A DNA stretch of 64,000 bases from Pseudomonadota bacterium (GTDB lineage: Bacteria; Pseudomonadota; Alphaproteobacteria; Puniceispirillales; Puniceispirillaceae), in NCBI GenBank assembly GCA_027620495.1, contig JAQCEA010000006.1, positions 62,001 through 126,000 on the forward strand, in the 5' to 3' direction. The number at the start of each line of letters is the position of its first letter. Positions within the stretch are counted from its first letter, which is position 1. Made by a program: the position numbers and the translations under genes. The notes beneath the pieces are model-generated. The model was not told the DNA's origin and did not search any database. It saw only the letters and a list, made by a program, of their open reading frames with translations. Below are positions 1 through 64,000 of this stretch, one piece after another.

Positions 1-84
1 AATGAATTACGTCTTGGGGTGGTGACAACGCTTATTGGGGCGCCGCTATTCCTCTATGTAGTTTTCAAGAGATTTGGTCATTAA
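1..84 (+). CDS. FecCD-family ABC permease, C-terminal end only
   Basis: Only the last 27 residues are in the window. The frame is open from base 1 to the TAA at 82-84 and ends in a segment of the form ELRLGVVTTLIGAPLFLYV. That is the usual C-terminus of FecCD/BtuC-type permeases, which move ferric chelates or corrinoids across the inner membrane. The ATPase gene starts 1 base after the stop, so this is the membrane partner of that ATPase. The identification is firm for the family. The substrate (siderophore, haem or cobalamin) cannot be told from this fragment. Confidence 0.85.
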   Translation, partial: NELRLGVVTTLIGAPLFLYVVFKRFGH

Positions 85-85
85 G

Positions 86-769
86 ATGGATCATATTGAC
101 GTCAAAAATCTCAGTGTCGGCATCAATGACTATGTCATTTTGAGGTCTGTTTCATTTGTGGTGAATAAAGGCCAATGCGTTGGTTTAATTGGTAAAAATG
201 GTGCGGGAAAAACAACATTATTAAGAGCGATGCAAGGGCTATCGCCTTATAGTGGGTTTTCCAATATTGCAAAATTAAGCTATGAAGAACGCGCGCGCCT
301 GGTCGCATGGGTGCCGCAAATTCACGATATTGTTTGGGATGTAAAGGTTAACAAACTTCTTGAATTCACCGCTTTGAAATTTTGCCGTAACGCTGGACAT
401 GCCGAAGAAACGATTTCGGCCAGCCTTTCATCAACAAACACCGTCCAACTGGCAGAAAAGAACTTGTCAGCACTGTCCAGCGGCGAATTGGCTTTGGTGA
501 ATGTCGCCCGCGCCTTATGCCAAAATTCCGATTTCATTTTGATGGATGAACCGCTGGCAAACTTAGACCCAAGGCAAAAATCGACACTCATCTTGTTGAT
601 GAAGGCGCTGGCTGATCAAAACAAAGGGATCATTTTTACATCGCACGATATGCCAGCGGTCGAAACCGCCTGTGACCGGGTTATTGCGTTAAAGCATGGG
701 GCCTTGTTATTTGACGAAACGCACCGCATAAAGTTTACCGATGCGCGTAATCGAGAGATTTTTGACTGA
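86..769 (+). CDS. Iron-chelate type ABC transporter ATP-binding protein
   Basis: A 227-residue ATPase of the FecE/BtuD group that should energise the upstream FecCD permease. Visible motifs are Walker A (GKNGAGKTT, about residue 35), a degenerate signature LSSGE in place of LSGGQ (about residue 130), Walker B FILMDEP and the H-loop SHDM. A TTG at 74 is in frame, but the ATG at 86 follows the permease stop directly and gives the normal N-terminus. The gene overlaps tonB by one base (TGATG), indicating translational coupling. Its length is slightly short for the family but complete. The substrate is inferred only from the linked TonB. Confidence 0.85.
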   Translation: MDHIDVKNLSVGINDYVILRSVSFVVNKGQCVGLIGKNGAGKTTLLRAMQGLSPYSGFSNIAKLSYEERARLVAWVPQIHDIVWDVKVNKLLEFTALKFCRNAGHAEETISASLSSTNTVQLAEKNLSALSSGELALVNVARALCQNSDFILMDEPLANLDPRQKSTLILLMKALADQNKGIIFTSHDMPAVETACDRVIALKHGALLFDETHRIKFTDARNREIFD

Positions 770-1710
770 TGGCTATTTTGGCAAGATCAACACATAGTGC
801 CCAGCCGTTCCGGTTGTTCTTTGCCGCATCTATTTTCGGACATTTGTTGCTTGCTGGCGTTGTCTTTGCCATGAACGGTTTTACCAATGGGTCCCCCGCC
901 CCAAAAAGCGGTGAAACTTTGCAACAGATTGCGGTTGTATTTGAAACAGAAAAACAGCCACAAATTGAAACAAAGACGGGTAGACCACAAACCGAACACA
1001 CCCCGCCTTTGGCATCCAAACATGCCAAGTTTGTTGATGCGCCTGTCGCTGTGCCGCGGGTTTATCCCACAATCAACCACGCCAGCCTTTCGGCACCAGC
1101 ATTGCTTCCGCATGCCACCATTTCCGTTTTGCCAAAGCCTAAAAAACTACAGGCAATCACCATGCGTGCTGAACCCCCGCGTGATAGAAACCTTGAAAAG
1201 GTCACTTTCACACCGACTGCCCCCATCACGCCGCCTGCCCCCATCATACCGCCGCGTCATCATAATCTTGCCGCTAGTAAAACATCCTCACCAGCCGAGG
1301 CCGTATCACACGCACAGCAGACCAAAGGCCCAGATAATGATGCCAGCTTGAAAACGCATAACAGCGCCAATGGCCCAGCTGAGATCAAACAGGCACGCTA
1401 TGGCGCGCAGCCTGCTGACACCAGCGGCCCACTATCCAAACAATCATTACGGGACTGGGGTACAAAAGTCAGAGACAGGCTGGCGCATTTATCCGAGCTT
1501 ATTGATGGCTATGGACGCATTAAACTGTCGCTGGAAATCCTGCCAAGCGGACATTTAACAAATGTTCACATTATTGAGAGCAGCGGCGATACAAGCTATG
1601 ATCATCAGGTGGTAGATAACATAAAAAAGGTGAATATATTTCCGGCATTGGGGGTCAACATAATAGACCAGCCTGTGTTATTTCCGATCACCATTACAAA
1701 GCGGCTTTGA
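769..1710 (+). CDS. tonB: TonB energy transducer
   Basis: A 313-residue TonB-family protein carrying energy from the inner-membrane motor to outer-membrane receptors. An N-terminal membrane anchor (about residues 14-34) contains a SIFGH stretch that matches the Ser-x3-His motif used by TonB to couple to ExbB/ExbD. A long proline-, alanine- and threonine-rich periplasmic spacer follows. The last 90 residues form a TonB C-terminal domain with the segment GRIKLSLEILPSGHLTNVHI. It is coupled to the iron-type ABC ATPase, so it most likely serves ferric-chelate receptors. No exbB or exbD is present in the window. Confidence 0.85.
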   Translation: MAILARSTHSAQPFRLFFAASIFGHLLLAGVVFAMNGFTNGSPAPKSGETLQQIAVVFETEKQPQIETKTGRPQTEHTPPLASKHAKFVDAPVAVPRVYPTINHASLSAPALLPHATISVLPKPKKLQAITMRAEPPRDRNLEKVTFTPTAPITPPAPIIPPRHHNLAASKTSSPAEAVSHAQQTKGPDNDASLKTHNSANGPAEIKQARYGAQPADTSGPLSKQSLRDWGTKVRDRLAHLSELIDGYGRIKLSLEILPSGHLTNVHIIESSGDTSYDHQVVDNIKKVNIFPALGVNIIDQPVLFPITITKRL

Positions 1711-1711
1711 T

Positions 1712-2458
1712 TTGACACATTATTTTATCACCGGGGCCAGCGCTGGCATTGGCGCCGCTCTGGCAAAAAAACTGAACAAGGACAAGCACCATGTCAGTGC
1801 GGTTGCCAGACGCGCCGATCGCCTTGCCGCATTACAAAAAGCAACAGATTATTTTTGTGGATATCAGGCCGATGTGCGCGATGCCAGCGCGATGGCGGCG
1901 GCCGTTGATGCCAGCTTCAAAACAAACGGGCCAATCGATGTTGCCATTCTAAATGCCGGCATTTATGTGCCACAAGATGGATGCCAAATTTCGCCCAGCA
2001 TTTACGCAGAACATATGGATGTAAATTACATGGGTGTTGTCAATGGTCTGGCGTCGATTGTCCCGCAGATGCTTGCCGCCAGGGGTGGGCATATTGTGAT
2101 TATTTCATCAGTTGCCGGATGGCGCGGCCTGCCAAAGGCGGCGGCTTATGGCCCGACCAAAGCGGCATTAATCTCACTTGCAGAGTCGCTGTATTTCGAC
2201 CTCACCCCTAAAAACATCAAAATACAAATCATGTGTCCCGGTTTTGTCGATACCGAAGCCACTGCCGTGAATGATTTTGATATGCCCGATTTGCTCAGCG
2301 CGGAAACAGCCGCAGACCATATTATTGCTGGCATGCAAAGGGATGTGTTTTCGCACGCCTTCCCAAAATCATTTACCCGAAAATTAAAATTTTTAAAATA
2401 TTTGCCAGATCGTCTGTATTTTGCTCTTGTCAGCAAACAAACTGGGGCCGGATCATAA
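1712..2458 (+). CDS. Short-chain dehydrogenase/reductase (SDR)
   Basis: A 248-residue classical SDR. The cofactor motif TGASAGIG lies at the very N-terminus, NAG near residue 80, and catalytic Ser (IISSVAG) with YGPTK, the Tyr-x3-Lys pair, near residues 135-155. The start is a TTG one base after the tonB stop; the next in-frame ATG would remove the nucleotide-binding motif, so the TTG is accepted. SDRs of this kind recur beside cyclopropane-fatty-acid synthase, DUF1365 and FAD oxidoreductase genes in proteobacteria, as they do here. The substrate is unknown; a lipid-linked role is inferred from the neighbours. Confidence 0.8.
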   Translation: MTHYFITGASAGIGAALAKKLNKDKHHVSAVARRADRLAALQKATDYFCGYQADVRDASAMAAAVDASFKTNGPIDVAILNAGIYVPQDGCQISPSIYAEHMDVNYMGVVNGLASIVPQMLAARGGHIVIISSVAGWRGLPKAAAYGPTKAALISLAESLYFDLTPKNIKIQIMCPGFVDTEATAVNDFDMPDLLSAETAADHIIAGMQRDVFSHAFPKSFTRKLKFLKYLPDRLYFALVSKQTGAGS

Positions 2459-2512
2459 TCCGGCGTCTCACTTTTATGCTGCAACATACTGTTTGCAAGG
2501 AAAAAAATTATA

Positions 2513-2956
2513 ATGTCTAGTTTCCAGCATCCAGCCGACCGTTATGCAGAGGCCTTTGCGCAACTGACCCCGGACACGCTTGATCAATTATGCGCGATGG
2601 TCAGCGATCAGGTCTATTTTTCTGACCCTTTTAATCAAATCACCGGAAAAGATGGCTTTCGTGCCGTTTTTGACCATATGTACAGCGTTTGCAATGACCC
2701 GGCGTTTGATATTACCGATATTGCCCACTCAAAACAGGCCAGTTACCTGCGGTGGCGCATGACTGGCAGGCTGAAAAGCTGGCCTTATACGGATTTGAAT
2801 TTTGAAGGCATGACCGAAGTGCGTTGTGACGCGAACGGTCTGATCACCCATCATATTGACCATTGGGACAGCGCCAGCCAATTGTTGCAACATTTGCCGA
2901 TAATCGGCTTATTTACCCGCGCAATCCGGCGGTTATTCAAACTGCCAAATCACTAG
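2513..2956 (+). CDS. NTF2-like (SnoaL-like) protein
   Basis: A 147-residue single-domain protein with the layout of the NTF2-like fold: an N-terminal helix, the segment VYFSDPFNQITGKDGF, a central strand WRMTGR, and HHIDHWDSAS near the C-terminus. Such proteins can be enzymes or binding proteins for hydrophobic ligands. It is co-directional with the SDR and its last four bases overlap the convergent cyclopropane synthase gene, so it belongs to the lipid cluster by position. No catalytic function can be assigned. Confidence 0.7.
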   Translation: MSSFQHPADRYAEAFAQLTPDTLDQLCAMVSDQVYFSDPFNQITGKDGFRAVFDHMYSVCNDPAFDITDIAHSKQASYLRWRMTGRLKSWPYTDLNFEGMTEVRCDANGLITHHIDHWDSASQLLQHLPIIGLFTRAIRRLFKLPNH

Positions 2957-4149
2957 GTGGTTTTGTGCATCAACAACATCTGTTTCACGTCGATCATGCC
3001 GGCACGAAACCCGCCTTCGCAATACGCCAAATATAATTCCCACATCAGCTTAAAGCGATTGTCAAATTTATCGCCCGCCAATGTCGGCCACGCATCCAAA
3101 AACCGCGACCGCCATTCTTGAAGTGTACGCGCATAATGCGGTGCATAGCCATGTTCAGCAACCAATTCCAAACCGGCCCGTGCCACTGGGGTTTCCAGCA
3201 TGGGCATTGACGGCAACATGCCGCCGGGGAAAATATATCTTTGAATAAAATCCGGCTGATCGCGGTAGGATTGAAAGGCACCATGGTCAATGGTGATAGA
3301 TTGTATCACCGCGCGTCCGCCTGATTTCAGCATGCGCGCTATCGTGGCAAAATACGTTGGCCAATAGGCCTGTCCGACAGCTTCGAACATTTCAATCGAC
3401 ACAATTTTGTCAAACCGGCCCTGAAGGTCTCGATAATCCATTAATTTTAGATCGACCCTATCATTCAATCCGGCATCAGCCAGTCTGGATTTGGCATAAG
3501 CAAGCTGGGCTTCAGATATGGTAATGCCGGTGACATGCGCGCCAATCTGTTCGGATACATATTTCGCAAACCCGCCCCAGCCACAGCCAATTTCCAAAAT
3601 CTTGTCGCCGGGCTGGATATCGGCCAAATCAGCCAATCGTTTGTATTTATTTAGTTGTGCTGTTGTCAGATCATCTGATTCTGAATCAAAAACAGCAGAT
3701 GAATAGGTCATGGTTGGGTCAAGCCATGCTTCGTAAAAGCTGTTACCAATATCATAATGATGCGCGATATTTCTGGCAGAGCCCAGCTTGCTGTTCCGCC
3801 GAAACATATGAAAAAGGCGCAATCCGGCTTGCCTAAAAATATTGGTTTTTAGAGATTCTTCTAAATATTTATCATGCAAAACAGCCAGCTCAATCAATTG
3901 TGGCAGAGATCGGCTAGAGGCCTGACCATCCATGAATGCCTCACAAAACCCCATTTTGCCATCATGAAGCAATCTGCGAAGCGCCGATTCTCTATGAATA
4001 TGCAGATCTGTGACCGGCCCGGCCATGGCCCCGCTAAACATCTGCTGGCTGCCATCGGGAAGCGTCAATGTCAACCGACCGCAATGAAGGTTGTCCAAAA
4101 TAGTCTGTAAAAATTTGACCTGCCGACGATATAAAAAACCCTGCCTCAT
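2953..4149 (-). CDS. Cyclopropane-fatty-acyl-phospholipid synthase family methyltransferase
   Basis: A 398-residue SAM-dependent enzyme that methylates or cyclopropanates unsaturated acyl chains of membrane phospholipids. An N-terminal lipid-binding region (about residues 1-110) precedes a methyltransferase core with the SAM motif ILEIGCGWGGFA near residue 180 and the family segment HYDIGNSFYEAWLDPTMTYS upstream of it. It lies 3 bases downstream of the DUF1365 gene in the same operon. Family members in such clusters may make methylated or furan-precursor fatty acids rather than cyclopropanes. The exact product cannot be read from sequence. Confidence 0.88.
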   Translation of the reverse strand: MRQGFLYRRQVKFLQTILDNLHCGRLTLTLPDGSQQMFSGAMAGPVTDLHIHRESALRRLLHDGKMGFCEAFMDGQASSRSLPQLIELAVLHDKYLEESLKTNIFRQAGLRLFHMFRRNSKLGSARNIAHHYDIGNSFYEAWLDPTMTYSSAVFDSESDDLTTAQLNKYKRLADLADIQPGDKILEIGCGWGGFAKYVSEQIGAHVTGITISEAQLAYAKSRLADAGLNDRVDLKLMDYRDLQGRFDKIVSIEMFEAVGQAYWPTYFATIARMLKSGGRAVIQSITIDHGAFQSYRDQPDFIQRYIFPGGMLPSMPMLETPVARAGLELVAEHGYAPHYARTLQEWRSRFLDAWPTLAGDKFDNRFKLMWELYLAYCEGGFRAGMIDVKQMLLMHKTT

Positions 4150-4152
4150 ACC

Positions 4153-4944
4153 CTATAACCTATGTAACGAATTGCGCGCCTGTGACCACGGCGAGGCTGG
4201 CGGTGCCGGACGCTTGTAAAATTGCAGCTTTTTCATCCATAATTTTACCGCCTCAACATGGATGGATAATAACGGGCGCAACGGCCATTGACCTGTACGC
4301 CATAGACCCGTCCATAAAGAACGGTTGTTAAGCGGTGACACCCCCCCTCGCATGGTCGCCGTCAGCGCTGGTTCTGTTCCAATTAGATACCGCATAACCA
4401 GTTTGATCTGTGCTTGATCATGCCGGATGTGCAGACGATAGCTGCCAGACACCGGAAAGAACGGCGATACATGAAAAATTTTCTGTGCCTCTAGGATCGA
4501 ACACCCATCTACTGGCGTGCCGATATAGGCATGCATATCGCCAAATGTATTGCGAACTTCATAAATATATAAAATATCCACGCCCAGATCATTTTGTGCG
4601 ACATAAACCGATAGCGGGTTAAATGACACCCCCATGATGCGCGGAAATGTTAACAGCCGGACATGGGCCACATGCGCATCTGGTACAATTTTACGGGCCA
4701 GATCGCGGACATAGGCTGACAAAGATGTCACCGGCTTGTTATGACCAAAATTAGGGCCATAATCGGATTCAAAAAAACTCACCACATTAAACTGGCCAAC
4801 AGAAAAAAAGCGGCTTTGCCGGTTGGCCTCTGCCAGCTGGTCAAGATCAATCCAGATCGACAAGCCGCGGCGCGCCAGAAAATGGCTTGGCTGGCCATGA
4901 CGGGTATGGTGAATATCAGATATCAGCAGGTCACAAGCCGCCAT
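4153..4944 (-). CDS. DUF1365 family protein
   Basis: A 263-residue protein of the DUF1365 family, typically found between an FAD-dependent oxidoreductase and a cyclopropane synthase, as here. Recognisable segments are DIHHTRHGQPSHFLARRGL near the N-terminus, LLTFPRIMGVSFNPLSVYV, and YEVRNTFGDMHAY. The ATG at 4944 overlaps the FAD gene stop by one base; the upstream in-frame TTG is less likely. The biochemical function of the family is not established to my knowledge. Linkage suggests membrane-lipid modification or protection. Confidence 0.85.
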   Translation of the reverse strand: MAACDLLISDIHHTRHGQPSHFLARRGLSIWIDLDQLAEANRQSRFFSVGQFNVVSFFESDYGPNFGHNKPVTSLSAYVRDLARKIVPDAHVAHVRLLTFPRIMGVSFNPLSVYVAQNDLGVDILYIYEVRNTFGDMHAYIGTPVDGCSILEAQKIFHVSPFFPVSGSYRLHIRHDQAQIKLVMRYLIGTEPALTATMRGGVSPLNNRSLWTGLWRTGQWPLRPLLSIHVEAVKLWMKKLQFYKRPAPPASPWSQARNSLHRL

Positions 4945-6245
4945 CAACCTGCCCTTTGTAGTAGAGGCGGCTGTAGATTATAGCCTGCAACATCACTGTC
5001 CCATGGCACCTTAACGCCAAGCGACTTAGCAATGGAAATGGCTGATTTCAAACCATCCTCATGAAACCCATACCCCGTCCATGCACCGGCGAAAAATAAA
5101 TGATCCCGGCCTTGAATGCTGGCCAATTTAGGTTGCGCCGCAATTGCCGCGGCATCAAAAATAGGATGCCGATAGCTATAGCTGCCATGTACCAATTCAT
5201 CACGGGGGGGCAGCACTGGGTTCAATGTTTCGAACAACGGGTAGGCCGTATCAATAGATTGCAGACGGTTCATCCAATAACTCAGACATAATTCATTCTG
5301 CGCCGCGTCATACCCCATATAATTCCAGCTTGCCCACGCTGATTTGCGCCGAGGCATAAGCCGCGGGTCAGAATGCAAAACGGCTAAATTTGGCTGAAAG
5401 CGAAAGGCCGATAAAATATTTCGCTCGTTTTGATGGGCATCGCTGATCAGCTCCAACGACTGGTCGGCATGGGCGGCCATCACAACTTTGTCAAACCAAA
5501 CCTCACCCTGTCCATTAATGCTCAGCAATACACCGCCCTTGGCACGGCGCACCCCCACCACATCTGTCGACAGATGAATATTCTGGCCAAGACAGGCGGC
5601 AATCCGGTTCACATATTCGCGTGAGCCACCAGATACGGTTCGCCATTGCGGCCGATCGATAAAATTCAACAATTTATGATTTTCCATAAATCTCATAAAT
5701 GACCTCACGGGAAACGCCATCATTCCGGCGGTGTCACCCGACCAAATCGCCGCCCCCATTGGGATCAGATGGTCATAGACAAAGGCGTTGCCATATTTTT
5801 GCCGGGCCACAAAGGCGCCTAATGTTTCTTGTGCAGGTCCGCTGTAGGCATGGCGCGGCGCCGTGCGATAGAACCGTACAAGTTCGACAAGCATCGACCA
5901 ATAGCGCGGCGCTAATAGATTAGATGGCTGTGCCAGCAACCCTTTTACCGAGCCTTCATATTCCATCGCACCGCCATTAAGCGATACCGAAAACGACATA
6001 TCAGACGCTTGATTGGGTACATCAAGCTGATCAAAAAGAGAAATTAGATTTGGATAATTCAGCGGATTATAGACGATAAACCCGGTATCAACCGGCACCG
6101 ATGTGTCGCCAAACCGCGCCTCTACCGTATGGCTATGACCGCCAAGTCGGTTGGCTGTTTCAAACAGATGTATTTCAGCATATTCACGTAACAGATAAGC
6201 AGATGCCAACCCAGAAATACCAGATCCAATAACCGCGATTTGCAT
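4944..6245 (-). CDS. FAD-dependent amine-oxidase-like oxidoreductase
   Basis: A 433-residue flavoprotein beginning with the dinucleotide-binding motif AVIGSGISGLASAYLL and the acidic strand end HLFE. The segments NRLGGHSHTVEA and VDTGFIVYN are typical of the group found with DUF1365 and cyclopropane synthase genes. The C-terminal motif FFAGAWTGYGFHEDGLKSA closes the FAD site. It is the first gene of a three-gene operon with DUF1365 and the methyltransferase. It probably oxidises, desaturates or isomerises acyl chains, but the substrate is inferred from context only. Confidence 0.85.
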   Translation of the reverse strand: MQIAVIGSGISGLASAYLLREYAEIHLFETANRLGGHSHTVEARFGDTSVPVDTGFIVYNPLNYPNLISLFDQLDVPNQASDMSFSVSLNGGAMEYEGSVKGLLAQPSNLLAPRYWSMLVELVRFYRTAPRHAYSGPAQETLGAFVARQKYGNAFVYDHLIPMGAAIWSGDTAGMMAFPVRSFMRFMENHKLLNFIDRPQWRTVSGGSREYVNRIAACLGQNIHLSTDVVGVRRAKGGVLLSINGQGEVWFDKVVMAAHADQSLELISDAHQNERNILSAFRFQPNLAVLHSDPRLMPRRKSAWASWNYMGYDAAQNELCLSYWMNRLQSIDTAYPLFETLNPVLPPRDELVHGSYSYRHPIFDAAAIAAQPKLASIQGRDHLFFAGAWTGYGFHEDGLKSAISIAKSLGVKVPWDSDVAGYNLQPPLLQRAG

Positions 6246-6418
6246 ACACTTCCTACCTTACCACTGATAAAAAAACCTATACTAACTTTGCCAAATAAAC
6301 CAGTCTCTTTATTGACTAACTCGGACGCACAGAACACTATTCAACAAGATCACTTGCCTGTGTTTTACTGGTTGGTGTGCGCTGTCATAGTGTTTTTTAA
6401 ATCTGTTACGAGAATTTG

Positions 6419-7462
6419 ATGCGATACAACAACCTTGGCCATTCCGAAATCAAGGTCAGCGAACTATGTCTGGGGTCGATGACATGGGGCACGCAGAACA
6501 CACCGCAAGACGCATTTGAACAAATCGATATGGCATTGGATTACGGGGTCAATTTTATTGATACGGCCGAAATGTATCCGACCACACCGCTCGGCAAAGA
6601 TACCCAAGGCGATACTGAGCGCATTATTGGTGATTGGATTGCGCAATCCGGGCGGCGCAGTGATGTCATCATTGCCACCAAGGTATCGGGCAAAGGCTAT
6701 AAAAATGTCAGAGATGGCGCGCCAATTTCACCAGCCAGCATTACCACCGCCATTGAAAATTCACTGCGGTCATTGCGCACTGATTATATTGATCTTTATC
6801 AGCTCCATTGGCCGAACCGCGGGTCTTATATGTTTCGCCAGAACTGGACATATGACCCAACACAACAAGACACAAATGCCACATTAGACCATATGATGGA
6901 AGTGCTACAGCATCTTGATTCCCTGTGTCGAGCTGGCAAGATTCGGCATGTCGGCCTGTCAAATGAAACAGCGTGGGGGACAATGCGCTGGCTTGCCATG
7001 GCGGCGGCACATAATTTGCCACGCATGGTATCGATACAAAATGAATATAGCCTGTTATGCCGCCTGTTCGATCTGGACATGGCCGAATTATCGCATCATG
7101 AAACTATTGGACTTTTGTCCTTTTCGCCCCTTGCCGCTGGGTTATTGTCCGGCAAATATGCAGACGGGGCGATACCCACTGGGTCGCGCCGCAGCATCAA
7201 TGCCGATTTAGGCGGGCGGATTAATACGCATTTATGGCCAGCCCTTGATGGCTATTTGGCGATTGCCAAACGGCATGCACTTAACCCGTGTCAAATGGCG
7301 CTGGCATGGGCCGCAACACGTCCGTTCATGACCTCTCAAATCATCGGCGCAACAACCATAACGCAGTTACAAACCGCGCTTGAATCAACCGCTATCACAT
7401 TATCTGAGGCTGTGATGCGCGATATACAGAATAATTATCGGCGTTATCCTATGCCTTATTAA
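6419..7462 (+). CDS. Aldo/keto reductase (Tas-like)
   Basis: A 347-residue NADPH-dependent aldo/keto reductase. The catalytic tetrad residues are visible as Asp and Tyr in FIDTAEMYP, Lys in VIIATKVSG and His in YQLHWPNR. The C-terminal region contains the NADP-binding segment IIGATTITQLQTAL. The ATG at 6419 is chosen over a TTG one codon upstream. The overall pattern (GSMTWGTQNT near the N-terminus, long insertion at residues 130-160) resembles E. coli Tas. It is divergent from the lipid operon across a 173-base intergenic region. The substrate is unknown. Confidence 0.85.
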   Translation: MRYNNLGHSEIKVSELCLGSMTWGTQNTPQDAFEQIDMALDYGVNFIDTAEMYPTTPLGKDTQGDTERIIGDWIAQSGRRSDVIIATKVSGKGYKNVRDGAPISPASITTAIENSLRSLRTDYIDLYQLHWPNRGSYMFRQNWTYDPTQQDTNATLDHMMEVLQHLDSLCRAGKIRHVGLSNETAWGTMRWLAMAAAHNLPRMVSIQNEYSLLCRLFDLDMAELSHHETIGLLSFSPLAAGLLSGKYADGAIPTGSRRSINADLGGRINTHLWPALDGYLAIAKRHALNPCQMALAWAATRPFMTSQIIGATTITQLQTALESTAITLSEAVMRDIQNNYRRYPMPY

Positions 7463-7488
7463 CGCCCTCACCGCTTACGCAAACAGGA

Positions 7489-8580
7489 ATGGACAATACG
7501 CACATGGCAAAAAACAGATTTAATATTGCGGTCATCCCCGGAGACGGCATTGGCAAAGAGGTGATCTCTGAAGGCTTGCGCGTGTTACAAGCTGCCATGG
7601 CACGTTTTGACATCAATTTGCATTTCGATCATTTTGATTTTTCAAGCTATGATTACTACGCCAAACACGGGCAGATGATGCCAGATGATTGGAAACAGCA
7701 GGTTGGCAATCATGACGCGATTTATTTTGGCGCGGTTGGCTGGCCTGAAAAAATTCCCGACCATGTGTCACTGTGGGGATCGCTTATTCTGTTCCGGCGA
7801 GAATTTGATCAATATGTAAATTTACGCCCGGTCAAACTGATGCCCGGTGTTACCTCGCCGCTGGCTGGCCGCAAACCCGGCGATATTGATATGATGATTG
7901 TGCGCGAAAATACCGAAGGGGAATATTCTTCTGTCGGTGGCCGCATGTTCCCTGATACCGATCGTGAATTTGTCACCCAGCAATCGGTCATGACGCGTGT
8001 TGGTGTCGACCGTGTATTGAAATTTGCCTATGAATTGGCCAGAAGCCGTCCCCGCAAAAAGCTGACTTCTGCGACAAAATCAAATGGCATTTCAATCACT
8101 ATGCCCTATTGGGATGAACGTGTCGCGGCAATGGCCGAAAGCTATAAAGACATCACAACTGATATGTTTCATATCGACATCTTGGTCGCGCATTTTGTGC
8201 AACATCCAGATTGGTTTGATGTTGTTGTGGCGTCTAATCTATTCGGCGACATCCTGTCTGATCTGGGGCCAGCCTGCACCGGCACAATCGGCATTGCGCC
8301 ATCAGGCAATATCAATCCAGAACGTAAATTTCCGTCGCTTTTCGAACCGGTTCACGGATCCGCCCCAGATATTGCCGGAAAAGGTATTGCCAACCCAATT
8401 GGCCAAATTTGGGCGGGTGCCATGATGCTCGAACATCTTGGCCATCCTGATGCGGCGCAGTGCATTACGGACGCTATCGAAACCGCGCTGGCAGACCCAT
8501 CATTGCGTACTGGTGATCTTGGTGGCAGCGCCACAACCAAGAGTTGCGGCAGTGCCATTGCCGACATTGTTCGCGGCTAA
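7489..8580 (+). CDS. Tartrate/D-malate dehydrogenase family protein
   Basis: A 363-residue member of the isocitrate/isopropylmalate dehydrogenase family, closest in pattern to tartrate dehydrogenase and D-malate dehydrogenase (TtuC/DmlA). Visible features are AVIPGDGIGKEV near the N-terminus, RENTEGEYSSVGGR, the metal-binding segment VVASNLFGDILSDLGPA, and FEPVHGSAPDIAGKGIANP. These enzymes oxidatively decarboxylate 2-hydroxy dicarboxylic acids with NAD and a divalent metal. An ATG at 7504 is an alternative start. It lies 26 bases after the aldo/keto reductase and 3 before the HIT gene, suggesting one transcript. Confidence 0.85.
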   Translation: MDNTHMAKNRFNIAVIPGDGIGKEVISEGLRVLQAAMARFDINLHFDHFDFSSYDYYAKHGQMMPDDWKQQVGNHDAIYFGAVGWPEKIPDHVSLWGSLILFRREFDQYVNLRPVKLMPGVTSPLAGRKPGDIDMMIVRENTEGEYSSVGGRMFPDTDREFVTQQSVMTRVGVDRVLKFAYELARSRPRKKLTSATKSNGISITMPYWDERVAAMAESYKDITTDMFHIDILVAHFVQHPDWFDVVVASNLFGDILSDLGPACTGTIGIAPSGNINPERKFPSLFEPVHGSAPDIAGKGIANPIGQIWAGAMMLEHLGHPDAAQCITDAIETALADPSLRTGDLGGSATTKSCGSAIADIVRG

Positions 8581-8583
8581 ACC

Positions 8584-9024
8584 ATGGCGTTTGTGCTTGA
8601 TAAGCGGCTAGAGGGTGACAGTTATCTAGCTGTCACCCACAAACACATCCAAATCAGGCTGGCTGATGACACGCGATATTTTTGGGTGATTCTGGTGCCA
8701 GCTATTACCCGTGACCAGAACAGCACGTTTGTATCGGAAATACATGATTTACCCACCGCTGTAGCAGCTGATTTATGGTCGCTTTCCAGCCGTATCAGCA
8801 GATGGTTACAAGCGCATACAAAAGCAGATAAAATCAATATCGCGGCACTTGGCAATGTGGTCAACCAACTGCATCTTCATGTTGTGGCGCGGCATCACTC
8901 AGATCCGGCATGGCCAGCGCCAATTTGGGGGCATGGCGCCATGGACCCCCTTGAAACATCTGAACGTGACCGCCGACTAGCATCACTTCAAGATTGGTAC
9001 AAACAAGCCTCTGGAATAATATGA
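8584..9024 (+). CDS. HIT domain protein
   Basis: A 146-residue histidine-triad protein. The active-site motif appears as QLHLHVVARH near residue 98, giving the His-x-His-x-His-x-x pattern in slightly relaxed form. HIT proteins hydrolyse or transfer nucleotidyl groups from small nucleotide conjugates. The C-terminal half (DPAWPAPIWGHG) resembles the HIT subfamily common in alphaproteobacteria. It follows the dehydrogenase by 3 bases and overlaps the convergent DUF952 gene by 37 bases. The physiological substrate is not predictable. Confidence 0.85.
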   Translation: MAFVLDKRLEGDSYLAVTHKHIQIRLADDTRYFWVILVPAITRDQNSTFVSEIHDLPTAVAADLWSLSSRISRWLQAHTKADKINIAALGNVVNQLHLHVVARHHSDPAWPAPIWGHGAMDPLETSERDRRLASLQDWYKQASGII

Positions 9025-9362
9025 TCGCCATCAGCCGATACCTCCAGCTGATATTCTGCAACAACGCTATTTAGCGGCAAATGGGCATATAGATGCGGGA
9101 ATAAATCACCACTGCGGGCGGATTCCCAAACAATATCAAGCTGGCTTATTTCAATTTTTAACAGAACCAAACCATCGCGCCCGAAAAAATGGCGGGCCAA
9201 TGTGTCAGGCAACTGGCTGGCTGTCGAGAAATGGATATACCCATCCTGCAAATCAATTTCAGCGCCGATAAATTTACCAGCTAGCTTGGCGGCATCCCAC
9301 AAACCACTGTCACAGACTTTATAAATAAATCTAACGTCCGGGATAGGTTTCACTGTCGTCAT
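8988..9362 (-). CDS. DUF952 family protein
   Basis: A 124-residue protein of the DUF952 family. The pattern FIYKVCDSGLWDAAKLAGKF, then DGYIHFSTASQLPDTLARHF and LLKIEISQLD, is the family's usual order and covers almost the whole chain. The ATG at 9362 is preferred over an upstream GTG at 9377 because a purine-rich GGGA lies upstream. The function is uncharacterised; the fold has been likened to ADP-ribosyl-type proteins, which I treat only as a suggestion. Its 3' end overlaps the HIT gene on the other strand. Confidence 0.8.
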   Translation of the reverse strand: MTTVKPIPDVRFIYKVCDSGLWDAAKLAGKFIGAEIDLQDGYIHFSTASQLPDTLARHFFGRDGLVLLKIEISQLDIVWESARSGDLFPHLYAHLPLNSVVAEYQLEVSADGDHIIPEACLYQS

Positions 9363-9449
9363 TATTGGTAATCCCACTAATTTAGTATGCGTAAATTAAT
9401 ACAGTGTCACATGCTTGACCTTTGCCCCAAACATACGCATCTATAGGCG

Positions 9450-9995
9450 ATGGCAAAGAACAGATCAACACCCCCATCTGGCGACACACCGCCCGACCAA
9501 AGGCCCAGATGGCTGGAACAAATGACGATTTGGCCGCACCGGTCACTATCGCCAAAAGGCTTTGCCATCGTCATGGGGGTGTTAGCCGGGTTTTTGTTTC
9601 TTATCGGACTTGGCTTTTTTCTGGCTGGGGCGTGGCCAGTTATTGGGTTTTTAGGGCTTGAACTGCTTGTTGTTTGGGGCGCGTTTAAGCTTAATTATCG
9701 TGCCGCACGACACCGCGAAACCATTCATACGACACCCGAAGAACTGATGGTTGAAAGCCAGACTCCCGCTGGAAAGCGGGCGCAGAAATCATTTCCAATT
9801 GGTTGGCTCCGCGTTTCGCTTTCGCTGCCCGAATCGCCGCTGATGAAATCTCGTGATCAGCAAAAAATCATTTTATCAAGCCATGGTGAAGAGGCTGAAA
9901 TTGGCAAATATTTGCACCCAGCTGAAAAAGCCGGTCTATCTCGCGAACTAGACGCGATGATTGACCGGGCACGGGCCACCCGCGATGCAGGTTAA
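9450..9995 (+). CDS. DUF2244 membrane protein
   Basis: A 181-residue inner-membrane protein. After a polar, proline-rich N-terminus comes WPHRSLSPKGF, the hallmark of DUF2244, then two adjacent transmembrane helices (about residues 38-85) and a cytoplasmic C-terminal domain containing GWLRVSLSLPES and HPAEKAGLSRELDAMI. Family members are often near cytochrome oxidase genes in alphaproteobacteria; none is visible here. Its function is unknown. It stands alone between divergent DUF952 and convergent molybdenum hydroxylase genes. Confidence 0.75.
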   Translation: MAKNRSTPPSGDTPPDQRPRWLEQMTIWPHRSLSPKGFAIVMGVLAGFLFLIGLGFFLAGAWPVIGFLGLELLVVWGAFKLNYRAARHRETIHTTPEELMVESQTPAGKRAQKSFPIGWLRVSLSLPESPLMKSRDQQKIILSSHGEEAEIGKYLHPAEKAGLSRELDAMIDRARATRDAG

Positions 9996-10021
9996 GCAAC
10001 CATATCCCGTCTAACAATTAT

Positions 10022-12310
10022 TTATGCTGAAGATTGCAAAGCCTGCCAGACACGATAGGGCGTTGCTGGCATTTCAAAATCATGCACACCGGCAGATGCC
10101 AAGGCGTCTGCAACCGCATTCATTGTCGCTGCTAATGCCCCCACTGTACCAGCCTCACCAACACCTTTGGCACCAAGTGGATTGATCGCGGTTGGCACAG
10201 CAATGGTCATAATACGGAATGGCGGGAAATCAGACGCAACAGGCATCTGGTAATCTAAAAATGATCCGGTTAGCAATTGGCCCTGCGGATCAAAAAGCAG
10301 GGTTTCACCAAGTGCTTGGCCGATACCTTGGGCAACACCGCCATGCATTTGCCCAGCAACAAGATCGGGGCTAAGCACGGTGCCAACATCTTCAACAACC
10401 ACATAATCACAAAATGCGACTTTGCCTGTTTTTGGATCAATTTCCACCTCGCAAATATGACAGCCATTTGGATAGGTCACATCAGGCGGGGTGAATTCCC
10501 CCAAAACGCTGTGGCCGCCCGCTTTGTTGCTGTGGCGCGCGATATCAGCCCACGTCATTTTCTGTCCATCAGGTGCCAAAAACGCCCCGTCAGCATAACT
10601 CAAATCGCCAGCCCCGCACCCCAAAGCGGCAGCAGCGATACCGCCGCCATCGGCAATAAAATCATCAAGCGCAATCTTGACCGCTGAAACCCCCACAACA
10701 GTTGCCGCCGACCCCCCATTACCGCGACCCGTTGGCAGCAAATCGGTATCGCCTTGTGCATAGACAATCATGTCTGCTGGTACGCCCAACAAATCTGATG
10801 CCAAGCGTGTCACGGTGGTTTCATGCCCCTGCCCCACCGACATCAAACCGGGGGCAATGGTGATTTTACCGTCAGTAGTGGCAGTGATTCGAGTCACATC
10901 CTTTCTGATTTGTTTAAATGGCCCTCCAGCTACCTCAATCGGGTTGGAAATGCCAATACCGCGCAACAGCCCCTTTGCGGCTGACTGTTTTCGGCGCTGT
11001 TCAAACCCAGCATAATCAGCCTGGGTGGCGGCGGCCTCGACAATGCGCGGAAAATCACCGCAATCATAATGAAATGTCAGGCCAGTCTGATATGGCATTT
11101 GATCTGGTGTCACCAGATTTTTTTGCCGCAGGGCCAGCGCATCATAACCAGTTTCACGCGCCGCCTTGTCAATCAGACGTTCGATGATATAGGTCGCCTC
11201 TGGTCGCCCAAACCCACGATAGGGCGAGGTTTGCATGGTGTTGGTATAAAAGAACGTCAGCTCGCTGGCGATGACAGGCGTTTTATATTGCCCGGCCACA
11301 CCACCGATATTGTTAAGCATGCTCTTGGTACGGCGTGATAAATAGGCACCTGTATCGGTTTTTGCCTCTACCCAAAGCCCGGTGAACAATCCATCGGCAT
11401 CAAGTCCCAAAACAGCGGTGCCACAAACCGCCCGTGCATGTTCGTCACTTAAAAAAGACTCACTCCGGTCTGCTGTCCAAAATACGGTTTGTTGTAACCG
11501 TTTCGCCGCCCAGACAACCAGCGCATCTTCCCGATATAAAGCCCCTTTCATGCCGAATGAACCGCCAACATCAGGCGCAATGACCCGTATTTTTTCTGCT
11601 GGCATGTCAAATAACTTGGCCAATTCGCCATGCACGGCAAATGGGCTTTGTGCGCTGGTGGTCAGACATAATTTGCCATCTTGATCAACCGAACCAAGCG
11701 CACTGCGCATTTCAATAGGGCAAGCTGTTACCTTTGATACATCAAAATCAAATCGCACCACGCGAGCGGCCGCGGCCAAGGCCGCATCAACGGCTTGTTT
11801 ATCTCCAACACGGTGCAAGGCGGCGATATTATCAGGCGATTCTGGCCAAACGAGTGGCCCGTTCAGGTCTTTGATTGTTAATGCAACCGCGTCATCACTA
11901 TCATATGCCGCATCAACCAATTCTAGCGCATCCATAGCCGCTTGGCGCGTTTTCGCCACCACCATGCAGATGGGCTCTCCCAAATGTCTGATCACTGACC
12001 CATTCAATAATGGGCGCGGACTTTCAACCCCGGCCAAGCCGTCATCACGAACCGGCGCACCGGTCCACACCATATCGGCCACGCCGTCTTGGGCGGCCTC
12101 ATGCGCTGTTAGCACGGCCACAACATCAGGGGCCGCGCGTGCCATATCAACAGATAAATGGCGTAAATGGCCGCGCGCAATGGGGCTGCGCACAAACACC
12201 GCATGCAACGCATCATGCGGCACCATATCGGCGGTATAACGACCTTGGCCGGTGACAAAGCGGAAATCTTCGCGGCGGCCCACACAGCCATGCAGTTTTT
12301 CGCTGTTCAT
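10022..12310 (-). CDS. Xanthine dehydrogenase-family molybdopterin-binding large subunit
   Basis: A 762-residue CoxL/aldehyde-oxidase-type catalytic subunit that binds molybdopterin-cytosine-dinucleotide-type cofactor and hydroxylates carbonyl or heterocyclic carbon. Visible are the glycine-rich segment APDVGGSFGMKG near residue 250, the active-site loop PYRGFGRPE near residue 370, and the catalytic glutamate segment KGVGEAGTVGA near the C-terminus. The loop is the AYRGAGR form (form II), not the AYxCSFR loop of true CO dehydrogenase. No FAD-binding or 2Fe-2S subunit gene is adjacent, which is unusual for a normally three-part enzyme. Its proximity to molybdopterin genes is consistent with its cofactor need. 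Confidence 0.85.
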   Translation of the reverse strand: MNSEKLHGCVGRREDFRFVTGQGRYTADMVPHDALHAVFVRSPIARGHLRHLSVDMARAAPDVVAVLTAHEAAQDGVADMVWTGAPVRDDGLAGVESPRPLLNGSVIRHLGEPICMVVAKTRQAAMDALELVDAAYDSDDAVALTIKDLNGPLVWPESPDNIAALHRVGDKQAVDAALAAAARVVRFDFDVSKVTACPIEMRSALGSVDQDGKLCLTTSAQSPFAVHGELAKLFDMPAEKIRVIAPDVGGSFGMKGALYREDALVVWAAKRLQQTVFWTADRSESFLSDEHARAVCGTAVLGLDADGLFTGLWVEAKTDTGAYLSRRTKSMLNNIGGVAGQYKTPVIASELTFFYTNTMQTSPYRGFGRPEATYIIERLIDKAARETGYDALALRQKNLVTPDQMPYQTGLTFHYDCGDFPRIVEAAATQADYAGFEQRRKQSAAKGLLRGIGISNPIEVAGGPFKQIRKDVTRITATTDGKITIAPGLMSVGQGHETTVTRLASDLLGVPADMIVYAQGDTDLLPTGRGNGGSAATVVGVSAVKIALDDFIADGGGIAAAALGCGAGDLSYADGAFLAPDGQKMTWADIARHSNKAGGHSVLGEFTPPDVTYPNGCHICEVEIDPKTGKVAFCDYVVVEDVGTVLSPDLVAGQMHGGVAQGIGQALGETLLFDPQGQLLTGSFLDYQMPVASDFPPFRIMTIAVPTAINPLGAKGVGEAGTVGALAATMNAVADALASAGVHDFEMPATPYRVWQALQSSA

Positions 12311-12706
12311 ACGTCTCTCAAATACTATTACCTAGGAACGAAAAACACCAAAGATGGGTTTTTGTGACGAAGACTGTTGTTTTACCAGCGCAAGACTAAC
12401 ATGATATACGGCGGCATCCATACAAATCTTTCATCCTGTCATAGCCATCAGCGATAAAATCTTGTCTTGGCAAAAAGGTCACTGTGCCTTTTTTTAACCT
12501 CTTCCATATCGATGTTCCTATGCCTCTTTCATATCACGACAAATAAATTTAATTGCGCGGTTGCAGGCGGTGATGGCTTGCACCTTCTTTGGGGCTGGCG
12601 GTATGCTGGTGCATGATCAGTTGACAGCACTCGGCCTGTTGCAAAACAGCGTTTTGATTGTCACCAAAGTTTTTGGCCTGCATAGTGACGCATAGTGGAG
12701 ACGATG
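12311..12706. other. Long divergent intergenic region with one hairpin
   Basis: This 396-base stretch separates the divergent molybdenum hydroxylase and oxygenase genes and should hold both promoters. I find no convincing gene. The only structure I can support is an AAAAAGG/CCTTTTT inverted repeat with an 8-base loop at 12472-12493, which could act as a terminator or be incidental. A 41-codon ATG frame runs from 12574 into the oxygenase leader, but it lacks a ribosome site and recognisable features. Confidence 0.4.
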
Positions 12707-13354
12707 ATGACGACTGGACCTGTAAAAGATGGCGCCCCGCAATTTACCCAGCTATGGCCGACGCAATTTATGTCGTTGCGTTTGCCCGGGAATGAAACTG
12801 CAAACCCGGTGCTTGCTGATTTTGTGCTGACGCAAAATATACAAAATGACGATATGACCGTTGATTACAAATCAGGCAATATTTTCGTTACTGATCACCC
12901 AGCCTTGATCTGGCTGCGGCAATGCTGTGATCGGGCGGTGCTGGATTATGCACGCGAAGCCGGTATTGACTATGACCTTGAATGGGTGCTGCAAGGATGG
13001 GCGAATGTGAATATGAAAGGGGATTATCATAATTTGCATAACCATCCGCATGCATGGCTATCTGGCACCTATTATATCAGCGTCCCCGATCAAAGCGACG
13101 CCGATATATTCCGGTCCGATCTGAACCCCGGTGCCATTAGCTTTTTTGACCCGCGCCCGCAGGCTAATATGAACGCCATTTGCAACGATGGTCAGGTTGA
13201 CCCTGAACACCGGCTGATGCCAACTGCCGGAGATTTATTTTTATGGCCCGCCTTTTTACATCACCTTGTGCATCCGAATATGGCCGATCTGCCACGTATT
13301 TCGATTTCATTTAATGTCGTATTGAAATGGAAGAATGATTATATCCCGCATTAG
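12707..13354 (+). CDS. Putative 2OG-Fe(II) oxygenase (TIGR02466-like)
   Basis: A 215-residue protein matching the pattern of the TIGR02466 family of putative 2-oxoglutarate/iron oxygenases. The first metal-ligand region is YHNLHNHPHAWLSGTYYIS (about residues 107-125). The distal His appears in GDLFLWPAFLHHLVHP, followed by RISISFNV, where the Arg would bind 2-oxoglutarate. ATG 12707 has GGAG six bases upstream; ATG 12704 and GTG 12695 are alternatives. It ends 60 bases before tupB on the same strand and may share a transcript. The substrate is unknown. Confidence 0.7.
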   Translation: MTTGPVKDGAPQFTQLWPTQFMSLRLPGNETANPVLADFVLTQNIQNDDMTVDYKSGNIFVTDHPALIWLRQCCDRAVLDYAREAGIDYDLEWVLQGWANVNMKGDYHNLHNHPHAWLSGTYYISVPDQSDADIFRSDLNPGAISFFDPRPQANMNAICNDGQVDPEHRLMPTAGDLFLWPAFLHHLVHPNMADLPRISISFNVVLKWKNDYIPH

Positions 13355-13414
13355 TTTTTTAACCGGCCCTTGGGGGTTGGTTTTTGCCCACCTTGATGGC
13401 TATTGGATAGGCGA

Positions 13415-14122
13415 ATGGAATTTCTGACACCATTTAAAATTGCCTTCAGCCTGTTGTTTTCGGCTGATCCAGAGCTGATGGCGATCATCCGTTTATCCAT
13501 GACCATTAGCCTGAGCGCGGTTGCCTGTTCCCTTCTTGTAGGTCTGCCAATAGGTGCCATTTTAGCAAGCATGAAATTTCCCGGCAGACAGGCCATTATC
13601 ATTCTGTCAAATACGTTGCTTAGCATGCCGCCAGTGGTTGTCGGGCTGATCATATATATTCTGGTATCGCAATCTGGCCCGCTTGGCTGGACCGGGATTT
13701 TGTATACCCCCTATGCGATGGCACTGGCCCAGACGGTGTTGGTTCTGCCCATATCAATTGCCCTGTCACGGCAAGTGTTTGAAACTTTAAATACCGAATA
13801 TAACCCGCTTTTTATGTCGCTTGGCATAGGCCGGTGGCAACGCATCAAAACCCTTGTGTTTGATGCCCGCATTGCGCTTGTCACCATTGCCCTTGCCTGT
13901 TTTGGGCGTGCAATTTCAGAAGTCGGTGCGGTGATTATGGTTGGCGGCAATATCCGCCATGTTAGCCGCGTTATGACCACTACGATTGCGCTGGAAACAT
14001 CAAAAGGTGAATTGGGCATTGCCATGGCGCTTGGCATTGTGTTGTTAACCATCGCGCTATTGGTGAATGTGGCTAGCCAGTTTATCAGCGCCCATTTCAA
14101 AAAGGCTGGATTAGATGTCTGA
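13415..14122 (+). CDS. tupB: Tungstate ABC transporter permease TupB
   Basis: A 235-residue inner-membrane permease with about five or six transmembrane helices. The MetI-type EAA-loop region lies near FETLNTEYNPLFMSLGIGRWQRI. The C-terminal half contains FGRAISEVGAVIMVGGNIRHVSRVMTT (split here as FGRAISEVGAVIMVGGNI then RHVSRVMTT), a region characteristic of TupB/WtpB-like tungstate permeases. The ATG at 13415 is chosen over a TTG at 13403. It overlaps tupC by 8 bases. The cognate binding protein TupA is not here but near 37 kb, so the transporter genes are split. Confidence 0.82.
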   Translation: MEFLTPFKIAFSLLFSADPELMAIIRLSMTISLSAVACSLLVGLPIGAILASMKFPGRQAIIILSNTLLSMPPVVVGLIIYILVSQSGPLGWTGILYTPYAMALAQTVLVLPISIALSRQVFETLNTEYNPLFMSLGIGRWQRIKTLVFDARIALVTIALACFGRAISEVGAVIMVGGNIRHVSRVMTTTIALETSKGELGIAMALGIVLLTIALLVNVASQFISAHFKKAGLDV

Positions 14123-14801
14123 TATGGCCAGCCAAAACACCGCCATGGTGACAGCACGCAATGTCAGCTTTTCAGCCGATGACCAGCTGTTATTGAACGA
14201 TATTTCGGTGCGCATCGCCAGCGGCAACATCACCATGGTTTTAGGGCATAATGGGGCAGGCAAAACATTGCTTTTGTCAGCACTGCACGGTCTGATCAGT
14301 CCGCAGCGCGGCACCATCATTGGCCCCGCACGCCAAAAACAAAAAATGGTGTTTCAAAAACCGATTTTATTGCGGCGGTCAGCACGTGAATATTTTGAAT
14401 TTTTATGTCCGGGACTTGACGACAGCACAGTACAAAACTGGTTTCAAAAGGCCCAGCTTGGCCCGCGCATGACCACACCGGCACGCCAGCTTTCAGGCGG
14501 CGAGTCACAAAAGCTGGCGTTAATCGGGGCGTTGGCCAGCCAACCGGACCTTTTATTTTTGGATGAGCCAACAGCCCATCTGGATTTTGAATCAATCGGT
14601 TTTATTGAATCGCAAATCACCGCCGCGCGTAAAACCGGCACCACGATCGTCATGACCAGCCATAACCGGGCACAGGCGGAACGTCTGGCCGAACATGTCA
14701 TTTTTATGGAAAATGGCAGAATTGTTGAAATGGCTTGTGCCAACACATTCTTTTCATCACCGCAAACACAGGCGGCCAAAACTTATCTGAAACACTACTA
14801 G
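14115..14801 (+). CDS. tupC: Tungstate ABC transporter ATP-binding protein TupC
   Basis: A 228-residue ATPase partner of TupB. Walker A is LGHNGAGKTLLL near residue 44, the signature is LSGGESQKLALIGAL near residue 132, Walker B is LLFLDEPTAHLD and the H-loop is MTSHN. The 8-base overlap with tupB shows they are coupled. It converges with moaE, leaving only 19 bases between the two stops. Tungstate rather than molybdate is inferred from the TupA and TupB sequence types; short ATPases without a C-terminal TOBE domain fit TupC better than ModC. Confidence 0.82.
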   Translation: MSDMASQNTAMVTARNVSFSADDQLLLNDISVRIASGNITMVLGHNGAGKTLLLSALHGLISPQRGTIIGPARQKQKMVFQKPILLRRSAREYFEFLCPGLDDSTVQNWFQKAQLGPRMTTPARQLSGGESQKLALIGALASQPDLLFLDEPTAHLDFESIGFIESQITAARKTGTTIVMTSHNRAQAERLAEHVIFMENGRIVEMACANTFFSSPQTQAAKTYLKHY

Positions 14802-14820
14802 ACGGCCATAACAAGCAGGG

Positions 14821-15267
14821 CTATTTGTCCCAACGTTGCAATGCGGTATAATCTGTTTCCCGCGCATCCACCCATGATGCACCAGTCTCGCGATCTTCTT
14901 TTTTCCAGAATGGTGCCTTTGTCTTGAGGTAATCCATAATGTAATGCGCCGCTTCAAACGCGGCCTGCCGATGCGCTGAAGCACAGCCAACAAACACAAT
15001 ATTTTCTTTTGGCAACAATCGTCCCACCCGGTGGATGACCGTCACCCCGTCTAGTGGCCAGCGCTTTTTGGCGGTGTCTATTATGTTGTCAATTTCAGAT
15101 TCGGTCATCCCCGGATAATGTTCCAGCGTCATCGCCGCAATCTTCTCGCCGCCACCCAAATCGCGAACCGTACCGGTAAATGTCACGATCGCCCCAACAG
15201 ATGCTGATTTCAACTTGTTATGCTCGGCGGCAATATCAAAATCATCTTCGGTAATGACCACAGACAT
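14821..15267 (-). CDS. moaE: Molybdopterin synthase catalytic subunit MoaE
   Basis: A 148-residue large subunit of molybdopterin synthase, which inserts the dithiolene sulfurs into cyclic pyranopterin monophosphate. Typical segments are GAIVTFTGTVRD, LEHYPGMTESEI, VTVIHRVGRLLPKE, and FEAAHYIMDYLKTKAPFWKKE with the active-site lysines. It is the last gene of the moaA-mobB-moeA-moaE operon. The small sulfur-carrier subunit MoaD, usually adjacent, is missing from the window and must be elsewhere. Confidence 0.92.
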   Translation of the reverse strand: MSVVITEDDFDIAAEHNKLKSASVGAIVTFTGTVRDLGGGEKIAAMTLEHYPGMTESEIDNIIDTAKKRWPLDGVTVIHRVGRLLPKENIVFVGCASAHRQAAFEAAHYIMDYLKTKAPFWKKEDRETGASWVDARETDYTALQRWDK

Positions 15268-15276
15268 CAGCCTCTC

Positions 15277-16524
15277 CTACAAAGCGCGATCAGCAAATGG
15301 CAGAAACGCCAGCGGCATCCCCGGTTCAACGCCAGCATTTTCCAGCGGAATTTCAACCAACCCATCCGCCCCAGTTAGTGATGAAATCACCCCGGCGCCT
15401 TTACGGCCATGTAATTTGATTTCCTGACCAGCTATACTGTCGGCGATCGTAGCCCGCAAATATTCAGCCCGCCCAGCGGCTTTTTTATGGCTAAAACCAG
15501 CTGGGACGCTGAATTTTAGCGGCATGGTCATGACCCCACCTGCTAAATGCGTTAATAGCGGCATGATCAATAATTTCGTACAGACAAAAGCCGCCACCGG
15601 GTTCCCCGGCAAACAAAAAATAAGCTTTTTTCCCTTTTGCCCGACAGCCATGGGCCGCCCCGGTTTCATTGCCAACCGCCAAAAGGCACAATCTGCCCCA
15701 ACAGCCTGCATGGCTGCTTGTGTATGATCCTCAATACCATCTGACGCACCGCCAGATGAAATCACAACATCATGAGAATCCAGCACCTGTTCATACGCAG
15801 ATGTCAGCGCCGCCAGCTTGTCCGGCACAATCCCGCGATCAGACAAGCTGAACATGGAGTCGGCAAGCAATGCGCGCATCATTGGCCGGTTTGAATCATA
15901 AACCTGTCCAATTTCCAACTTGCTGCCAGCCTCGACAATTTCATCACCGGTCGATAACAGCCCAACTTTCACAGTTTTTTGAACGGCGATACGATCATGG
16001 CCTGCCGCCGCCAATTGGCCGATCAGCGCCGCGGTGATACGTTGCCCTTTGGTAATCACCGCCTCGCCTTTTGCGAGATTTTCTCCAGGTGGGCGCATAT
16101 TACTGCCAGCTTTCAGCGGCTTTTGAATGACAACAAATTGACCATTGCGGTTGCAATCTTCATGCATTGCCACACAGTCCGGCCCACCCGGCATAATCGC
16201 GCCTGTATAAATTTCTATCGCTTCATCATCGCCAATGACCCCCGCATAAGGATGGCCAGCACGTGCGGCACCGACAATTTTAAACGCCTTTGATGGGTCA
16301 CCCGCAAGAATTTTGGCAGATACACCATAGCCATCAACCGCCGCATTTTGGGTGCGCGGCAAATCAATGGTGCTGATTATATCTGTCGCGGCCACCCGCC
16401 CAAGGCTGGCATCCAGCAATACCGTCTCATCGCCGGTCAGTGGGGTTATCCGGTCGGCAAGCATCTTTCGTGCCGCGTCAATGGGAATCATTCTGGCTGG
16501 CGGTGATGATGCCGCAGACATCAT
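15277..16524 (-). CDS. moeA: Molybdopterin molybdenumtransferase MoeA
   Basis: A 415-residue enzyme that inserts molybdate (or tungstate) into adenylylated molybdopterin. The N-terminal region contains the family segment LPRTQNAAVDGYGV. The MoCF domain shows LLSTGDEI, YDSNRPMM, SSGGASDGIEDH and FCLPGNPVAAFV. The C-terminal domain ends with AGVEPGMPLAFLPF. It lies between moaE (9-base gap) and mobB (1-base gap). It may insert tungsten for the linked formate dehydrogenase; the sequence does not decide between the two metals. Confidence 0.93.
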   Translation of the reverse strand: MMSAASSPPARMIPIDAARKMLADRITPLTGDETVLLDASLGRVAATDIISTIDLPRTQNAAVDGYGVSAKILAGDPSKAFKIVGAARAGHPYAGVIGDDEAIEIYTGAIMPGGPDCVAMHEDCNRNGQFVVIQKPLKAGSNMRPPGENLAKGEAVITKGQRITAALIGQLAAAGHDRIAVQKTVKVGLLSTGDEIVEAGSKLEIGQVYDSNRPMMRALLADSMFSLSDRGIVPDKLAALTSAYEQVLDSHDVVISSGGASDGIEDHTQAAMQAVGADCAFWRLAMKPGRPMAVGQKGKKLIFCLPGNPVAAFVCTKLLIMPLLTHLAGGVMTMPLKFSVPAGFSHKKAAGRAEYLRATIADSIAGQEIKLHGRKGAGVISSLTGADGLVEIPLENAGVEPGMPLAFLPFADRAL

Positions 16525-16525
16525 G

Positions 16526-17077
16526 CTAGCAAGCCTGCTTTAATTTGGTCTGAACAATAATAAAATCAGCAATTGCGGCGATATCAGACAAGTCCAACAC
16601 CGGCAATGGACAATCATCCAACGCTTCGTCACTTGCTACAGCCATGACCAGATCATCTTCAGGATAAAGCCGCGGCTTTCCCACAGATGGCCTAAAAATT
16701 TCAATTTTTTCAATAGGGTATTTTTTAAACCCTTCAACAAGGACAAGGTCAGCCGGTGCCAGCCGTTGCAAAAGTTGCGGCAAATCAGGTTCGTCACTTG
16801 ACTCATGTTCGCTAAATAATGCAGAGCGTTGCGCTGATGAAACCAAAACTTGGCGCGCCCCTGCCTGCCGGTGTCTAAAGCTGTCTTTGCCGGGGATGTC
16901 TGCATCAAAATGATGATGCGCATGTTTGACAGTGGCCACATCATAGCCAAGCCCGACAAGATGCGAAACAACTTGTTCTACCAGAGTTGTTTTGCCAGAA
17001 CCAGACCAGCCAGCAAGACCAAAAACAGCGCCATGTCGATCTGTTTTCATGCTATACGGCCCTGTCATATCAGCCAC
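16526..17077 (-). CDS. mobB: Molybdopterin-guanine dinucleotide biosynthesis protein MobB
   Basis: A 183-residue GTP-binding accessory protein for MGD cofactor synthesis. The P-loop [18 protein letters not shown] lies near residue 20 and the family segments [12 protein letters not shown] and [10 protein letters not shown] follow. The [19 protein letters not shown] stretch is typical of MobB. It overlaps moaA by 8 bases and precedes moeA by one base. ATG 17050 is a possible alternative start. Its partner MobA is encoded about 33 kb away next to fdhD. Confidence 0.92.
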
Positions 17078-18086
17078 CAGTCACATTCATATGACGGCCA
17101 ACAGACGCCGCCGGCGCACGGCGGCTAATGATAAAATCATGGCCTTTAGGTTTGCGTCCGATCGCCTCGATGATTGCCGCTTCCAGCCCGGCTTCACCAT
17201 CCTTACGAAGTGCAGCAGATAAATCAGCATTATCATCCTGTCCCAAACACATATAAAGCTGGCCAGTGCAGGTCACCCGCACGCGGTTACAGGATTCGCA
17301 AAAATTATGCGTCAGCGGCGTAATAAAACCAAGCCGTTTGCCGGTTTCTGCAACCGTGACATAGCGGGCTGGCCCAGGGGTTTGATAATCGCTGTCAATA
17401 AGCGTGAAACGTTTGCTTAGATCGGCGCGCACCTGCGATAATGGCAAATATTGGTTAACCCGGTTTTCATTGCCGATATCCCCCATCGGCATAACCTCGA
17501 TAATCGTCATGTCAAAACCTTGCGCCCCGGCCCATGCCACCATATCGGCAAGGTCAAATTCATTGACGCCTTTTAGCGCCACAGCATTCAATTTAATCGC
17601 CAGCCTGGCTTTTTTTGCGGCCTCTAGACCGCGCAACACGTTATCCAGATCGCCCCATCGGGTGATTTCACGAAACCGGTCAGGATCAAGCGTGTCGATA
17701 GAAATATTGAGCCGCTTTACGCCCGCATCAACCAGCTGATCCGCCATTTTATGAAGCTGGCTGCCATTAGTGGTGATTGTCAGTTCATCAAGATTACCGG
17801 CCTTGACCTCGGCGCCAAGATTGCGGATCAACTGCATGATATTGCGCCGAACCAAGGGTTCACCGCCAGTAAGGCGAATTTTGCGCGTACCCATCGCCAT
17901 GAATTTGCGGCACACCTGTTCCAATTCTTCAAGCGATAGCAGTTCTGATTTTGGCAGAAACGTCATTTCTTCGGCCATGCAGTAAACACAGCGAAAATCA
18001 CAGCGATCGGTTACCGACACACGGATATAATCAACCGTCCTGCCAAACGGGTCGATAAGCGTTTTTGACGCCGTCTCAATAGTCAT
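17070..18086 (-). CDS. moaA: GTP 3',8-cyclase MoaA
   Basis: A 338-residue radical-SAM enzyme starting molybdenum cofactor synthesis from GTP. The N-terminal cluster motif is CDFRCVYC (about residues 29-36). SAM contact region [12 protein letters not shown] follows. The C-terminal cluster is seen in [20 protein letters not shown]. The chain ends in the conserved Gly-Gly (HMNVTGG) that reaches into the active site. It is the first gene of the Moco operon; a promoter-like region with palindromes lies upstream at 18142-18167. Confidence 0.95.
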
Positions 18087-18143
18087 TCCAAATACCGCTT
18101 TCCGTCATTTTGCTCGCCACCGCCATGAAAAGGCGATAAAACG

Positions 18144-18167
18144 CTATATTATAGATGGATGCATCCA
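18144..18167 (-). promoter_or_regulatory. moaA promoter region with two palindromes
   Basis: About 60-80 bases upstream of moaA, on the minus strand, a TATAAT -10 box (18148-18153) sits inside an 11-base palindrome CTATATTATAG (18144-18154). Next to it is a perfect 12-base palindrome TGGATGCATCCA (18156-18167), where the promoter spacer should be. No good -35 element exists at 17-18 bases; TTGACT at 18174-18179 is 20 bases away. The arrangement suggests a regulated promoter, perhaps by a ModE-like protein (CGCTAT is present at 18142), but that is inference. Confidence 0.45.
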
Positions 18168-18188
18168 ATGGCTAGTCAAGATCAGTGG

Positions 18189-18956
18189 CTATTTTGTCTC
18201 ATCAAAGCGCACCCCGCGCAGCCGCATTTCGGCCAAACCCGCTTTTATTAGTGACAGGCTGATGGCAAAATTTACCCCAGCGTCAATATCAGCATCTTTT
18301 GTAAAAATGCCATCAATCAAGCCGACAAATCGCCCTTCACTGTCGATCAAAGCCCCACCGGAACTGCCCGGATTAATGGCCGCATCGGTCTGAATAAAAT
18401 CTTCTATATCATTAAAGCCAATATTCTGCCGGTTGACTGCAGATACCACACCGCAACTTATGCTATGACCCAACCCAAAGCTGTTGCCAATCGCGCAAAC
18501 ATGGCTGCCAATTGGCATCTCGTCAGGGCCAAACGCAATGACCGGCCCAACCAAATCTGTTTTTAAAATGGCGATATCACGGCGTTTATCAACAGCATGA
18601 ATCTCTGCTGGCATTGTTCTGCCAGCAGAATCAACAATTTCGATATGGGTGGCGCGGCTGATTACATGTGCGGCTGTCAAAATATAGCCGGTGGTTGGCC
18701 GATTTTCGGCAAAATATACACCGCTTCCAGCTGGCGCTGTTCCCGCAGGCGCGCCATGCCCAGGCGTCGTATAGCCCGGCCAAGTCGGATTTACGATGAC
18801 AACCGATTGATAGGCCGCTTTCCATGTTTGCGGGCCATGCTCAGCCTTGGCAGTTGACTCCAACACACCTAACATTAAACAGACAAAGATGATGCTGATG
18901 CGCCCGATAAAACACTTTTTGTTATGGTGATCAATTATATCTCGCTTGAACCACAT
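18189..18956 (-). CDS. Exported trypsin-like serine protease
   Basis: A 255-residue chymotrypsin-fold protease of the HtrA-like type without a PDZ domain. A signal peptide covers roughly residues 13-39, ending TAKA. The triad is visible as His in ILTAAHVIS, Asp in KRRDIAILK and Ser in NPGSSGGAL. The ATG at 18956 is preferred; the longer frame to 19109 would run into the divergent gene's coding start. It is divergent from a subtilisin-like protease across 64 bases. Its role is unknown; periplasmic processing or quality control are possible. Confidence 0.78.
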   Translation of the reverse strand: MWFKRDIIDHHNKKCFIGRISIIFVCLMLGVLESTAKAEHGPQTWKAAYQSVVIVNPTWPGYTTPGHGAPAGTAPAGSGVYFAENRPTTGYILTAAHVISRATHIEIVDSAGRTMPAEIHAVDKRRDIAILKTDLVGPVIAFGPDEMPIGSHVCAIGNSFGLGHSISCGVVSAVNRQNIGFNDIEDFIQTDAAINPGSSGGALIDSEGRFVGLIDGIFTKDADIDAGVNFAISLSLIKAGLAEMRLRGVRFDETK

Positions 18957-19020
18957 ATCACTGGCTTCTTTCACAAGAACAACCCGGCCCCTATTTTTCC
19001 ACCACAGGCGCGCGCTTGGG

Positions 19021-20340
19021 ATGATCATTTTGCTATGCGGTTTTGGCAGTTGGCTTGTGGCGGCAACCACCAGCCATGCCGCATACCTCTTAGATAGTGC
19101 CAGTATCAAATCCTTTTGCCAAGCCGCCCAACGTGACCTGCAACCAAAAGATGCCCCGGTAACAACACAAAAACTGTTGGAGTTCAGTCAAAATATGGGG
19201 CAACAACTTGGCTGGCATCTGACTGATCACAATGTTTTAGAACAGCCAAATTTTAGTCGGTTCAGTTTTCGCTACAAACATACAGATGCAGGTGAAATCG
19301 GTATTAATCTTATGGTGACCGGCAAAATCCTACGTATTTTGCATATCACTGTTGTTACGCAGCAACGCCCGCGATCATTCACCGCCATGTCTGGCAATTG
19401 TAATGTACTTGAAACACGCCAGATCACTTATGATGATAATGGCACACCCATAGCGGTTTTGATTATGCCAACCGGGCAAGCAATGATAACGCGCCCACTC
19501 AATCCGCCAGCATTACCCCGGCCAGACCAAGAAAGATCTGCAAATGATCTGATTATTGGCCATATTGATTCAGGCATTGATTATCGGCGCGCTGATTTTG
19601 CTAGCTTTCTGATTTATCAAGACAAAACTAATTTTAAGGGCCGTGACTTTTGGGATAATGACCCCCTTCCCTACGATACAGATACCGGTCGAAACCCGTT
19701 TTTTCCGCAATCACACGGGAGTCATGTGCTTGATATTCTGAGACAAACTGGCACAAATTTTCGTCTGTTACCGGTGCGTTACCCACGCCCAGACATGAAT
19801 TTGATGGGCGCGGCAATTCACTGGCTGGCGGCAAATGGGGCGCAGCTGGTGATGATGCCGCTTGGCAGTCAGAGCCGCGATGATTGGACAGCATTTTTTG
19901 AGGCAGCCAAACAGCATCCAGAAATATTATTCATTTTTTCGGCTGGCAATAATGGCCTAGATTTGGCCGATACAGCCATATACCCGGCGGTTAACGATTT
20001 GCCGCATGCCCTGACCGTTACCAGCACCTTTGCTGATGGGCGTCTGCCAGCAGAATCAAATTTTGGAAAAGTTGTCGATATTGGTGTGCCAGCAGAAGCG
20101 ATGAACGCAACCGGCATTGATTATGAACAAAAACAGGTTTCAGGCAGCAGTTTTGCGGTTCCTAAATTGGCTGGATTTGCCTTGTGTCTTGCCAGCGCTG
20201 GCCCAACAACAACCGCAGGAAACGGGGCCCGTTGGGCCGCTTCGGTCAAATCGGCGTTGGCCTCACCACCGTTGGACATCACCGGGTATGACGTCTTTTT
20301 ATCTGATACACAACTACGACAAATATGCCAGTTGCCGTGA
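19021..20340 (+). CDS. Exported subtilisin-like (S8) serine protease
   Basis: A 439-residue protein with signal peptide MIILLCGFGSWLVAATTSHA. Residues about 20-150 form an N-terminal region I do not recognise, which may be a propeptide. The S8 triad follows: Asp in IGHIDSGIDYR, His in QSHGSHVLDIL and Ser in SGSSFAVPKLAG, with the oxyanion Asn in FSAGNNG. The ATG at 19021 gives a clean signal peptide; the frame extends upstream to 18946 into the divergent protease gene. It ends 25 bases from the convergent formate dehydrogenase operon end. Confidence 0.75.
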   Translation: MIILLCGFGSWLVAATTSHAAYLLDSASIKSFCQAAQRDLQPKDAPVTTQKLLEFSQNMGQQLGWHLTDHNVLEQPNFSRFSFRYKHTDAGEIGINLMVTGKILRILHITVVTQQRPRSFTAMSGNCNVLETRQITYDDNGTPIAVLIMPTGQAMITRPLNPPALPRPDQERSANDLIIGHIDSGIDYRRADFASFLIYQDKTNFKGRDFWDNDPLPYDTDTGRNPFFPQSHGSHVLDILRQTGTNFRLLPVRYPRPDMNLMGAAIHWLAANGAQLVMMPLGSQSRDDWTAFFEAAKQHPEILFIFSAGNNGLDLADTAIYPAVNDLPHALTVTSTFADGRLPAESNFGKVVDIGVPAEAMNATGIDYEQKQVSGSSFAVPKLAGFALCLASAGPTTTAGNGARWAASVKSALASPPLDITGYDVFLSDTQLRQICQLP

Positions 20341-20365
20341 CGCTGGAGCCGCCAGCCCAAATGGT

Positions 20366-20488
20366 CTAAAGGCGTACGTCTGGGCCAGAATAAACCGATG
20401 CGGTATCCATTCCAGAATTTACCAGTATGACATACGCAACCACAGCAATAGCAATAGCAACAGCGCTACTGACGAATACCATCTTCAT
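20366..20488 (-). CDS. 40-residue single-span membrane protein at end of formate dehydrogenase operon
   Basis: A short gene with a strong ribosome site: GAGGAG lies 7-8 bases before the ATG at 20488. The product begins MKMVFVSS, has one hydrophobic helix (about residues 4-23, an alternating Ala-Ile-Val segment), and a polar tail ending SVYSGPDVRL. It follows the WD40-cytochrome c gene by 60 bases on the same strand. I do not recognise the family. Position suggests a small membrane subunit or assembly factor of the formate dehydrogenase or its cytochrome, which is inference. Confidence 0.65.
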   Translation of the reverse strand: MKMVFVSSAVAIAIAVVAYVILVNSGMDTASVYSGPDVRL

Positions 20489-20548
20489 GTTAACCACTCC
20501 TCACATTGGCTGCGCCTTACAGGTCAACAGCCCAATTTTTCGTTATTA

Positions 20549-21928
20549 TTATGGTGTTTTAGTTGCAGATTGCAAGAACCTCACTAAATCCTGTCGGTCT
20601 TGCGCATTTTTCATACGTTGGATCGGCATCTTTGTTCCCGGCGTTACCACATCTGGCCCATCCTTGAACAGTCTGTCAATGGTGGTTTCATCCCATATGA
20701 TGTTGGATTTAAGCAATGCCTCTGAATAGGGATACCCCTCCAAGGTGCCTGCCTGCCGTCCAAAAACGCCAAACAAAGTCGGCCCAGCACGGCGCCTGCC
20801 ATCGACCTGCAATGTGTGACAAACACTGCATTTGCGGGCGAATTGCCGTTCACCATTGCCAATATCCTTGGTCGGATGAAACCGGCGCGCCGGGCCGGGG
20901 CTTTCTAAAAATTCAGGCGGAAATTCGTATATAGGCCATCTTGTGATGAAATCATCTAGACCGGCAACAATGATCGATTCGGCGCCCGGCATAATCACAA
21001 GGCTCCATATTGGACCGTTTGCTGCATTAAAATCACGCACCACAGACCAGTCTGACGTATCGACCAAAACAACCCGCCCCTTGGCATTGCCAAAGCCTAT
21101 CAACCCATCCTTGGCATCATAAAAAAGCGATAAAACAGGCACCCGTTCATCACCAAGCCGTAAATAGGTTTTTTCATCTGACAGACGCTGGACAACCATT
21201 TGCCCGTCCGACCCGCCAAAGGCAATTAAATCCGCCTTTTCATCGACCATAAAGACCGAAACACCCCAGCCATTACGCACCGGGCTACGCAAATATTCGT
21301 CATTTTGCAACCGCCAGTAACGCACTTGACCATCATAGCCAGCACTGTAGAGATATTGATTGTCATCCGAAAACTGAACCGCATTTACCGGGCCATCATG
21401 ACCGGTAATAAACCGGGCGGGCTGCGACTTGTCGGGGGCTGCCTTGGCAAGCGGCCATATGCCAATAGACCCGTCCCAACTTGCCGAAGCCAGCATTTTG
21501 CCATCGCCGGAAAACGCCAATCCTACAACTTTGCCTTTATGGCCTTGTAAAACCACAGGCTCTGCATTGTCCTGACCAATTTGTTCTTTTGTCCATAACA
21601 ACACCGCGCCATCATCTCCGGCTGTTGCGAGGAGTGATCCATCAGCCGAAAAGGCAGCCGTATTCACTGCCGCTTCATGGCCCAGCAAGGTCGCCTGTTC
21701 TTCAAGCGATTTAGCCCCCCACACAACAGCAGAATAATCAAAACTTGCGGTTACCAATGTAGAACCATCTGGCGACAAGGCTAGCCCGCGTACCGGCCCA
21801 CCATGCGCGGTATAGCGATCAAACCCATAGCTGGGTGACACAAATAGACCGCACAGGACAAAAAACATAAAAAAACGTCGGGCACTGGTGCGCCCAACGT
21901 TCATATATTTCGACAAAAACTCAACCAT
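20549..21928 (-). CDS. WD40-repeat protein fused to a c-type cytochrome
   Basis: A 459-residue exported protein. A signal peptide (about residues 17-36, ending PSYG) is followed by a WD40 beta-propeller with recognisable blades such as [38 protein letters not shown] and GKVVGLAFSGDGKMLASAS. From about residue 350 there is a class I cytochrome c domain with haem motif CSVCH, the segment AGPTLFGVFGRQAG and the axial Met in TKMPIQ. ATG 21907 is an alternative start. Co-directional with the gamma subunit 26 bases upstream, it could accept electrons or scaffold periplasmic complexes. Confidence 0.82.
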   Translation of the reverse strand: MVEFLSKYMNVGRTSARRFFMFFVLCGLFVSPSYGFDRYTAHGGPVRGLALSPDGSTLVTASFDYSAVVWGAKSLEEQATLLGHEAAVNTAAFSADGSLLATAGDDGAVLLWTKEQIGQDNAEPVVLQGHKGKVVGLAFSGDGKMLASASWDGSIGIWPLAKAAPDKSQPARFITGHDGPVNAVQFSDDNQYLYSAGYDGQVRYWRLQNDEYLRSPVRNGWGVSVFMVDEKADLIAFGGSDGQMVVQRLSDEKTYLRLGDERVPVLSLFYDAKDGLIGFGNAKGRVVLVDTSDWSVVRDFNAANGPIWSLVIMPGAESIIVAGLDDFITRWPIYEFPPEFLESPGPARRFHPTKDIGNGERQFARKCSVCHTLQVDGRRRAGPTLFGVFGRQAGTLEGYPYSEALLKSNIIWDETTIDRLFKDGPDVVTPGTKMPIQRMKNAQDRQDLVRFLQSATKTP

Positions 21929-21954
21929 GCGGTTAAGGGACCTATACCCAACGC

Positions 21955-23010
21955 CTACTCGGCTGGCTTGGGTCTGGCCTTTTTGTCTTCTTCCTCAACC
22001 CACAAATTATGGTGTTCTTTGGCCCAGTTGCGATCAACATGGCCCGTATTCATGGCATCAATCGCACCTTCCATACCAACTGAACCAATATAAATATGCG
22101 CAATGATCATCGTCACAAGCGCCAAAGACACAATGCCGTGCCATAGTTGGTTCAACTGTTGTTCCTGCATCGCCGTCAAATCTGTTGGCAAATTAAAGCC
22201 AATAACATTGAGCAAGGCAAAGGTATCAGCGAACATCGTTGTCTGGAAAGGAAACAGCAGGGCGATTCCCGACATACTGACCGACAAGCCCCCGATCATC
22301 ACCGCCCAAAAAATGATTTTTTGCCCCGCATTAAATTTGCGCGCAGGCGGATGTACACCTTTTTTGAAAATACCACCGCCAGCTTTCAACCACGCTATAT
22401 CAATCTTGCTTGGCACATTGTGACGCACCCACAAAATAAAGGACAACGCCAAACCGGCCATAAACGCAAAGGCCAAATAATTATGGGCATATTTTCCGAC
22501 TGTGGTGAAAGCGGCAAAGGCATCCTTGCCGATAATTGGTATTAAAATATATCGGCCATACAGCATATTTAATCCGGTAATCCCTAACACAACAAACGAC
22601 CCTGCCATCAGCCAATGCGCGAAACGGTCAATTGTGCCAAATCTGAGAATTGTGTCACCAGACGGCCCGGCATCGATACGAATTTTGCCGCGGATGAAGT
22701 AAAAAACCACCAGCAGACCAATAATCCCCAATACCGCATAGGCCCCAACATTTGACAGAGGCCCGTTGCGGAAGGCGCGCCAGTTATCACCCTCAGACTG
22801 GATCATCACAGCGGATAATTCATTTTTCATCTGTGTCGAACCGGCATTACCGGTGCGGACATAACGCCACAAATCAGCGTCAGAATTAACGCCAAGTGTT
22901 TGTCCGGGTACCTCGCCTTTTTGTTGTGCGTGTACAGGTGTTGTCATGCTCACCATACCGCACAACAACCCCGCTAAAATAACAAATACACCGAAATATC
23001 TATTCAACAT
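21955..23010 (-). CDS. fdhC: Formate dehydrogenase gamma subunit (cytochrome b556)
   Basis: A 351-residue membrane subunit passing electrons from the periplasmic catalytic dimer to quinone. A signal peptide and a periplasmic segment (about residues 30-90) precede the four-helix cytochrome b core. Likely haem ligands are His in RFAHWLMAG, KYAHNYLAF, NQLWHGIVSL and IIAHIYIGS. The start ATG 23010 has GGAGACC upstream and gives a good signal peptide; the frame extends to 23040. The N-terminal periplasmic extension is typical of alphaproteobacterial forms. It lies between a small lipoprotein and the WD40-cytochrome c. Confidence 0.9.
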   Translation of the reverse strand: MLNRYFGVFVILAGLLCGMVSMTTPVHAQQKGEVPGQTLGVNSDADLWRYVRTGNAGSTQMKNELSAVMIQSEGDNWRAFRNGPLSNVGAYAVLGIIGLLVVFYFIRGKIRIDAGPSGDTILRFGTIDRFAHWLMAGSFVVLGITGLNMLYGRYILIPIIGKDAFAAFTTVGKYAHNYLAFAFMAGLALSFILWVRHNVPSKIDIAWLKAGGGIFKKGVHPPARKFNAGQKIIFWAVMIGGLSVSMSGIALLFPFQTTMFADTFALLNVIGFNLPTDLTAMQEQQLNQLWHGIVSLALVTMIIAHIYIGSVGMEGAIDAMNTGHVDRNWAKEHHNLWVEEEDKKARPKPAE

Positions 23011-23048
23011 CTGCTCTGGTCTCCTTTTCCCGGGACACACAACCCTGT

Positions 23049-23243
23049 CTAATAAACGCGCTGGATGTGCGAACGCATCATCAATTCGCGCAGCTGATCC
23101 GACGATAAAGATTGATCTTGTTTACCTAGATAGGTTCCTTTGTCGTAGCTTAGAACCCGGTTTTGTTCTTCTTCCGCACATGACGATAATGCAACCACAA
23201 CAGTTGCCAGTGCAAAAATCTTAAATAAATGACGTGTAATCAA
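23049..23243 (-). CDS. Small lipoprotein in formate dehydrogenase operon
   Basis: A 64-residue lipoprotein. The N-terminus MITRHLFKIFALATVVVALS is a lipoprotein signal ending in the lipobox LSSC near residue 22. The mature part is about 43 residues, polar, and ends in RELMMRSHIQRVY. It sits between the beta and gamma subunit genes, 38 bases before the gamma start. I do not recognise a named family. Location suggests a periplasmic accessory of the formate dehydrogenase complex. Confidence 0.7.
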   Translation of the reverse strand: MITRHLFKIFALATVVVALSSCAEEEQNRVLSYDKGTYLGKQDQSLSSDQLRELMMRSHIQRVY

Positions 23244-23300
23244 CAGACCTGCCCTTCCATGCGCCTAACCAAGTCACATGTTACCATTGTGCTTGCGGAC

Positions 23301-23342
23301 CAAAAACAAAAGGACGAACCCCCGGCGATGCCGGGAGTTCGT
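23301..23342 (-). terminator. Rho-independent terminator inside the formate dehydrogenase operon
   Basis: Just 18 bases after the beta subunit stop, a 13-bp stem with one C-A mismatch and a 3-base GAT loop occupies 23314-23342, followed on the minus strand by a T-rich run (CCTTTTGTTTTTG, 23301-23313). This is a strong intrinsic terminator on paper. It lies between beta and lipoprotein genes, so it should reduce transcription of the membrane part relative to the catalytic dimer. Confidence 0.85.
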
Positions 23343-23359
23343 GCATTTCGACTGAGTCT

Positions 23360-23950
23360 CTAGCTTTTGATGGAATAGGCTGTACCCCATCCCCATGCGC
23401 CAGATCCAAATCCACGGGCAACAACCCGCTCACGGAAGATGTTTGATACCTGATCACCATCACCCGCCAGCAACGCCTTGGTTGAACACATTTCTGCGCA
23501 AATAGGCAACTTGCCTTCAGCCAGACGGTTGCGACCATATTTCTGGAATTCACTTTCAGACATATCGTCTTCTGGGCCACCGGCGCAAAATGTACATTTG
23601 TCCATTTTGCCACGTGATCCATAGTTACCAGCCTGTGGGTATTGCGGCGCGCCGAACGGACACGCATAGAAGCAATAGCCACAGCCAATGCACAGGTCTT
23701 TTGAATGCAACACCACACCCTGTTCGGTCTGGTAGAAGCAATCCACCGGACAAACCGCCATACAAGGCGCATCTGAACAGTGCATACATGCCACCGAGAT
23801 GGAGCGCTCGCCGGGCTTTCCGTCTTGGATGGTGACCACCCGCCGACGATTTACCCCCCAAGGAACTTCATGCTCGTTTTTACATGCAGTTACACAGGCA
23901 TTACATTCGATACAACGTTCTGCATCACATAGAAATTTCATTCGTGCCAT
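23360..23950 (-). CDS. fdhB: Formate dehydrogenase beta subunit (4Fe-4S)
   Basis: A 196-residue iron-sulfur electron-transfer subunit. Four cysteine groups are visible: CIECNACVTACKNEH near residue 13, CMHCSDAPCMAVCPVDC, CIGCGYCFYACPFGAPQ, and the separated CTFC with PICAEMCSTKAL. This gives the usual four 4Fe-4S clusters. It has no C-terminal membrane anchor, unlike E. coli FdnH, so it must be held by the gamma subunit. It follows the alpha gene by 11 bases and is followed by a strong terminator. Confidence 0.92.
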   Translation of the reverse strand: MARMKFLCDAERCIECNACVTACKNEHEVPWGVNRRRVVTIQDGKPGERSISVACMHCSDAPCMAVCPVDCFYQTEQGVVLHSKDLCIGCGYCFYACPFGAPQYPQAGNYGSRGKMDKCTFCAGGPEDDMSESEFQKYGRNRLAEGKLPICAEMCSTKALLAGDGDQVSNIFRERVVARGFGSGAWGWGTAYSIKS

Positions 23951-23961
23951 GTGAACCTCCC

Positions 23962-26853
23962 TTACACGCGTTCAATTGAACACAGAGAACATTTAGTTTC
24001 CTGCATCAACGTCACTGAGTCATAGCCATAAGTCATGGCCGTGTTTGCCGCTTCACCAAGTACGTAAGGATCTGAACCCTCTGGGTACTTTGATCGCTGA
24101 TCAACACCTTCTAGATGCCCGCCGAAATGGAATGGAAGGAATGCCACCCCTCTAGCCACACGCTCGGTGACCATAGCCATCACCTTAATACGCGCACCTT
24201 CTGGAGTGTTGACCCAGACCATATCGCCGTTACGAATACCCTTACCATTGGCATCAAACGGATTCAGCTCAACAAACATGTCTTGCTGAAGCTCCGCCAG
24301 CCATGGGTTAGACCGGGTTTCATCACCGCCACCTTCATATTCAACAAGACGGCCCGATGTCAAAATAATCGGATAGTCTTTGCTGTAATCCTTGTCCTGA
24401 ATTGACTTGTACAAAGTCGGCAAGCGATACAGCTTTCTGTCTGAATATGTTGGATAATCTTCCACAAGATCACGACGTGATGTGTATAACGGTTCACGAT
24501 GCAACGGAATTGGGTCCGGGAATGTCCAGACCTTCACCCGTGCTTTGGCGTTACCAAACGGGGCACAACCATGCTTAATGGCAACCCGCTGGATGCCACC
24601 TGACATGTCAACTTTCCAGTTGGTTTTATCACCAGCAACAGCCTCAATCGCGTTACGCTCATCGGCTGTAAGATCACCGTCCCAGCCAAGCTTTTTCAGC
24701 ATGCCCATGGTGAATTCTGGATACCCATCCTTAATTTCCGACCCCACCGGATATGAACCTTCAGCCAACAAATTATTGCCTTCATGTTCAACACCGAAAC
24801 GCGCACGGAAACATAAACCACCTTCAGCCACTGGCTTTGAAGTGTCATACAGATTTGGTGTGCCCGGATGTTTCATATCGGCCGTACCCCAACAAGGCCA
24901 AGGCAAGCCATAATATTCACCATCCATTTCACCACCAACAGCCTGCAATGTTGTACGATCGAACACATGCTGGTTGGCCATATGCGCCTTGATACGCTCT
25001 GGTGATTGGCCAGTGTACCCAATCGTCCACATGCCACTGTTAAATTCCCGCGTCACATCTTCGACATATGGCTCTTCACCATTCACCTTAATGTTGCGGA
25101 ACATACGATCTTCAAATCCGAATTTTTTCGCGAATTTGTAGATGATGGTGTGATCCGGCAATGAGTCAAATGAAGGCTCAATGATCTTTTCACGCCACTG
25201 TAATGAACGGTTTGACGCCGTCACAGACCCATAGGTTTCAAACTGGGTTGTAGCTGGCAGCAAATAAACCCCATCTGTACGATCAGACAAGACTGCAGAC
25301 ACTGTTGGATATGGATCAATCACGACCATCAGGTCAAGTTTCTCCATCGCCGTCTTCATCTCTTTCATACGAGTCTGAGAGTTCGGCGCATGTCCCCAGA
25401 ATACCATAGCTCGCAAATTATTAGGCTGATCCATATTGTCCTTATTTTCAAGAACGCCATCAATCCAGCGAGACACAGGAATACCGCTCATATTCATCAG
25501 GCTTTTGGCCTTGCCGTCTTTGTCCTTGATCGAATCAAAACGTGCTTTCAGCCATTCAACATCTTCGCCCCAAACACGTGCCCAATGTTTCCAGGCACCA
25601 GCTGACAAGCCATAATAACCTGGCAATGTGTGAGACAGAACACCGAAATCTGTTGCCCCTTGAACGTTACAGTGACCACGGAAAATATTGGCACCCCCAC
25701 CAGACGTACCAATGTTACCAAGCGCCAATTGCAGTGCGCAATACGCACGGGTATTATTGTTACCATTGGTGTGCTGTGTACCGCCCATACACCAAATGAA
25801 GGTGCCAGGACGGTTATTTGCCATGATTTGAGCAACACGTTTTAGCTGCGATCCAGGTACACCAGTGACCCGTTCGGTCTCGGCTGGCGTCCATTTTCTG
25901 ACCTCTTCCATCACATCTTCCATGCCATAAACCCGCTGGCGGATATATTCTTTATCTTCCCAGCCATTTTCGAAGATGTGCCACATAATACCCCAAATCA
26001 GCGCCACGTCAGAACCCGGACGGAACCGGACATATTCATCAGCATGCGCTGCGGTGCGGGTAAAGCGTGGGTCGCACACGATCACCGGTGCATTATTTTG
26101 TTCTTTGGCTTTCAGCACATGCATCAATGATACCGGATGCGCTTCTGCCGGGTTGCCACCAATAATGAATATCGCACGTGAATTGTGGATATCATTATAG
26201 GAATTGGTCATCGCCCCATAGCCCCAAGTGTTGGCAACACCGGCCACAGTGGTGGAGTGACAAATACGCGCCTGATGGTCGCCGTTATTTGAACCCCAAT
26301 AGGCATAAAACTTACGGAACAAATAGGCCTGTTCGTTACTATGCTTCGCTGATCCAAGCCAATACACTGAATCTGGGCCAGATTTTTCACGGATATCGAG
26401 CATCTGGTCGCCGATTTCATTAATCGCGTCATCCCAGCTCATCCGCACCCATTTGCCACCAGACAGCTTCATGGGGTATTTTAGGCGCCGTTCACCGCTT
26501 GCAGTTTCACGCACCGATGCTCCTTTCGCGCAATGCGCGCCAAGGTTAATCGGGCTGTCCCAACCTGGTTCTTGCCCAGTCCAAACGCCATTTTGCACCT
26601 CTGCAACCACAGTACAACCGACAGAACAGTGGGTACAAACTGACTTTTTGATTTCTGCGGCCATACCGCCACCGGCCGCTTGTGCTGGTTTCACATTTGA
26701 ACCAACCACTGCGGCGGCTGTCGCCAACCCTCCAATAGCAAGACCAGAACCGCGCAAAAATGCACGGCGGTCAACAACCATTTCGGCTGCTTTGCTAATA
26801 AAAGATGATGACTGGGGGCTTCGCGCTACCCCGGACGCCTTCTTTCTAAGCAT
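23962..26853 (-). CDS. fdhA: Formate dehydrogenase alpha (catalytic) subunit, cysteine form
   Basis: A 963-residue bis-MGD enzyme oxidising formate to CO2. A Tat signal with DRRAFLRGSGLAIGG lies at about residues 28-45. The 4Fe-4S motif is CTHCSVGC with a distal CAKG. The metal ligand position reads ARICHSTTVAG, with Cys where E. coli FdnG has selenocysteine; no in-frame TGA is present. The C-terminal MopB domain contains LTSGRLVEYEGGGDETRSNP. Linked tupABC genes suggest tungsten as the metal, which is inference. The Tat signal places it in the periplasm with beta and gamma. Confidence 0.95.
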   Translation of the reverse strand: MLRKKASGVARSPQSSSFISKAAEMVVDRRAFLRGSGLAIGGLATAAAVVGSNVKPAQAAGGGMAAEIKKSVCTHCSVGCTVVAEVQNGVWTGQEPGWDSPINLGAHCAKGASVRETASGERRLKYPMKLSGGKWVRMSWDDAINEIGDQMLDIREKSGPDSVYWLGSAKHSNEQAYLFRKFYAYWGSNNGDHQARICHSTTVAGVANTWGYGAMTNSYNDIHNSRAIFIIGGNPAEAHPVSLMHVLKAKEQNNAPVIVCDPRFTRTAAHADEYVRFRPGSDVALIWGIMWHIFENGWEDKEYIRQRVYGMEDVMEEVRKWTPAETERVTGVPGSQLKRVAQIMANNRPGTFIWCMGGTQHTNGNNNTRAYCALQLALGNIGTSGGGANIFRGHCNVQGATDFGVLSHTLPGYYGLSAGAWKHWARVWGEDVEWLKARFDSIKDKDGKAKSLMNMSGIPVSRWIDGVLENKDNMDQPNNLRAMVFWGHAPNSQTRMKEMKTAMEKLDLMVVIDPYPTVSAVLSDRTDGVYLLPATTQFETYGSVTASNRSLQWREKIIEPSFDSLPDHTIIYKFAKKFGFEDRMFRNIKVNGEEPYVEDVTREFNSGMWTIGYTGQSPERIKAHMANQHVFDRTTLQAVGGEMDGEYYGLPWPCWGTADMKHPGTPNLYDTSKPVAEGGLCFRARFGVEHEGNNLLAEGSYPVGSEIKDGYPEFTMGMLKKLGWDGDLTADERNAIEAVAGDKTNWKVDMSGGIQRVAIKHGCAPFGNAKARVKVWTFPDPIPLHREPLYTSRRDLVEDYPTYSDRKLYRLPTLYKSIQDKDYSKDYPIILTSGRLVEYEGGGDETRSNPWLAELQQDMFVELNPFDANGKGIRNGDMVWVNTPEGARIKVMAMVTERVARGVAFLPFHFGGHLEGVDQRSKYPEGSDPYVLGEAANTAMTYGYDSVTLMQETKCSLCSIERV

Positions 26854-26884
26854 AGTTTCCTCCTAAAAATTGCAAAATTCTAAA

Positions 26885-27082
26885 TTAGAACCGTGCGCTG
26901 TTGTAAAATGCCTTTACATGTTCAGTTTCACGATAACCAGCCCCAGTTGGCGCTGCTGTTTCGTTTGCTGACGCGGCCTTGCCCGCAACAGCCACCGCAC
27001 CGGCGGCCGCAACAGAAATGGCCGACCGCTTTAAAAAGTCGCGGCGGTCTGCAACAGCATCTTCTGCTTTCTTATGTTCCAT
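26885..27082 (-). CDS. Small formate dehydrogenase-region Tat protein
   Basis: A 65-residue protein with a twin-arginine signal (ADRRDFLKRSAISVAAAGAV) and a short tail ending HVKAFYNSARF. It matches the pattern of the TIGR02811 formate dehydrogenase region Tat-target family. The ATG at 27082 has a perfect GGAGG six bases upstream, so the longer frame to 27121 is rejected. It is immediately upstream of the alpha subunit gene. The family's function is not established; it may assist export or membrane association of the enzyme. Confidence 0.85.
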   Translation of the reverse strand: MEHKKAEDAVADRRDFLKRSAISVAAAGAVAVAGKAASANETAAPTGAGYRETEHVKAFYNSARF

Positions 27083-27141
27083 TCTTACCTCCAAATTGCG
27101 CCACACAAAAATGCGCGGCATTACGGCACCGGGGCGTCACG

Positions 27142-27762
27142 CTACCCAGCCCGATCCATGCTGAAAGCGGTGCTTTCAATCTCCAAAAACGCCTTACCAA
27201 TCGTTCCCACAGGCGCGAAAAACACAACAGATTTTGCCGCCTCTATATCGCGCATCAATAGGCCGCCCCAAGGCTCTATATGTTTGTTAAAAAACTCTGC
27301 CTGTTCACCAATGGAAAATGACCGGCCGAAATGCCCACGAATCAGCCCCGACATCATGTCGAATAAACTCGCAATATGGTCTTCAGGCTCTTTTACGCCT
27401 TCTACCCGCACAATGCCAATTTTGGCCATGTCAGAGCGTAAATTTGCCAGCGGTTTGTCATTCAGAAACCCGGTCAGATAATATGACGCAAATGGCAGAA
27501 TCTCGCCGCGCCCAACACCAATGAACATTTCAACATATTCATTGCGAATCAAGCCATTATCCAGATTTTTAGCTAGGTGCGCCAACGTCAAGCACGCGCT
27601 GCCAATCGGCGTATCATCGCCTTGTAGCTGCGCCACTTTATCGATTAATTCGTCGCCGGGCTCGGTGCGCAATAATGACGCCAGAAAATCATACATATCT
27701 GCCCGCAGCGCGTCCTCCTCGCTGATGGGTTGAATATCTGTTATCGCTTCTTTTGCGCGCAC
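27142..27762 (-). CDS. TorD-like chaperone for formate dehydrogenase
   Basis: A 206-residue cytoplasmic chaperone of the TorD/DmsD type. Key segments are LRADMYDFLASLLRTEP, the family motif EYVEMFIGVGRGEILPFASYY, and EPEDHIASLFDMMSGLI. Such proteins hold the alpha subunit for cofactor insertion and check the Tat signal. The start is taken as GTG 27762 because AAGGAG lies 6 bases before it; the frame opens earlier to 27846 and has an ATG at 27795. It precedes the small Tat protein and the alpha gene. Confidence 0.85.
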   Translation of the reverse strand: MRAKEAITDIQPISEEDALRADMYDFLASLLRTEPGDELIDKVAQLQGDDTPIGSACLTLAHLAKNLDNGLIRNEYVEMFIGVGRGEILPFASYYLTGFLNDKPLANLRSDMAKIGIVRVEGVKEPEDHIASLFDMMSGLIRGHFGRSFSIGEQAEFFNKHIEPWGGLLMRDIEAAKSVVFFAPVGTIGKAFLEIESTAFSMDRAG

Positions 27763-27898
27763 ACACTTCTCCTTAACACCAAAAAACGCTAGCATAGCAT
27801 TGCCATCGGCGCAATAACCAACGGCAAAAACAAAATATTTTTTCAATGACGAAGCATCTTGTCACAAACACGATCAAAACAAGAAGGCTGAACGCTTA

Positions 27899-28822
27899 TT
27901 ACCCATCTGATTTTACATGAAATTTCATGCGTTGTGGCCGCCGTGGTGTCATGTCTGTATCGGGTAGTGCAGCGGGGTCTTGGTCAATTTCATCCGCGAA
28001 TTTGCGATCCGCTCCTGAAGAGACCGTATGGTGCGGTGTGGTTTGCCGGGGGTGCGCGGCTACAGATATTGGTTGCACAGCTTCGTTGGTGCTGCCCAAA
28101 TCGCGATCACCTTTTGCCAATGGCAGATCACTGTCAGCTTGCCCCCCTGCCGCAGTCATATCGGCTTGATCATCTGCATCTGGCGCACCATCTAGGTCCC
28201 GGTCGGTTTGGGGTTTTGCTGCATTATCGGCTGTCTCTTGCGGCGCCTCAGCATCTGCCAATTTGGCCTGTTCTTCAGCCTGTTCTTCGGCCTGCTCTTC
28301 GGCTTGTTCTTCGGCCTGCTCTTCGGCTTGTTCTTCAGCTTGTTCTTCGGCTTGTTCTTCAGGCGAAAGGGTTTTTTTCAAATATCCTTTTCCCGCCTGA
28401 TAGGCTGTTTGCATGCCTTCGATCACGGTCGCCGCGTCGGTATAATCCTCGCCATATTCAACCATTTCATCGACAACGCCAAAAAAAGGGTTGATCCGCC
28501 ATAACCGCCGCAATGCCAGTTGCCGCAATCGTTCCGGGGTTTTGCCATCAAAAAAACGTTCCAATCCGGCTTCTTCTTCGACCTCCTGCGGGTCAGGCAA
28601 TTCATATTTTTCGAGAAGTTCAGCATCGCTTAATGCCGCTTCTTCTTCGCTTTCGCTCGCGCCATCATGATCCGCCGCCAACGCTTCAGCACCAAGATCG
28701 ACATTTTCCTCTGCGATATCTTCACCGCGGGCAATTTGTGCTTTACGCGTCGACCAGCGAGACAGAAATCCACCTCCATTGGTGCCGGTATCGCTGGGGT
28801 TTGATCCGCCCGGTTTATTCAT
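27899..28822 (-). CDS. DUF3306 protein with EEQA repeats
   Basis: A 307-residue acidic protein. The N-terminus GGGFLSRWSTRKAQIARGE is the DUF3306 hallmark, and residues about 65-140 (ELPDPQEVEEEAGLERFFDG, LRRLWRINPFFGVVD) complete the domain. An eightfold Glu-Glu-Gln-Ala repeat follows at about residues 155-186, then a disordered tail. ATG 28822 has AGGGA upstream and is preferred over ATG 28840. DUF3306 is usually coupled with DUF3305 ahead of formate dehydrogenase genes. Its function is unknown. The repeat is highly charged and likely a helical or coiled spacer. Confidence 0.85.
   Translation of the reverse strand: MNKPGGSNPSDTGTNGGGFLSRWSTRKAQIARGEDIAEENVDLGAEALAADHDGASESEEEAALSDAELLEKYELPDPQEVEEEAGLERFFDGKTPERLRQLALRRLWRINPFFGVVDEMVEYGEDYTDAATVIEGMQTAYQAGKGYLKKTLSPEEQAEEQAEEQAEEQAEEQAEEQAEEQAEEQAKLADAEAPQETADNAAKPQTDRDLDGAPDADDQADMTAAGGQADSDLPLAKGDRDLGSTNEAVQPISVAAHPRQTTPHHTVSSGADRKFADEIDQDPAALPDTDMTPRRPQRMKFHVKSDG
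28266..28361 (-). repeat. Eight tandem 12-bp repeats coding for EEQA
   Basis: Eight in-frame copies of a 12-base unit (on the plus strand GCYTGYTCTTCR) encode Glu-Glu-Gln-Ala eight times inside the DUF3306 gene. Copies differ only at third positions. The unit length is a multiple of three, so copy-number slippage would change protein length without a frameshift. Confidence 0.95.
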
Positions 28823-28909
28823 TGATTTGTTCCCTTGCAATGCATTTTATTACGGCATTTCATTCTGATCAGGCGTTTGTGACCACTGGCATGCTGTGGC
28901 GGTAACTGT

Positions 28910-29536
28910 TTAGTGGTAGTCATTTTTACGAGTTGGTGACCGAAACACATCTCCATCCCGTTGCAAACGCGGGTCTCCCCGGCCCGGTTCCTGACCATCA
29001 ACACGCACCTTGTCACGTCTGCGTTTTTTGAAAGGTTCGGGCTTAAAATGGTTTTTCACAAATGCTGTTACAAACTCGGCAATTGGCCCTTGTAACGGCA
29101 ATTTTTCAATATGGTCTTCACCACAATCTTCAATATCCTGAATATTATACGGGGACACGCTCAACTCTGCCAGATGCACATCGACACCATCATCCGCATC
29201 ATCTTCAATTTCATTGTCCCGCAATACCACATAAATGGCTGGTTCCGATGACGCCAGATTTTCGGCATAGGCTTCAGCCTCTGCCCGGTGGAGATCAAGT
29301 GATGCTTCTGCGCTGTATAACGCGCCAGATTCAACATCATCTGTATCAGCCCTCAGCCTTACCAGACGGATATTGTTGATTGGCGGCATGCCATCGCCAG
29401 CTTTCACATCCAGCGGTACCAGATCATGCACAACCCATCGATGCGACTGCCAGATATTTTGCATTTCTTGACGCTCAAATATTACCCTGACAGCATATAA
29501 AACATGTTTGGATGATGCTGATATTGTCTCGGTCAC
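28910..29536 (-). CDS. DUF3305 protein, first gene of formate dehydrogenase operon
   Basis: A 208-residue protein of the DUF3305 family. The N-terminal pattern VIFERQEMQNIWQSHRWVVH and the central EPAIYVVLRDNE and LAELSVSPYNIQDIED are characteristic. The C-terminal 45 residues are basic and low-complexity (KPEPFKKRRRDKVR). It heads the minus-strand operon and is divergent from the polyferredoxin gene across 176 bases, which must hold both promoters. Function is unknown; constant pairing with DUF3306 suggests a two-protein assembly factor. Confidence 0.85.
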   Translation of the reverse strand: MTETISASSKHVLYAVRVIFERQEMQNIWQSHRWVVHDLVPLDVKAGDGMPPINNIRLVRLRADTDDVESGALYSAEASLDLHRAEAEAYAENLASSEPAIYVVLRDNEIEDDADDGVDVHLAELSVSPYNIQDIEDCGEDHIEKLPLQGPIAEFVTAFVKNHFKPEPFKKRRRDKVRVDGQEPGRGDPRLQRDGDVFRSPTRKNDYH

Positions 29537-29712
29537 ACTATGAACCCTCCGTTAAGGTCACTATTCCGGCTTTGAACGGTTTTGGCAAGGATTATGGGAC
29601 AGCATATGAAGCGCATGAAGCGCATTTTCAATAAATACTCTTGTCTTTGGTGCCATGTGCATTAGGTTAAGGCCAGTAACCATCACACGCTGCAGCAGTT
29701 GAGGCCGGGATA

Positions 29713-31746
29713 ATGTCCAAACTATTTAATGATCAAGTCATTATCTGTAATTGTGGCGGCACAATGGATATTGACGGCAAAAAACTGGCAAAAGCCTGTG
29801 GTTCAACAACGCCTTGTGATGTGTACACATCGCTATGCCGCAACCAGACCGATAAATTGGCTAGCGCAATGATGACGGCGCATGAAAATGATCGCCAATT
29901 GATTGTCGCCTGCACCCAAGAAACAGCGACATTTGACGCCATTGCGGAAGAGCATGACTGCGCCCCACCAACGACCGTCAACATTCGTGAATTGGCCGGC
30001 TGGTCTGAAAATTCTGCGAGCGCCCTGCCGAAAATGGCGGCATTGATGCGACAAGCCGGTGACAGCAAGCGCCCCGGCCTTAGCCTCAGCATGATATCGC
30101 ATGGCCGTTGCCTAATTTATGCTGATGCCAAGCGGCCAAATGGTGGCACTGCCGCCGCCCTAGAGCTTGGCGCGCGGCTCAACGGCACTTTGGGCGTGAC
30201 GGTGATGATCGCCAATGCTGGCAACGGCATTGATGCCAGCGCAGATGCTGGCCTTGTCACCACCGGTTCGATCCGGTCTGTGTCGGGTCACTTCACCCGG
30301 TTTAATCTGGTCATTGATAAATTTTCTGAAGCCGCCCCGCACAGCCGCAGCCAGCTTGTATTTGGCACGTTACAAGACGGCGTTGAAACAGGGTGCGACA
30401 TCCTGATTGATCTGACTGGTGATACCCCGCTTTTTACCGGTTGGGAAAAGCGCGACGGCTATTTGCGTGCGCAGGCAGATGACAGCCTGGCTATGGCAAA
30501 AATTGAACGTGAGGCCATGCAACTTATTGGCGAATTCGAAAAGCCGATTTACGTAAATTTTGACGAGACCATATGTGCGCATTCGCGCAACAAGATTGAC
30601 GGATGTTCGCGCTGTCTTGATATCTGTCCGGCAGGGGCCATCACCAGCTTGGGTGACCATGTCAATATTGACCCGGCGATATGTGGTGGCTGCGGGTTAT
30701 GCGGCGCGGTATGTCCATCAGGCGCGGTGCAAACCGCCTATCCGCCAGCTGATCAACTGCTGGCCAGCATAGCCCGACTGCTTGACTATTATCATGATGC
30801 TGGCGGCAAAAATGCCAGCTTATTGCTTCATGATGATAGTTATGGACGCGAAGTTATCGAAATGATCGCGCGGTTCGGACGTGGCTTGCCGGGTGATCTG
30901 TTGCCGGTATCAATGCACGCAATTGGCCGGGCCGGGCACGACTTGATGGTTGGTGCCATTGCGCTTGGGTACAAACAGGTATTTATCCTGTTAAACCCAA
31001 ATAAAGCGGCAGAAAACGAACCGTTGATTGCGCAGCGCGAACTGGCCGAAGCGATGCTGACCGGGGTTGGGGTTCACACCGCAAACCAAATTATGCTGCT
31101 GGATGATGTCGATCCTGACATTATTGCTGACAAACTATATGACAGCGCCCACAAGCCAAAAGGCAAATCAGCTCCATTTAGTCCGGTTGGAACGCCGCGC
31201 GGGTACACAAGGCTGGCGATGCGCGGTCTGGCGACTGCCAACAATGTGAAACAAGCCATTATTGCGCTGCCAGATGGTGCCCCTTATGGCCGTGTCAATA
31301 TTGATACAGACAATTGTACTATTTGCTTATCATGCGTCAGTGCCTGTCCAGCTGGCGCGCTACAGGATAATCCAGATGCACCACAATTACTGTTTCGCGA
31401 GGATGCCTGCCTGCAATGCGGTATTTGCGCGGCGACATGTCCAGAAAAAGTCATTGCACTGGAGCCACAATTTAATTTAACCGACAGCGCCATGGCCGCT
31501 GAATTGGTGGTAGAGGATACACCATTTTCCTGCACCCAGTGTGGCAAGCCATTCGGCAGTACAAAATCGATTGAAACAGTCATTGCCAAGTTGAGCGATC
31601 ACAGCATGTTTCAGCAAACTGCCCGCACCGATATGTTGAAAATGTGCGAAGATTGCCGGGTGGAAGCCATGTTTGCGCAAAATGACAAGACCATGGATGT
31701 TGGCGAACGACGCAAACCGCGCACAACTGATGATTATTTGAACTGA
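29713..31746 (+). CDS. 4Fe-4S polyferredoxin of formate dehydrogenase locus
   Basis: A 677-residue iron-sulfur protein. The N-terminal 240 residues contain CNCGGTMD and look like a HdrA-like or unrecognised domain. Two ferredoxin pairs follow: CSRCLDICPAGAI with CGGCGLCGAVCPSGAV (about residues 298-335) and CTICLSCVSACPAGAL with CLQCGICAATCPEKVI (about residues 535-590). C-terminal CTQCGKPF and CEDCR may bind another metal. There is no signal peptide, so it should be cytoplasmic. It is divergent from the DUF3305 operon. It may carry electrons between cytoplasmic donors and an assembly step of the enzyme. Confidence 0.8.
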   Translation: MSKLFNDQVIICNCGGTMDIDGKKLAKACGSTTPCDVYTSLCRNQTDKLASAMMTAHENDRQLIVACTQETATFDAIAEEHDCAPPTTVNIRELAGWSENSASALPKMAALMRQAGDSKRPGLSLSMISHGRCLIYADAKRPNGGTAAALELGARLNGTLGVTVMIANAGNGIDASADAGLVTTGSIRSVSGHFTRFNLVIDKFSEAAPHSRSQLVFGTLQDGVETGCDILIDLTGDTPLFTGWEKRDGYLRAQADDSLAMAKIEREAMQLIGEFEKPIYVNFDETICAHSRNKIDGCSRCLDICPAGAITSLGDHVNIDPAICGGCGLCGAVCPSGAVQTAYPPADQLLASIARLLDYYHDAGGKNASLLLHDDSYGREVIEMIARFGRGLPGDLLPVSMHAIGRAGHDLMVGAIALGYKQVFILLNPNKAAENEPLIAQRELAEAMLTGVGVHTANQIMLLDDVDPDIIADKLYDSAHKPKGKSAPFSPVGTPRGYTRLAMRGLATANNVKQAIIALPDGAPYGRVNIDTDNCTICLSCVSACPAGALQDNPDAPQLLFREDACLQCGICAATCPEKVIALEPQFNLTDSAMAAELVVEDTPFSCTQCGKPFGSTKSIETVIAKLSDHSMFQQTARTDMLKMCEDCRVEAMFAQNDKTMDVGERRKPRTTDDYLN

Positions 31747-31778
31747 CCCGGGGTTTAACTAGGGCGGTGTTTTTATCG

Positions 31779-32768
31779 TTAAGATAGTGCCGCCAAAGGC
31801 AGATTCATCAATAGATTTTGCGGCTTAAAATGCACCACGCCTGCTGCATCCATGGCCAGCCCCATGTAGATCGGCTTGCCCTGCATTTCAGCAATAAACC
31901 CTCTATCCGCCTCAAGTTTAAACAGGCACAATATCTGTTTTAACCGAGACTCGTTGACGTCTTTGCCATGGTAAAGATCGTTCAGGATGGATGTTGCCTG
32001 TGCGTCAAGACCAAGATGCCATGCCCATTTGTCGTCCTCGATTTGCAGCATTGGTGTCACACGCACACTCAACGACAAAAAATGTGCGACCCATTTTTCA
32101 ATCACACGTGCCAAGCCATCGAGTGCTGGCTGGGTAAAGGCAATATCAACAGAAGTGTTAAACTGATCTGACCTCTGCCAATATTCATCAGCCGTCTCAC
32201 TTGCCATGATATCGATCAAAGTCTCATTCCCAGCAACGTCTTCGCCTTGCATCCTTTGTATGCCAATCTGCAATTTCACCGTTTCTTGATCGGCCACCAT
32301 AATACGGCCGTCATCAAGCGTTACCACCTGATCACGAAACAGCAATTCAGCCGCACGAATTTGCATTGGATCGGTCACCCCATCCAGAATATTCCGCAAA
32401 ATGATTTGCGTCATCTGCTCGACAAACAGCGGCGGAAATTGAATTTTTGCGCCGCGGGTGATCGCCATATAGGCGTCCTCAAGACTGTTAAAATTCGATA
32501 GAAAATCTCGAAACCGCAACACTGCCTGATAATTATGCACAACATCTTTATCAGCGATTTCAAACAAATCTGTCGGCACCACAGACGCAAAGGGATCATC
32601 GATTAGTTTTTTGTGAAGCGCCAATTCTGCCGGACAAGAAGCAGCTTCCGGGGCGACTTCATCACGCATAAAATAGGCCCGCATAAAATCAACGGTTGGC
32701 ACCATATGTCCGTTTTCGTCACGAATTAACAAATGCCATCCGGATGTAAGCCAAAAATCTTGCGTCAT
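31779..32768 (-). CDS. DUF6352 family protein
   Basis: A 329-residue cytoplasmic protein matching my memory of DUF6352: DFWLTSGWHLLIRDENGHMV at the N-terminus, the double segment FPPLFVEQMTQIILRNILDG, then AAELLFRDQVVTLDDGRIMV. No catalytic motif or cofactor site is obvious. It is the last gene of the accessory operon next to DUF6505, with which it regularly co-occurs near formate dehydrogenase genes. It converges with the polyferredoxin gene over 32 bases. Its function is unknown. Confidence 0.72.
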   Translation of the reverse strand: MTQDFWLTSGWHLLIRDENGHMVPTVDFMRAYFMRDEVAPEAASCPAELALHKKLIDDPFASVVPTDLFEIADKDVVHNYQAVLRFRDFLSNFNSLEDAYMAITRGAKIQFPPLFVEQMTQIILRNILDGVTDPMQIRAAELLFRDQVVTLDDGRIMVADQETVKLQIGIQRMQGEDVAGNETLIDIMASETADEYWQRSDQFNTSVDIAFTQPALDGLARVIEKWVAHFLSLSVRVTPMLQIEDDKWAWHLGLDAQATSILNDLYHGKDVNESRLKQILCLFKLEADRGFIAEMQGKPIYMGLAMDAAGVVHFKPQNLLMNLPLAALS

Positions 32769-32838
32769 CTGCCCTGATCTTTCCTAAATTTTGAGTCCAT
32801 ATGAAATCAAGCCAGCTAAAATTCTGTTCAAAGCCCGA

Positions 32839-33330
32839 TCACGCATTTTCAACATCATCATCAATGATCGTCCATATTTTTTGCTCGGCACAGGAATCTG
32901 GCTTTGGCAAACTGCGAAAGACCTCTTTGATACCGTCGTCACCCCAACTTCGCTGAATGGCAAGCAACGTGCCGGTTTTATGTGATTCACATAGCTCTGC
33001 CATAAATTCAATTTCATCAGCAACCGCATCTGTTGTTGCCGCTTTTGACGGGGCCCCGAATTTTTCAACAAGATGTGTTGCCAGATGATCGGTGATCATC
33101 TCAACATCTGCTGGCCGTGCTGTGACCACACTCACCAGCGTCGAAAAACCAAATGACTGACAGCCTAAAAACCCATTGCTAAAGGCTTGCTTTACCTTGC
33201 CAGTGAGGTCAGCGGGCGGCATCGCCGCAAAACAAAATGTTCCAACAACCGCCCATTCCCCCTCATCTGCGGCGATTGGAAAAACATTTAGGTCAGACGG
33301 GTCAAACCTTATGGTTCGCGCAAGTTTCAT
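32839..33330 (-). CDS. DUF6505 family protein
   Basis: A 163-residue protein. Recognisable segments are MKLARTIRFDPSDLNVFPIA, GEWAVVGTFCFA, VKQAFSNGFLGCQSFGFSTL and MAELCESHKTGTLLAIQR. They match DUF6505 as I remember it. The ATG at 33330 is chosen because it begins at the family start and lies 4 bases after the previous stop; the frame opens as far up as 33417. No catalytic motif is evident. It is flanked by the biotin/lipoate-ligase-like gene and DUF6352 in one operon. Confidence 0.72.
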   Translation of the reverse strand: MKLARTIRFDPSDLNVFPIAADEGEWAVVGTFCFAAMPPADLTGKVKQAFSNGFLGCQSFGFSTLVSVVTARPADVEMITDHLATHLVEKFGAPSKAATTDAVADEIEFMAELCESHKTGTLLAIQRSWGDDGIKEVFRSLPKPDSCAEQKIWTIIDDDVENA

Positions 33331-33334
33331 TAGA

Positions 33335-34120
33335 TCAGGCCTGCGCTTTGACCAAAGCCGGTATGCCACAAACCGTCTCAAGCTCATGTGGTGGGATCGC
33401 AACAGGCTTGCCGTCAAGCTTCACCAGCATACCGCCGGTCTCGTCAAGACCAAGCCATTCAACGCCAGACGCTCCGTCAAAAACAACCTGCAAGCCACTA
33501 TCCAGCCGGTGCATCCACGCATCATAAAGCGGGCGAAACCCGTCATCCTGCCATCGGTTTACCCAGACTAAAAAATGTCGGCTACATGATTCCACAAGAC
33601 GTGTCCTAGATATATGACCGCCCCCCTCTTCGGCGAGTGATGTATGTTCATATACGCTGTTCTGCCGCCAGCTTTCTGCACCGGTATCATCGGTGGAAAT
33701 CACCACTTCAGCACTCACCACCATCCAATCAGGCACCGCGCCAGCACCAGCCGCCGGGTCAACTGCCATTCTCACCACACCCGCGCGCCCTTTATTGAGC
33801 AAGATATACCCTGGCATTTGATAACTCACCGCAACTTCAGGCGGTGCTAATGCGCCAATTGCATCACCGGCCGCGATCATCATCGCAAACAGCATCTGGC
33901 CAGCATCTGCCACCGCTACTTCTGGGCCGAGAACAACAGCAATATGCATCCTATCAACAGCTTCTGAATAAAATACTGTCCCGACATCTGATGATGCGGC
34001 AAGTGCGATCGCCTTGGCATGCAGATTTTGGCTGGCAGGCACCGCAACAGCCGTCAGCAAAGGTGGCAATTGCGGCACGTCATCATCATCGGCGGGAACA
34101 TCTTCATAGTATAATGTCAT
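33335..34120 (-). CDS. Biotin/lipoate protein ligase-like protein (DUF4444-type C-terminus)
   Basis: A 261-residue protein resembling the BPL_LplA_LipB_2 group. A degenerate ligase signature lies at about residues 103-121 (PGYILLNKGRAGVVRMAVD), comparable with the KWPND region of BirA, but in my hand alignment the catalytic lysine position is not Lys. The C-terminal third (SCSRHFLVWVNRWQDDGF, AIPPHELETVCG) fits the DUF4444 extension. It overlaps mrp by 4 bases. It may transfer or bind a cofactor other than biotin. Activity is uncertain because the motif is altered. Confidence 0.7.
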   Translation of the reverse strand: MTLYYEDVPADDDDVPQLPPLLTAVAVPASQNLHAKAIALAASSDVGTVFYSEAVDRMHIAVVLGPEVAVADAGQMLFAMMIAAGDAIGALAPPEVAVSYQMPGYILLNKGRAGVVRMAVDPAAGAGAVPDWMVVSAEVVISTDDTGAESWRQNSVYEHTSLAEEGGGHISRTRLVESCSRHFLVWVNRWQDDGFRPLYDAWMHRLDSGLQVVFDGASGVEWLGLDETGGMLVKLDGKPVAIPPHELETVCGIPALVKAQA

Positions 34121-35202
34121 GCGCTGTCCTCATAGCGGATATCGGCGATTGCCATTAATTTTCTGGCGATCTGCCGATAGGTCTTTGCCTGCGCCGATTG
34201 CGGTTCCGCCACAACGATGGGTGTACCGGCGTCCGAACCGCTGCGCACCGCCAAGGATAGCGGAATTTCGCCAAGCAATTCAATGCCGCGTTTTTTGGCT
34301 TCTCGCGCCGCGCCGCCATCACCGAAAATATGATCGGTGCGCCCGCAATCCGGGCATTGCCATGACGCCATATTCTGGATCATGCCAAGCACTGGTACTT
34401 CGGCTTTTTCAAACATGGTCAATGCTTTCACCACATCCAAAAGGGCAATATCTTGCGGCGTTGACACAATCACCGCCCCAGCCAGCCTGACTTGTTGAGC
34501 CAATGAAATCTGGATGTCGCCAGTGCCGGGGGGCAGATCGATAATGATGACATCCAGAACCCCCCATGCCACCGCATCCAGCATCTGTGTCAGGGCAGAC
34601 TGCACCATAGGTCCGCGCCATATCATCGCCGTATCGTCAGGCACCAACAGCCCCATTGACATCAACTTGACGCCATAATTTTCAAGCGGTTTGACCATGT
34701 CACCACCGGCGGCAGCTGGACGGCCACTCACCCCAAGCATCCGAGGCTGTGATGGCCCATAGACATCAGCATCAAGCAGACCAACGCGCAAACCTTCAAG
34801 CTGCAGAGCAACTGCCAAATTCACCGCTGTAGTCGATTTGCCAACGCCCCCCTTGCCCGAGGCAACCGCAACAAAGCGGCGGATTTTACTTTCTAAAACC
34901 TTTTCACGCGGCGCCATTGGTACCTCGGCAGAAGCCTGAACGGTTTCGGCAGTGGCATGCGCTGTCAACATCACGGTGGCACTGGTCACGCCGTCAATCT
35001 TCAACGCCGCCTGTTCGGCAGCGCGGCGCACCGGTTCCATCGCCGGACCACGGTGTGGCGGAACCTGCAAAGCAAAGCTGATATTGCTGTCTTTGATCTG
35101 TATGGCGGTAACCATTTTGAGCGCGACAATATCACGCCCTTGCGAGGGGTCTTGCACGCTCGCCAGCGCCTCGAGAATACGCTCCTCGGTAAGTTTAGCC
35201 AT
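34117..35202 (-). CDS. mrp: Mrp/NBP35-type Fe-S carrier ATPase
   Basis: A 361-residue ApbC/Mrp protein that binds and delivers 4Fe-4S clusters. An N-terminal MIP18-like domain (about residues 1-85) precedes the P-loop domain with deviant Walker A VASGKGGVGKSTTAVNLA near residue 115 and LLDADVYGPSQPRMLG. The cluster-binding CxxC is seen in WQCPDCGRTDHIFG. It overlaps DUF6494 by 8 bases and the ligase-like gene by 4. This operon position suggests Fe-S delivery to formate dehydrogenase or the polyferredoxin; a general role is also possible. Confidence 0.92.
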   Translation of the reverse strand: MAKLTEERILEALASVQDPSQGRDIVALKMVTAIQIKDSNISFALQVPPHRGPAMEPVRRAAEQAALKIDGVTSATVMLTAHATAETVQASAEVPMAPREKVLESKIRRFVAVASGKGGVGKSTTAVNLAVALQLEGLRVGLLDADVYGPSQPRMLGVSGRPAAAGGDMVKPLENYGVKLMSMGLLVPDDTAMIWRGPMVQSALTQMLDAVAWGVLDVIIIDLPPGTGDIQISLAQQVRLAGAVIVSTPQDIALLDVVKALTMFEKAEVPVLGMIQNMASWQCPDCGRTDHIFGDGGAAREAKKRGIELLGEIPLSLAVRSGSDAGTPIVVAEPQSAQAKTYRQIARKLMAIADIRYEDSA

Positions 35203-35431
35203 CAGCGTCAGGTGCCTTTAGACTTGCAGTCACCACATGCGAGAATTTTAGCGCACCAATTTCAATTGTGGCGGTAACAGGCAGGTCACTTCCCGGCGCC
35301 ACAACACCAGACCGCACAGCATCCTCCAGCGCATCTGAAAGATTTTGATGCCCAGTTACACCGAGCTGTTTTAAAAATTTGCGCACCGTCATTTCGGATG
35401 CTGTCATATCTGATTTTGCGTCTGAACTCAT
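35195..35431 (-). CDS. DUF6494 family small protein
   Basis: A 78-residue protein. Its core MTVRKFLKQLGVTGHQNLSD, then LPVTATIEIGALKFSHVVTA, matches DUF6494 from memory. A good AAGGA ribosome site precedes the ATG at 35431. It overlaps mrp by 8 bases, indicating coupling. Small size without cysteines argues against a metal site. Its function is unknown; it tracks with formate dehydrogenase accessory genes. Confidence 0.75.
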   Translation of the reverse strand: MSSDAKSDMTASEMTVRKFLKQLGVTGHQNLSDALEDAVRSGVVAPGSDLPVTATIEIGALKFSHVVTASLKAPDADG

Positions 35432-35525
35432 TCATTTATCCTTTAAAAAAAATTTTACCGAATCATGGCGCGCTCATTCGCCCCATCAATCGAAGATTTG
35501 CCGCACATGTCCCGCAATATATGGG

Positions 35526-35981
35526 TTATTGATTGGGCGTTTCCAAGGTGCGAGCAAAGGCAAGAATGGCGTCAATATCATCGATTTGCAATTCAATTTC
35601 AGCAATGAATGCTGGCAAAGATTCGGACCTTTCTTCGCTGACCCCAGTGATCTTCACAAGTGCCGGATGCGGCGGCAATGTGTAAAACACCTCAAATCGC
35701 TGTTCCCAATCGGCAAGCCATTTCATCGCCGCAAAAGATGGGGTGGAACCAATGCCGCCATAGGGGTTCATGTTTGGCACAACATGGCATCTTGTACAAT
35801 GCTGACGCACAATTTCGCGTCCCTTTGCAGCGGCGTCATCAGCGCTGGCATTTTGCGGCGTAATCGCCATCATCCCCAGATATATAACACCAAATAGGAT
35901 GCAACATCTGATCGGTACTGTGATAATCCGCACCAAACCATCCCGTCTCAACACCGCGGCAATCATGGTATATGCAGTCAT
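35526..35981 (-). CDS. Small exported c-type cytochrome
   Basis: A 151-residue protein with an N-terminal signal anchor (about residues 15-48) and one haem motif CTRCHVVPNMNPYGGIGSTP. The segments SFAAMKWLADWEQRFEVFY and HPALVKITG follow. The start ATG overlaps the stop of the upstream DUF3144-like gene by four bases. A 94-base gap separates it from DUF6494 downstream. It is plausibly a periplasmic electron carrier linked with formate dehydrogenase; partner specificity is not shown. Confidence 0.8.
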   Translation of the reverse strand: MTAYTMIAAVLRRDGLVRIITVPIRCCILFGVIYLGMMAITPQNASADDAAAKGREIVRQHCTRCHVVPNMNPYGGIGSTPSFAAMKWLADWEQRFEVFYTLPPHPALVKITGVSEERSESLPAFIAEIELQIDDIDAILAFARTLETPNQ

Positions 35982-36292
35982 ACTGATGGGTCAGAGAGAT
36001 GACCGCGTAGCATATCGGTATATTGCGCTGCCATATGCGTTACAAATTCTTCATGCTCGTCAAGCTCTAAAACATTTTTGCCGACATGCGCCGCATAACG
36101 CGCCGCCGCAAATAACATCACCATCTGTAATTCGGTCGCTTCGATCTTTTTGTTGCGCTGATTAGCAAGAGAGATGAATTGATCCGCAACGCGTAAAAAT
36201 GCGGCCTCATCAAGGATACCGTCACGGTGCGTTTCAGGGTCAAATGTTTCAGGGCGTTGATGCCATGCGGGAAATTTCATTTTTACAACCAT
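35978..36292 (-). CDS. DUF3144-like small protein
   Basis: A 104-residue protein whose core FLRVADQFISLANQRNKKIE and MLFAAARYAAHVGKNVLEL resembles DUF3144. ATG 36280 is an alternative start giving 100 residues. It heads the accessory operon and is co-directional with the ModE-like gene 103 bases upstream. No catalytic motif is visible. Function is unknown; the helical pattern suggests a small scaffold or regulator. The family assignment is from memory of the motif and less sure than for its neighbours. Confidence 0.6.
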   Translation of the reverse strand: MVVKMKFPAWHQRPETFDPETHRDGILDEAAFLRVADQFISLANQRNKKIEATELQMVMLFAAARYAAHVGKNVLELDEHEEFVTHMAAQYTDMLRGHLSDPSV

Positions 36293-36395
36293 AGCTTGTT
36301 TTAAACTTTACATGCCGCATGACCTAAATCCGCGTTTATACATCAAAGGCTAGCATTTTTTTGGTCCGGGTCAAAGCAATCAACAAAAGCCCGTT

Positions 36396-36791
36396 TTAAG
36401 CTTCACCTTTTTGATCAACCGCATCCGCGTCAGGGGACCGTTCAAACTGGACCGAACGCAACCAGTCTAGAATGTCAGACGACTGATTGGCAATCAGGCT
36501 GGCGTGGGCTTCATAACGGTGGATCAATTCAGTGGCAAGCGGCGTCAAACTGGCCCCACCACGGGCCTTTCCGCCACGTTCTGTCAGCAAAAGCGGGTCG
36601 GCAAAGCCGCTTTGCATCGAATCAATTAGAAACCAGGCACGCCGGTAATTCATCCCCATTTGCCGCGCCGCCGCACTGATCGACCCGGTTTCGCCAACAA
36701 GCTGCAAAAGTTTGATTTTACCAATGCCGATGGTTTCATTGGCGACAAACAGTTTGGTCCGCACGCTCGGATTTTTATCTACTTTTGTCAT
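36396..36791 (-). CDS. ModE-type winged-helix regulator without TOBE domain
   Basis: A 131-residue LysR-type winged helix protein of the ModE N-terminal class. The pattern GIGKIKLLQLVGETGSISAAARQMGMNYRRAWFLID (given here as its halves GIGKIKLLQLVGETGSISAA and RQMGMNYRRAWFLID) and the wing GGKARGGASLTPLATELI are typical. The ligand-binding Mop/TOBE repeats of full ModE are missing, so metal sensing must be indirect or through another partner. It is divergent from tupA with an inverted repeat between them (36824-36847), and probably autoregulates and controls tungstate uptake. Confidence 0.85.
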   Translation of the reverse strand: MTKVDKNPSVRTKLFVANETIGIGKIKLLQLVGETGSISAAARQMGMNYRRAWFLIDSMQSGFADPLLLTERGGKARGGASLTPLATELIHRYEAHASLIANQSSDILDWLRSVQFERSPDADAVDQKGEA

Positions 36792-36823
36792 TTATCAGTC
36801 CTATGTTGCACCTTTTTTTACAC

Positions 36824-36847
36824 CGATATGAAAAAAATATCATAACG
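36824..36847. promoter_or_regulatory. Inverted repeat, candidate ModE-like operator
   Basis: CGATATGA and TCATAACG form an inverted repeat with one mismatch, separated by 8 A-rich bases. It lies in the 153-base region between the divergent ModE-like gene and tupA. The half-site CG-N-TAT matches the start of the E. coli ModE half-site as I know it (CGnTATATA). Binding is inferred. Confidence 0.55.
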
Positions 36848-36944
36848 GGCTTTACGTACCCAAATTATTGTGTAATTAGCCTTGATATCGGCCTGCATGA
36901 CACACGGCCTTTCTCTTTTTTGTTAACTGTGAACGGTAAGAAAA

Positions 36945-37802
36945 ATGATGTCAAATCGCACCTTGAATAAATATTTGCGTCTTTTCCAAAAATCAGCACT
37001 TGCCTGTTTTGTCATCTTCGCGGCTATTTTGGCGAACCGTCCGGCCGTAGCAGACAATCCATTCATCATTTTGCAATCAACAACATCGACACAAAATTCC
37101 GGGTTGTATGATTATTTACTGCCGCACTTTACCGCCAAAAGCGGCATTGACGTCCGCGTTGTGGCTGTTGGCACCGGCCAAGCATTGCGGAATGCTGAAA
37201 AATGTGATGGCGATGTTTTGGTTGTCCATTCAAAAGCCGATGAAGTTAAATTTGTTGAAAACGGATTTGGCACCAAACGTTCCAATCTGATGTATAATGA
37301 TTTTGTTGTTCTCGGGCCGGCAAATGACCCTGCCAATATTGCTTCGGCGACAACCGTCGACGAGGCGCTCCAACGTATATCAGCCAGCCAATCTGCATTC
37401 GCGTCGCGCGGCGATAATAGCGGTACGCACAAGGCCGAAAAACGTCTATGGAAGGCCGCCAACATAGCCATCGATAGCGCGGTAAATAGCTGGTATTTGG
37501 AAACGGGTCTTGGCATGGGCGCAACTCTAAATTTTGCCGTGCAGGCCAACGCCTATACATTGAGCGACCGGGCAACATGGCTAGCCTTTGCCAATCGGGC
37601 CGGTCACAAAATCTTGTTTCAGGGACAACCGCCCCTGTTCAACCAATATGGTGTTGTGCCAGTCAGCAAATCTCATTGTCCAAATGTAAAACATGAATTG
37701 GCACAAGAATTTACCGACTGGCTGGTCAGCCCAGACGGTCAAAATATGATTGCCAGTTACAAACGCAACGGTGCCCAGCTATTTTTTCCCAACGCTGACT
37801 AA
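36945..37802 (+). CDS. tupA: Tungstate-binding periplasmic protein TupA
   Basis: A 285-residue exported solute-binding protein. A signal peptide at about residues 15-37 (ending AVA) precedes the ligand-binding fold. The motif LQSTTSTQNSGLYDYLLPHF is the TupA signature, and FASRGDNSGTHKAEKRLW carries further oxyanion contacts. TupA binds tungstate with very high affinity. Its membrane partners TupB and TupC are 22 kb upstream. ATG 36948 is an equal alternative start. Its divergence from a ModE-like gene and closeness to formate dehydrogenase support tungsten supply. Confidence 0.88.
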   Translation: MMSNRTLNKYLRLFQKSALACFVIFAAILANRPAVADNPFIILQSTTSTQNSGLYDYLLPHFTAKSGIDVRVVAVGTGQALRNAEKCDGDVLVVHSKADEVKFVENGFGTKRSNLMYNDFVVLGPANDPANIASATTVDEALQRISASQSAFASRGDNSGTHKAEKRLWKAANIAIDSAVNSWYLETGLGMGATLNFAVQANAYTLSDRATWLAFANRAGHKILFQGQPPLFNQYGVVPVSKSHCPNVKHELAQEFTDWLVSPDGQNMIASYKRNGAQLFFPNAD

Positions 37803-37899
37803 CTTGACGCGACAGCGCCAGTCACCCATATCTTGATTTTAATAGGGTATCAGGTGCAGTGTTGGTCAGGGATATCAGTCGCCATGGGATATAAGCAAA

Positions 37900-39288
37900 A
37901 TGCAACGCCGTGATTTTCTGACAATTGCGGCGGCTGGCGTCACAGCCGCCTCACTGAACTTGCCAGCGATTGGGCGAGCAAATGCTAGCGACTTATACAG
38001 ATTGAAAGCAGGCAAGGCCACTGCCAACCTGATTGGCGATGGCACCGGTTCTAAAAACTGTTGGTTATATAATGCCTCATGTCCGGGGCCATTGCTGCGA
38101 CGGCGCAAGGGTGAAATGCTCAATGTTGCCGTCACCAACGACCTCTCCACACCAACAACGGTGCATTGGCACGGCATACGCAATATCAACGAAATGGACG
38201 GCGTTGCACATCTGACACAACCACCGATTGAACCGGGGGAAACGTTTTTGTATGAGGTGCCGCTCACCGAATCAGGCACTTATTGGTATCACGCGCACAC
38301 GATGAGCTGGGAACAAGTTGCCCGCGGTCTATATGGGCCGCTGATTATCGATGATGATGATGACCCTGCTGTTAACCATGATTTTACCCTGATGATTGAT
38401 GATTGGCGGCTTGATCAAGATGGCCAGATTGATGATGCCTCATTCGGCAGTTTACATGATTGGTCACATGCTGGCAGATTTGGCAACTGGCTGACGGTCA
38501 ATGGCACATCTGACCCTGCAGTTTCTGCCAAACCCGGCGCACGGCTGCGACTGCGGCTGATCAGCGCTGCCAATGCTCGAATATTTAAAATCAAAATCGA
38601 TGGTGCGGTGGCCACATTAATTGCCGAAGATGGGGCAGTTTGTCGGGCCGAACAGATAGAGGTTGTAACACTCGCACCAGGGCAACGCGCCGACCTGATC
38701 ATTGATATGGATGGTGACAGCATCATTCTACAGGATGTCAGCACAGGCACCCCCTATCCGGCTGGACGGATCATCGCTGACCCAAACCTAGGTCAGGCAG
38801 AAATCAGCAAAACGCCAATAAATCTTGCCGCCCCCCCGCCGATCGCTGATCTCACTGCAGTAAAGGTGATAGATGTGCATATGCAGGGCGGTGCAATGGG
38901 CAATTTGACCGAAGCTATTTTTAACGGCGATAAGCTACCGCTTGGCACTTTGGCGCGCGAACACAAAAAATTATGGGCGTTCAATGGGATTGTTGGCGAT
39001 TACAGCCAAACGCTTGCCGAAATCCAGCTTGGACAGGTTGTAGCACTTGATGTGTTCAATGACACCGCGTGGCCACATGCCATGCATTTGCATGGTCACC
39101 ATTTTTGGGTGTTGGTTGACGACCCCACAGCCGGTGCCCCGTCTGGCAGACGCGACACATGGCTGATAGCGGCTGGCAGCCGGGCCCGGCTTGTTTTTGT
39201 CGCCGACAATCCCGGCCTATGGTTGTTCCATTGCCATATGCTGGAACATGCAGCCAGCGGTATGGGCATGGTTTTAGCAGTCAGCTAA
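37900..39288 (+). CDS. Tat-exported multicopper oxidase
   Basis: A 462-residue periplasmic oxidase. A Tat signal begins QRRDFLTIAAAGVTAASL. The four copper-ligand clusters are complete: HWHG (TVHWHGIRN), HAH (WYHAHTMSW), HAMHLHGHHF and HCHMLEHAASGMGM, the last with the type 1 axial Met. The three-cupredoxin layout and length fit CueO/CopA-type enzymes. It follows tupA by 97 bases on the same strand and might be transcribed with it. Substrate may be copper(I), iron(II) or phenols; no copper-handling neighbour is present. Confidence 0.85.
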   Translation: MQRRDFLTIAAAGVTAASLNLPAIGRANASDLYRLKAGKATANLIGDGTGSKNCWLYNASCPGPLLRRRKGEMLNVAVTNDLSTPTTVHWHGIRNINEMDGVAHLTQPPIEPGETFLYEVPLTESGTYWYHAHTMSWEQVARGLYGPLIIDDDDDPAVNHDFTLMIDDWRLDQDGQIDDASFGSLHDWSHAGRFGNWLTVNGTSDPAVSAKPGARLRLRLISAANARIFKIKIDGAVATLIAEDGAVCRAEQIEVVTLAPGQRADLIIDMDGDSIILQDVSTGTPYPAGRIIADPNLGQAEISKTPINLAAPPPIADLTAVKVIDVHMQGGAMGNLTEAIFNGDKLPLGTLAREHKKLWAFNGIVGDYSQTLAEIQLGQVVALDVFNDTAWPHAMHLHGHHFWVLVDDPTAGAPSGRRDTWLIAAGSRARLVFVADNPGLWLFHCHMLEHAASGMGMVLAVS

Positions 39289-39306
39289 TTTTTTGATATC
39301 GAAAGA

Positions 39307-39921
39307 TCACGCATGCAAACGCAAAATCGTTTGCATCGATGGGCGCGCGCGCATGGCCTGATTATGCGCGGCAATTTTTGGAAATTGTGCAACCTCGACA
39401 CCATCATCACCAAGCCAGCGGGTGACCAATGCCAAATAGGGATCACACATTGAATAGCGATCGCCTAAAACCCACGGCCCCTGCAGATAATGTGTTTCGA
39501 TGATCGCCGCGCATTCGGTCATATTTTGATGCACCTTGGCCCGCATATGGGCATGTGCCGTTTCATCATCTGCCCAGCGCGCGCCACGATGTTTATGCGC
39601 ATGCGCCACATGAACGCTCGAGGCAATATAACAGTTAAAAGCCTGCGCGACGGCAAATTCAAATGGCGTTTCTGGTGCCATGCCATGCGCCGGATAGCTT
39701 TGGGCGATAAAGGCAAGAATAGCTGGCGTTTCGGTCAAAATACCTTGATCAGTGATCAGCGACGGCACCCGGCCCTTTGGATTGATGCCAAGATAGGCGT
39801 CTTGGCGCTGTTCACCGCTGGCAAAATCAATTTTAATGGCCTCATAGTCAGCCCCGACATCCTCTAGCAAAATATGTGGCGCGTACGCTGCTGAGTTTTT
39901 TGCATAGTAAAATTTTAACAT
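39307..39921 (-). CDS. Glutathione S-transferase family protein
   Basis: A 204-residue GST. The N-terminal thioredoxin-like domain starts MLKFYYAKNSAAYAPHILLE and contains NPKGRVPSLITDQGILTETPAI (NPKGRVPSLI and LTETPAI are the glutathione-contact parts). The C-terminal helical domain has GDRYSMCDPYLALVTRWLG. ATG 39921 with a GTAGGTGA upstream is preferred over GTG 39927. It converges with the multicopper oxidase, leaving 18 bases. Catalytic substrate is unknown. Confidence 0.85.
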   Translation of the reverse strand: MLKFYYAKNSAAYAPHILLEDVGADYEAIKIDFASGEQRQDAYLGINPKGRVPSLITDQGILTETPAILAFIAQSYPAHGMAPETPFEFAVAQAFNCYIASSVHVAHAHKHRGARWADDETAHAHMRAKVHQNMTECAAIIETHYLQGPWVLGDRYSMCDPYLALVTRWLGDDGVEVAQFPKIAAHNQAMRARPSMQTILRLHA

Positions 39922-40019
39922 GGTCACCTACCCACTTTGTTTTTTCAGTAAATCAAAATCGCTTTTATATCGTCATCCATATCGCCATGAAATCGGCGTG
40001 GACGCATCTGTATCAACCA

Positions 40020-40685
40020 TCATGGTACCGACACAAAAAATGGCGCGGCAATCGCCAGTAAGTTTTTGAAATCATCAAAGTTAAAATCAGGCGCCAGTTC
40101 GGCCACAGGTGTTTGTCGATACCCCCGGGTAAAGAGCGCGATTGGCACACCCGCCGCCTTTGCCGTGGCCACATCAACTTCGCTATCACCGACAAATAAA
40201 CAGCGCTCGACTGCCAGTTCTTTCATCACCAGATGAAGCATGGCCGGGTCAGGTTTGCGTGACGGCAAACGATCGCCGCCAACAATTGAGCCAAAAAATT
40301 TGGTTAAGCCAAATGCGTCTAGCACAACATTGGTGGCGGCTTCAGGTTTATTGGTACAAAGCCCGAGCGCTATGCCGGATGATTGAAAATCCGTTAAAAC
40401 CTCGTGAACATGGTCAAATATAGTCGTGAATTTGGCTGGTGCCGAGGTGTAAATAGCCAAAAATTCTGACAAATAATGGGCGTGGCTAGCGGCATCATCT
40501 GGCAACCCAACGTGATCAATCACGCGTTTCACCAGATTTGAAGACCCTTTACCAACAAAGCTGGTCACGATCTCTATCGCCAATGGATCATGGCCAGCCT
40601 GCACCAGCATTTGATTCAATGCAGCATGAATATCACCAACGCTATCGATCAGGGTGCCATCTAGGTCAAAAATAATCGCCGTCAT
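40020..40685 (-). CDS. gph: Phosphoglycolate phosphatase (HAD)
   Basis: A 221-residue HAD hydrolase. Motif I FDLDGTLIDSV lies at residues 5-15, motif II is LCTNKP, motif III is SRKPDPAMLH and motif IV is FVGDSEVDVATAKAAG. The pattern HAALNQMLVQAG and the cap region match Gph, which clears 2-phosphoglycolate from DNA repair. Some HAD paralogues have other substrates. It stands alone, divergent from a CoA-transferase gene; a 12-base palindrome lies 17 bases upstream. Confidence 0.85.
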   Translation of the reverse strand: MTAIIFDLDGTLIDSVGDIHAALNQMLVQAGHDPLAIEIVTSFVGKGSSNLVKRVIDHVGLPDDAASHAHYLSEFLAIYTSAPAKFTTIFDHVHEVLTDFQSSGIALGLCTNKPEAATNVVLDAFGLTKFFGSIVGGDRLPSRKPDPAMLHLVMKELAVERCLFVGDSEVDVATAKAAGVPIALFTRGYRQTPVAELAPDFNFDDFKNLLAIAAPFFVSVP

Positions 40686-40701
40686 CGGCTTATCCTTTTT
40701 A

Positions 40702-40713
40702 AAACACGTGTTT
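40702..40713. promoter_or_regulatory. Perfect 12-base palindrome upstream of gph
   Basis: AAACACGTGTTT is a perfect palindrome 17 bases before the gph start, in the 152-base divergent region with the CoA-transferase gene. It could be an operator or the leader part of gph. Nothing further supports a role. Confidence 0.3.
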
Positions 40714-40837
40714 GCTATGGGCGCGGATACGGCATTTACCTGTGGAAAGATAGACCAAATAGATGATAGTTTGCCAGTCTATAGACTGCGAACACCCACC
40801 AAAGCATGATTTATTTTTCATATGATATGAGTGACAG

Positions 40838-42046
40838 ATGCTGCCCCACACACCTTCTATGCCCACTGGCCCGCTAGCCGGAATTCGGTTGATTGAACTT
40901 GGACAAATTGCCGCTGGCCCATTTGCCGGGTCTCTTTTTGCCGACCTTGGTGCCGATGTTGTGAAAATTGAGCGTCCAGATGGCGGTGATGGCATGCGGC
41001 AATGGCCGCCTTTGACCGGTGCATCTGACAACACCCCCGGCTTTAGTGAAAATTTTGCCTCGGTAAACCGCAATAAACGAAGCGTCGCACTTGATTTGAA
41101 AAATGCCGATGATGTGGCCCAGTTAAAACAGCTTGTGGCGGTTGCCGATATTGTCATTGAAAATTATCGGCCCGGCGTATTGCCAAATCTGGGACTTGGC
41201 TATGATGACCTGCGCGCGGTCAATAAAAAGCTGATTTATTGTTCGATTTCCGGTTATGGGCAAACCGGCCCTTATGCCACAAAAGGTGCCTTTGATGTCA
41301 CCGTTCAGGGAATCGCTGGCATTATGAGTGTGACTGGCGAGGCTGGTGCCGCACCGGTCAAATGCGGCGTTCCAATTGGCGATTTTTGCGCTGGACTATA
41401 TGCCGCCTACAGCATTCTGGCGGCGCTGCGCCAAGCAGATGCCACAGGTGAAGGCAGCCATATTGATTGTTCTATGCTGGGAAGCTTGCTAGGGGTATCG
41501 GCCCTACAGACAAGTGAATATTTTGGCAATGACACAGCGCCAGTAAAAATGGGGTCGGCGCACCCGCGTAATGCGCCCTATCAGGCATTTGAAGCCGCCG
41601 ACACCTATTTTGTGATTGCTGCCGGTAATGATAAATTATGGCAAGAGGTTGCAAGCGCTGTTGGCATGGCTGAATTGGCTGATGACCCGCGCTTTATCAC
41701 CCAGGCCAAACGCGCGCAAAACCAACAGGATCTTGTCGCCTTGCTGGCCCCGCGATTTAAATTAAGGCCAGCGGCTGAATGGCTTGCCGAAATGGATCGC
41801 CGACAGGTACCATGCGCCCCGATAAATGATTTTGCAGACATTCTGCACGACCCACATGTGGCCCATATGGGGCTGGTAAAACCAGTTAGTTTGCCAAATG
41901 GCGCGGTTACAAAAACAGTTGGCTTTCCGGTATCGATCAGCGGTTTTCAGCAAGCTGATATCCAGCCACCGCCGGCGCTTGGTGCTGATAATCAAGCTGT
42001 TTGTGATGAATGGCTTAGAACAGACCAAATCAGAACAGATAAATGA
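40838..42046 (+). CDS. Family III CoA-transferase (CaiB/BaiF)
   Basis: A 402-residue CaiB/BaiF-type CoA-transferase. The N-terminus LAGIRLIELGQIAAGPFAGS carries the family start. Downstream are LGADVVKIERPDGGDGMR, NRNKRSVALDLKNADD, and the catalytic Asp in KGAFDVTVQGIAGIMSVTG. The C-terminal QVPCAPINDFADILHDPHV completes the family pattern. It is 8 bases ahead of an enoyl-CoA hydratase gene, so the pair probably activates and processes a carboxylic acid as its CoA thioester. The acid is not identifiable. Confidence 0.9.
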   Translation: MLPHTPSMPTGPLAGIRLIELGQIAAGPFAGSLFADLGADVVKIERPDGGDGMRQWPPLTGASDNTPGFSENFASVNRNKRSVALDLKNADDVAQLKQLVAVADIVIENYRPGVLPNLGLGYDDLRAVNKKLIYCSISGYGQTGPYATKGAFDVTVQGIAGIMSVTGEAGAAPVKCGVPIGDFCAGLYAAYSILAALRQADATGEGSHIDCSMLGSLLGVSALQTSEYFGNDTAPVKMGSAHPRNAPYQAFEAADTYFVIAAGNDKLWQEVASAVGMAELADDPRFITQAKRAQNQQDLVALLAPRFKLRPAAEWLAEMDRRQVPCAPINDFADILHDPHVAHMGLVKPVSLPNGAVTKTVGFPVSISGFQQADIQPPPALGADNQAVCDEWLRTDQIRTDK

Positions 42047-42054
42047 GATAGGCT

Positions 42055-42816
42055 ATGACCAAGCATAACACCGAGCAAAATGCTGTCATCATCGCGCATC
42101 ACAACGGCGTCACCACTTGCACCCTTAACCGCCCCGACAAGCTGAATGCATTAAATGCGGATATGGTTGAAGGGCTAGTACAAACAATGCGTGAGGCCAC
42201 AGCCAAAGACAGCCAGCTTGTGGTGTTTCAAGGGGCTGGCCGGGCGTTTTGTGCCGGGTTTGACCTATCTGACCTTACCGACATGAGCGATGCTGATTTG
42301 CTTTTGCGATTTGTCCGGATCGAAACCTTGCTCCAAGCGATTTATACCGCCCCCATGCCAACATTGGCGCTGGTTCATGGCCGGTGTTTTGGCGCTGGCG
42401 CTGATATTGTTGCGTCTTGCAGCCAGCGCATTGCCAGCCCTGACAGCAGCTTTCGCATGCCGGGCCTGCAATTTGGCATTGTGCTTGGCACCCGGCGGCT
42501 AACCGCACTGATTGGCGTTGAAGCGGTGCGTAATATCTTGCAAACTTCGCGCGTTTTTGACGCTGAAACCGCTCACTCATGCGGTTTTTTAACCGCGATC
42601 GCCGCGCGTGATGACTGGGACCAGAATATAGCCAAAGCCACCACAGATGCGGCGGTACTGACAAACCCATCGCGTCATGCGCTGATGCAGCAAACACGCG
42701 ATGACAGATATTTAGACGCTGATATGGCCGCACTTGTCAGATCAGCCAGCCAACCCGGGCTTGGTGCCCGTATTGCGGCCTATGTCGCGTCGCTCAAAAA
42801 AACATCGACAAGCTAG
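42055..42816 (+). CDS. Enoyl-CoA hydratase/isomerase family protein
   Basis: A 253-residue crotonase-fold protein. LNRPDKLNALNADMVEGL and GAGRAFCAGFDLSDL give the CoA-binding and first oxyanion segments; VHGRCFGAGADIVASCSQRI contains the second oxyanion Gly. The usual catalytic Glu positions are not clear in my reading (FRMPGLQFGIVLG has no Glu), so it may be an isomerase or hydrolase-type member rather than a hydratase. It is coupled with the CoA-transferase gene. A weak AGG ribosome site precedes the ATG. Confidence 0.82.
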   Translation: MTKHNTEQNAVIIAHHNGVTTCTLNRPDKLNALNADMVEGLVQTMREATAKDSQLVVFQGAGRAFCAGFDLSDLTDMSDADLLLRFVRIETLLQAIYTAPMPTLALVHGRCFGAGADIVASCSQRIASPDSSFRMPGLQFGIVLGTRRLTALIGVEAVRNILQTSRVFDAETAHSCGFLTAIAARDDWDQNIAKATTDAAVLTNPSRHALMQQTRDDRYLDADMAALVRSASQPGLGARIAAYVASLKKTSTS

Positions 42817-43140
42817 CAATCGCAACGGTGCATGACCGCATATTTTTGCTGTTTTGACACCAAAAAAATTTTCTGTTAATTGGCGCGGCGTCTTTACATC
42901 GGAAAAATAAATCCGAGGCAAATCATGTAGTACATAATTCTAGCCCGGACGCCCCGTTTGATGAACGATATTTCCAGAACCGCAGACCCGTCTCGCATGG
43001 CCGACGATAGCCATCCCGTGATGGTATGATAAAAAAACTGTCGCAGCCCTGCTTGTACCCGCGCACAGCCCATCCATATGCGCCTCAATAACATCAATTT
43101 GGCTGTGATTTGCGTGATTTTAAATGGCAAAAAAATACCC
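42817..43140. other. Intergenic region upstream of tRNA-Gly promoter
   Basis: No gene is supported here. The region holds short hairpins: TCGGA/TCCGA around an A-rich loop near 42899, and CCATC/GATGG near 43011. The second is followed by an A-run, so it would act as a minus-strand structure only. The 78-codon minus-strand frame at 42894-43130 has no recognisable feature. Confidence 0.4.
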
Positions 43141-43169
43141 TTGGATATTCAGCCTAGTTCATTTATACC
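43141..43169 (+). promoter_or_regulatory. tRNA-Gly promoter
   Basis: TTGGAT (43141-43146) and TATACC (43164-43169) are separated by 17 bases, placing a start site about 8 bases before the tRNA. This is a good spacing with moderate box matches. Confidence 0.45.
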
Positions 43170-43184
43170 TTGACATAATTGAGC

Positions 43185-43259
43185 GCGGCGTTCGTATACT
43201 GGCTATTACCCTAGCCTTCCAAGCTAGAGAAGCGGGTTCGATTCCCGCACGCCGCTCCA
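43185..43259 (+). tRNA. tRNA-Gly (TCC)
   Basis: A 75-base cloverleaf including an encoded CCA. The acceptor stem is GCGGCGT with ACGCCGC. The anticodon stem CTAGC/GCTAG encloses the loop CTTCCAA with anticodon TCC, reading GGA/GGG. The T arm is GCGGG TTCGATT CCCGC. The D arm is short but acceptable. Confidence 0.96.
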
Positions 43260-43557
43260 ATTTTTTCCTACATTTTTAGTGACCAGCCACGTGGATTCTG
43301 CGTGCACTCCTATGGTTTGCACCCGCACCGATCTGACGCCCCCCATCCAACAAACAATCGACCAGTACCCACTAGCAAATATGCCTTTTTTTAGGCGTTT
43401 ATTGATAATTCTGCTTTATTTTATACCATTTTGTTACCTGATGATTAAATCTAAGGCGTTTTCCTTAAAGCGAGCGGGCAAGTTCGCATAATGCGGAATT
43501 CAACAAGAACCGGCATCGGCTCATCCCGCTGTTGTTGGTTGATTGGGAGTGTGAGTG
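43260..43557. other. Leader region before amtB
   Basis: The 298 bases between tRNA-Gly and amtB contain a GCCTTTTTTTAGGC hairpin (near 43383), possibly terminating the tRNA transcript. A 70-codon ATG frame at 43279-43491 has a hydrophobic middle but no ribosome site or known family. I find no sigma-54 type -24/-12 element with correct spacing. The ribosome site for amtB is GGGAG just before 43558. Confidence 0.4.
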
Positions 43558-44856
43558 ATGCGTTTGTTACCGTTGGCGCTGAGTGCCTTTTTCGTATGTG
43601 GGATGTCCCATACCGCCTTTGCCACCAGTGCCAGCACCGCGGCTATTGACAGTGGTGATACCGCCTGGATTTTAACGGCCACCGCGCTAGTGCTGATGAT
43701 GACCCTGCCGGGCCTTGCCTTATTTTACGCCGGGCTTGTTCAGGCCAAGAATGTTGTGTCTGTTTTAATGCATCATTTTGCCCTTGCCTGTCTGCTATCC
43801 ATCTTGTGGGTGGTTGCTGGCTATTCACTCGCTTTTTCAGGTGATGGGGCATGGGTCGGCGATTTAGGTAATTTATTTATGACTGGCCTTGGATTCGACA
43901 ATGCCGCTGGCAGCATACCCGAGTCTGTATTTGCCGCCTTTCAAATGACATTTGCCATTATCACACCAGCGCTGATCATCGGTGCTTATGTTGAACGGAT
44001 GAAATTTGCCGCAATTTTGTGGTTTTCGGCATTATGGTTGCTGGTTGTCTATGCCCCGGTAACACACTGGGTATGGGGCGGCGGCGTCATGGCCACATGG
44101 GGCGTGATGGATTTTGCTGGCGGCATCGTTGTGCATGCCACCGCCGGATCGGCTGCATTGGTGTGCGCTTTGGTTGTCGGCAAGCGCCGCAACTTCCCGC
44201 AATCCTTGCATCCGCCACATAGCCCGATCTTGACCATGATCGGTGCCAGCATGTTGTGGATTGGTTGGTTTGGGTTTAATGGTGGCTCGGCGCTCGCAGC
44301 TGGCAATGGCGCTGGTATGGCTTTGCTGGTCACACATGTTGCCGCAGCCACCGCCGCGCTTGTTTGGATGGTTATCGAGTGGGTTCGATTTGGCCGCCCG
44401 TCGCTTGTTGGCATTGTCACCGGCATGGTTGCCGGTTTGGCGACAGTGACGCCAGCATCCGGGTTCATTGGCGTGCCGGGCGGGCTTATTCTGGGCCTTG
44501 CTGGCGGGGCGGCTTGCTATATCGCCGTTGAAATTTTGCGCGTACGAATGAAAATTGATGACTCGCTGGATGTCTTTGCCGTGCATGGCGTTGGCGGCAT
44601 TTTTGGCAGCCTGTTGGTGGCGTGGCTTGCGCTGCCAGCTTTTGGCGGCCTTGGGCTTGCCGATGGCGTCAGCGCCACAAACCAATTTGGTGTGCAGCTT
44701 TTGTCAGTGGCCATTACCATCGGCTGGACGGTTATTGCCAGCTATGTGATTTTGCGGGCAATCAGCCTAGTAATTGGACTGCGTGTCGACCAACAAGATG
44801 AAATCGAAGGGTTGGACCTCAGCCAGCATGGCGAACGCGGCTATCATACCAATTAA
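43558..44856 (+). CDS. amtB: Ammonium transporter AmtB
   Basis: A 432-residue ammonium channel with a cleavable signal (about residues 1-20, ending TAFA) and eleven predicted helices. Visible are GLALFYAGLVQAKNVVSVLM, WVWGGGVMATWGVMDFAGGIV (parts VWGGGVMATW and GVMDFAGGIV), MLWIGWFGFNGGSAL and the conserved His regions GGIVVHATAG and FAVHGVGGIFGS, giving the twin pore histidines. GTG 43555 is a possible earlier start. The usual upstream glnK (PII) gene is absent. A strong bidirectional terminator follows. Confidence 0.94.
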   Translation: MRLLPLALSAFFVCGMSHTAFATSASTAAIDSGDTAWILTATALVLMMTLPGLALFYAGLVQAKNVVSVLMHHFALACLLSILWVVAGYSLAFSGDGAWVGDLGNLFMTGLGFDNAAGSIPESVFAAFQMTFAIITPALIIGAYVERMKFAAILWFSALWLLVVYAPVTHWVWGGGVMATWGVMDFAGGIVVHATAGSAALVCALVVGKRRNFPQSLHPPHSPILTMIGASMLWIGWFGFNGGSALAAGNGAGMALLVTHVAAATAALVWMVIEWVRFGRPSLVGIVTGMVAGLATVTPASGFIGVPGGLILGLAGGAACYIAVEILRVRMKIDDSLDVFAVHGVGGIFGSLLVAWLALPAFGGLGLADGVSATNQFGVQLLSVAITIGWTVIASYVILRAISLVIGLRVDQQDEIEGLDLSQHGERGYHTN

Positions 44857-44864
44857 ACCCATTT

Positions 44865-44898
44865 CATAAAAACGGCTTGTTTGGGCGCTGTTTTTATG
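44865..44898. terminator. Bidirectional terminator between amtB and queG
   Basis: A 12-bp stem CATAAAAACGGC / GCTGTTTTTATG with a 10-base loop and one G-T pair. The A and T runs inside the stem allow use on both strands for the convergent amtB and queG genes. The stem overlaps the queG stop codon. Confidence 0.7.
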
Positions 44899-46042
44899 AT
44901 TCCACTGAGGACAAATGCACCCTGCGTGCCGACTCCCATTCGGCCAGCACCGTTTTATCAGTTTCATCTGGCAGATAATCTGGCATTAGGGCGTGTAATT
45001 GGCCAGCGGTTGTAAGTTCTGCCAACGCCCACACGGCCATGCCGCGTACCAGCGGGTCATCATGGCGCAAACGCATCACAACCAGCGGCACCAGCGCGCC
45101 ATCGCCGCTATTGCCTGTTGCGACCAAAACATTCCGTAAAAACCGGATATGTCCAGCTCGCCGTACTGGGCTACCCGCAAAAAACTTACGAAATGCCGCA
45201 TCATCAAACTGCAGCAATTCGGCCAAAGCTGGCATCGGTTTTGGCCCTACAAATTTGCCCTCGGCTGCTTTCGCGGCGAATTTGTTCCACGGGCATACCG
45301 CCAAACAATCATCACATCCAAAAATCCGGTTGCCAATGGCACGGCGAAATTTTCGGGGGATTTGGCCTTTATGTTCGATCGTCAGATAGGAAATGCACCG
45401 CCGCGCATCTAGCTGATAGGGCGCAACAAACGCATCTGTTGGGCATACATCCAAACACCGGGTACATCCCCCACAGTGGTCAGTTTCGGGCGGATCATGC
45501 AGCAAGTCTGCATCGGTTAAAATGGTGCCAAGAAACAACCAAGATCCGGCACTTCGTGACACAAGGTTTGTATGTTTTCCCTGCCAGCCTGCCCCGGCCT
45601 GTGCCGCCAATGGCTTTTCCATTAACGGTGCGGTATCGACAAACACTTTTACATTGGCCTTGGAACGGGCGGCAAACTGGCTGGCGAGTTGCTTTAATTT
45701 GCCTTTCATCACATCATGATAATCACGCCCGCGCGCATACACCGATATATTACCGCGGTCATGCTGGCGGATATTATCCATTGGGTCATGGTCCGGGCCA
45801 TAATTCATCGTCAGCACAATCGCCGATACAGCATCAGTCCACATGGCATCGGGTCGGCTGCGCCGCGCCACGCTATCGGCAAGCCAGCCCATATCACCCG
45901 CAAAGCCTTGTTCAATAAATCTCTGCAAATTTGCACCAGTTGTTTCTGGCAGGGTGGCGGCAGTGACATGCACGCTATGAAACCCAACCGCCGCCGCGGC
46001 ATCATTCAACCAATTACGAAGACGTGATTCCTTGGCCACCAT
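44894..46042 (-). CDS. queG: Epoxyqueuosine reductase QueG
   Basis: A 382-residue cobalamin and Fe-S dependent reductase carrying out the last step of queuosine synthesis in tRNA. Two ferredoxin-type motifs are visible: CGGCTRCLDVCPTDAF near residue 195 and CDDCLAVCPWNKF near residue 250. Near the N-terminus GFAGDMGWLADSVARRS fits the family, and the C-terminal HEAT-like region has GALVPLVVMRLRHDDPLVRG. The start overlaps the tgt stop by one base. It completes a queA-tgt-queG operon. Confidence 0.93.
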   Translation of the reverse strand: MVAKESRLRNWLNDAAAAVGFHSVHVTAATLPETTGANLQRFIEQGFAGDMGWLADSVARRSRPDAMWTDAVSAIVLTMNYGPDHDPMDNIRQHDRGNISVYARGRDYHDVMKGKLKQLASQFAARSKANVKVFVDTAPLMEKPLAAQAGAGWQGKHTNLVSRSAGSWLFLGTILTDADLLHDPPETDHCGGCTRCLDVCPTDAFVAPYQLDARRCISYLTIEHKGQIPRKFRRAIGNRIFGCDDCLAVCPWNKFAAKAAEGKFVGPKPMPALAELLQFDDAAFRKFFAGSPVRRAGHIRFLRNVLVATGNSGDGALVPLVVMRLRHDDPLVRGMAVWALAELTTAGQLHALMPDYLPDETDKTVLAEWESARRVHLSSVES

Positions 46043-47187
46043 CAGCCTGTTCCAATCGGATCAATATCGCCCTGGGCCTGTTGGGCGTGAAAATCGGCCT
46101 CAAATGCGGCAAATGTCCCGGCGCTGATCGCTGCCCGCATCGCCGCCATCAAATCCTGATAATATTGGATATTATGCCAGCTGAGCAACATCAGCGACAG
46201 CACCTCTTCGGCTTTAAACAGATGATGAAGATAGGCACGGCTGTAATTTGAACAAGCCGGACAGCGGCATTCTGCATCAAGCGGGCGTGGGTCTTCAGCG
46301 TGACGCGCATTTTTTAAATTGACTGGCCCGCGACGGGTAAATCCCTGCCCAGTTCGCCCCGACCTTGTCGGCAGAACACAGTCAAACATATCAATACCGC
46401 GCGCCACCCCACCAACAAGATCGGCTGGTTTGCCAACACCCATTAAATAGCGCGGCTTATCCGCTTTGATCAGTGGGGTTGTCGCCTCTAGCGTTTCGAA
46501 CATAGCTTGCTGTCCCTCGCCAACCGCCAGACCGCCAACCGCATAGCCTTCAAACCCGATATCTGTTAGCGCGGCCACTGACTCAGCCCGCAAATCAGCA
46601 AAAACCGATCCCTGAACAATACCAAATTGGCCATAGCCAGTGCGCGGCCTGAACGCCGCCCGTGAACGTTTGGCCCAGCGCATCGACAATGCCATCGATT
46701 CCGCCGCCACCGGTTTGGTGGCGGGAAATGGGGTGCATTCGTCAAATGCCATGGTGATGGTGGCATCAAGAAGATGCTGTATTTCGGTTGAACGTTCAGG
46801 GGTTAAATGATGTTTGCTGCCATCAAGGTGCGATTTGAACGTCACGCCATCTTCGGTCAATTGCCGCAATGGGCCAAGTGACATCACCTGAAACCCGCCC
46901 GAATCTGTCAATAATGGCCCGTTCCATCCCATCATTTTACGCACCCCACCAAGACGGGACACACGTTCAGGTCCGGGGCGCAACATCAGATGATACGTAT
47001 TTGCCAAAATAATCTTAGCTCCGGTGGCGGCAACTGAATCAGGCATCATGCCTTTGACCGTGGCGGCGGTGCCAACCGGCATAAATACCGGCGTTTCAAC
47101 AGCGCCCCATGCGGTTGTAAGCTGGCCGCGGCGCGCCATGCCATCGGTGGTTTGCAAATGAAATCCAAATTCTGGCACTGACGACAT
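46042..47187 (-). CDS. tgt: tRNA-guanine transglycosylase
   Basis: A 381-residue enzyme exchanging guanine-34 for preQ1. Catalytic segments are [12 protein letters not shown], with the first Asp (LLTDSGG), and [18 protein letters not shown] with the nucleophilic Asp ([12 protein letters not shown]). The zinc site is [17 protein letters not shown], giving three Cys and one His. The start overlaps the queA stop by one base. It is the middle gene of queA-tgt-queG. Confidence 0.95.
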
Positions 47188-48329
47188 CAGACCCTCTTTT
47201 CTCTGGCGTGACTGCGAAGCGAGGTCACAATATCCGGGTGCGCGGCACGCCGCATAAAACAGGCGTCACCATAGGAAAAAAACCGATAATCGCCAGCAAT
47301 TGCATGTTGATAAGCGTCGCGCACTTTCCGCATACCACAAAAGGCACTGATCAGCATAAGCAAGGTTGATTTTGGTAGATGAAAATTAGTCAATAGCGCG
47401 TCAACAACGCCAAATTTAAAGCCGGGCGTAATAAAAATATCGGTTTCGCCAGCAAATGCCTGAATAGATCCATGCTGTTGAAAACAGGCTTCTAAAATAC
47501 GAAGGCTGGTTGTGCCAACGGCGATGATGCGGTGGCCAGATTGTTGTGCCGTTTGAATAATGCTTGCGGCATGTGATGATATCGCCCCCCATTCCGCATG
47601 CATTTTATGATCGGCAATATCATCAACCGTGACCGGCAAAAATGTACCCGCACCAACATGCATGGTGATTTCAACAATCGACACATTTTTGGCGGTCAAT
47701 TGCGCCGCCAGAGCGGGCGTAAAATGCAACCCAGCCGTTGGCGCGGCCACGGCACCCGGATGCTGTGCAAACATCGTTTGATAATCTGACTCATCTGCCG
47801 TGGTTGCCCCGTCAGGCCGCGAAATATAGGGCGGCAAAGGCATTGTGCCATACCGTGCCAGTGAATTTTCAAGATCAATGCCTGCGACCACCGTATTGTC
47901 TTCTGCCGGATTGATAAAACAAACAGCAACATCACCACCCTCACCGCGTCCAAGAACATGCGCGGCAAAATCATCGCCAAATACAATGATGTCATCCACC
48001 CGGCATTTTTTCGCGGGCTTGGCAAATACGCGCCAGTGGCTGCCAAAGCCGGGTGCATGGCAAGAGTCCCCAGATATTTCACATTTATGAAGTGTGATAC
48101 TGATTTTGGCGGCCCCACGATACCCACTCAATCTGGCCGGAATCACGGCGGTATTATTCACCACAATAACATCACCGGGCTGGCATAAATCTGGAAAATC
48201 ACGCACCTGCCGGTCGATAAACCCATCAGCTGATGTCATATCCAGCAATTTGGCTGCCTCGCGCGGGCGCGCGGGCGCTGTGGCAATGCGGCCATCTGGC
48301 AAGTCATAGTCAAAGGCGTCAAGCTTCAT
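47187..48329 (-). CDS. queA: S-adenosylmethionine:tRNA ribosyltransferase-isomerase QueA
   Basis: A 380-residue enzyme transferring the ribosyl part of SAM to preQ1-tRNA. The N-terminus [20 protein letters not shown] is characteristic, as are [37 protein letters not shown] and [19 protein letters not shown]. The ATG at 48329 gives the standard start; the frame extends two codons further. It heads the queuosine operon, 62 bases from kdsD on the same strand. Confidence 0.95.
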
Positions 48330-48391
48330 ACACACAGGCCCCAGACAGCTATGATGTTGATAACGAAATCTGCGTGGCTAGCGCGGCAGAC

Positions 48392-49333
48392 CTATTCATA
48401 AATCTGGATGACGCCAACAACGGTGCCTGCTGCATCAACAACCACCAGACATTGCACACGGGCTTCAAGCATTTTTGCCTCGGCATCTGCCATCAGAACA
48501 TCCGGCCCAATGGTCAGTGGTTTTGACGTTGCCACCTCTTTAACCGTGATTTTGCCAAGGTCTGCCCCCGCAACAAGAATACGGCGCAAATCCCCATCGG
48601 TGATGATCCCTTCTAGACGATCTACGGCACCGACTATGGCCATACCAAGACGGCCTTCGGTCATTGTAAGAAGCGCGTCTTGAACGGATGCATTTCCGTC
48701 AACAAATGGCAAGTTTTGTGTGCGCATTTTATCACGCACATGGGTGAACAAACGGCGCCCCAACGCCCCGCCCGGATGGGTCGCTGCAAAATCAGCCTCT
48801 TGAAAGCCACGCATTTCCATCAAGGCCACCGCCAGCGCATCACCCAAAACCAGCGTATTCAGGCTTGATGTGGTCGGCGCTAGATTGAGGGGGCATGCCT
48901 CACGGTCAACCGCAATATTTAACACAACTTCGGCATGTTGTGCGAGGCTGCTGCGCGGGTTGCCGGTCATCGCGATCAGATGCGTCTGCAGCCGTTCAAA
49001 AGCGGGCAGAAGCCGCATGATTTCTTCGGTATCTCCGGAATTGGAAATCGCCAGAACAACATCACCCTGCCGCACCATACCTAAATCGCCATGGATGGCC
49101 TCGGCTGGGTGCAGAAACAAAGATGGAGTACCTGTTGACGCCAGCGTCGCGGCGATCTTGCGGCCAATAATGCCAGATTTGCCCATTCCCGACACAACAA
49201 CATGGCCGGTGCTGTTCTGAATCAGGGACAAGGCCTGTAAAAACGGCTCGCCAATATCGGCTTCTAGCGCGGCAAGCGCGCCTTTATACGCTTCAAACAA
49301 GGTTTTTGCCGATTTCAGCGCCTGCTGCGACAT
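48392..49333 (-). CDS. kdsD: Arabinose-5-phosphate isomerase (KdsD/KpsF)
   Basis: A 313-residue sugar isomerase that makes arabinose 5-phosphate for Kdo in lipopolysaccharide. An SIS domain (GHVVVSGMGKSGIIGRKIAA near residue 45, LAISNSGDTEEIMRLLP, LAPTTSSLNTLVLGDALAVA) is followed by two CBS domains (VQDALLTMTEGRLGMAIV and a C-terminal one ending VVVDAAGTVVGVI). The start has AGG upstream. No other Kdo gene is nearby. The organism therefore probably makes Kdo-type LPS. Confidence 0.92.
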   Translation of the reverse strand: MSQQALKSAKTLFEAYKGALAALEADIGEPFLQALSLIQNSTGHVVVSGMGKSGIIGRKIAATLASTGTPSLFLHPAEAIHGDLGMVRQGDVVLAISNSGDTEEIMRLLPAFERLQTHLIAMTGNPRSSLAQHAEVVLNIAVDREACPLNLAPTTSSLNTLVLGDALAVALMEMRGFQEADFAATHPGGALGRRLFTHVRDKMRTQNLPFVDGNASVQDALLTMTEGRLGMAIVGAVDRLEGIITDGDLRRILVAGADLGKITVKEVATSKPLTIGPDVLMADAEAKMLEARVQCLVVVDAAGTVVGVIQIYE

Positions 49334-49463
49334 CGCCTCATGCTCCCTTTACTTCGCCACAAGATAAGATGCTTGTTACATAGCTGATGTTTTACAAAAA
49401 TGCCAGTTTACACAACGCATTTTGTCACGCGCATCAATGGGCGCGAGATGGTATCTCTCCAAT

Positions 49464-50063
49464 TTATTTCAACCAGCGTTCCGCCTCGGCAAAATCTTCT
49501 GGCCGGTTGATATTTAAGAACGGGTCTGGCGTTCCCGAAAAGGCAACAACACCGCAATGATGGCGCTGGGTAAAATGATCAATTTTGCGCACCCCCTCAT
49601 CACACACCGCCTGCCTTAAATCCGCCGCTAGGGCCACTGGCCAAATGGCAAATACGGGGTGACGTTGCCCTTGCGATTGCGCTTGGACAATGCTGGCATC
49701 ACTGCCAAGCCGTGCATAAAGGCGGTGCGCCAGATCCGGCGGCAGAAACGGCGCATCTGTTGCCAAACTGATCATATGCGTGCGGTTTGGATGATGCGCG
49801 GCCATCCATTCAAGTCCGGTTAGAATACCCGCTAGTGGCCCGGCATATCCATCAACAACATCGGCAATTACTGGCAAACCATAACTGGCAAAACGCTGGG
49901 GGTCGCCATTGGCATTGATCGCGGTTGGCGCCCCGGCCCGATCAACCCGATCCAAAACATGTTGCAAAACTGATTTGCCGCCAAGATGAAGCTGGTTTTT
50001 ATCGCCGCCCCCCATACGCCGGGACTGGCCGCCTGCCAGCAACAAAAACCCAACATCTTGCAT
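49464..50063 (-). CDS. mobA: Molybdenum cofactor guanylyltransferase MobA
   Basis: A 199-residue GTP:molybdopterin guanylyltransferase making the MGD form needed by formate dehydrogenase. The nucleotide-binding motif FLLLAGGQSRRMGGGDKNQL lies at residues 6-25; IADVVDGYAGPLAGIL and LATDAPFLPPDLAHRL are further family segments. It lies 2 bases downstream of fdhD in the same operon. Its partner MobB is in the Moco operon 33 kb away. It ends in the usual NINRPEDFAEAERWL. Confidence 0.94.
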   Translation of the reverse strand: MQDVGFLLLAGGQSRRMGGGDKNQLHLGGKSVLQHVLDRVDRAGAPTAINANGDPQRFASYGLPVIADVVDGYAGPLAGILTGLEWMAAHHPNRTHMISLATDAPFLPPDLAHRLYARLGSDASIVQAQSQGQRHPVFAIWPVALAADLRQAVCDEGVRKIDHFTQRHHCGVVAFSGTPDPFLNINRPEDFAEAERWLK

Positions 50064-50065
50064 GC

Positions 50066-50983
50066 CTATCTCCCAGTGCCCTGATGGGTGTTCTGATGGG
50101 TGTTCTGACGGGTGTTCTGCTGGGTTCGTTGCAAGGATGGCGCATCGGCAAATTCATCATCATCATGGGTATCAAACACAATACGTTCAATGCCCGACAA
50201 TGCGATAAATCGCTTGCCTTTGGCCCGGCCAATCAAGGTCAAGCCCGCACGGCGCGCCAAATCCACCGCTTCGGCGGTAAAGCCAGACCGTGACACCAAA
50301 ACCGGAATTTGCATCTGCACTGTTTTAATCACCATTTCGGTGGTCAACCGCCCCGTTGTGTAAAACACCTTGTCTTGTGGCGATATGTTATTCAGGAACA
50401 TCCAGCCAGCGATTTTATCAACAGCATTATGGCGGCCAATATCTTCCATATAGGCCAATGGGCGGTCGCGGTGGCACAACACACAGCCATGAATGGCACC
50501 TGCGCTCAGATACAGGCTTGGTGCGGTGTTAATGGCTTTGGATAACGTGACCAGCCAACTGGCATGGAATTTGACCGTGTGGTCGAGCTTGATATCATCA
50601 AACCGTTCCATCATATCGCCATAAGCGGTACCTTCCGCACATCCACTTGTGCGGATTTTGCGCTTCATTTTGGCTTCAAAATTGGTTTCGCGCGCTGTCC
50701 GCACGATCACCACGCCTAGTTCCTCATCATGGTCAATGGCGGTGATCTCATCATCAGCTGCCAACATATTCTGGTTCAAAAAATACCCAACAGCCAGTTC
50801 CGGCACCCAATCACCAAGCGTCATCGAGGTAACGATTTCCTGTTTATTCAGAAACAAGGTCACAGGTTTTTCCGTAACAACTGGCAGCTCTATTGGTGCG
50901 CCAGATGCATCAACACCAGCAATGATCACTGACAAGCCCGGCGCGTCTGGATCGGGCTGGATAAGAAATGATTTATCGTCCAT
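50066..50983 (-). CDS. fdhD: Formate dehydrogenase accessory sulfurtransferase FdhD (variant cysteines)
   Basis: A 305-residue protein that passes sulfur from cysteine desulfurase to the bis-MGD cofactor. The expected CxxC loop reads TSGCAEGTAYGDM with a single Cys (about residue 118). A separate CVLC lies at about residue 181 in GAIHGCVLCHRDRPLAYMED, just before the strongly conserved IGRHNAVDKIAGW. The C-terminal tail carries a Gln-Asn-Thr repeat. ATG 50983 starts at the conserved core; a TTG at 51019 is in frame. Coupled with mobA. Confidence 0.9.
   Translation of the reverse strand: MDDKSFLIQPDPDAPGLSVIIAGVDASGAPIELPVVTEKPVTLFLNKQEIVTSMTLGDWVPELAVGYFLNQNMLAADDEITAIDHDEELGVVIVRTARETNFEAKMKRKIRTSGCAEGTAYGDMMERFDDIKLDHTVKFHASWLVTLSKAINTAPSLYLSAGAIHGCVLCHRDRPLAYMEDIGRHNAVDKIAGWMFLNNISPQDKVFYTTGRLTTEMVIKTVQMQIPVLVSRSGFTAEAVDLARRAGLTLIGRAKGKRFIALSGIERIVFDTHDDDEFADAPSLQRTQQNTRQNTHQNTHQGTGR
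50081..50128 (-). repeat. Four 12-bp repeats in the fdhD 3' end
   Basis: Three near-perfect copies of CTGATGGGTGTT and a fourth degenerate copy lie in frame in the last 50 bases of fdhD, encoding a Gln-Asn-Thr-His/Arg tail. They are multiples of three and sit beyond the conserved domain, so copy variation would be tolerated. Confidence 0.85.
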
Positions 50984-51111
50984 GGTCAGACCATGACCGA
51001 AATCATGGTCTGCTGGCAAGTGGTTTTGCCTTTATCAAGCAAAAACACTATGATATGGCGTTGTTTCATCGGTAATGTGATGAATAGTGGTGCCATCAAG
51101 GACAGATCAGC

Positions 51112-51870
51112 ATGAACATTCACTTTAGCGCTTCTGAACATGATGAAGCCAAATCCCGCCTGAAACAGCTGACCGATCGCTATGGGCAAACAGATTTGCC
51201 AAATGCCACGCATATCGTTGCGCTTGGCGGTGACGGACATATGTTGCATGTGCTGCAAGATACAATGTCGTCTAATCTGCCAGTTTTCGGGCTGAATTGC
51301 GGCCGTCTTGGGTTTTTGATGAATCTATATAATGATGATGATTTGCCAGAACGTATTCAGGCCGCTGAAATCGCCCCATTACATCCCTTACGGATGACCG
51401 CGACAGATCGCGATAACGCGGTTCACAAAAACCTTGCGATCAATGAAGTGTCATTATTGCGGCAAACCCATAATGCCGCGCATATTGGCATTTCAGTTGA
51501 CCAGAAACGACAGATGGACTGCCTTGTTTGTGATGGTGTTTTGGTCGCCACGCCAGCCGGATCAACCGCCTATAATTTATCAGCACATGGGCCAGTGGTT
51601 CCGCTTGGTGGCGGCCTTTTGGCGCTGACCCCGATTTCGCCATTTCGTCCACGGCGCTGGCGCGGGGCGCTATTGTCAGATGCATCAAAGGTGACGCTGG
51701 ATATTTTAGAGGCTGAATTTCGTCCGATCAGTGCCAGTGCCGACAGTGCCGAAGTGCGCCATGTCACCTCAGTGCAAATTGAACAGGCCAGTGAAATCAC
51801 TTTAAACTTACTCTATGACCCCGGATTTTCGCTTTCAGATCGGGCCATTCAGGAACAGTTTTTAAGCTGA
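51112..51870 (+). CDS. nadK: NAD kinase
   Basis: A 252-residue NAD kinase making NADP. The GGDG motif occurs as IVALGGDGHMLHVLQD near residue 41. Family segments VFGLNCGRLGFLMN and VATPAGSTAYNLSAHGPVV, with the C-terminal RPISASADSAEVR, are present. An AGGACAG ribosome site precedes the ATG. It is divergent from fdhD over about 128 bases and converges with a hydrolase gene. Confidence 0.92.
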   Translation: MNIHFSASEHDEAKSRLKQLTDRYGQTDLPNATHIVALGGDGHMLHVLQDTMSSNLPVFGLNCGRLGFLMNLYNDDDLPERIQAAEIAPLHPLRMTATDRDNAVHKNLAINEVSLLRQTHNAAHIGISVDQKRQMDCLVCDGVLVATPAGSTAYNLSAHGPVVPLGGGLLALTPISPFRPRRWRGALLSDASKVTLDILEAEFRPISASADSAEVRHVTSVQIEQASEITLNLLYDPGFSLSDRAIQEQFLS

Positions 51871-51929
51871 CGATCGTACCTTTACGCCCCAACAAGATGG
51901 AGGTTTAAAAACCCTATAACCATCTGTAA

Positions 51930-52931
51930 TCACGCCCTGTTTTTTTCTATAAATGCCAATAAAGACGCCCATAATTGATCGGTGACTTTGGGCAGTTCAT
52001 GCAATAATTCGTGGCGTGCCCCGACAAAATCATGGCGTTCTAGATTGGGAATAAATGGCAGCGCATAGTCGGTCGCAGATGCCGATACAATTTTTTCATC
52101 ACCCGCTACAAATGCCAAAATCGGCAGCTGAATCGACCGCAACCAATCAGCATTCAAAGTGCATTGCGCTGATGACCGATAGGCGGCATTAACCCAGCCG
52201 ATTGTTGGCCCACTTCGGCGCAATCTTGGCATATCGTCAAACCAGAAAAATTGCGACTCATAACCTTGTGGCCACCGTGTCAATTTATTGTCTGGTCGGT
52301 ATTGGCGCACCCAATCAAGTGCTGGTACCCGGTGAAACGGTGGATAGGCATAACCTAGCCCCATGCCTTGCAAAAACGCACTGAACCCACGAATCAGCCA
52401 AACTGGCATCACTGGCGGTGCCATCATAGGCGCGCATAATATCACCCCAAGACTATGTGACGGGCGGCGTGCCGAATAGCGTAACGCCAAATGCCCACCC
52501 ATTGAATGACCAAACAAAAAAACTCGGTCTTGCCCAAGGTCGACGGCCTCAATAGCGGCATCCAATGCGTCAAGATAAATGGAAAAATCATAACAATGCA
52601 CGGCCAGCGGATCTTTGCCATAATGCCCTGACAATCCCTGGCCCGGCCAATCAATAATCAGCACATTGTGGCCAGATTGATGAAGACGCTGGACAACTGG
52701 GCTGTATTTTTCACAAAATTCGGTAAAGCCGGGCAAAATCACAATGGTCGCGGCATCTGTGTTTTTGCCGCTGGCAGGTAATGGTGCCGGATCATCAGGC
52801 TGGTCATGCGGATCAAGCGCTGGCCGCCCTGCCGCCCAATAATGCGCCCGCACAACGCCGCCGGTTAAAGGCACAAAAACATCAACCCCGCCAAGCATGG
52901 GCAGGCCAGCCGCGCGGGCCTTGGCAAACAT
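51930..52931 (-). CDS. Alpha/beta hydrolase (lysophospholipase-like, S33/S9 type)
   Basis: A 333-residue alpha/beta hydrolase. The nucleophile elbow is VFLFGHSMGGHLALRYS near residue 132. The oxyanion region is VILPGFTEFCEKYSPVVQRL and the active-site His is likely in VGARHELLHEL near residue 310, with the Asp in FVAGDEKIVS. The pattern resembles monoacylglycerol lipase or lysophospholipase PldB. ATG 52931 overlaps the upstream ABC transporter stop by one base, so the two are coupled. Substrate unknown. Confidence 0.85.
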   Translation of the reverse strand: MFAKARAAGLPMLGGVDVFVPLTGGVVRAHYWAAGRPALDPHDQPDDPAPLPASGKNTDAATIVILPGFTEFCEKYSPVVQRLHQSGHNVLIIDWPGQGLSGHYGKDPLAVHCYDFSIYLDALDAAIEAVDLGQDRVFLFGHSMGGHLALRYSARRPSHSLGVILCAPMMAPPVMPVWLIRGFSAFLQGMGLGYAYPPFHRVPALDWVRQYRPDNKLTRWPQGYESQFFWFDDMPRLRRSGPTIGWVNAAYRSSAQCTLNADWLRSIQLPILAFVAGDEKIVSASATDYALPFIPNLERHDFVGARHELLHELPKVTDQLWASLLAFIEKNRA

Positions 52932-54769
52932 CAAATATACACTTCTTGTGACGCGGCATCGTCAGATGGCAGCGCGCCAGTAGCTGATGAACCAGTCGCA
53001 AAACCAGATGACTGGCGTTGCCACATCGCATAGTAAAGCCCCTGTTTGCGCATCAAATCTTGGTGCGTGCCGCGCTCAGTCACTTCACCTTCTGCCAAAA
53101 CGATAATTTCATCTGCATGAACAATGGTCGACAAACGGTGCGCAATCATCAGGGTTGTCTGGTTTTCAGACACGTCATTCAGCGCCTGCTGAATTTCCTT
53201 TTCGGTGCGGCTATCAAGCGCCGAGGTGGCTTCATCAAACAGAAAAACAGATGGGCGCTTTAAAATCGCCCGTGCAATGGCAACCCGTTGCTTTTCGCCG
53301 CCAGATAATTTTAATCCACGTTCACCCACCATGGTTTCATAGCCCTGCGGCAGTTTCGCAATAAACCTATCAATCGCCGCTAATCTGGCGGCATTCTCGA
53401 TATCAGCTTGGGTCGCATTTTCTCGGCCATATCCGATATTATAGCCAATGCTGGCATTGAACATAACGGTATCCTGCGGCACAATCGCAATCGCCGCGCG
53501 CAAGCTATTTTGCGTCACATCCCGCAAATCCTTGCCATCTAGACGCACCGCCCCTGATTGTGGATCATAAAAACGAAACAACAATCGCGAAATTGTGGTT
53601 TTTCCAGATCCGCTTGGCCCGACAATGGCCACACGTTTACCAGCTGGCACACGAAAGCTCACACCTTTTAAAATGGCTCGGTCACCATAGCTGAAATGTA
53701 CATTGTCAAAGACCAGATCGCCGCCCGAAATCACCAATGGTGCCGCGCCGTCACGATCAGCAATATCAGGCTTTTCATCAAGCAAGCCAAACATGCGTTC
53801 CATATCGACAAGCGCTTGGCGCAATTCACGATATACCCAGCCCAAAAAATTCAATGGCAGATAAAGTTGCAGAAGATAGGTATTCACCGCAACGAAATCA
53901 CCGATCGTCAATTGCCCATTTTGGATATCAAAACCCGCCATGATCATCATAATCATCAAACCAATCGCAATGATCCCGCCTTGTCCAATATTTACTACCG
54001 ACAGTGATGTTGTCGATTTGACAGCCATTTTTTCATAGGTTTTCATGGCCTCGTCATAACGCTGGGCCTCAACCTCTTCAGCATTGAAATATTTTACAGT
54101 TTCATAATTCAGAAATGAATCAACAGCGCGTGTGGCCGCCGCTTCATCAGCCGTATTCATGGCCCGGCGAAACCGAATCCGCCATTCGGTCACACGAATA
54201 GTGAAACAGATATAGGCAAGCACCGTGATAAATGTCACCGCCGCATAGGCACCGCCAAACAGGCTCCACAAAATAATGCTGACAAAAACCACTTCAACAA
54301 ATAGCGGCAATACCTCAAAAAACGCGATGGTGAGCATGAATTCAATGCCCTTGGCACCGCGGTCAATGGCCCTTGTCATCCCCCCGGTTTGACGATCCAT
54401 ATGAAATTGCAACGACAGGCTGTGCAGATAACGAAACGCGGTCATTGCCGCGCCGCGTACTGCTCGCTGTGCCACCTTGGCAAACAAATATTGTTTCGCT
54501 TCGGCAAAAACCTGCTGGCCAAGCCGCGCCAGCGCGTAACCCGCCACCAAAACGCCCAACGCCGACATCGCAAAGCCAGAGCTGCCATTCACCAGATCAA
54601 CCGCCGCACCATATAAAAGCGGGGTCATCATATTGGCACTTTTTGATGCCACCAGACAGCCAAAGGCCGCCATAATGCGCATACGAATGCGCCGGTTACC
54701 GCGAGGCGCGGTATAACGCATCAGTTCGCCAAGCAATCCGATTGTCTTTTGCCAATTGGCTTGTGACAT
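52931..54769 (-). CDS. Atm1-type ABC exporter (fused membrane and ATPase domains)
   Basis: A 612-residue half-transporter with six N-terminal helices (about residues 20-310) and a C-terminal ATPase. Walker A VAIVGPSGSGKTTISRLLFR is near residue 385, the signature LSGGEKQRVAIARAIL near residue 493 and Walker B SVFLFDEATSALD follows. The membrane part segments MTRAIDRGAKGIEFML, YETVKYFNAEEVEA and LNFLGWVYRELRQALVDMER are typical of Atm1/HMT exporters, which move glutathione-persulfide-type species for Fe-S metabolism. This fits its location beside the suf operon. Confidence 0.88.
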   Translation of the reverse strand: MSQANWQKTIGLLGELMRYTAPRGNRRIRMRIMAAFGCLVASKSANMMTPLLYGAAVDLVNGSSGFAMSALGVLVAGYALARLGQQVFAEAKQYLFAKVAQRAVRGAAMTAFRYLHSLSLQFHMDRQTGGMTRAIDRGAKGIEFMLTIAFFEVLPLFVEVVFVSIILWSLFGGAYAAVTFITVLAYICFTIRVTEWRIRFRRAMNTADEAAATRAVDSFLNYETVKYFNAEEVEAQRYDEAMKTYEKMAVKSTTSLSVVNIGQGGIIAIGLMIMMIMAGFDIQNGQLTIGDFVAVNTYLLQLYLPLNFLGWVYRELRQALVDMERMFGLLDEKPDIADRDGAAPLVISGGDLVFDNVHFSYGDRAILKGVSFRVPAGKRVAIVGPSGSGKTTISRLLFRFYDPQSGAVRLDGKDLRDVTQNSLRAAIAIVPQDTVMFNASIGYNIGYGRENATQADIENAARLAAIDRFIAKLPQGYETMVGERGLKLSGGEKQRVAIARAILKRPSVFLFDEATSALDSRTEKEIQQALNDVSENQTTLMIAHRLSTIVHADEIIVLAEGEVTERGTHQDLMRKQGLYYAMWQRQSSGFATGSSATGALPSDDAASQEVYI

Positions 54770-54824
54770 GTATCTGCTAGTCTTTCACGTCAATATTTTG
54801 CGATTGGTCCTAGAGGTGACGCCA

Positions 54825-55181
54825 TCAGCCATTGGTCACTGAAAAACTCTCACCACACCCACAGCGGGCAATTTCATTTGGATTATTAAACACAAACCGC
54901 GCTGAAAATTTATCTTCTTGCCAGTCCATTTCGGACCCGATCAAGAACATCACCGCGGTCGGGTCAATGAAAACTGTCACGCCTTTTTGTTCAACCTTAT
55001 CTTCAAACGGCTTTTGTTCGGTGGCAAATTGCACATCATATTGCATACCAGAACAACCTGCGGTCTTTACACCAATTCGCACCCCAATCACGCCATTATC
55101 TGCCTGATCCATTAACTGGCGCACATGAGACGCCGCCGCATCGGTCAGCGTTACCACTGGTTTTGTCGGGTCAAATTGCAT
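54825..55181 (-). CDS. sufA: SufA/IscA-type Fe-S assembly protein
   Basis: A 118-residue A-type carrier. The three cluster-binding cysteines are in VKTAGCSGMQYDV near residue 43 and the C-terminal RCGCGESF. GVIGVRIGV and ATEQKPFEDKVEQKGVTVFI complete the HesB fold. It is the last gene of the suf operon, 27 bases after sufT, followed by the Atm1-type exporter after 55 bases. Confidence 0.9.
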   Translation of the reverse strand: MQFDPTKPVVTLTDAAASHVRQLMDQADNGVIGVRIGVKTAGCSGMQYDVQFATEQKPFEDKVEQKGVTVFIDPTAVMFLIGSEMDWQEDKFSARFVFNNPNEIARCGCGESFSVTNG

Positions 55182-55208
55182 CTTTGTCTCCAGCAGATGT
55201 TGTTCACA

Positions 55209-55634
55209 TCAAAAATCAAGCGCCAAACGCGCATCATCACTCATTCTTTCCGGCGTCCATGGCGGTGACCACACCAATTCCACCGACACCGCACCAACCC
55301 CGTCTGCCGCGGCCACCGCGGCGGCCACCTGACCCGGCATTTCGCCAGCCACCGGGCATCCGGGCGCTGTGAGCGACATGGTGATATAGACATCACCATT
55401 TTGCCGCCGGTCAACATCATAGATCAGTCCCAGATCAAATATATTAACCGGAATTTCCGGGTCATGAACTGTTTTTAATGCATCTTTAACAACAATTGGA
55501 TCGGCTGGGCCGCTGGCATCTGTCAGCGCTGTTCCCGCCCGCGCAATAAAGCCTTGGCTGGTATCAGGAAGAAAAGCATCAAGACCGGGGCCGTCATCCG
55601 GCGGGAAAGCATTTGGTTTTGTCTGGTCTTTCAT
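55209..55634 (-). CDS. sufT: SUF-associated MIP18-type protein SufT
   Basis: A 141-residue protein of the MIP18/DUF59 family. Residues about 45-141 form the domain: VVKDALKTVHDPEIPVNIFD, LGLIYDVD and the conserved LTAPGCPVAGEMP. The N-terminal 40 residues are proline- and aspartate-rich and look disordered. SufT-type proteins assist Fe-S maturation. It is situated between sufS and sufA. Confidence 0.9.
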   Translation of the reverse strand: MKDQTKPNAFPPDDGPGLDAFLPDTSQGFIARAGTALTDASGPADPIVVKDALKTVHDPEIPVNIFDLGLIYDVDRRQNGDVYITMSLTAPGCPVAGEMPGQVAAAVAAADGVGAVSVELVWSPPWTPERMSDDARLALDF

Positions 55635-55670
55635 TTTCAGCCATCCCTTCGCCGGAACCTGATATCCGGC

Positions 55671-56924
55671 CTAGCCAAAAATCCGATTAACTTTTTCAAG
55701 CGCCGTTGCCAGCACATCAAATTCCTGCTTTGTCGTATACACACCAACCGAAGCGCGCGCCGTAGATGGCACGTCAAGAAAATCCATCAGCGGTTGCGCG
55801 CAATGGTGCCCGGCCCTAATGGCCACACCATCATTATCGATTATGGTCGAAATATCATGGGGATGAGCGCTATCCATGGTGAATGACACAACACCAGATT
55901 TACCCGCCGCTGTACCAATCAGGTGAAGCCCTTTAACAGCCGAAAGCCGCTGATGCGCATAGGCCAAAATGTCTTTTTCATGTGCGCGGATATTGTCCAT
56001 CCCGATTTGCGAGACATAATCAACAGCGGCACCAAGCGCGATGGTTTCGGCAATGGCCGGGGTGCCAGCTTCAAACCGTTGCGGCGGGTCGGCATAGGTG
56101 CTGCGCGCAATTGTTACCCGGTCGATCATATCACCACCGCCTAGAAATGGTGGCATATCCGCCAAAATATCGCCGCGCCCCCACAACACGCCAACCCCAT
56201 TCGGCCCATATAGTTTATGGGCTGAAAACACATAAAAATCAGCCCCTAGCGCCTGTACATCCACTGGCATATGAACAACGCCCTGACAGCCATCAACCAC
56301 CAGTAGCGCCCCGGCAGACCGCGCTTGCTTGGCAATGTCCGCAACCGGAAACACCGTGCCTAAAACATTCGACACATGGGGGATTGCAATAATGCGTGTC
56401 TTGGCGGTGATCATATCGGTTAATGCGCCCATACGGAAACTGCCGTCATCTTCCATCGGAAAAGCCCGCACAACAGCCCCGGTCTTTTGCGCCACCATTT
56501 GCCACGGGACAATATTGGCATGATGTTCGGCAATGCTGATTAAAATTTCATCACCGGCCTGTAACCGCGGGGCCGCCCAGCTTTGGGCGATCAGATTTAA
56601 TGACATGGTCGCACCAGCGGTGAGTACGATTTCATCACCCGAAGCCGCGCCAATAAACCTAGCCACTTTGCCGCGCACCGCTTCATAGGCATCGGTTGAG
56701 GCCTCAGACAGGAAATGCAGCCCCCGATGTACGTTTGAATAGGTATCCTGATAGGCTGATACCAGCGCATCTACCACCTGATTAGGCTTTTGCGCAGAGG
56801 CAGCCGAGTCAAGATATACCAACGGCTTGCCATTGACCTGCCGCGACAAAATGGGAAAATCAGCGCGGATTTTGTCAATGTCAAAGGCAGGCCCCTGCCT
56901 AGCTGTCGCCATTTGGTTAGGCAT
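55671..56924 (-). CDS. sufS: Cysteine desulfurase SufS
   Basis: A 417-residue PLP enzyme releasing sulfur from cysteine. The PLP lysine lies in FYVFSAHKLYGPNGVGVLWG near residue 230, and the catalytic cysteine in AIRAGHHCAQPLMDFL near residue 368. LVYLDSAASAQKP near the N-terminus and SIAEHHANIVPWQ further support it. The start overlaps the sufD stop by 8 bases. SufE is not adjacent. Confidence 0.93.
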   Translation of the reverse strand: MPNQMATARQGPAFDIDKIRADFPILSRQVNGKPLVYLDSAASAQKPNQVVDALVSAYQDTYSNVHRGLHFLSEASTDAYEAVRGKVARFIGAASGDEIVLTAGATMSLNLIAQSWAAPRLQAGDEILISIAEHHANIVPWQMVAQKTGAVVRAFPMEDDGSFRMGALTDMITAKTRIIAIPHVSNVLGTVFPVADIAKQARSAGALLVVDGCQGVVHMPVDVQALGADFYVFSAHKLYGPNGVGVLWGRGDILADMPPFLGGGDMIDRVTIARSTYADPPQRFEAGTPAIAETIALGAAVDYVSQIGMDNIRAHEKDILAYAHQRLSAVKGLHLIGTAAGKSGVVSFTMDSAHPHDISTIIDNDGVAIRAGHHCAQPLMDFLDVPSTARASVGVYTTKQEFDVLATALEKVNRIFG

Positions 56925-58164
56925 TAACTGATCCTTCTTGTGCCAGCATCCAGGCGGTCACATGCGGCCGCAATAACGCGCTTAAATCAGCGTTTTCAAT
57001 CATATCCACAGCATCATCAAGGAACGCGGCAATTAACATGGCACGCGCCACTTCGGGTGAAATACCGCGACTGGTGAGATAGAAAAGCTGGGTTTCATCA
57101 AGTTCACCAACGGTTGCACCATGCGCGCAAATGACATCATCGGCATAAATTTCAAGCTCTGGCTTGGCATCAGCCTCGGCTTTACGCGATAATAGCAAGG
57201 CGCGGCTCATTTGCTGGCCATCGGTTTTTTGGGCGTCCTGTGCGACATGCACCTTGCCCTGAAAGACGCCGCGTGCCGCCCCATCCAACACACCGCGAAT
57301 AACTTGATTCGACTGACAATGACCGCGTGCATGTGTCATATTTGTGGTGATGTCATGATGCTGGTTCCGGCGTCCAAGATAAATCGCCGATAACCGGCAG
57401 TCAGCTGATTCAGCCGCTAACATTACATGCGCCTCTAACCGGGCAAGACAGCCGCCGATTGACAGCTGAAAACCATCCAGAACGGCAGCTTCGCCCATCT
57501 TAATGCCAGTGGCCGCTAGATGCGTTGTTGTGGCGCTATCTTGCTGGATTTTTGCATAATCCAATCTGGCGTTATCGGCGATATCAATAGCCATCACCGG
57601 CGCCGACAAGCCAACGCTGGCGCTATGCCATTCAGCGATCACCGCCTGTGCACCCTTGGCAACCCGCAGTAACACCACCGGATGCGTCGACACTGACCCG
57701 CTATTCCCGGTGAACATTAAAATGATCGGGGTTGTGACTGTTGCACCAGCCACCGCATCTAAAGCCAAACCGCTGGTCATCGCCGCCACAGACAGATCAG
57801 TTACCGGATGGTTAGCTGGCGCCAAATCAACGATAGCGCCCAAATCATCTTCATCAACAAGACGCGCGCTGATCCCTGTTGGCATATTTTCTAAACTGTT
57901 TGCGACCAACATACCGTTATGAAAACGAATGACATGCGCCCCAGCCGGCAGCGCATGAGCCGACAGGTTCCCAGTGCCATTTGCAAGATTGGCATCCGCC
58001 GGGCGCAAAGATAATTTATCCAACGAAGCCAGCCGGGTGAACCGCCATGCTTCATCTTCTGCCCCGGGCCAGCCGCGTTCCTGCCAACGTGCCAGCGCCG
58101 CCGCCTGCACCCCATTGAGGGTCGCTACATCCTGCAAATCAGGCTGCATCATCGATTCCGGCAT
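56917..58164 (-). CDS. sufD: Fe-S scaffold protein SufD
   Basis: A 415-residue partner of SufB and SufC in the scaffold complex. Conserved C-terminal parts are HARGHCQSNQVIRGVLDGAA, VFQGKVHVAQDAQKTDGQQM, ADDVICAHGATVGELDE and LFYLTSRGISPEVARAML with the conserved His in CAHGAT. It overlaps sufC by 26 bases and sufS by 8, indicating tight coupling. An internal ATG at 58152 is a possible start. Confidence 0.92.
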   Translation of the reverse strand: MPESMMQPDLQDVATLNGVQAAALARWQERGWPGAEDEAWRFTRLASLDKLSLRPADANLANGTGNLSAHALPAGAHVIRFHNGMLVANSLENMPTGISARLVDEDDLGAIVDLAPANHPVTDLSVAAMTSGLALDAVAGATVTTPIILMFTGNSGSVSTHPVVLLRVAKGAQAVIAEWHSASVGLSAPVMAIDIADNARLDYAKIQQDSATTTHLAATGIKMGEAAVLDGFQLSIGGCLARLEAHVMLAAESADCRLSAIYLGRRNQHHDITTNMTHARGHCQSNQVIRGVLDGAARGVFQGKVHVAQDAQKTDGQQMSRALLLSRKAEADAKPELEIYADDVICAHGATVGELDETQLFYLTSRGISPEVARAMLIAAFLDDAVDMIENADLSALLRPHVTAWMLAQEGSVNA

Positions 58165-58894
58165 AGCCTGACTCCTCTACCTCTAAGGCCAATTCTTTGC
58201 CACCAGACCGGCGAATTTTGCCATTCGCCAAAATATGCACATAATCCGGCACGATATGGTTCAATAAACGCTGATAATGGGTGATTACCAACATGCTCCG
58301 GTTGGCATCACGCAGCATATTCACACCCTCAGACACGATTTTGAGCGCGTCAACGTCAAGCCCGGAATCGGTCTCGTCAAGGACGGCTAGTTGCGGTTCA
58401 AGCAGTGCCATCTGCAAAATTTCATAGCGTTTCTTTTCACCGCCAGAAAACCCAACATTGACAGCACGTTTCAGCATTTCGTCATCAATGCTCAAATCCT
58501 TGGCCTTGGCGCGCACCATCTTGACAAATTCAAGCTGGTCAATTTCATCTTCACCCTTGTCAAGACGGCGTGCATTCACAGCAGCGCGCAAAAAGCTCAT
58601 CCCCGCCACCCCCGGCAATTCAACCGGGTATTGAAAGGCCAAAAACATACCAGCACGGGCGCGTTCATCGGCTTCCATTTCCAAAATAGACTGACCATTC
58701 ATTAACACATCACCGCCAGTGACCTCATAGCCATCACGTCCAGACAGCACATAGGACATGGTGCTTTTGCCTGACCCATTCGGCCCCATGATGGCATGAA
58801 TTTCACCATGATTAATGGTCAGGTTGATGCCTTTCAAAATTGGTGTGTCACCAACTGATGCGTGTAAATCTTTAATTTCGAGTAACGGCGTCAT
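58139..58894 (-). CDS. sufC: Fe-S assembly ATPase SufC
   Basis: A 251-residue ABC-type ATPase. Walker A is IMGPNGSGKSTMSYVLSG, the signature is GFSGGEKKRYEILQM and Walker B is AVLDETDSGLDVDAL, all standard for SufC. ATG 58894 gives the standard start; the frame extends up to 58957 into the end of sufB. It lies 31 bases after sufB and overlaps sufD. Confidence 0.94.
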   Translation of the reverse strand: MTPLLEIKDLHASVGDTPILKGINLTINHGEIHAIMGPNGSGKSTMSYVLSGRDGYEVTGGDVLMNGQSILEMEADERARAGMFLAFQYPVELPGVAGMSFLRAAVNARRLDKGEDEIDQLEFVKMVRAKAKDLSIDDEMLKRAVNVGFSGGEKKRYEILQMALLEPQLAVLDETDSGLDVDALKIVSEGVNMLRDANRSMLVITHYQRLLNHIVPDYVHILANGKIRRSGGKELALEVEESGYAGIDDAA

Positions 58895-58925
58895 TAGTTT
58901 TTTCCATTCATTCTTAGAAACATGA

Positions 58926-60380
58926 TTAGCCAACCGAACCTTCAAGGCTGATCCCAATCAGCTTTTGCGCTTCGACAGCAAACTCCATTGGCAATTCCTT
59001 CATCACCTCTTTGCAAAACCCATTTACGATCAATGAAACAGCATCTTCTTCGCTGATACCGCGTTGCAGACAGTAAAATAGCTGATCTTCCGAAATCCGT
59101 GAGGTTGTCGCCTCATGCTCAATTTTCGCACTTGGATTACGCGATACGATATACGGCACGGTGTGGGCCCCACACCGATCGCCAACAAGCAATGAGTCAC
59201 ATTGGGTAAAATTGCGAGCATTTTCAGCGCCCGGCTGAATCCGCACCAATCCGCGATAGCAATTTTGCGACCGCCCAGCCGAAATCCCCTTGGAAATAAT
59301 GGTCGACCGGCTCCCCTCGCCAATATGGATCATTTTTGTACCGGTATCGGCCTGCTGAAAATTATTGGTAAGCGCGACTGAATAAAATTCGCCAACCGAA
59401 TCTTTGCCTTGCAAAATACAGGATGGATATTTCCATGTGATTGCTGACCCGGTTTCGACCTGTGTCCATGAAATTTTTGACCGGTCGCCACGACACGCCC
59501 CACGTTTGGTGACAAAATTATAAATGCCCCCTTTGCCATTTTCATCGCCGGGATACCAATTCTGTACGGTTGAATATTTGATTTCCGCATCCTGCATAGC
59601 CACCAATTCGACAACCGCCGCATGCAGCTGGTTTTCGTCACGTTGCGGGGCTGTACAGCCTTCAAGATAGCTGACGTAAGATGAATCTTCAGCAATGATC
59701 AATGTGCGTTCAAATTGTCCGGTATTTTGTTCATTGATACGAAAATAGGTCGACAGTTCCATCGGGCAACGCACGCCTTTTGGAATATAGACAAACGACC
59801 CATCGGTGAACACCGCCGCATTTAGCGCTGAAAAATAATTATCCGCCACCGGAACAACTGACCCCATATAGGTTTTGATCAGCTCTGGATATTCGCGGAT
59901 AGCCTCGGAAATCGGGCAGAAAATAACGCCAGCTTTCGCCAATTCATCGCGGAATGTGGTGGCGACAGATACCGAATCAAACACCGCGTCAACCGCGACA
60001 ACACCCGCCAGCAGTTTCTGTTCACTAATTGGAATCCCAAGTTTTTCATAGGTTCTCAACAGTTCCGGATCAACCTCATCAAGCGATGCCGGGCCGTCAG
60101 ATGTCTTTGGCGCCGCATAATAATAAGCGTCCTGATAGTCGATCGGCGGGATATCAAGCTTTGCCCAATCTGGCGAATCCATCTTCTGCCATACGGCAAA
60201 GGCTTTCAGCCGCCATTCAAGCATCCATTCTGGTTCGTCCTTTTTGGCCGAAATAAACCGGATGATATCTTCATTCAGACCCTTTGGCGCTTTATCGCTC
60301 TCAATATCCGTCACAAACCCATATTTATATTTGCCTGTGGCTTGTTCCAGCGTTTCAATGGTCTCAAGTGTAGCGGCCAT
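58926..60380 (-). CDS. sufB: Fe-S scaffold protein SufB
   Basis: A 484-residue scaffold subunit. [60 protein letters not shown] and the C-terminal [20 protein letters not shown] are signatures of SufB. It is the first structural gene after the Rrf2 regulator, 30 bases downstream. The de novo assembly cysteine is in the [15 protein letters not shown] segment. Confidence 0.95.
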
Positions 60381-60410
60381 ATGGCGTTCCTCTCGTTACT
60401 TTGATTGGCG

Positions 60411-60896
60411 TCACGATAACATTTTACTTTGCGGTGCCGGCGACACCTTTTGATCGATTGCTTGTTCCTGATCAGCAGGCGCAAACAATTGTGCAGGATC
60501 AATCAAATCTTCCAAACTGACATCATTCAGTGCGTTGCGCACCGCTAAGTTCACCCGGTTCCAATTGCGGCTCATAAAACAACAATTGCTCACCATGCAG
60601 GGGGCTTGCGCCCCATCAACACAATCATTGACCGCGATCGGGCCTTCCATTACCTCGACAATCTGCACCAGCGAGATCATCGCGGCTTGCCGTGCCAATC
60701 GATAGCCGCCATGCACGCCGCGATGGGTATCCAACAAATCAGCCGCAACAAGGGTCTTGGCGACTTTTGCAACAGTCGGCTGGTTCAGGCCGGTCAATTC
60801 AGCAAGCTGTGCCGTGGCCAGAATTTCGCCCTGCCGATGCGCCAACACGCCCAACACCACAATGGCGTAATCTGTCATTCGATTCAGCTTAAACAT
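60411..60896 (-). CDS. sufR: Rrf2-family regulator of the SUF operon
   Basis: A 161-residue Rrf2 protein resembling the TIGR02944 SUF regulators. The winged helix covers LNRMTDYAIVVLGVLAHRQG and TGLNQPTVAKVAKTLVAADL. Cysteines for an Fe-S cluster occur in NDCVDGAQAPCMVSNCC (about residues 87-103), spaced differently from E. coli IscR. The ATG at 60896 gives the family N-terminus. It leads the operon and an inverted repeat GACCAATTTAGTC lies upstream, so autoregulation by cluster status is likely. Confidence 0.9.
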   Translation of the reverse strand: MFKLNRMTDYAIVVLGVLAHRQGEILATAQLAELTGLNQPTVAKVAKTLVAADLLDTHRGVHGGYRLARQAAMISLVQIVEVMEGPIAVNDCVDGAQAPCMVSNCCFMSRNWNRVNLAVRNALNDVSLEDLIDPAQLFAPADQEQAIDQKVSPAPQSKMLS

Positions 60897-60982
60897 GCCC
60901 CTGCCATCCACCGGATAGTGCCTGTGCCGACGGTCACAACATGTCTGACAGCCAGCGTTTTGCGAATGATTATCAAAATCAA

Positions 60983-60995
60983 GACCAATTTAGTC
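60983..60995. promoter_or_regulatory. Inverted repeat upstream of the suf operon
   Basis: GACCAATTTAGTC is an imperfect dyad of GAC-N7-GTC type about 87 bases before the sufR start. A GATAAT -10 candidate for the minus strand lies close at about 60967-60972, so a bound regulator would cover the -35 area. It resembles IscR-type sites of alphaproteobacteria as I remember them. Confidence 0.5.
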
Positions 60996-61137
60996 CTGTT
61001 TTGATCTATGTAGCGTTATTACCGATACGGTTCAAGGCCGCAGCAACGTTTTTTTTATGGTTTTTCCGGGAAATTTTGTCGCATGACACCCGAGATCATC
61101 ACGCGTGTCATCGCCCGTTATGTGCGGGTGCGGCGGT

Positions 61138-61467
61138 TTAGTTAAAGGCCTCAGGCCGCAGAAGATATCGCTCTCCGTCAAGGCCATCGAACATTTCGTC
61201 AACGTCAGGATGACCTATCGGGCCATTTTCCCAGTCAGGGAGAAGATTTTGCTGGCTGACATAGGCGGTGTAATAGCTGTCGGAATTTTCGGCAAGCAAA
61301 TGATAGAAAGGTTGGGCCTTGTCCGGGCGCAATTCCGCCGGGATTGACTCATACCATTCGTCGGTATTGTCAAATTCCGGGTCAACATCAACAACCACAC
61401 CCCGAAAAGGATATAGCCGGTGTTTGACGATGGCACCAATACCAAATTTTGCGCTTTTGTCGGTCAT
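61138..61467 (-). CDS. hspQ: Heat shock protein HspQ
   Basis: A 109-residue protein of the HspQ (hemimethylated-DNA-binding-like) family. KFGIGAIVKHRLYPFRGVVV near the N-terminus and DKAQPFYHLLAENSDSYYTA with YVSQQNLLPD are characteristic. HspQ proteins act with Lon or on DnaA stability in enterics. It lies 44 bases after rpmF on the same strand. The hairpin over the rpmF stop separates them. Confidence 0.9.
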   Translation of the reverse strand: MTDKSAKFGIGAIVKHRLYPFRGVVVDVDPEFDNTDEWYESIPAELRPDKAQPFYHLLAENSDSYYTAYVSQQNLLPDWENGPIGHPDVDEMFDGLDGERYLLRPEAFN

Positions 61468-61504
61468 TAAAATTTTGAGATCAGATGGTGATCACGGTTT
61501 GATT

Positions 61505-61523
61505 GACCGCATTAAATGCGGTC
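61505..61523 (-). terminator. Perfect hairpin over the rpmF stop codon
   Basis: GACCGCAT and ATGCGGTC form a perfect 8-bp stem with a 3-base loop, and the rpmF stop TAA lies in it. No T-run follows on the minus strand, so it may be a weak terminator, an RNA stabiliser or a regulatory structure for hspQ. Confidence 0.45.
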
Positions 61524-61697
61524 TTTAACCTTCAAAACCTGCTTGCCACGATACATACCGGTTTTAAGATCGATATGATGCGGGCGATGCAGTTCCCCTG
61601 TCACCTTGTCTTCGACATAAGCATCTGCAGCGAGGGCGTCATGAGCGCGGCGCATGTTACGCTTTGATTTGGTGATTTTACTCTTTGGAACAGCCAT
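61512..61697 (-). CDS. rpmF: 50S ribosomal protein L32
   Basis: A 61-residue L32 of the alphaproteobacterial, zinc-free type. [20 protein letters not shown] is the invariant start and [20 protein letters not shown] fills the C-terminal half; no cysteines are present. It stands alone rather than with the plsX-fabH genes found next to rpmF in many bacteria. A TTGACA promoter lies at 61855-61883. Confidence 0.97.
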
Positions 61698-61854
61698 GTT
61701 CTTGCTCTTTCTTCTTCTCTATGCAGATCGGTATTACATTCATAGGCCAAATGCTGGTGTTTTGGCATGCGGCCACGCGAAAACGCCGGTAATCTAAAAC
61801 GCGTTATGTCGGTTCCGACATTGCCTATGGATCAAGACATGCCGAAGCGACGAA

Positions 61855-61883
61855 CATGTAGGGGAAAGCTGATGTAATGTCAA
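61855..61883 (-). promoter_or_regulatory. Candidate rpmF promoter
   Basis: On the minus strand a perfect TTGACA (61878-61883) and TACATG (61855-61860) are 17 bases apart. The leader to rpmF would be about 150 bases and contains a TGTCGG-TT-CCGACA inverted repeat at 61807-61820. The remaining part of this 413-base region holds the hsp20 promoter on the other strand; no gene is seen. Confidence 0.5.
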
Positions 61884-61979
61884 GTGATGCTGTAAGGGCA
61901 ATTGCCAGCAATACCCTGTTCTGGACCAACAAATCCCAGATTAAAAAACATCAAAAAATCAAAAAAAAATGTCCGCAGT

Positions 61980-62009
61980 CTTGAAAGCAGGATATTGGCA
62001 TCATAGATC
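61980..62009 (+). promoter_or_regulatory. Candidate heat-shock promoter of hsp20
   Basis: CTTGAAA (61980-61986) followed after 15-17 bases by CATAGATC resembles alphaproteobacterial RpoH promoters (CTTGAA then CCATAT-like). A housekeeping reading (TTGAAA, 17 bases, TAGATC) is also possible. The leader would be about 95 bases. Confidence 0.4.
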
Positions 62010-62050
62010 GTTAATGTGACGCCATAACGGGTCACAACAACGCTAACCGG

Positions 62051-62110
62051 CCTTGTTTGCTGTTCAACAGGGACATCGGCCGCAAACTCGCTTTTTACAA
62101 GGAGACTGAT
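62051..62110 (+). promoter_or_regulatory. Possible RNA thermometer in hsp20 leader
   Basis: CCTTGTTTGC (62051-62060) can pair with GCAAAC (62082-62087) and, beyond a bulge, AAGG (62099-62102) of the hsp20 ribosome site AAGGAG. This would hide the ribosome site in a long imperfect hairpin, as ROSE-type heat-shock leaders do; a TTGCT element as in ROSE is present. Confidence 0.4.
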
Positions 62111-62545
62111 ATGACATTTTTTAGCACACCTATGGCACGCCAATTTGTTGGGTTCGACAGCCTGTTCGATGAATTGAACGAAATGGCGGCGCGCAAGGAA
62201 TCAAACTATCCCGCTTACAACATTGCCAAAGATGATGAAGAGCATTACCGCATCGAGGTCGCACTGGCCGGATTTTCCAGCGATGACATCTCAATCGTGA
62301 CCGAAAAAGGCATGTTGAAAATCGAAGCCAATAAGACCGAAGAACGTGCAAACTATATCCATCAAGGCATTGCCCAGCGCGGCTTTTCAAAAATGTTCCG
62401 CCTCGCCGAACATATGAAAGTTGATGACGCGCGGTTTGTTGACGGCATTTTGACGATTGCATTGCGCCGGGAAATTCCCGAAGCCGATCGGCCCCAGAAA
62501 ATTGCGATCAATAACGGGCCAAAGAAAATCGCCAAAGCGGCCTGA
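62111..62545 (+). CDS. Small heat shock protein Hsp20
   Basis: A 144-residue IbpA-type chaperone. The N-terminal FVGFDSLFDELNEMA and YPAYNIAKDDEEHYRIEVAL, the FSSDDISIVTEKGMLKIEAN stretch and the C-terminal DGILTIALRREIP form the alpha-crystallin domain. ATG 62111 has AAGGAG upstream; the longer frame to 62057 is rejected. The expected I-x-I tail motif is seen only loosely in KIAINNG. It ends before a bidirectional terminator. Confidence 0.9.
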   Translation: MTFFSTPMARQFVGFDSLFDELNEMAARKESNYPAYNIAKDDEEHYRIEVALAGFSSDDISIVTEKGMLKIEANKTEERANYIHQGIAQRGFSKMFRLAEHMKVDDARFVDGILTIALRREIPEADRPQKIAINNGPKKIAKAA

Positions 62546-62617
62546 GGCCACGGGCAGCCTTTTTTTTCAAAGCCCCCAAAAAAACATGCTTTAAAACACA
62601 TGTTGCAAAAAACAAGC

Positions 62618-62643
62618 AAAGCGGGCTACCTACGGCCCGCTTT
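62618..62643. terminator. Bidirectional terminator after hsp20
   Basis: AAAGCGGGC and GCCCGCTTT form a perfect 9-bp stem around an 8-base loop. On the minus strand it is followed by GCTTGTTTTTTG; on the plus strand by TCATCTTTTC. It sits between the convergent hsp20 and the 70-residue gene. Confidence 0.75.
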
Positions 62644-62855
62644 CATCTTTTCATCAGCGTTTTAAATGCGGTTTCAAATCGCCCTTTATCGACAAGTTGG
62701 GCGGTTTTTACTGTCGCAATCTTGTCACCTAATGACCCGTCATGGGCGGCCAATAACTTACCCATCGCTTTGCTAGACTGGCTGGGCCCGGCACCAAATG
62801 CAGAGCCATCCGCAACGCCGCCGCGCCTGTCTATTTTTGTCCGGTCGTCAGTCAT
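62643..62855 (-). CDS. 70-residue protein coupled to RRF-like gene
   Basis: A small, basic, Gly- and Ser-containing protein. It begins MTDDRTKIDRRGGVADGSAF and ends RFETAFKTLMKR. The gene starts 9 bases after the RRF-like stop, so it is probably coupled to it. I do not recognise the family and see no signal peptide or metal motif. Possession of a clean terminator directly after the stop supports it being real. Confidence 0.55.
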   Translation of the reverse strand: MTDDRTKIDRRGGVADGSAFGAGPSQSSKAMGKLLAAHDGSLGDKIATVKTAQLVDKGRFETAFKTLMKR

Positions 62856-62864
62856 CCTAGTCCA

Positions 62865-63569
62865 TTAATCATCCATATCGGGCATTTTTGTCTCAAGAAG
62901 TGCGGCGGTAACCTCTTTATATTGCGAATCATTAATCCGCCGATATAGCGCCTCTTCTTCGGGCCCATCAAATGCCATGCCGCCGCCGACCAGCTGTTTA
63001 CGCCGGATTAGCGATAAAATCATGATATGTTTGCGCGCTTCATCAAACAAATCATCAAGCTGGATACGGGCTTTTTGCGCCGTTGGCGCGTCAATATATT
63101 CAACCTTGATGGCGGCTGTCAGGCGCTGCATGGCATCAGCTTTGACCGCGCTCACTTTTTGCAGCGATCCTTTGGCCACGCGCTTTACCTCGTTTTCCAG
63201 ATCTTCTTCCTGCTGGATTGTCAGCCGTGGCTTGACGACTCTCAACTTACTTCGGTTGGATGCATCTATATTGATGTACCCGTTTTCTTTGAGAATATTC
63301 ACCACAGCTGAGATCACCGCTGGGTTGTGTATAGCCACACTAAATGTGCCTGCCGTTGGATCCGGCCCAAGATCAACGTCGGCAAAATCGCGCAAGGGCC
63401 TGCGTTTACCTTCAAGTTCCACACTCTCGCGATGAAAAAGATTTAAAATCGCAAGGGCAGACCCCACGTCATTGAGCCGTCGGACAAGCCCACTGATTTC
63501 ATCAACCATGCGTTCCATGGCTGCTGTTGAGTATGAATCATCAGATTTTTTCAGGCTGAGTTTCAACAT
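62865..63569 (-). CDS. Diverged ribosome-recycling-factor-like protein
   Basis: A 234-residue protein whose residues about 18-180 align by hand with RRF. PLRDFADVDL corresponds to the PLRQLASV part of E. coli RRF, AIHNPAVISAVVNILKEN to the SPAVEKAI helix, and KLRVVKPRLTIQQEEDLENE to the IRVPLPPLTEERRKDL motif. The next helix reads KGSLQKVSAVKADAMQRL, where the ribosome-contacting Arg residues of true RRF are lost. A 40-residue C-terminal extension (ending KMPDMDD) is extra. The true frr is normally beside pyrH, so this is likely a paralogue. Function is unknown. Confidence 0.6.
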   Translation of the reverse strand: MLKLSLKKSDDSYSTAAMERMVDEISGLVRRLNDVGSALAILNLFHRESVELEGKRRPLRDFADVDLGPDPTAGTFSVAIHNPAVISAVVNILKENGYINIDASNRSKLRVVKPRLTIQQEEDLENEVKRVAKGSLQKVSAVKADAMQRLTAAIKVEYIDAPTAQKARIQLDDLFDEARKHIMILSLIRRKQLVGGGMAFDGPEEEALYRRINDSQYKEVTAALLETKMPDMDD

Positions 63570-63775
63570 CGATTACACCATTTACTCCGTGGATAATGGC
63601 GCAAGATTAGCCTTTGTTACCCGGTCTGCCAATCACTTATTTTGTGCTATACGCAAGGATTAACATAGTTTTTTGTGGTGACAACCAGAACAAATGCAAC
63701 GCGTACGAAGACCATAAGCAAGCCCTGGTCGGCGCAATTGACGCGCAAGGTAATCTGATCACAATAAAAGGAAAT

Positions 63776-63851
63776 TGGTGGAGCCAGACGGGATCGAACC
63801 GACGACCTCCTGCTTGCAAAGCAGGCGCTCTCCCAGCTGAGCTATGGCCCC
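63776..63851 (-). tRNA. tRNA-Ala (TGC)
   Basis: A 76-base cloverleaf including an encoded CCA. Acceptor stem GGGGCCA pairs with TGGCTCC. The anticodon stem CCTGC/GCAGG encloses TTTGCAA with anticodon TGC. The T arm GTCGG TTCGATC CCGTC is standard. It is single rather than inside an rRNA operon as far as the window shows. Confidence 0.97.
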
Positions 63852-63903
63852 TTTTGCGGCGATGCGCGATAGGATGTAATGGCGGGACGCCAGAACAGGG
63901 CGT

Positions 63904-63932
63904 TTTATCTGCCAATGCGCGGCGCGGGTCAA
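63904..63932 (-). promoter_or_regulatory. tRNA-Ala promoter
   Basis: On the minus strand TTGACC (63927-63932) and GATAAA (63904-63909) are exactly 17 bases apart, giving a start site about 45 bases before the tRNA. The remaining 68 bases to the window end show nothing else. Confidence 0.6.
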
Positions 63933-64000
63933 CCTTTTTTTTATTTCAAAATTGGTTTTTTGGCGTGGTCACGCCCACCCAGCAAATCGCGCGGCAATCG

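Follow-up and report, generated by a model that had tools for sequence, protein, structure and literature searches.

A gene group tied to FDH3-type formate dehydrogenases, including a degenerate relative of biotin ligase, is a candidate assembly module

The stretch of DNA analyzed here (the window) covers 64 kb of a marine Puniceispirillaceae contig, in which seven open reading frames were confirmed at 31779-36292, all on the minus strand and close-packed (Table 1). An earlier interpretation made without database searches (the sequence-only reading) described a compact operon with overlaps of 4-8 bp, and this is borne out by the ORF coordinates and the Pfam matches: the genes for the DUF3144 protein and cytochrome c overlap by 4 bp, those for DUF6494 and Mrp by 8 bp, and those for Mrp and a ligase-like protein, called pseudo-BirA here, by 4 bp. 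The gap between pseudo-BirA and DUF6505 is 4 bp if the latter begins at the conserved ATG (33330), and 70 bp separate DUF6505 from DUF6352. As a ModE-like gene is located upstream on the same strand, the transcript may comprise eight genes; promoter and terminator scans of 31650-37000 returned sites no more frequently than in shuffles. Compared to one relative, the dN/dS values for six of the seven genes (without cytochrome c) and for the polyferredoxin gene are 0.008-0.11, these being rough estimates, as dS is saturated (>1 throughout).

Table 1. Genes of the group and of its surroundings, with positions in the window and scores (bits/cut-off where two values are given).
Feature	Position	Strand	Remarks
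FdhC, membrane cytochrome b subunit	21955..23040	-	FDH cluster
FdhB, FDH3 beta subunit	23360..23950	-	NF038355 344.2 bits, curated cut-off 240
FdhA catalytic subunit	23962..26853	-	Twin-arginine (RR) motif near N-terminus
Formate dehydrogenase region TAT-target peptide	26885..27121	-	TIGR02811 54.1/48.45
TorD/NarJ-like chaperone	27142..27846	-	FDH cluster
DUF3306	27899..28840	-	Neighbor of FDH genes
DUF3305	28910..29536	-	In 19/19 genomes with FDH3-type FDH
Polyferredoxin, 677 aa	29713..31746	+	Four ferredoxin-type [4Fe-4S] motifs and C-terminal CxxC/CxxC pair
DUF6352, 329 aa	31779..32768	-	Pfam 395.6/25
DUF6505, 163 aa from conserved ATG	32839..33330	-	Pfam 180.9/23.9
Pseudo-BirA (ligase-like protein)	33335..34120	-	PF16917 203.2/27
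Mrp/ApbC-type Fe-S carrier ATPase	34117..35202	-	PF10609 326.7/27.1, plus PF01883
DUF6494, 78 aa	35195..35431	-	Pfam 58.6/24; conserved region begins near 35407
Cytochrome c, mono-haem, probably exported, 151 aa	35526..35981	-	One CxxCH; below Pfam cut-off
DUF3144 protein, 104 aa	35978..36292	-	Pfam 46/25
ModE-like regulator	36396..36791	-	Below curated cut-off
TupA-like tungstate-binding protein	36945..37802	+	215.6 bits, curated cut-off 400
FdhD-like	50066..51019		138.6 bits, cut-off 140.9

The neighboring formate dehydrogenase (FDH) belongs to the FDH3 class, its beta subunit scoring above the curated cut-off (Table 1), and the nearest solved structure to FdhA is 9vap_A (SoFdhA; 1403 bits). 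Both FdhA and the neighboring peptide carry twin-arginine signals, and thus catalysis should take place on the periplasmic side. The enzyme probably uses tungsten, judging by the TupA-like neighbor, itself below its cut-off, and by analogy with SoFdhAB, described in the available part of its report as an oxygen-tolerant tungsten enzyme (PMC13397495).

The tie of this gene group to FDH, which the sequence-only reading had proposed, is strongly supported by co-occurrence with the FDH3-type enzyme. Among 114 alphaproteobacterial genomes, 19 encode an FDH3-type FDH and 95 do not. The polyferredoxin, whose distribution matches that of the FDH more closely than those of the seven families do, is present in 19/19 of the former versus 1/95 of the latter, and the same counts are obtained for DUF3305, followed by DUF6352 (16/19 versus 1/95), pseudo-BirA (13/19 versus 0/95, the zero and the six absences both depending on a score cut) and DUF6505 (11/19 versus 1/95). 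DUF6494, a frequent cluster partner, is also found in six of the 95 genomes devoid of the FDH. At the level of the phylum, DUF6352 is encoded in 23 of 299 Pseudomonadota genomes, and all 23 encode an FDH3-type FdhA: in three the pairing was already established, in 14 the two genes are within the same 20 kb, and in six they are elsewhere in the genome, far apart or on another contig, five of these six being from outside the Alphaproteobacteria. Gene absences are also apparent, as pseudo-BirA, DUF6505 and DUF6352 are missing from 6, 8 and 3 of the 19 FDH3 genomes, respectively, with one genome missing all three (some of the assemblies are drafts), suggesting that no single one of these putative scaffold genes is indispensable. 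Likewise, the group was not found within 9 kb of the FDH3-type FDH on one Azospirillum and one Variovorax plasmid.

Where the genes are clustered, their order is conserved in four annotated plasmids, with overlaps at some of the junctions, and the cluster is plasmid-borne in many Rhodobacterales (DUF6505 in 78 plasmid records, FdhA in 96). The proposal of one seven-gene system stands only in part: all seven genes are present here, but they do not form one conserved unit across genomes, because DUF3144 and cytochrome c are mostly local additions, found at this locus mainly in SAR116-type loci (DUF3144 occurs near an FDH once more, in another genome), because mrp is part of the cluster only in a subset (loci of SAR116 and Rhodobacterales, plus a few others), and because the polyferredoxin, encoded outside the interval, belongs to the module. 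In one further genome, DUF3305 and DUF3306 are located opposite the polyferredoxin along with FdhD- and MobA-like genes, the last two named from their translations.

Pseudo-BirA is a relative of BirA, homologous over the catalytic and C-terminal parts. The biotin/ATP loop, of the GRGRxGR type, is missing in 32/32 FDH-type copies (14 of them close SAR116-type relatives), while a GxxRxGx loop is present in 18/18 BirA controls. The lysine of KWPND...K, the catalytic residue, is replaced by R, L, S, A, E, F or G in all 32, and it is kept in 17 of the 18 controls, the remaining one being cut off there. In the tree, the pseudo-BirAs split once from BirA (support 100/99). The same family includes PDB entry 3bfm, “Biotin protein ligase-like protein of unknown function,” matching the window protein at E 1.4e-26 and one other FDH-linked copy at E 4.9e-78. 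The idea that every PF16917 match represents the FDH-linked family was rejected, since this model also recognizes ordinary BirA and has matches in 81 of the 114 genomes. A cut at 114 bits gave 14 genomes, the lowest of which proved to have a real BirA and was dropped, leaving 13; weaker matches that were opened (16 loci) are BirA-like, with the loop present, and the others were judged by score alone. Thus the sequence-only reading was right about both the fold of this protein and its changed active site, but the cofactor attachment suggested there is unlikely, because both elements are missing in every copy aligned; it was dropped as the main reading after this comparison. The protein looks catalytically dead, and its erased active site suggests that it may now work as a scaffold.

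As to the Fe-S proteins, Mrp is a second copy in the genome, 47-49% identical to the other one, and the Walker A motif KGGVGKST and CxxC are kept in 18/18 FDH-linked copies, a count that leaves out a 19th row with a weak ParA-like match (72 bits). The C-terminal CxxC/CxxC pair of the polyferredoxin is invariant, and segments of this protein resemble the ferredoxin domains of HdrA and FwdF; a heterodisulfide reductase-like N-terminus, suspected by eye, was not supported on comparison. No hydrophobic export signal is recognized in it, the highest 19-residue hydropathy being 1.38, far from the N-terminus.

The model of DUF6352 (pLDDT 69.7) has no Foldseek match at E <= 0.001 (best E 0.82) and no chain at Z >= 5 (best VIA-align Z 3.8), and that of DUF6505 (mean pLDDT 47.7) is too poor to use. 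The cytochrome c scores 18.7 against a Pfam cut-off of 27 and has an N-terminal hydrophobic stretch; a WD40-cytochrome c is also present in FDH3 clusters. Profile comparison among nine cluster families gave no pair above 2.3% probability of hidden homology. In the literature searched, a set that most subscription journals lie outside of, DUF6352, DUF6505 and DUF6494 were not found named, and none of the matches listed describes the module.

From the observed linkage we infer, with a probability of roughly 55%, that the products of these genes make up a maturation module that assembles the FDH3-type, Tat-exported, probably tungsten-containing FDH in the cytoplasm. All the products except the cytochrome would be cytoplasmic. 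Pseudo-BirA, DUF6505 and DUF6352 would serve the still incomplete FdhA/FdhB dimer as its scaffold or chaperone, the FDH-linked Mrp, where present, would bring [4Fe-4S] clusters to it, and the polyferredoxin may serve as a cluster reservoir or an electron supplier. The pterin cofactor would be handled by TorD, DUF3305, DUF3306, MobA and FdhD, and the finished dimer would then be released to Tat. An insertion step for metal centers, also raised in the sequence-only reading, is possible. We hold somewhat more tentatively, at a little under even odds, the fuller version, in which FDH3-type exported enzymes are built independently of FdhE, with a dead biotin ligase as the scaffold along with DUF6505 and DUF6352, and with Fe-S clusters fed by the dedicated Mrp and the polyferredoxin. 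The FdhE family (FdhE_N, PF04216) has no match in any of the 19 FDH3 genomes, including that of the window, the E. coli control being positive; this is weak evidence, as FdhE is above the cut-off in only 3 of the 114 genomes (Fisher p = 1 for its absence with FDH3). No FdhE domain was detected by Pfam in DUF6352, DUF6505 or pseudo-BirA.

Other explanations can be considered. A rather unlikely one is electron transfer, with the polyferredoxin and its partners as a cytosolic redox partner through which the FDH, or its quinone/cytochrome chain, would be connected to an acceptor in the cytosol, and with the DUF proteins as structural parts of this complex. The presence of the polyferredoxin in every FDH3 genome, its HdrA- and FwdF-like segments, and the two kinds of cytochrome c within the same clusters would agree with this, but the active site of FdhA should face the periplasm, no hydrophobic export signal is seen in the polyferredoxin, and pseudo-BirA, Mrp, TorD and DUF3305/DUF3306 suit assembly better. 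Regulation strikes us as improbable; here pseudo-BirA and DUF6494 would be sensors of formate, tungstate or biotin-like ligands that act jointly with ModE on expression of the FDH genes. BirA is, in some bacteria, also a repressor, pseudo-BirA shares this ancestry, the ModE-like gene is upstream on the same strand, and DUF6494 has very weak helix-turn-helix matches (GntR, E 0.009; RpiR, E 0.012). These matches, however, are below the cut-off, pseudo-BirA has no DNA-binding domain match in Pfam, and the Fe-S proteins are left unexplained. It is very improbable that the genes are passengers of a mobile FDH island, as their plasmid location in many Rhodobacterales and the local character of DUF3144 and cytochrome c might suggest, given that DUF6352 keeps with FDH3 in the six unlinked genomes, against the expectation for hitchhiking, and that the (rough, dS-saturated) dN/dS values indicate purifying selection. 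That the protein modifies some component of the FDH with biotin, lipoate or a similar group is scarcely credible despite the membership of pseudo-BirA in the BPL/LplA/LipB fold family, considering its missing loop and lysine and the lack of a Pfam-recognized biotinyl or lipoyl carrier domain among the 20 cluster proteins scanned.

If the assembly reading is true, it would account for exported FDHs made without FdhE, assign a role to three or four DUF families as well as to the structure 3bfm, which has none so far, add one more biotin ligase turned pseudoenzyme, and define the genes to supply when FDH3-type enzymes, whose applied interest is illustrated by the oxygen tolerance of their tungsten relative SoFdhAB (PMC13397495, in part), are produced in foreign hosts. 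The available part of a Cupriavidus necator transposon paper states that the soluble and not the membrane-bound FDH dominates on formate (PMC11540253); as those FDHs may be of another type, this is no test of the module.

Among the closest known systems are the FDH3/SoFdhAB clusters, which represent the same enzyme class and have DUF3305, DUF3306 and TorD-like neighbors in common with the window, and whose accounts, in the parts available, make no mention of pseudo-BirA, DUF6505, DUF6352, DUF6494 or an Mrp copy (PMC4464133; PMC13397495). The FDH-cluster Mrp shares with Mrp/ApbC the N-terminal FeS_assembly_P domain, the P-loop and CxxC, but it is a second copy, at 332.8 bits versus the ApbC equivalog cut-off of 348. 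Pseudo-BirA differs from BirA in its two missing catalytic elements and its separate branch, and 3bfm, a member of its family, has an entry name without a function. HydN/YsaA are ferredoxin-like helpers of FDH-H and, like the polyferredoxin, ferredoxin-type FDH accessories; HydN, however, resembles an FDH small subunit, whereas the 677-aa protein of the window is far larger and has extra conserved cysteines (PMC6004506, in part). FdhE and FdhD of the E. coli-type exported FDHs are likewise cytoplasmic helpers for a Tat-exported, [4Fe-4S], bis-pterin enzyme, and the association of FdhE with operons for periplasmic FDHs is called systematic in the available part of a review (PMC10609526); the module would do for the FDH3 class what FdhE does for these enzymes.

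The 2.4-Mb genome carrying the window is, judging from its relatives, of the SAR116 / Candidatus Puniceispirillum type. All seven genes named by the sequence-only reading are present, running from 36292 down to 31779 on the minus strand, and the overlaps it pointed out are confirmed (DUF3144/cytochrome c, 4 bp; DUF6494/mrp, 8 bp; mrp/ligase-like, 4 bp). The genes for the FDH3-type formate dehydrogenase (FDH3) lie on the same strand, past a divergent gene for a polyferredoxin, with FdhB scoring above the curated FDH3 beta cut-off and the small TAT peptide above that of TIGR02811. In comparison with the related locus L005, DUF3144, DUF6494, mrp, ligase-like, DUF6505, DUF6352 and polyferredoxin show dN/dS of 0.008 to 0.11, rough values given dS > 1 for all genes compared. 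The window seems to represent a tungsten/molybdenum cofactor island.

Features of the window and of one locus from another genome
Feature	Position	Strand	Observation
ABC transporter genes resembling TupB/TupC; moaE-, moeA-, mobB-, moaA-like genes	13403-18086		By-eye reading of N-termini
WD40 protein	20549-21928		One CxxCH haem motif; adjoins fdhC; counterparts in genomes G072, G109 and G006 split over two divergent genes
DUF3305	28910-29536		Matches C-terminal part of NF011058 (NCBIfam MobA with DUF3305 domain)
Polyferredoxin	29713-31746	plus	677 aa
Seven-gene cluster	31779-36292	minus	DUF3144, cytochrome c, DUF6494, mrp, ligase-like, DUF6505, DUF6352
MobA and FdhD-like genes	49464-51019		Adjacent, ~13 kb from cluster; MobA 184.8 bits (cut-off 151.85), FdhD-like 138.6 (140.9)
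Locus L174	G107:C3:101000-117000		FdhD-like, MobA-like, DUF3305, DUF3306, divergent polyferredoxin; no FDH3-type FdhA

The claimed tie to formate dehydrogenase is a strong one, upheld by presence/absence counts in 114 alphaproteobacterial genomes, those listed being nearly all from different families. FdhA of the FDH3 type (called at E <= 1e-100, all listed matches >= 1175 bits) is encoded by 19 genomes, and both the polyferredoxin (partial in G060) and DUF3305 are present in 19/19 of these versus 1/95 of the remainder. The respective counts are 16/19 versus 1/95 for DUF6352, 13/19 versus 0/95 for the ligase-like protein (cut at 114 bits), 11/19 versus 1/95 for DUF6505 (matches above cut-off, leaving out a sub-threshold match in G076), and 15/19 versus 6/95 for DUF6494, with Fisher p of 1.3e-9 to 9.9e-21 across the six families in a test that ignores kinship. 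One ligase-like match, in G072, was a true BirA and was removed. Among the exceptions, G107 possesses DUF3305, DUF3306 and polyferredoxin genes adjoining FdhD- and MobA-like genes, with an FdhA relative merely 34% identical, and these genes may serve another molybdoenzyme. In G006 a 10-kb contig holds DUF6352 along with WD40 and TupA-like genes, FdhA being unmatched in this fragmented assembly, and the DUF6505 of G101 is weak and contains a stop. Conversely, G060 possesses FDH3 without ligase-like, DUF6505 or DUF6352 genes. DUF6494 is present without FDH3 in G007, G014, G025, G071, G102 and G107, and its role is therefore probably wider than FDH3. G053 has two FDHs of this type and two polyferredoxins, the additional FDH (FdhA 54% identical) and the additional polyferredoxin lying on other contigs (loci L157, L181).

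The genes are not only co-distributed with FDH3 but also linked to it. In 13/13 loci from SAR116-type or unnamed alphaproteobacterial relatives the order DUF3144, cytochrome c, DUF6494, mrp, ligase-like, DUF6505 is shared (one locus starts within DUF3144, one stops after DUF6505); in 8/13 the stretch retrieved also includes FdhA. Two Rhodobacterales plasmids carry polyferredoxin, DUF6494, mrp, ligase-like and DUF6505 in order. Another example is the Sinorhizobium and Bradyrhizobium clusters, in which ligase-like, DUF6505, DUF6352, DUF3305, DUF3306, TorD, TAT peptide, FdhA, FdhB and FdhC follow one another, several junctions overlapping; a profile search revealed a similar set in Methylobacterium bullatum. 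At least one of ligase-like, DUF6505 and DUF6352 shares the fetched stretch with FdhA in 11/19 FDH3 genomes. Against the module reading, the one Azospirillum and the one Variovorax plasmid examined each carry this FDH but no module genes within 9 kb of it, and G060, with its three missing families, counts against it too. As to simple hitchhiking of DUF6352 with FDH, all 23 of the 299 Pseudomonadota genomes encoding DUF6352 also encode FDH (3 from the class sample, 14 on the fetched 20 kb, 6 elsewhere in the genome, five of the six outside alphaproteobacteria), a one-way co-occurrence, from DUF6352 to FDH, scored in the 23 DUF6352 genomes. As linkage has been lost yet co-occurrence retained, these data argue against hitchhiking.

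The ligase-like protein was said to combine a ligase-like fold with an altered active site, and this holds: it is homologous to BirA and shares its family with 3bfm, a solved structure entitled 'Biotin protein ligase-like protein of unknown function'. We aligned 32 FDH-linked copies (14 from the window or the 13 related loci) with 18 BirA proteins from the sampled genomes. The GRGRxGR loop, the adenylate-forming loop of BirA, is missing from 32/32 FDH-linked copies, and a loop of this type is kept in 18/18 controls; the catalytic lysine of the KWPND...K motif is found in 0/32 and 17/18, respectively, the remaining control being cut off. The alignment documents, at the level of sequence, loss of these catalytic residues. 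In a maximum-likelihood tree (32 + 17 rows) a single branch divides the two groups (support 100/99, bootstrap not fully settled). Given the missing loop and lysine and the separate branch, the protein is best called a pseudo-BirA, and the cofactor-attachment step originally suggested gives way to a possible scaffold.

Mrp retains the P-loop and CxxC in 18/18 FDH-linked copies (the 19th row, being a weak ParA-like match, was excluded). In four further loci (G276, G286, G379, G387) the Mrp near the FDH cluster is less similar to the window's copy (44-50%) than to the other Mrp of the window genome (51-57%), and the Mrp-FDH partnership may therefore have arisen more than once.

In a 19-residue scan, maximum hydropathy is 2.07 for the cytochrome and <= 1.70 for other module proteins, the latter value belonging to Mrp, a soluble family; this fits predicted work in the cytoplasm ahead of Tat export. 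DUF3305 and DUF3306 are designated putative membrane proteins in PMC4464133; those of the window reach 0.65 and 0.40. The existence of a MobA-DUF3305 gene fusion model hints that DUF3305 might work in guanylated pterin cofactor delivery. A fold search with the DUF6352 model (mean pLDDT 69.7) matched nothing, and the DUF6505 model was too poor for use.

In conclusion, we propose that the module is an enzyme-specific maturation system for a pterin-type formate dehydrogenase, and we infer a chaperone role. The module would load Fe-S clusters onto FDH3 and perform its quality control, with pseudo-BirA as a putative non-catalytic scaffold. The proposal draws on the clusters of the related SoFdhAB, one [4Fe-4S] in FdhA and four in FdhB (PMC13397495), on assembly preceding Tat export of exported FDHs in the model of a review (PMC10609526), and on FdhE being found in 0/19 FDH3 genomes of the class sample, although FdhE is rare across the class (3/114). 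No account of the module as a unit was found in the literature searched, most subscription journals lying outside the search; to that extent the unit is a new one. In known systems FdhE, according to the same review, systematically accompanies operons for periplasmic FDHs; it binds iron and contains four CX2C motifs (PMC10609526). The polyferredoxin combines four motifs of the ferredoxin type with a C-terminal CxxC/CxxC pair, invariant across 30 aligned rows (three truncated rows left out), and its likeness to FdhE, as described there, is confined to the motif.
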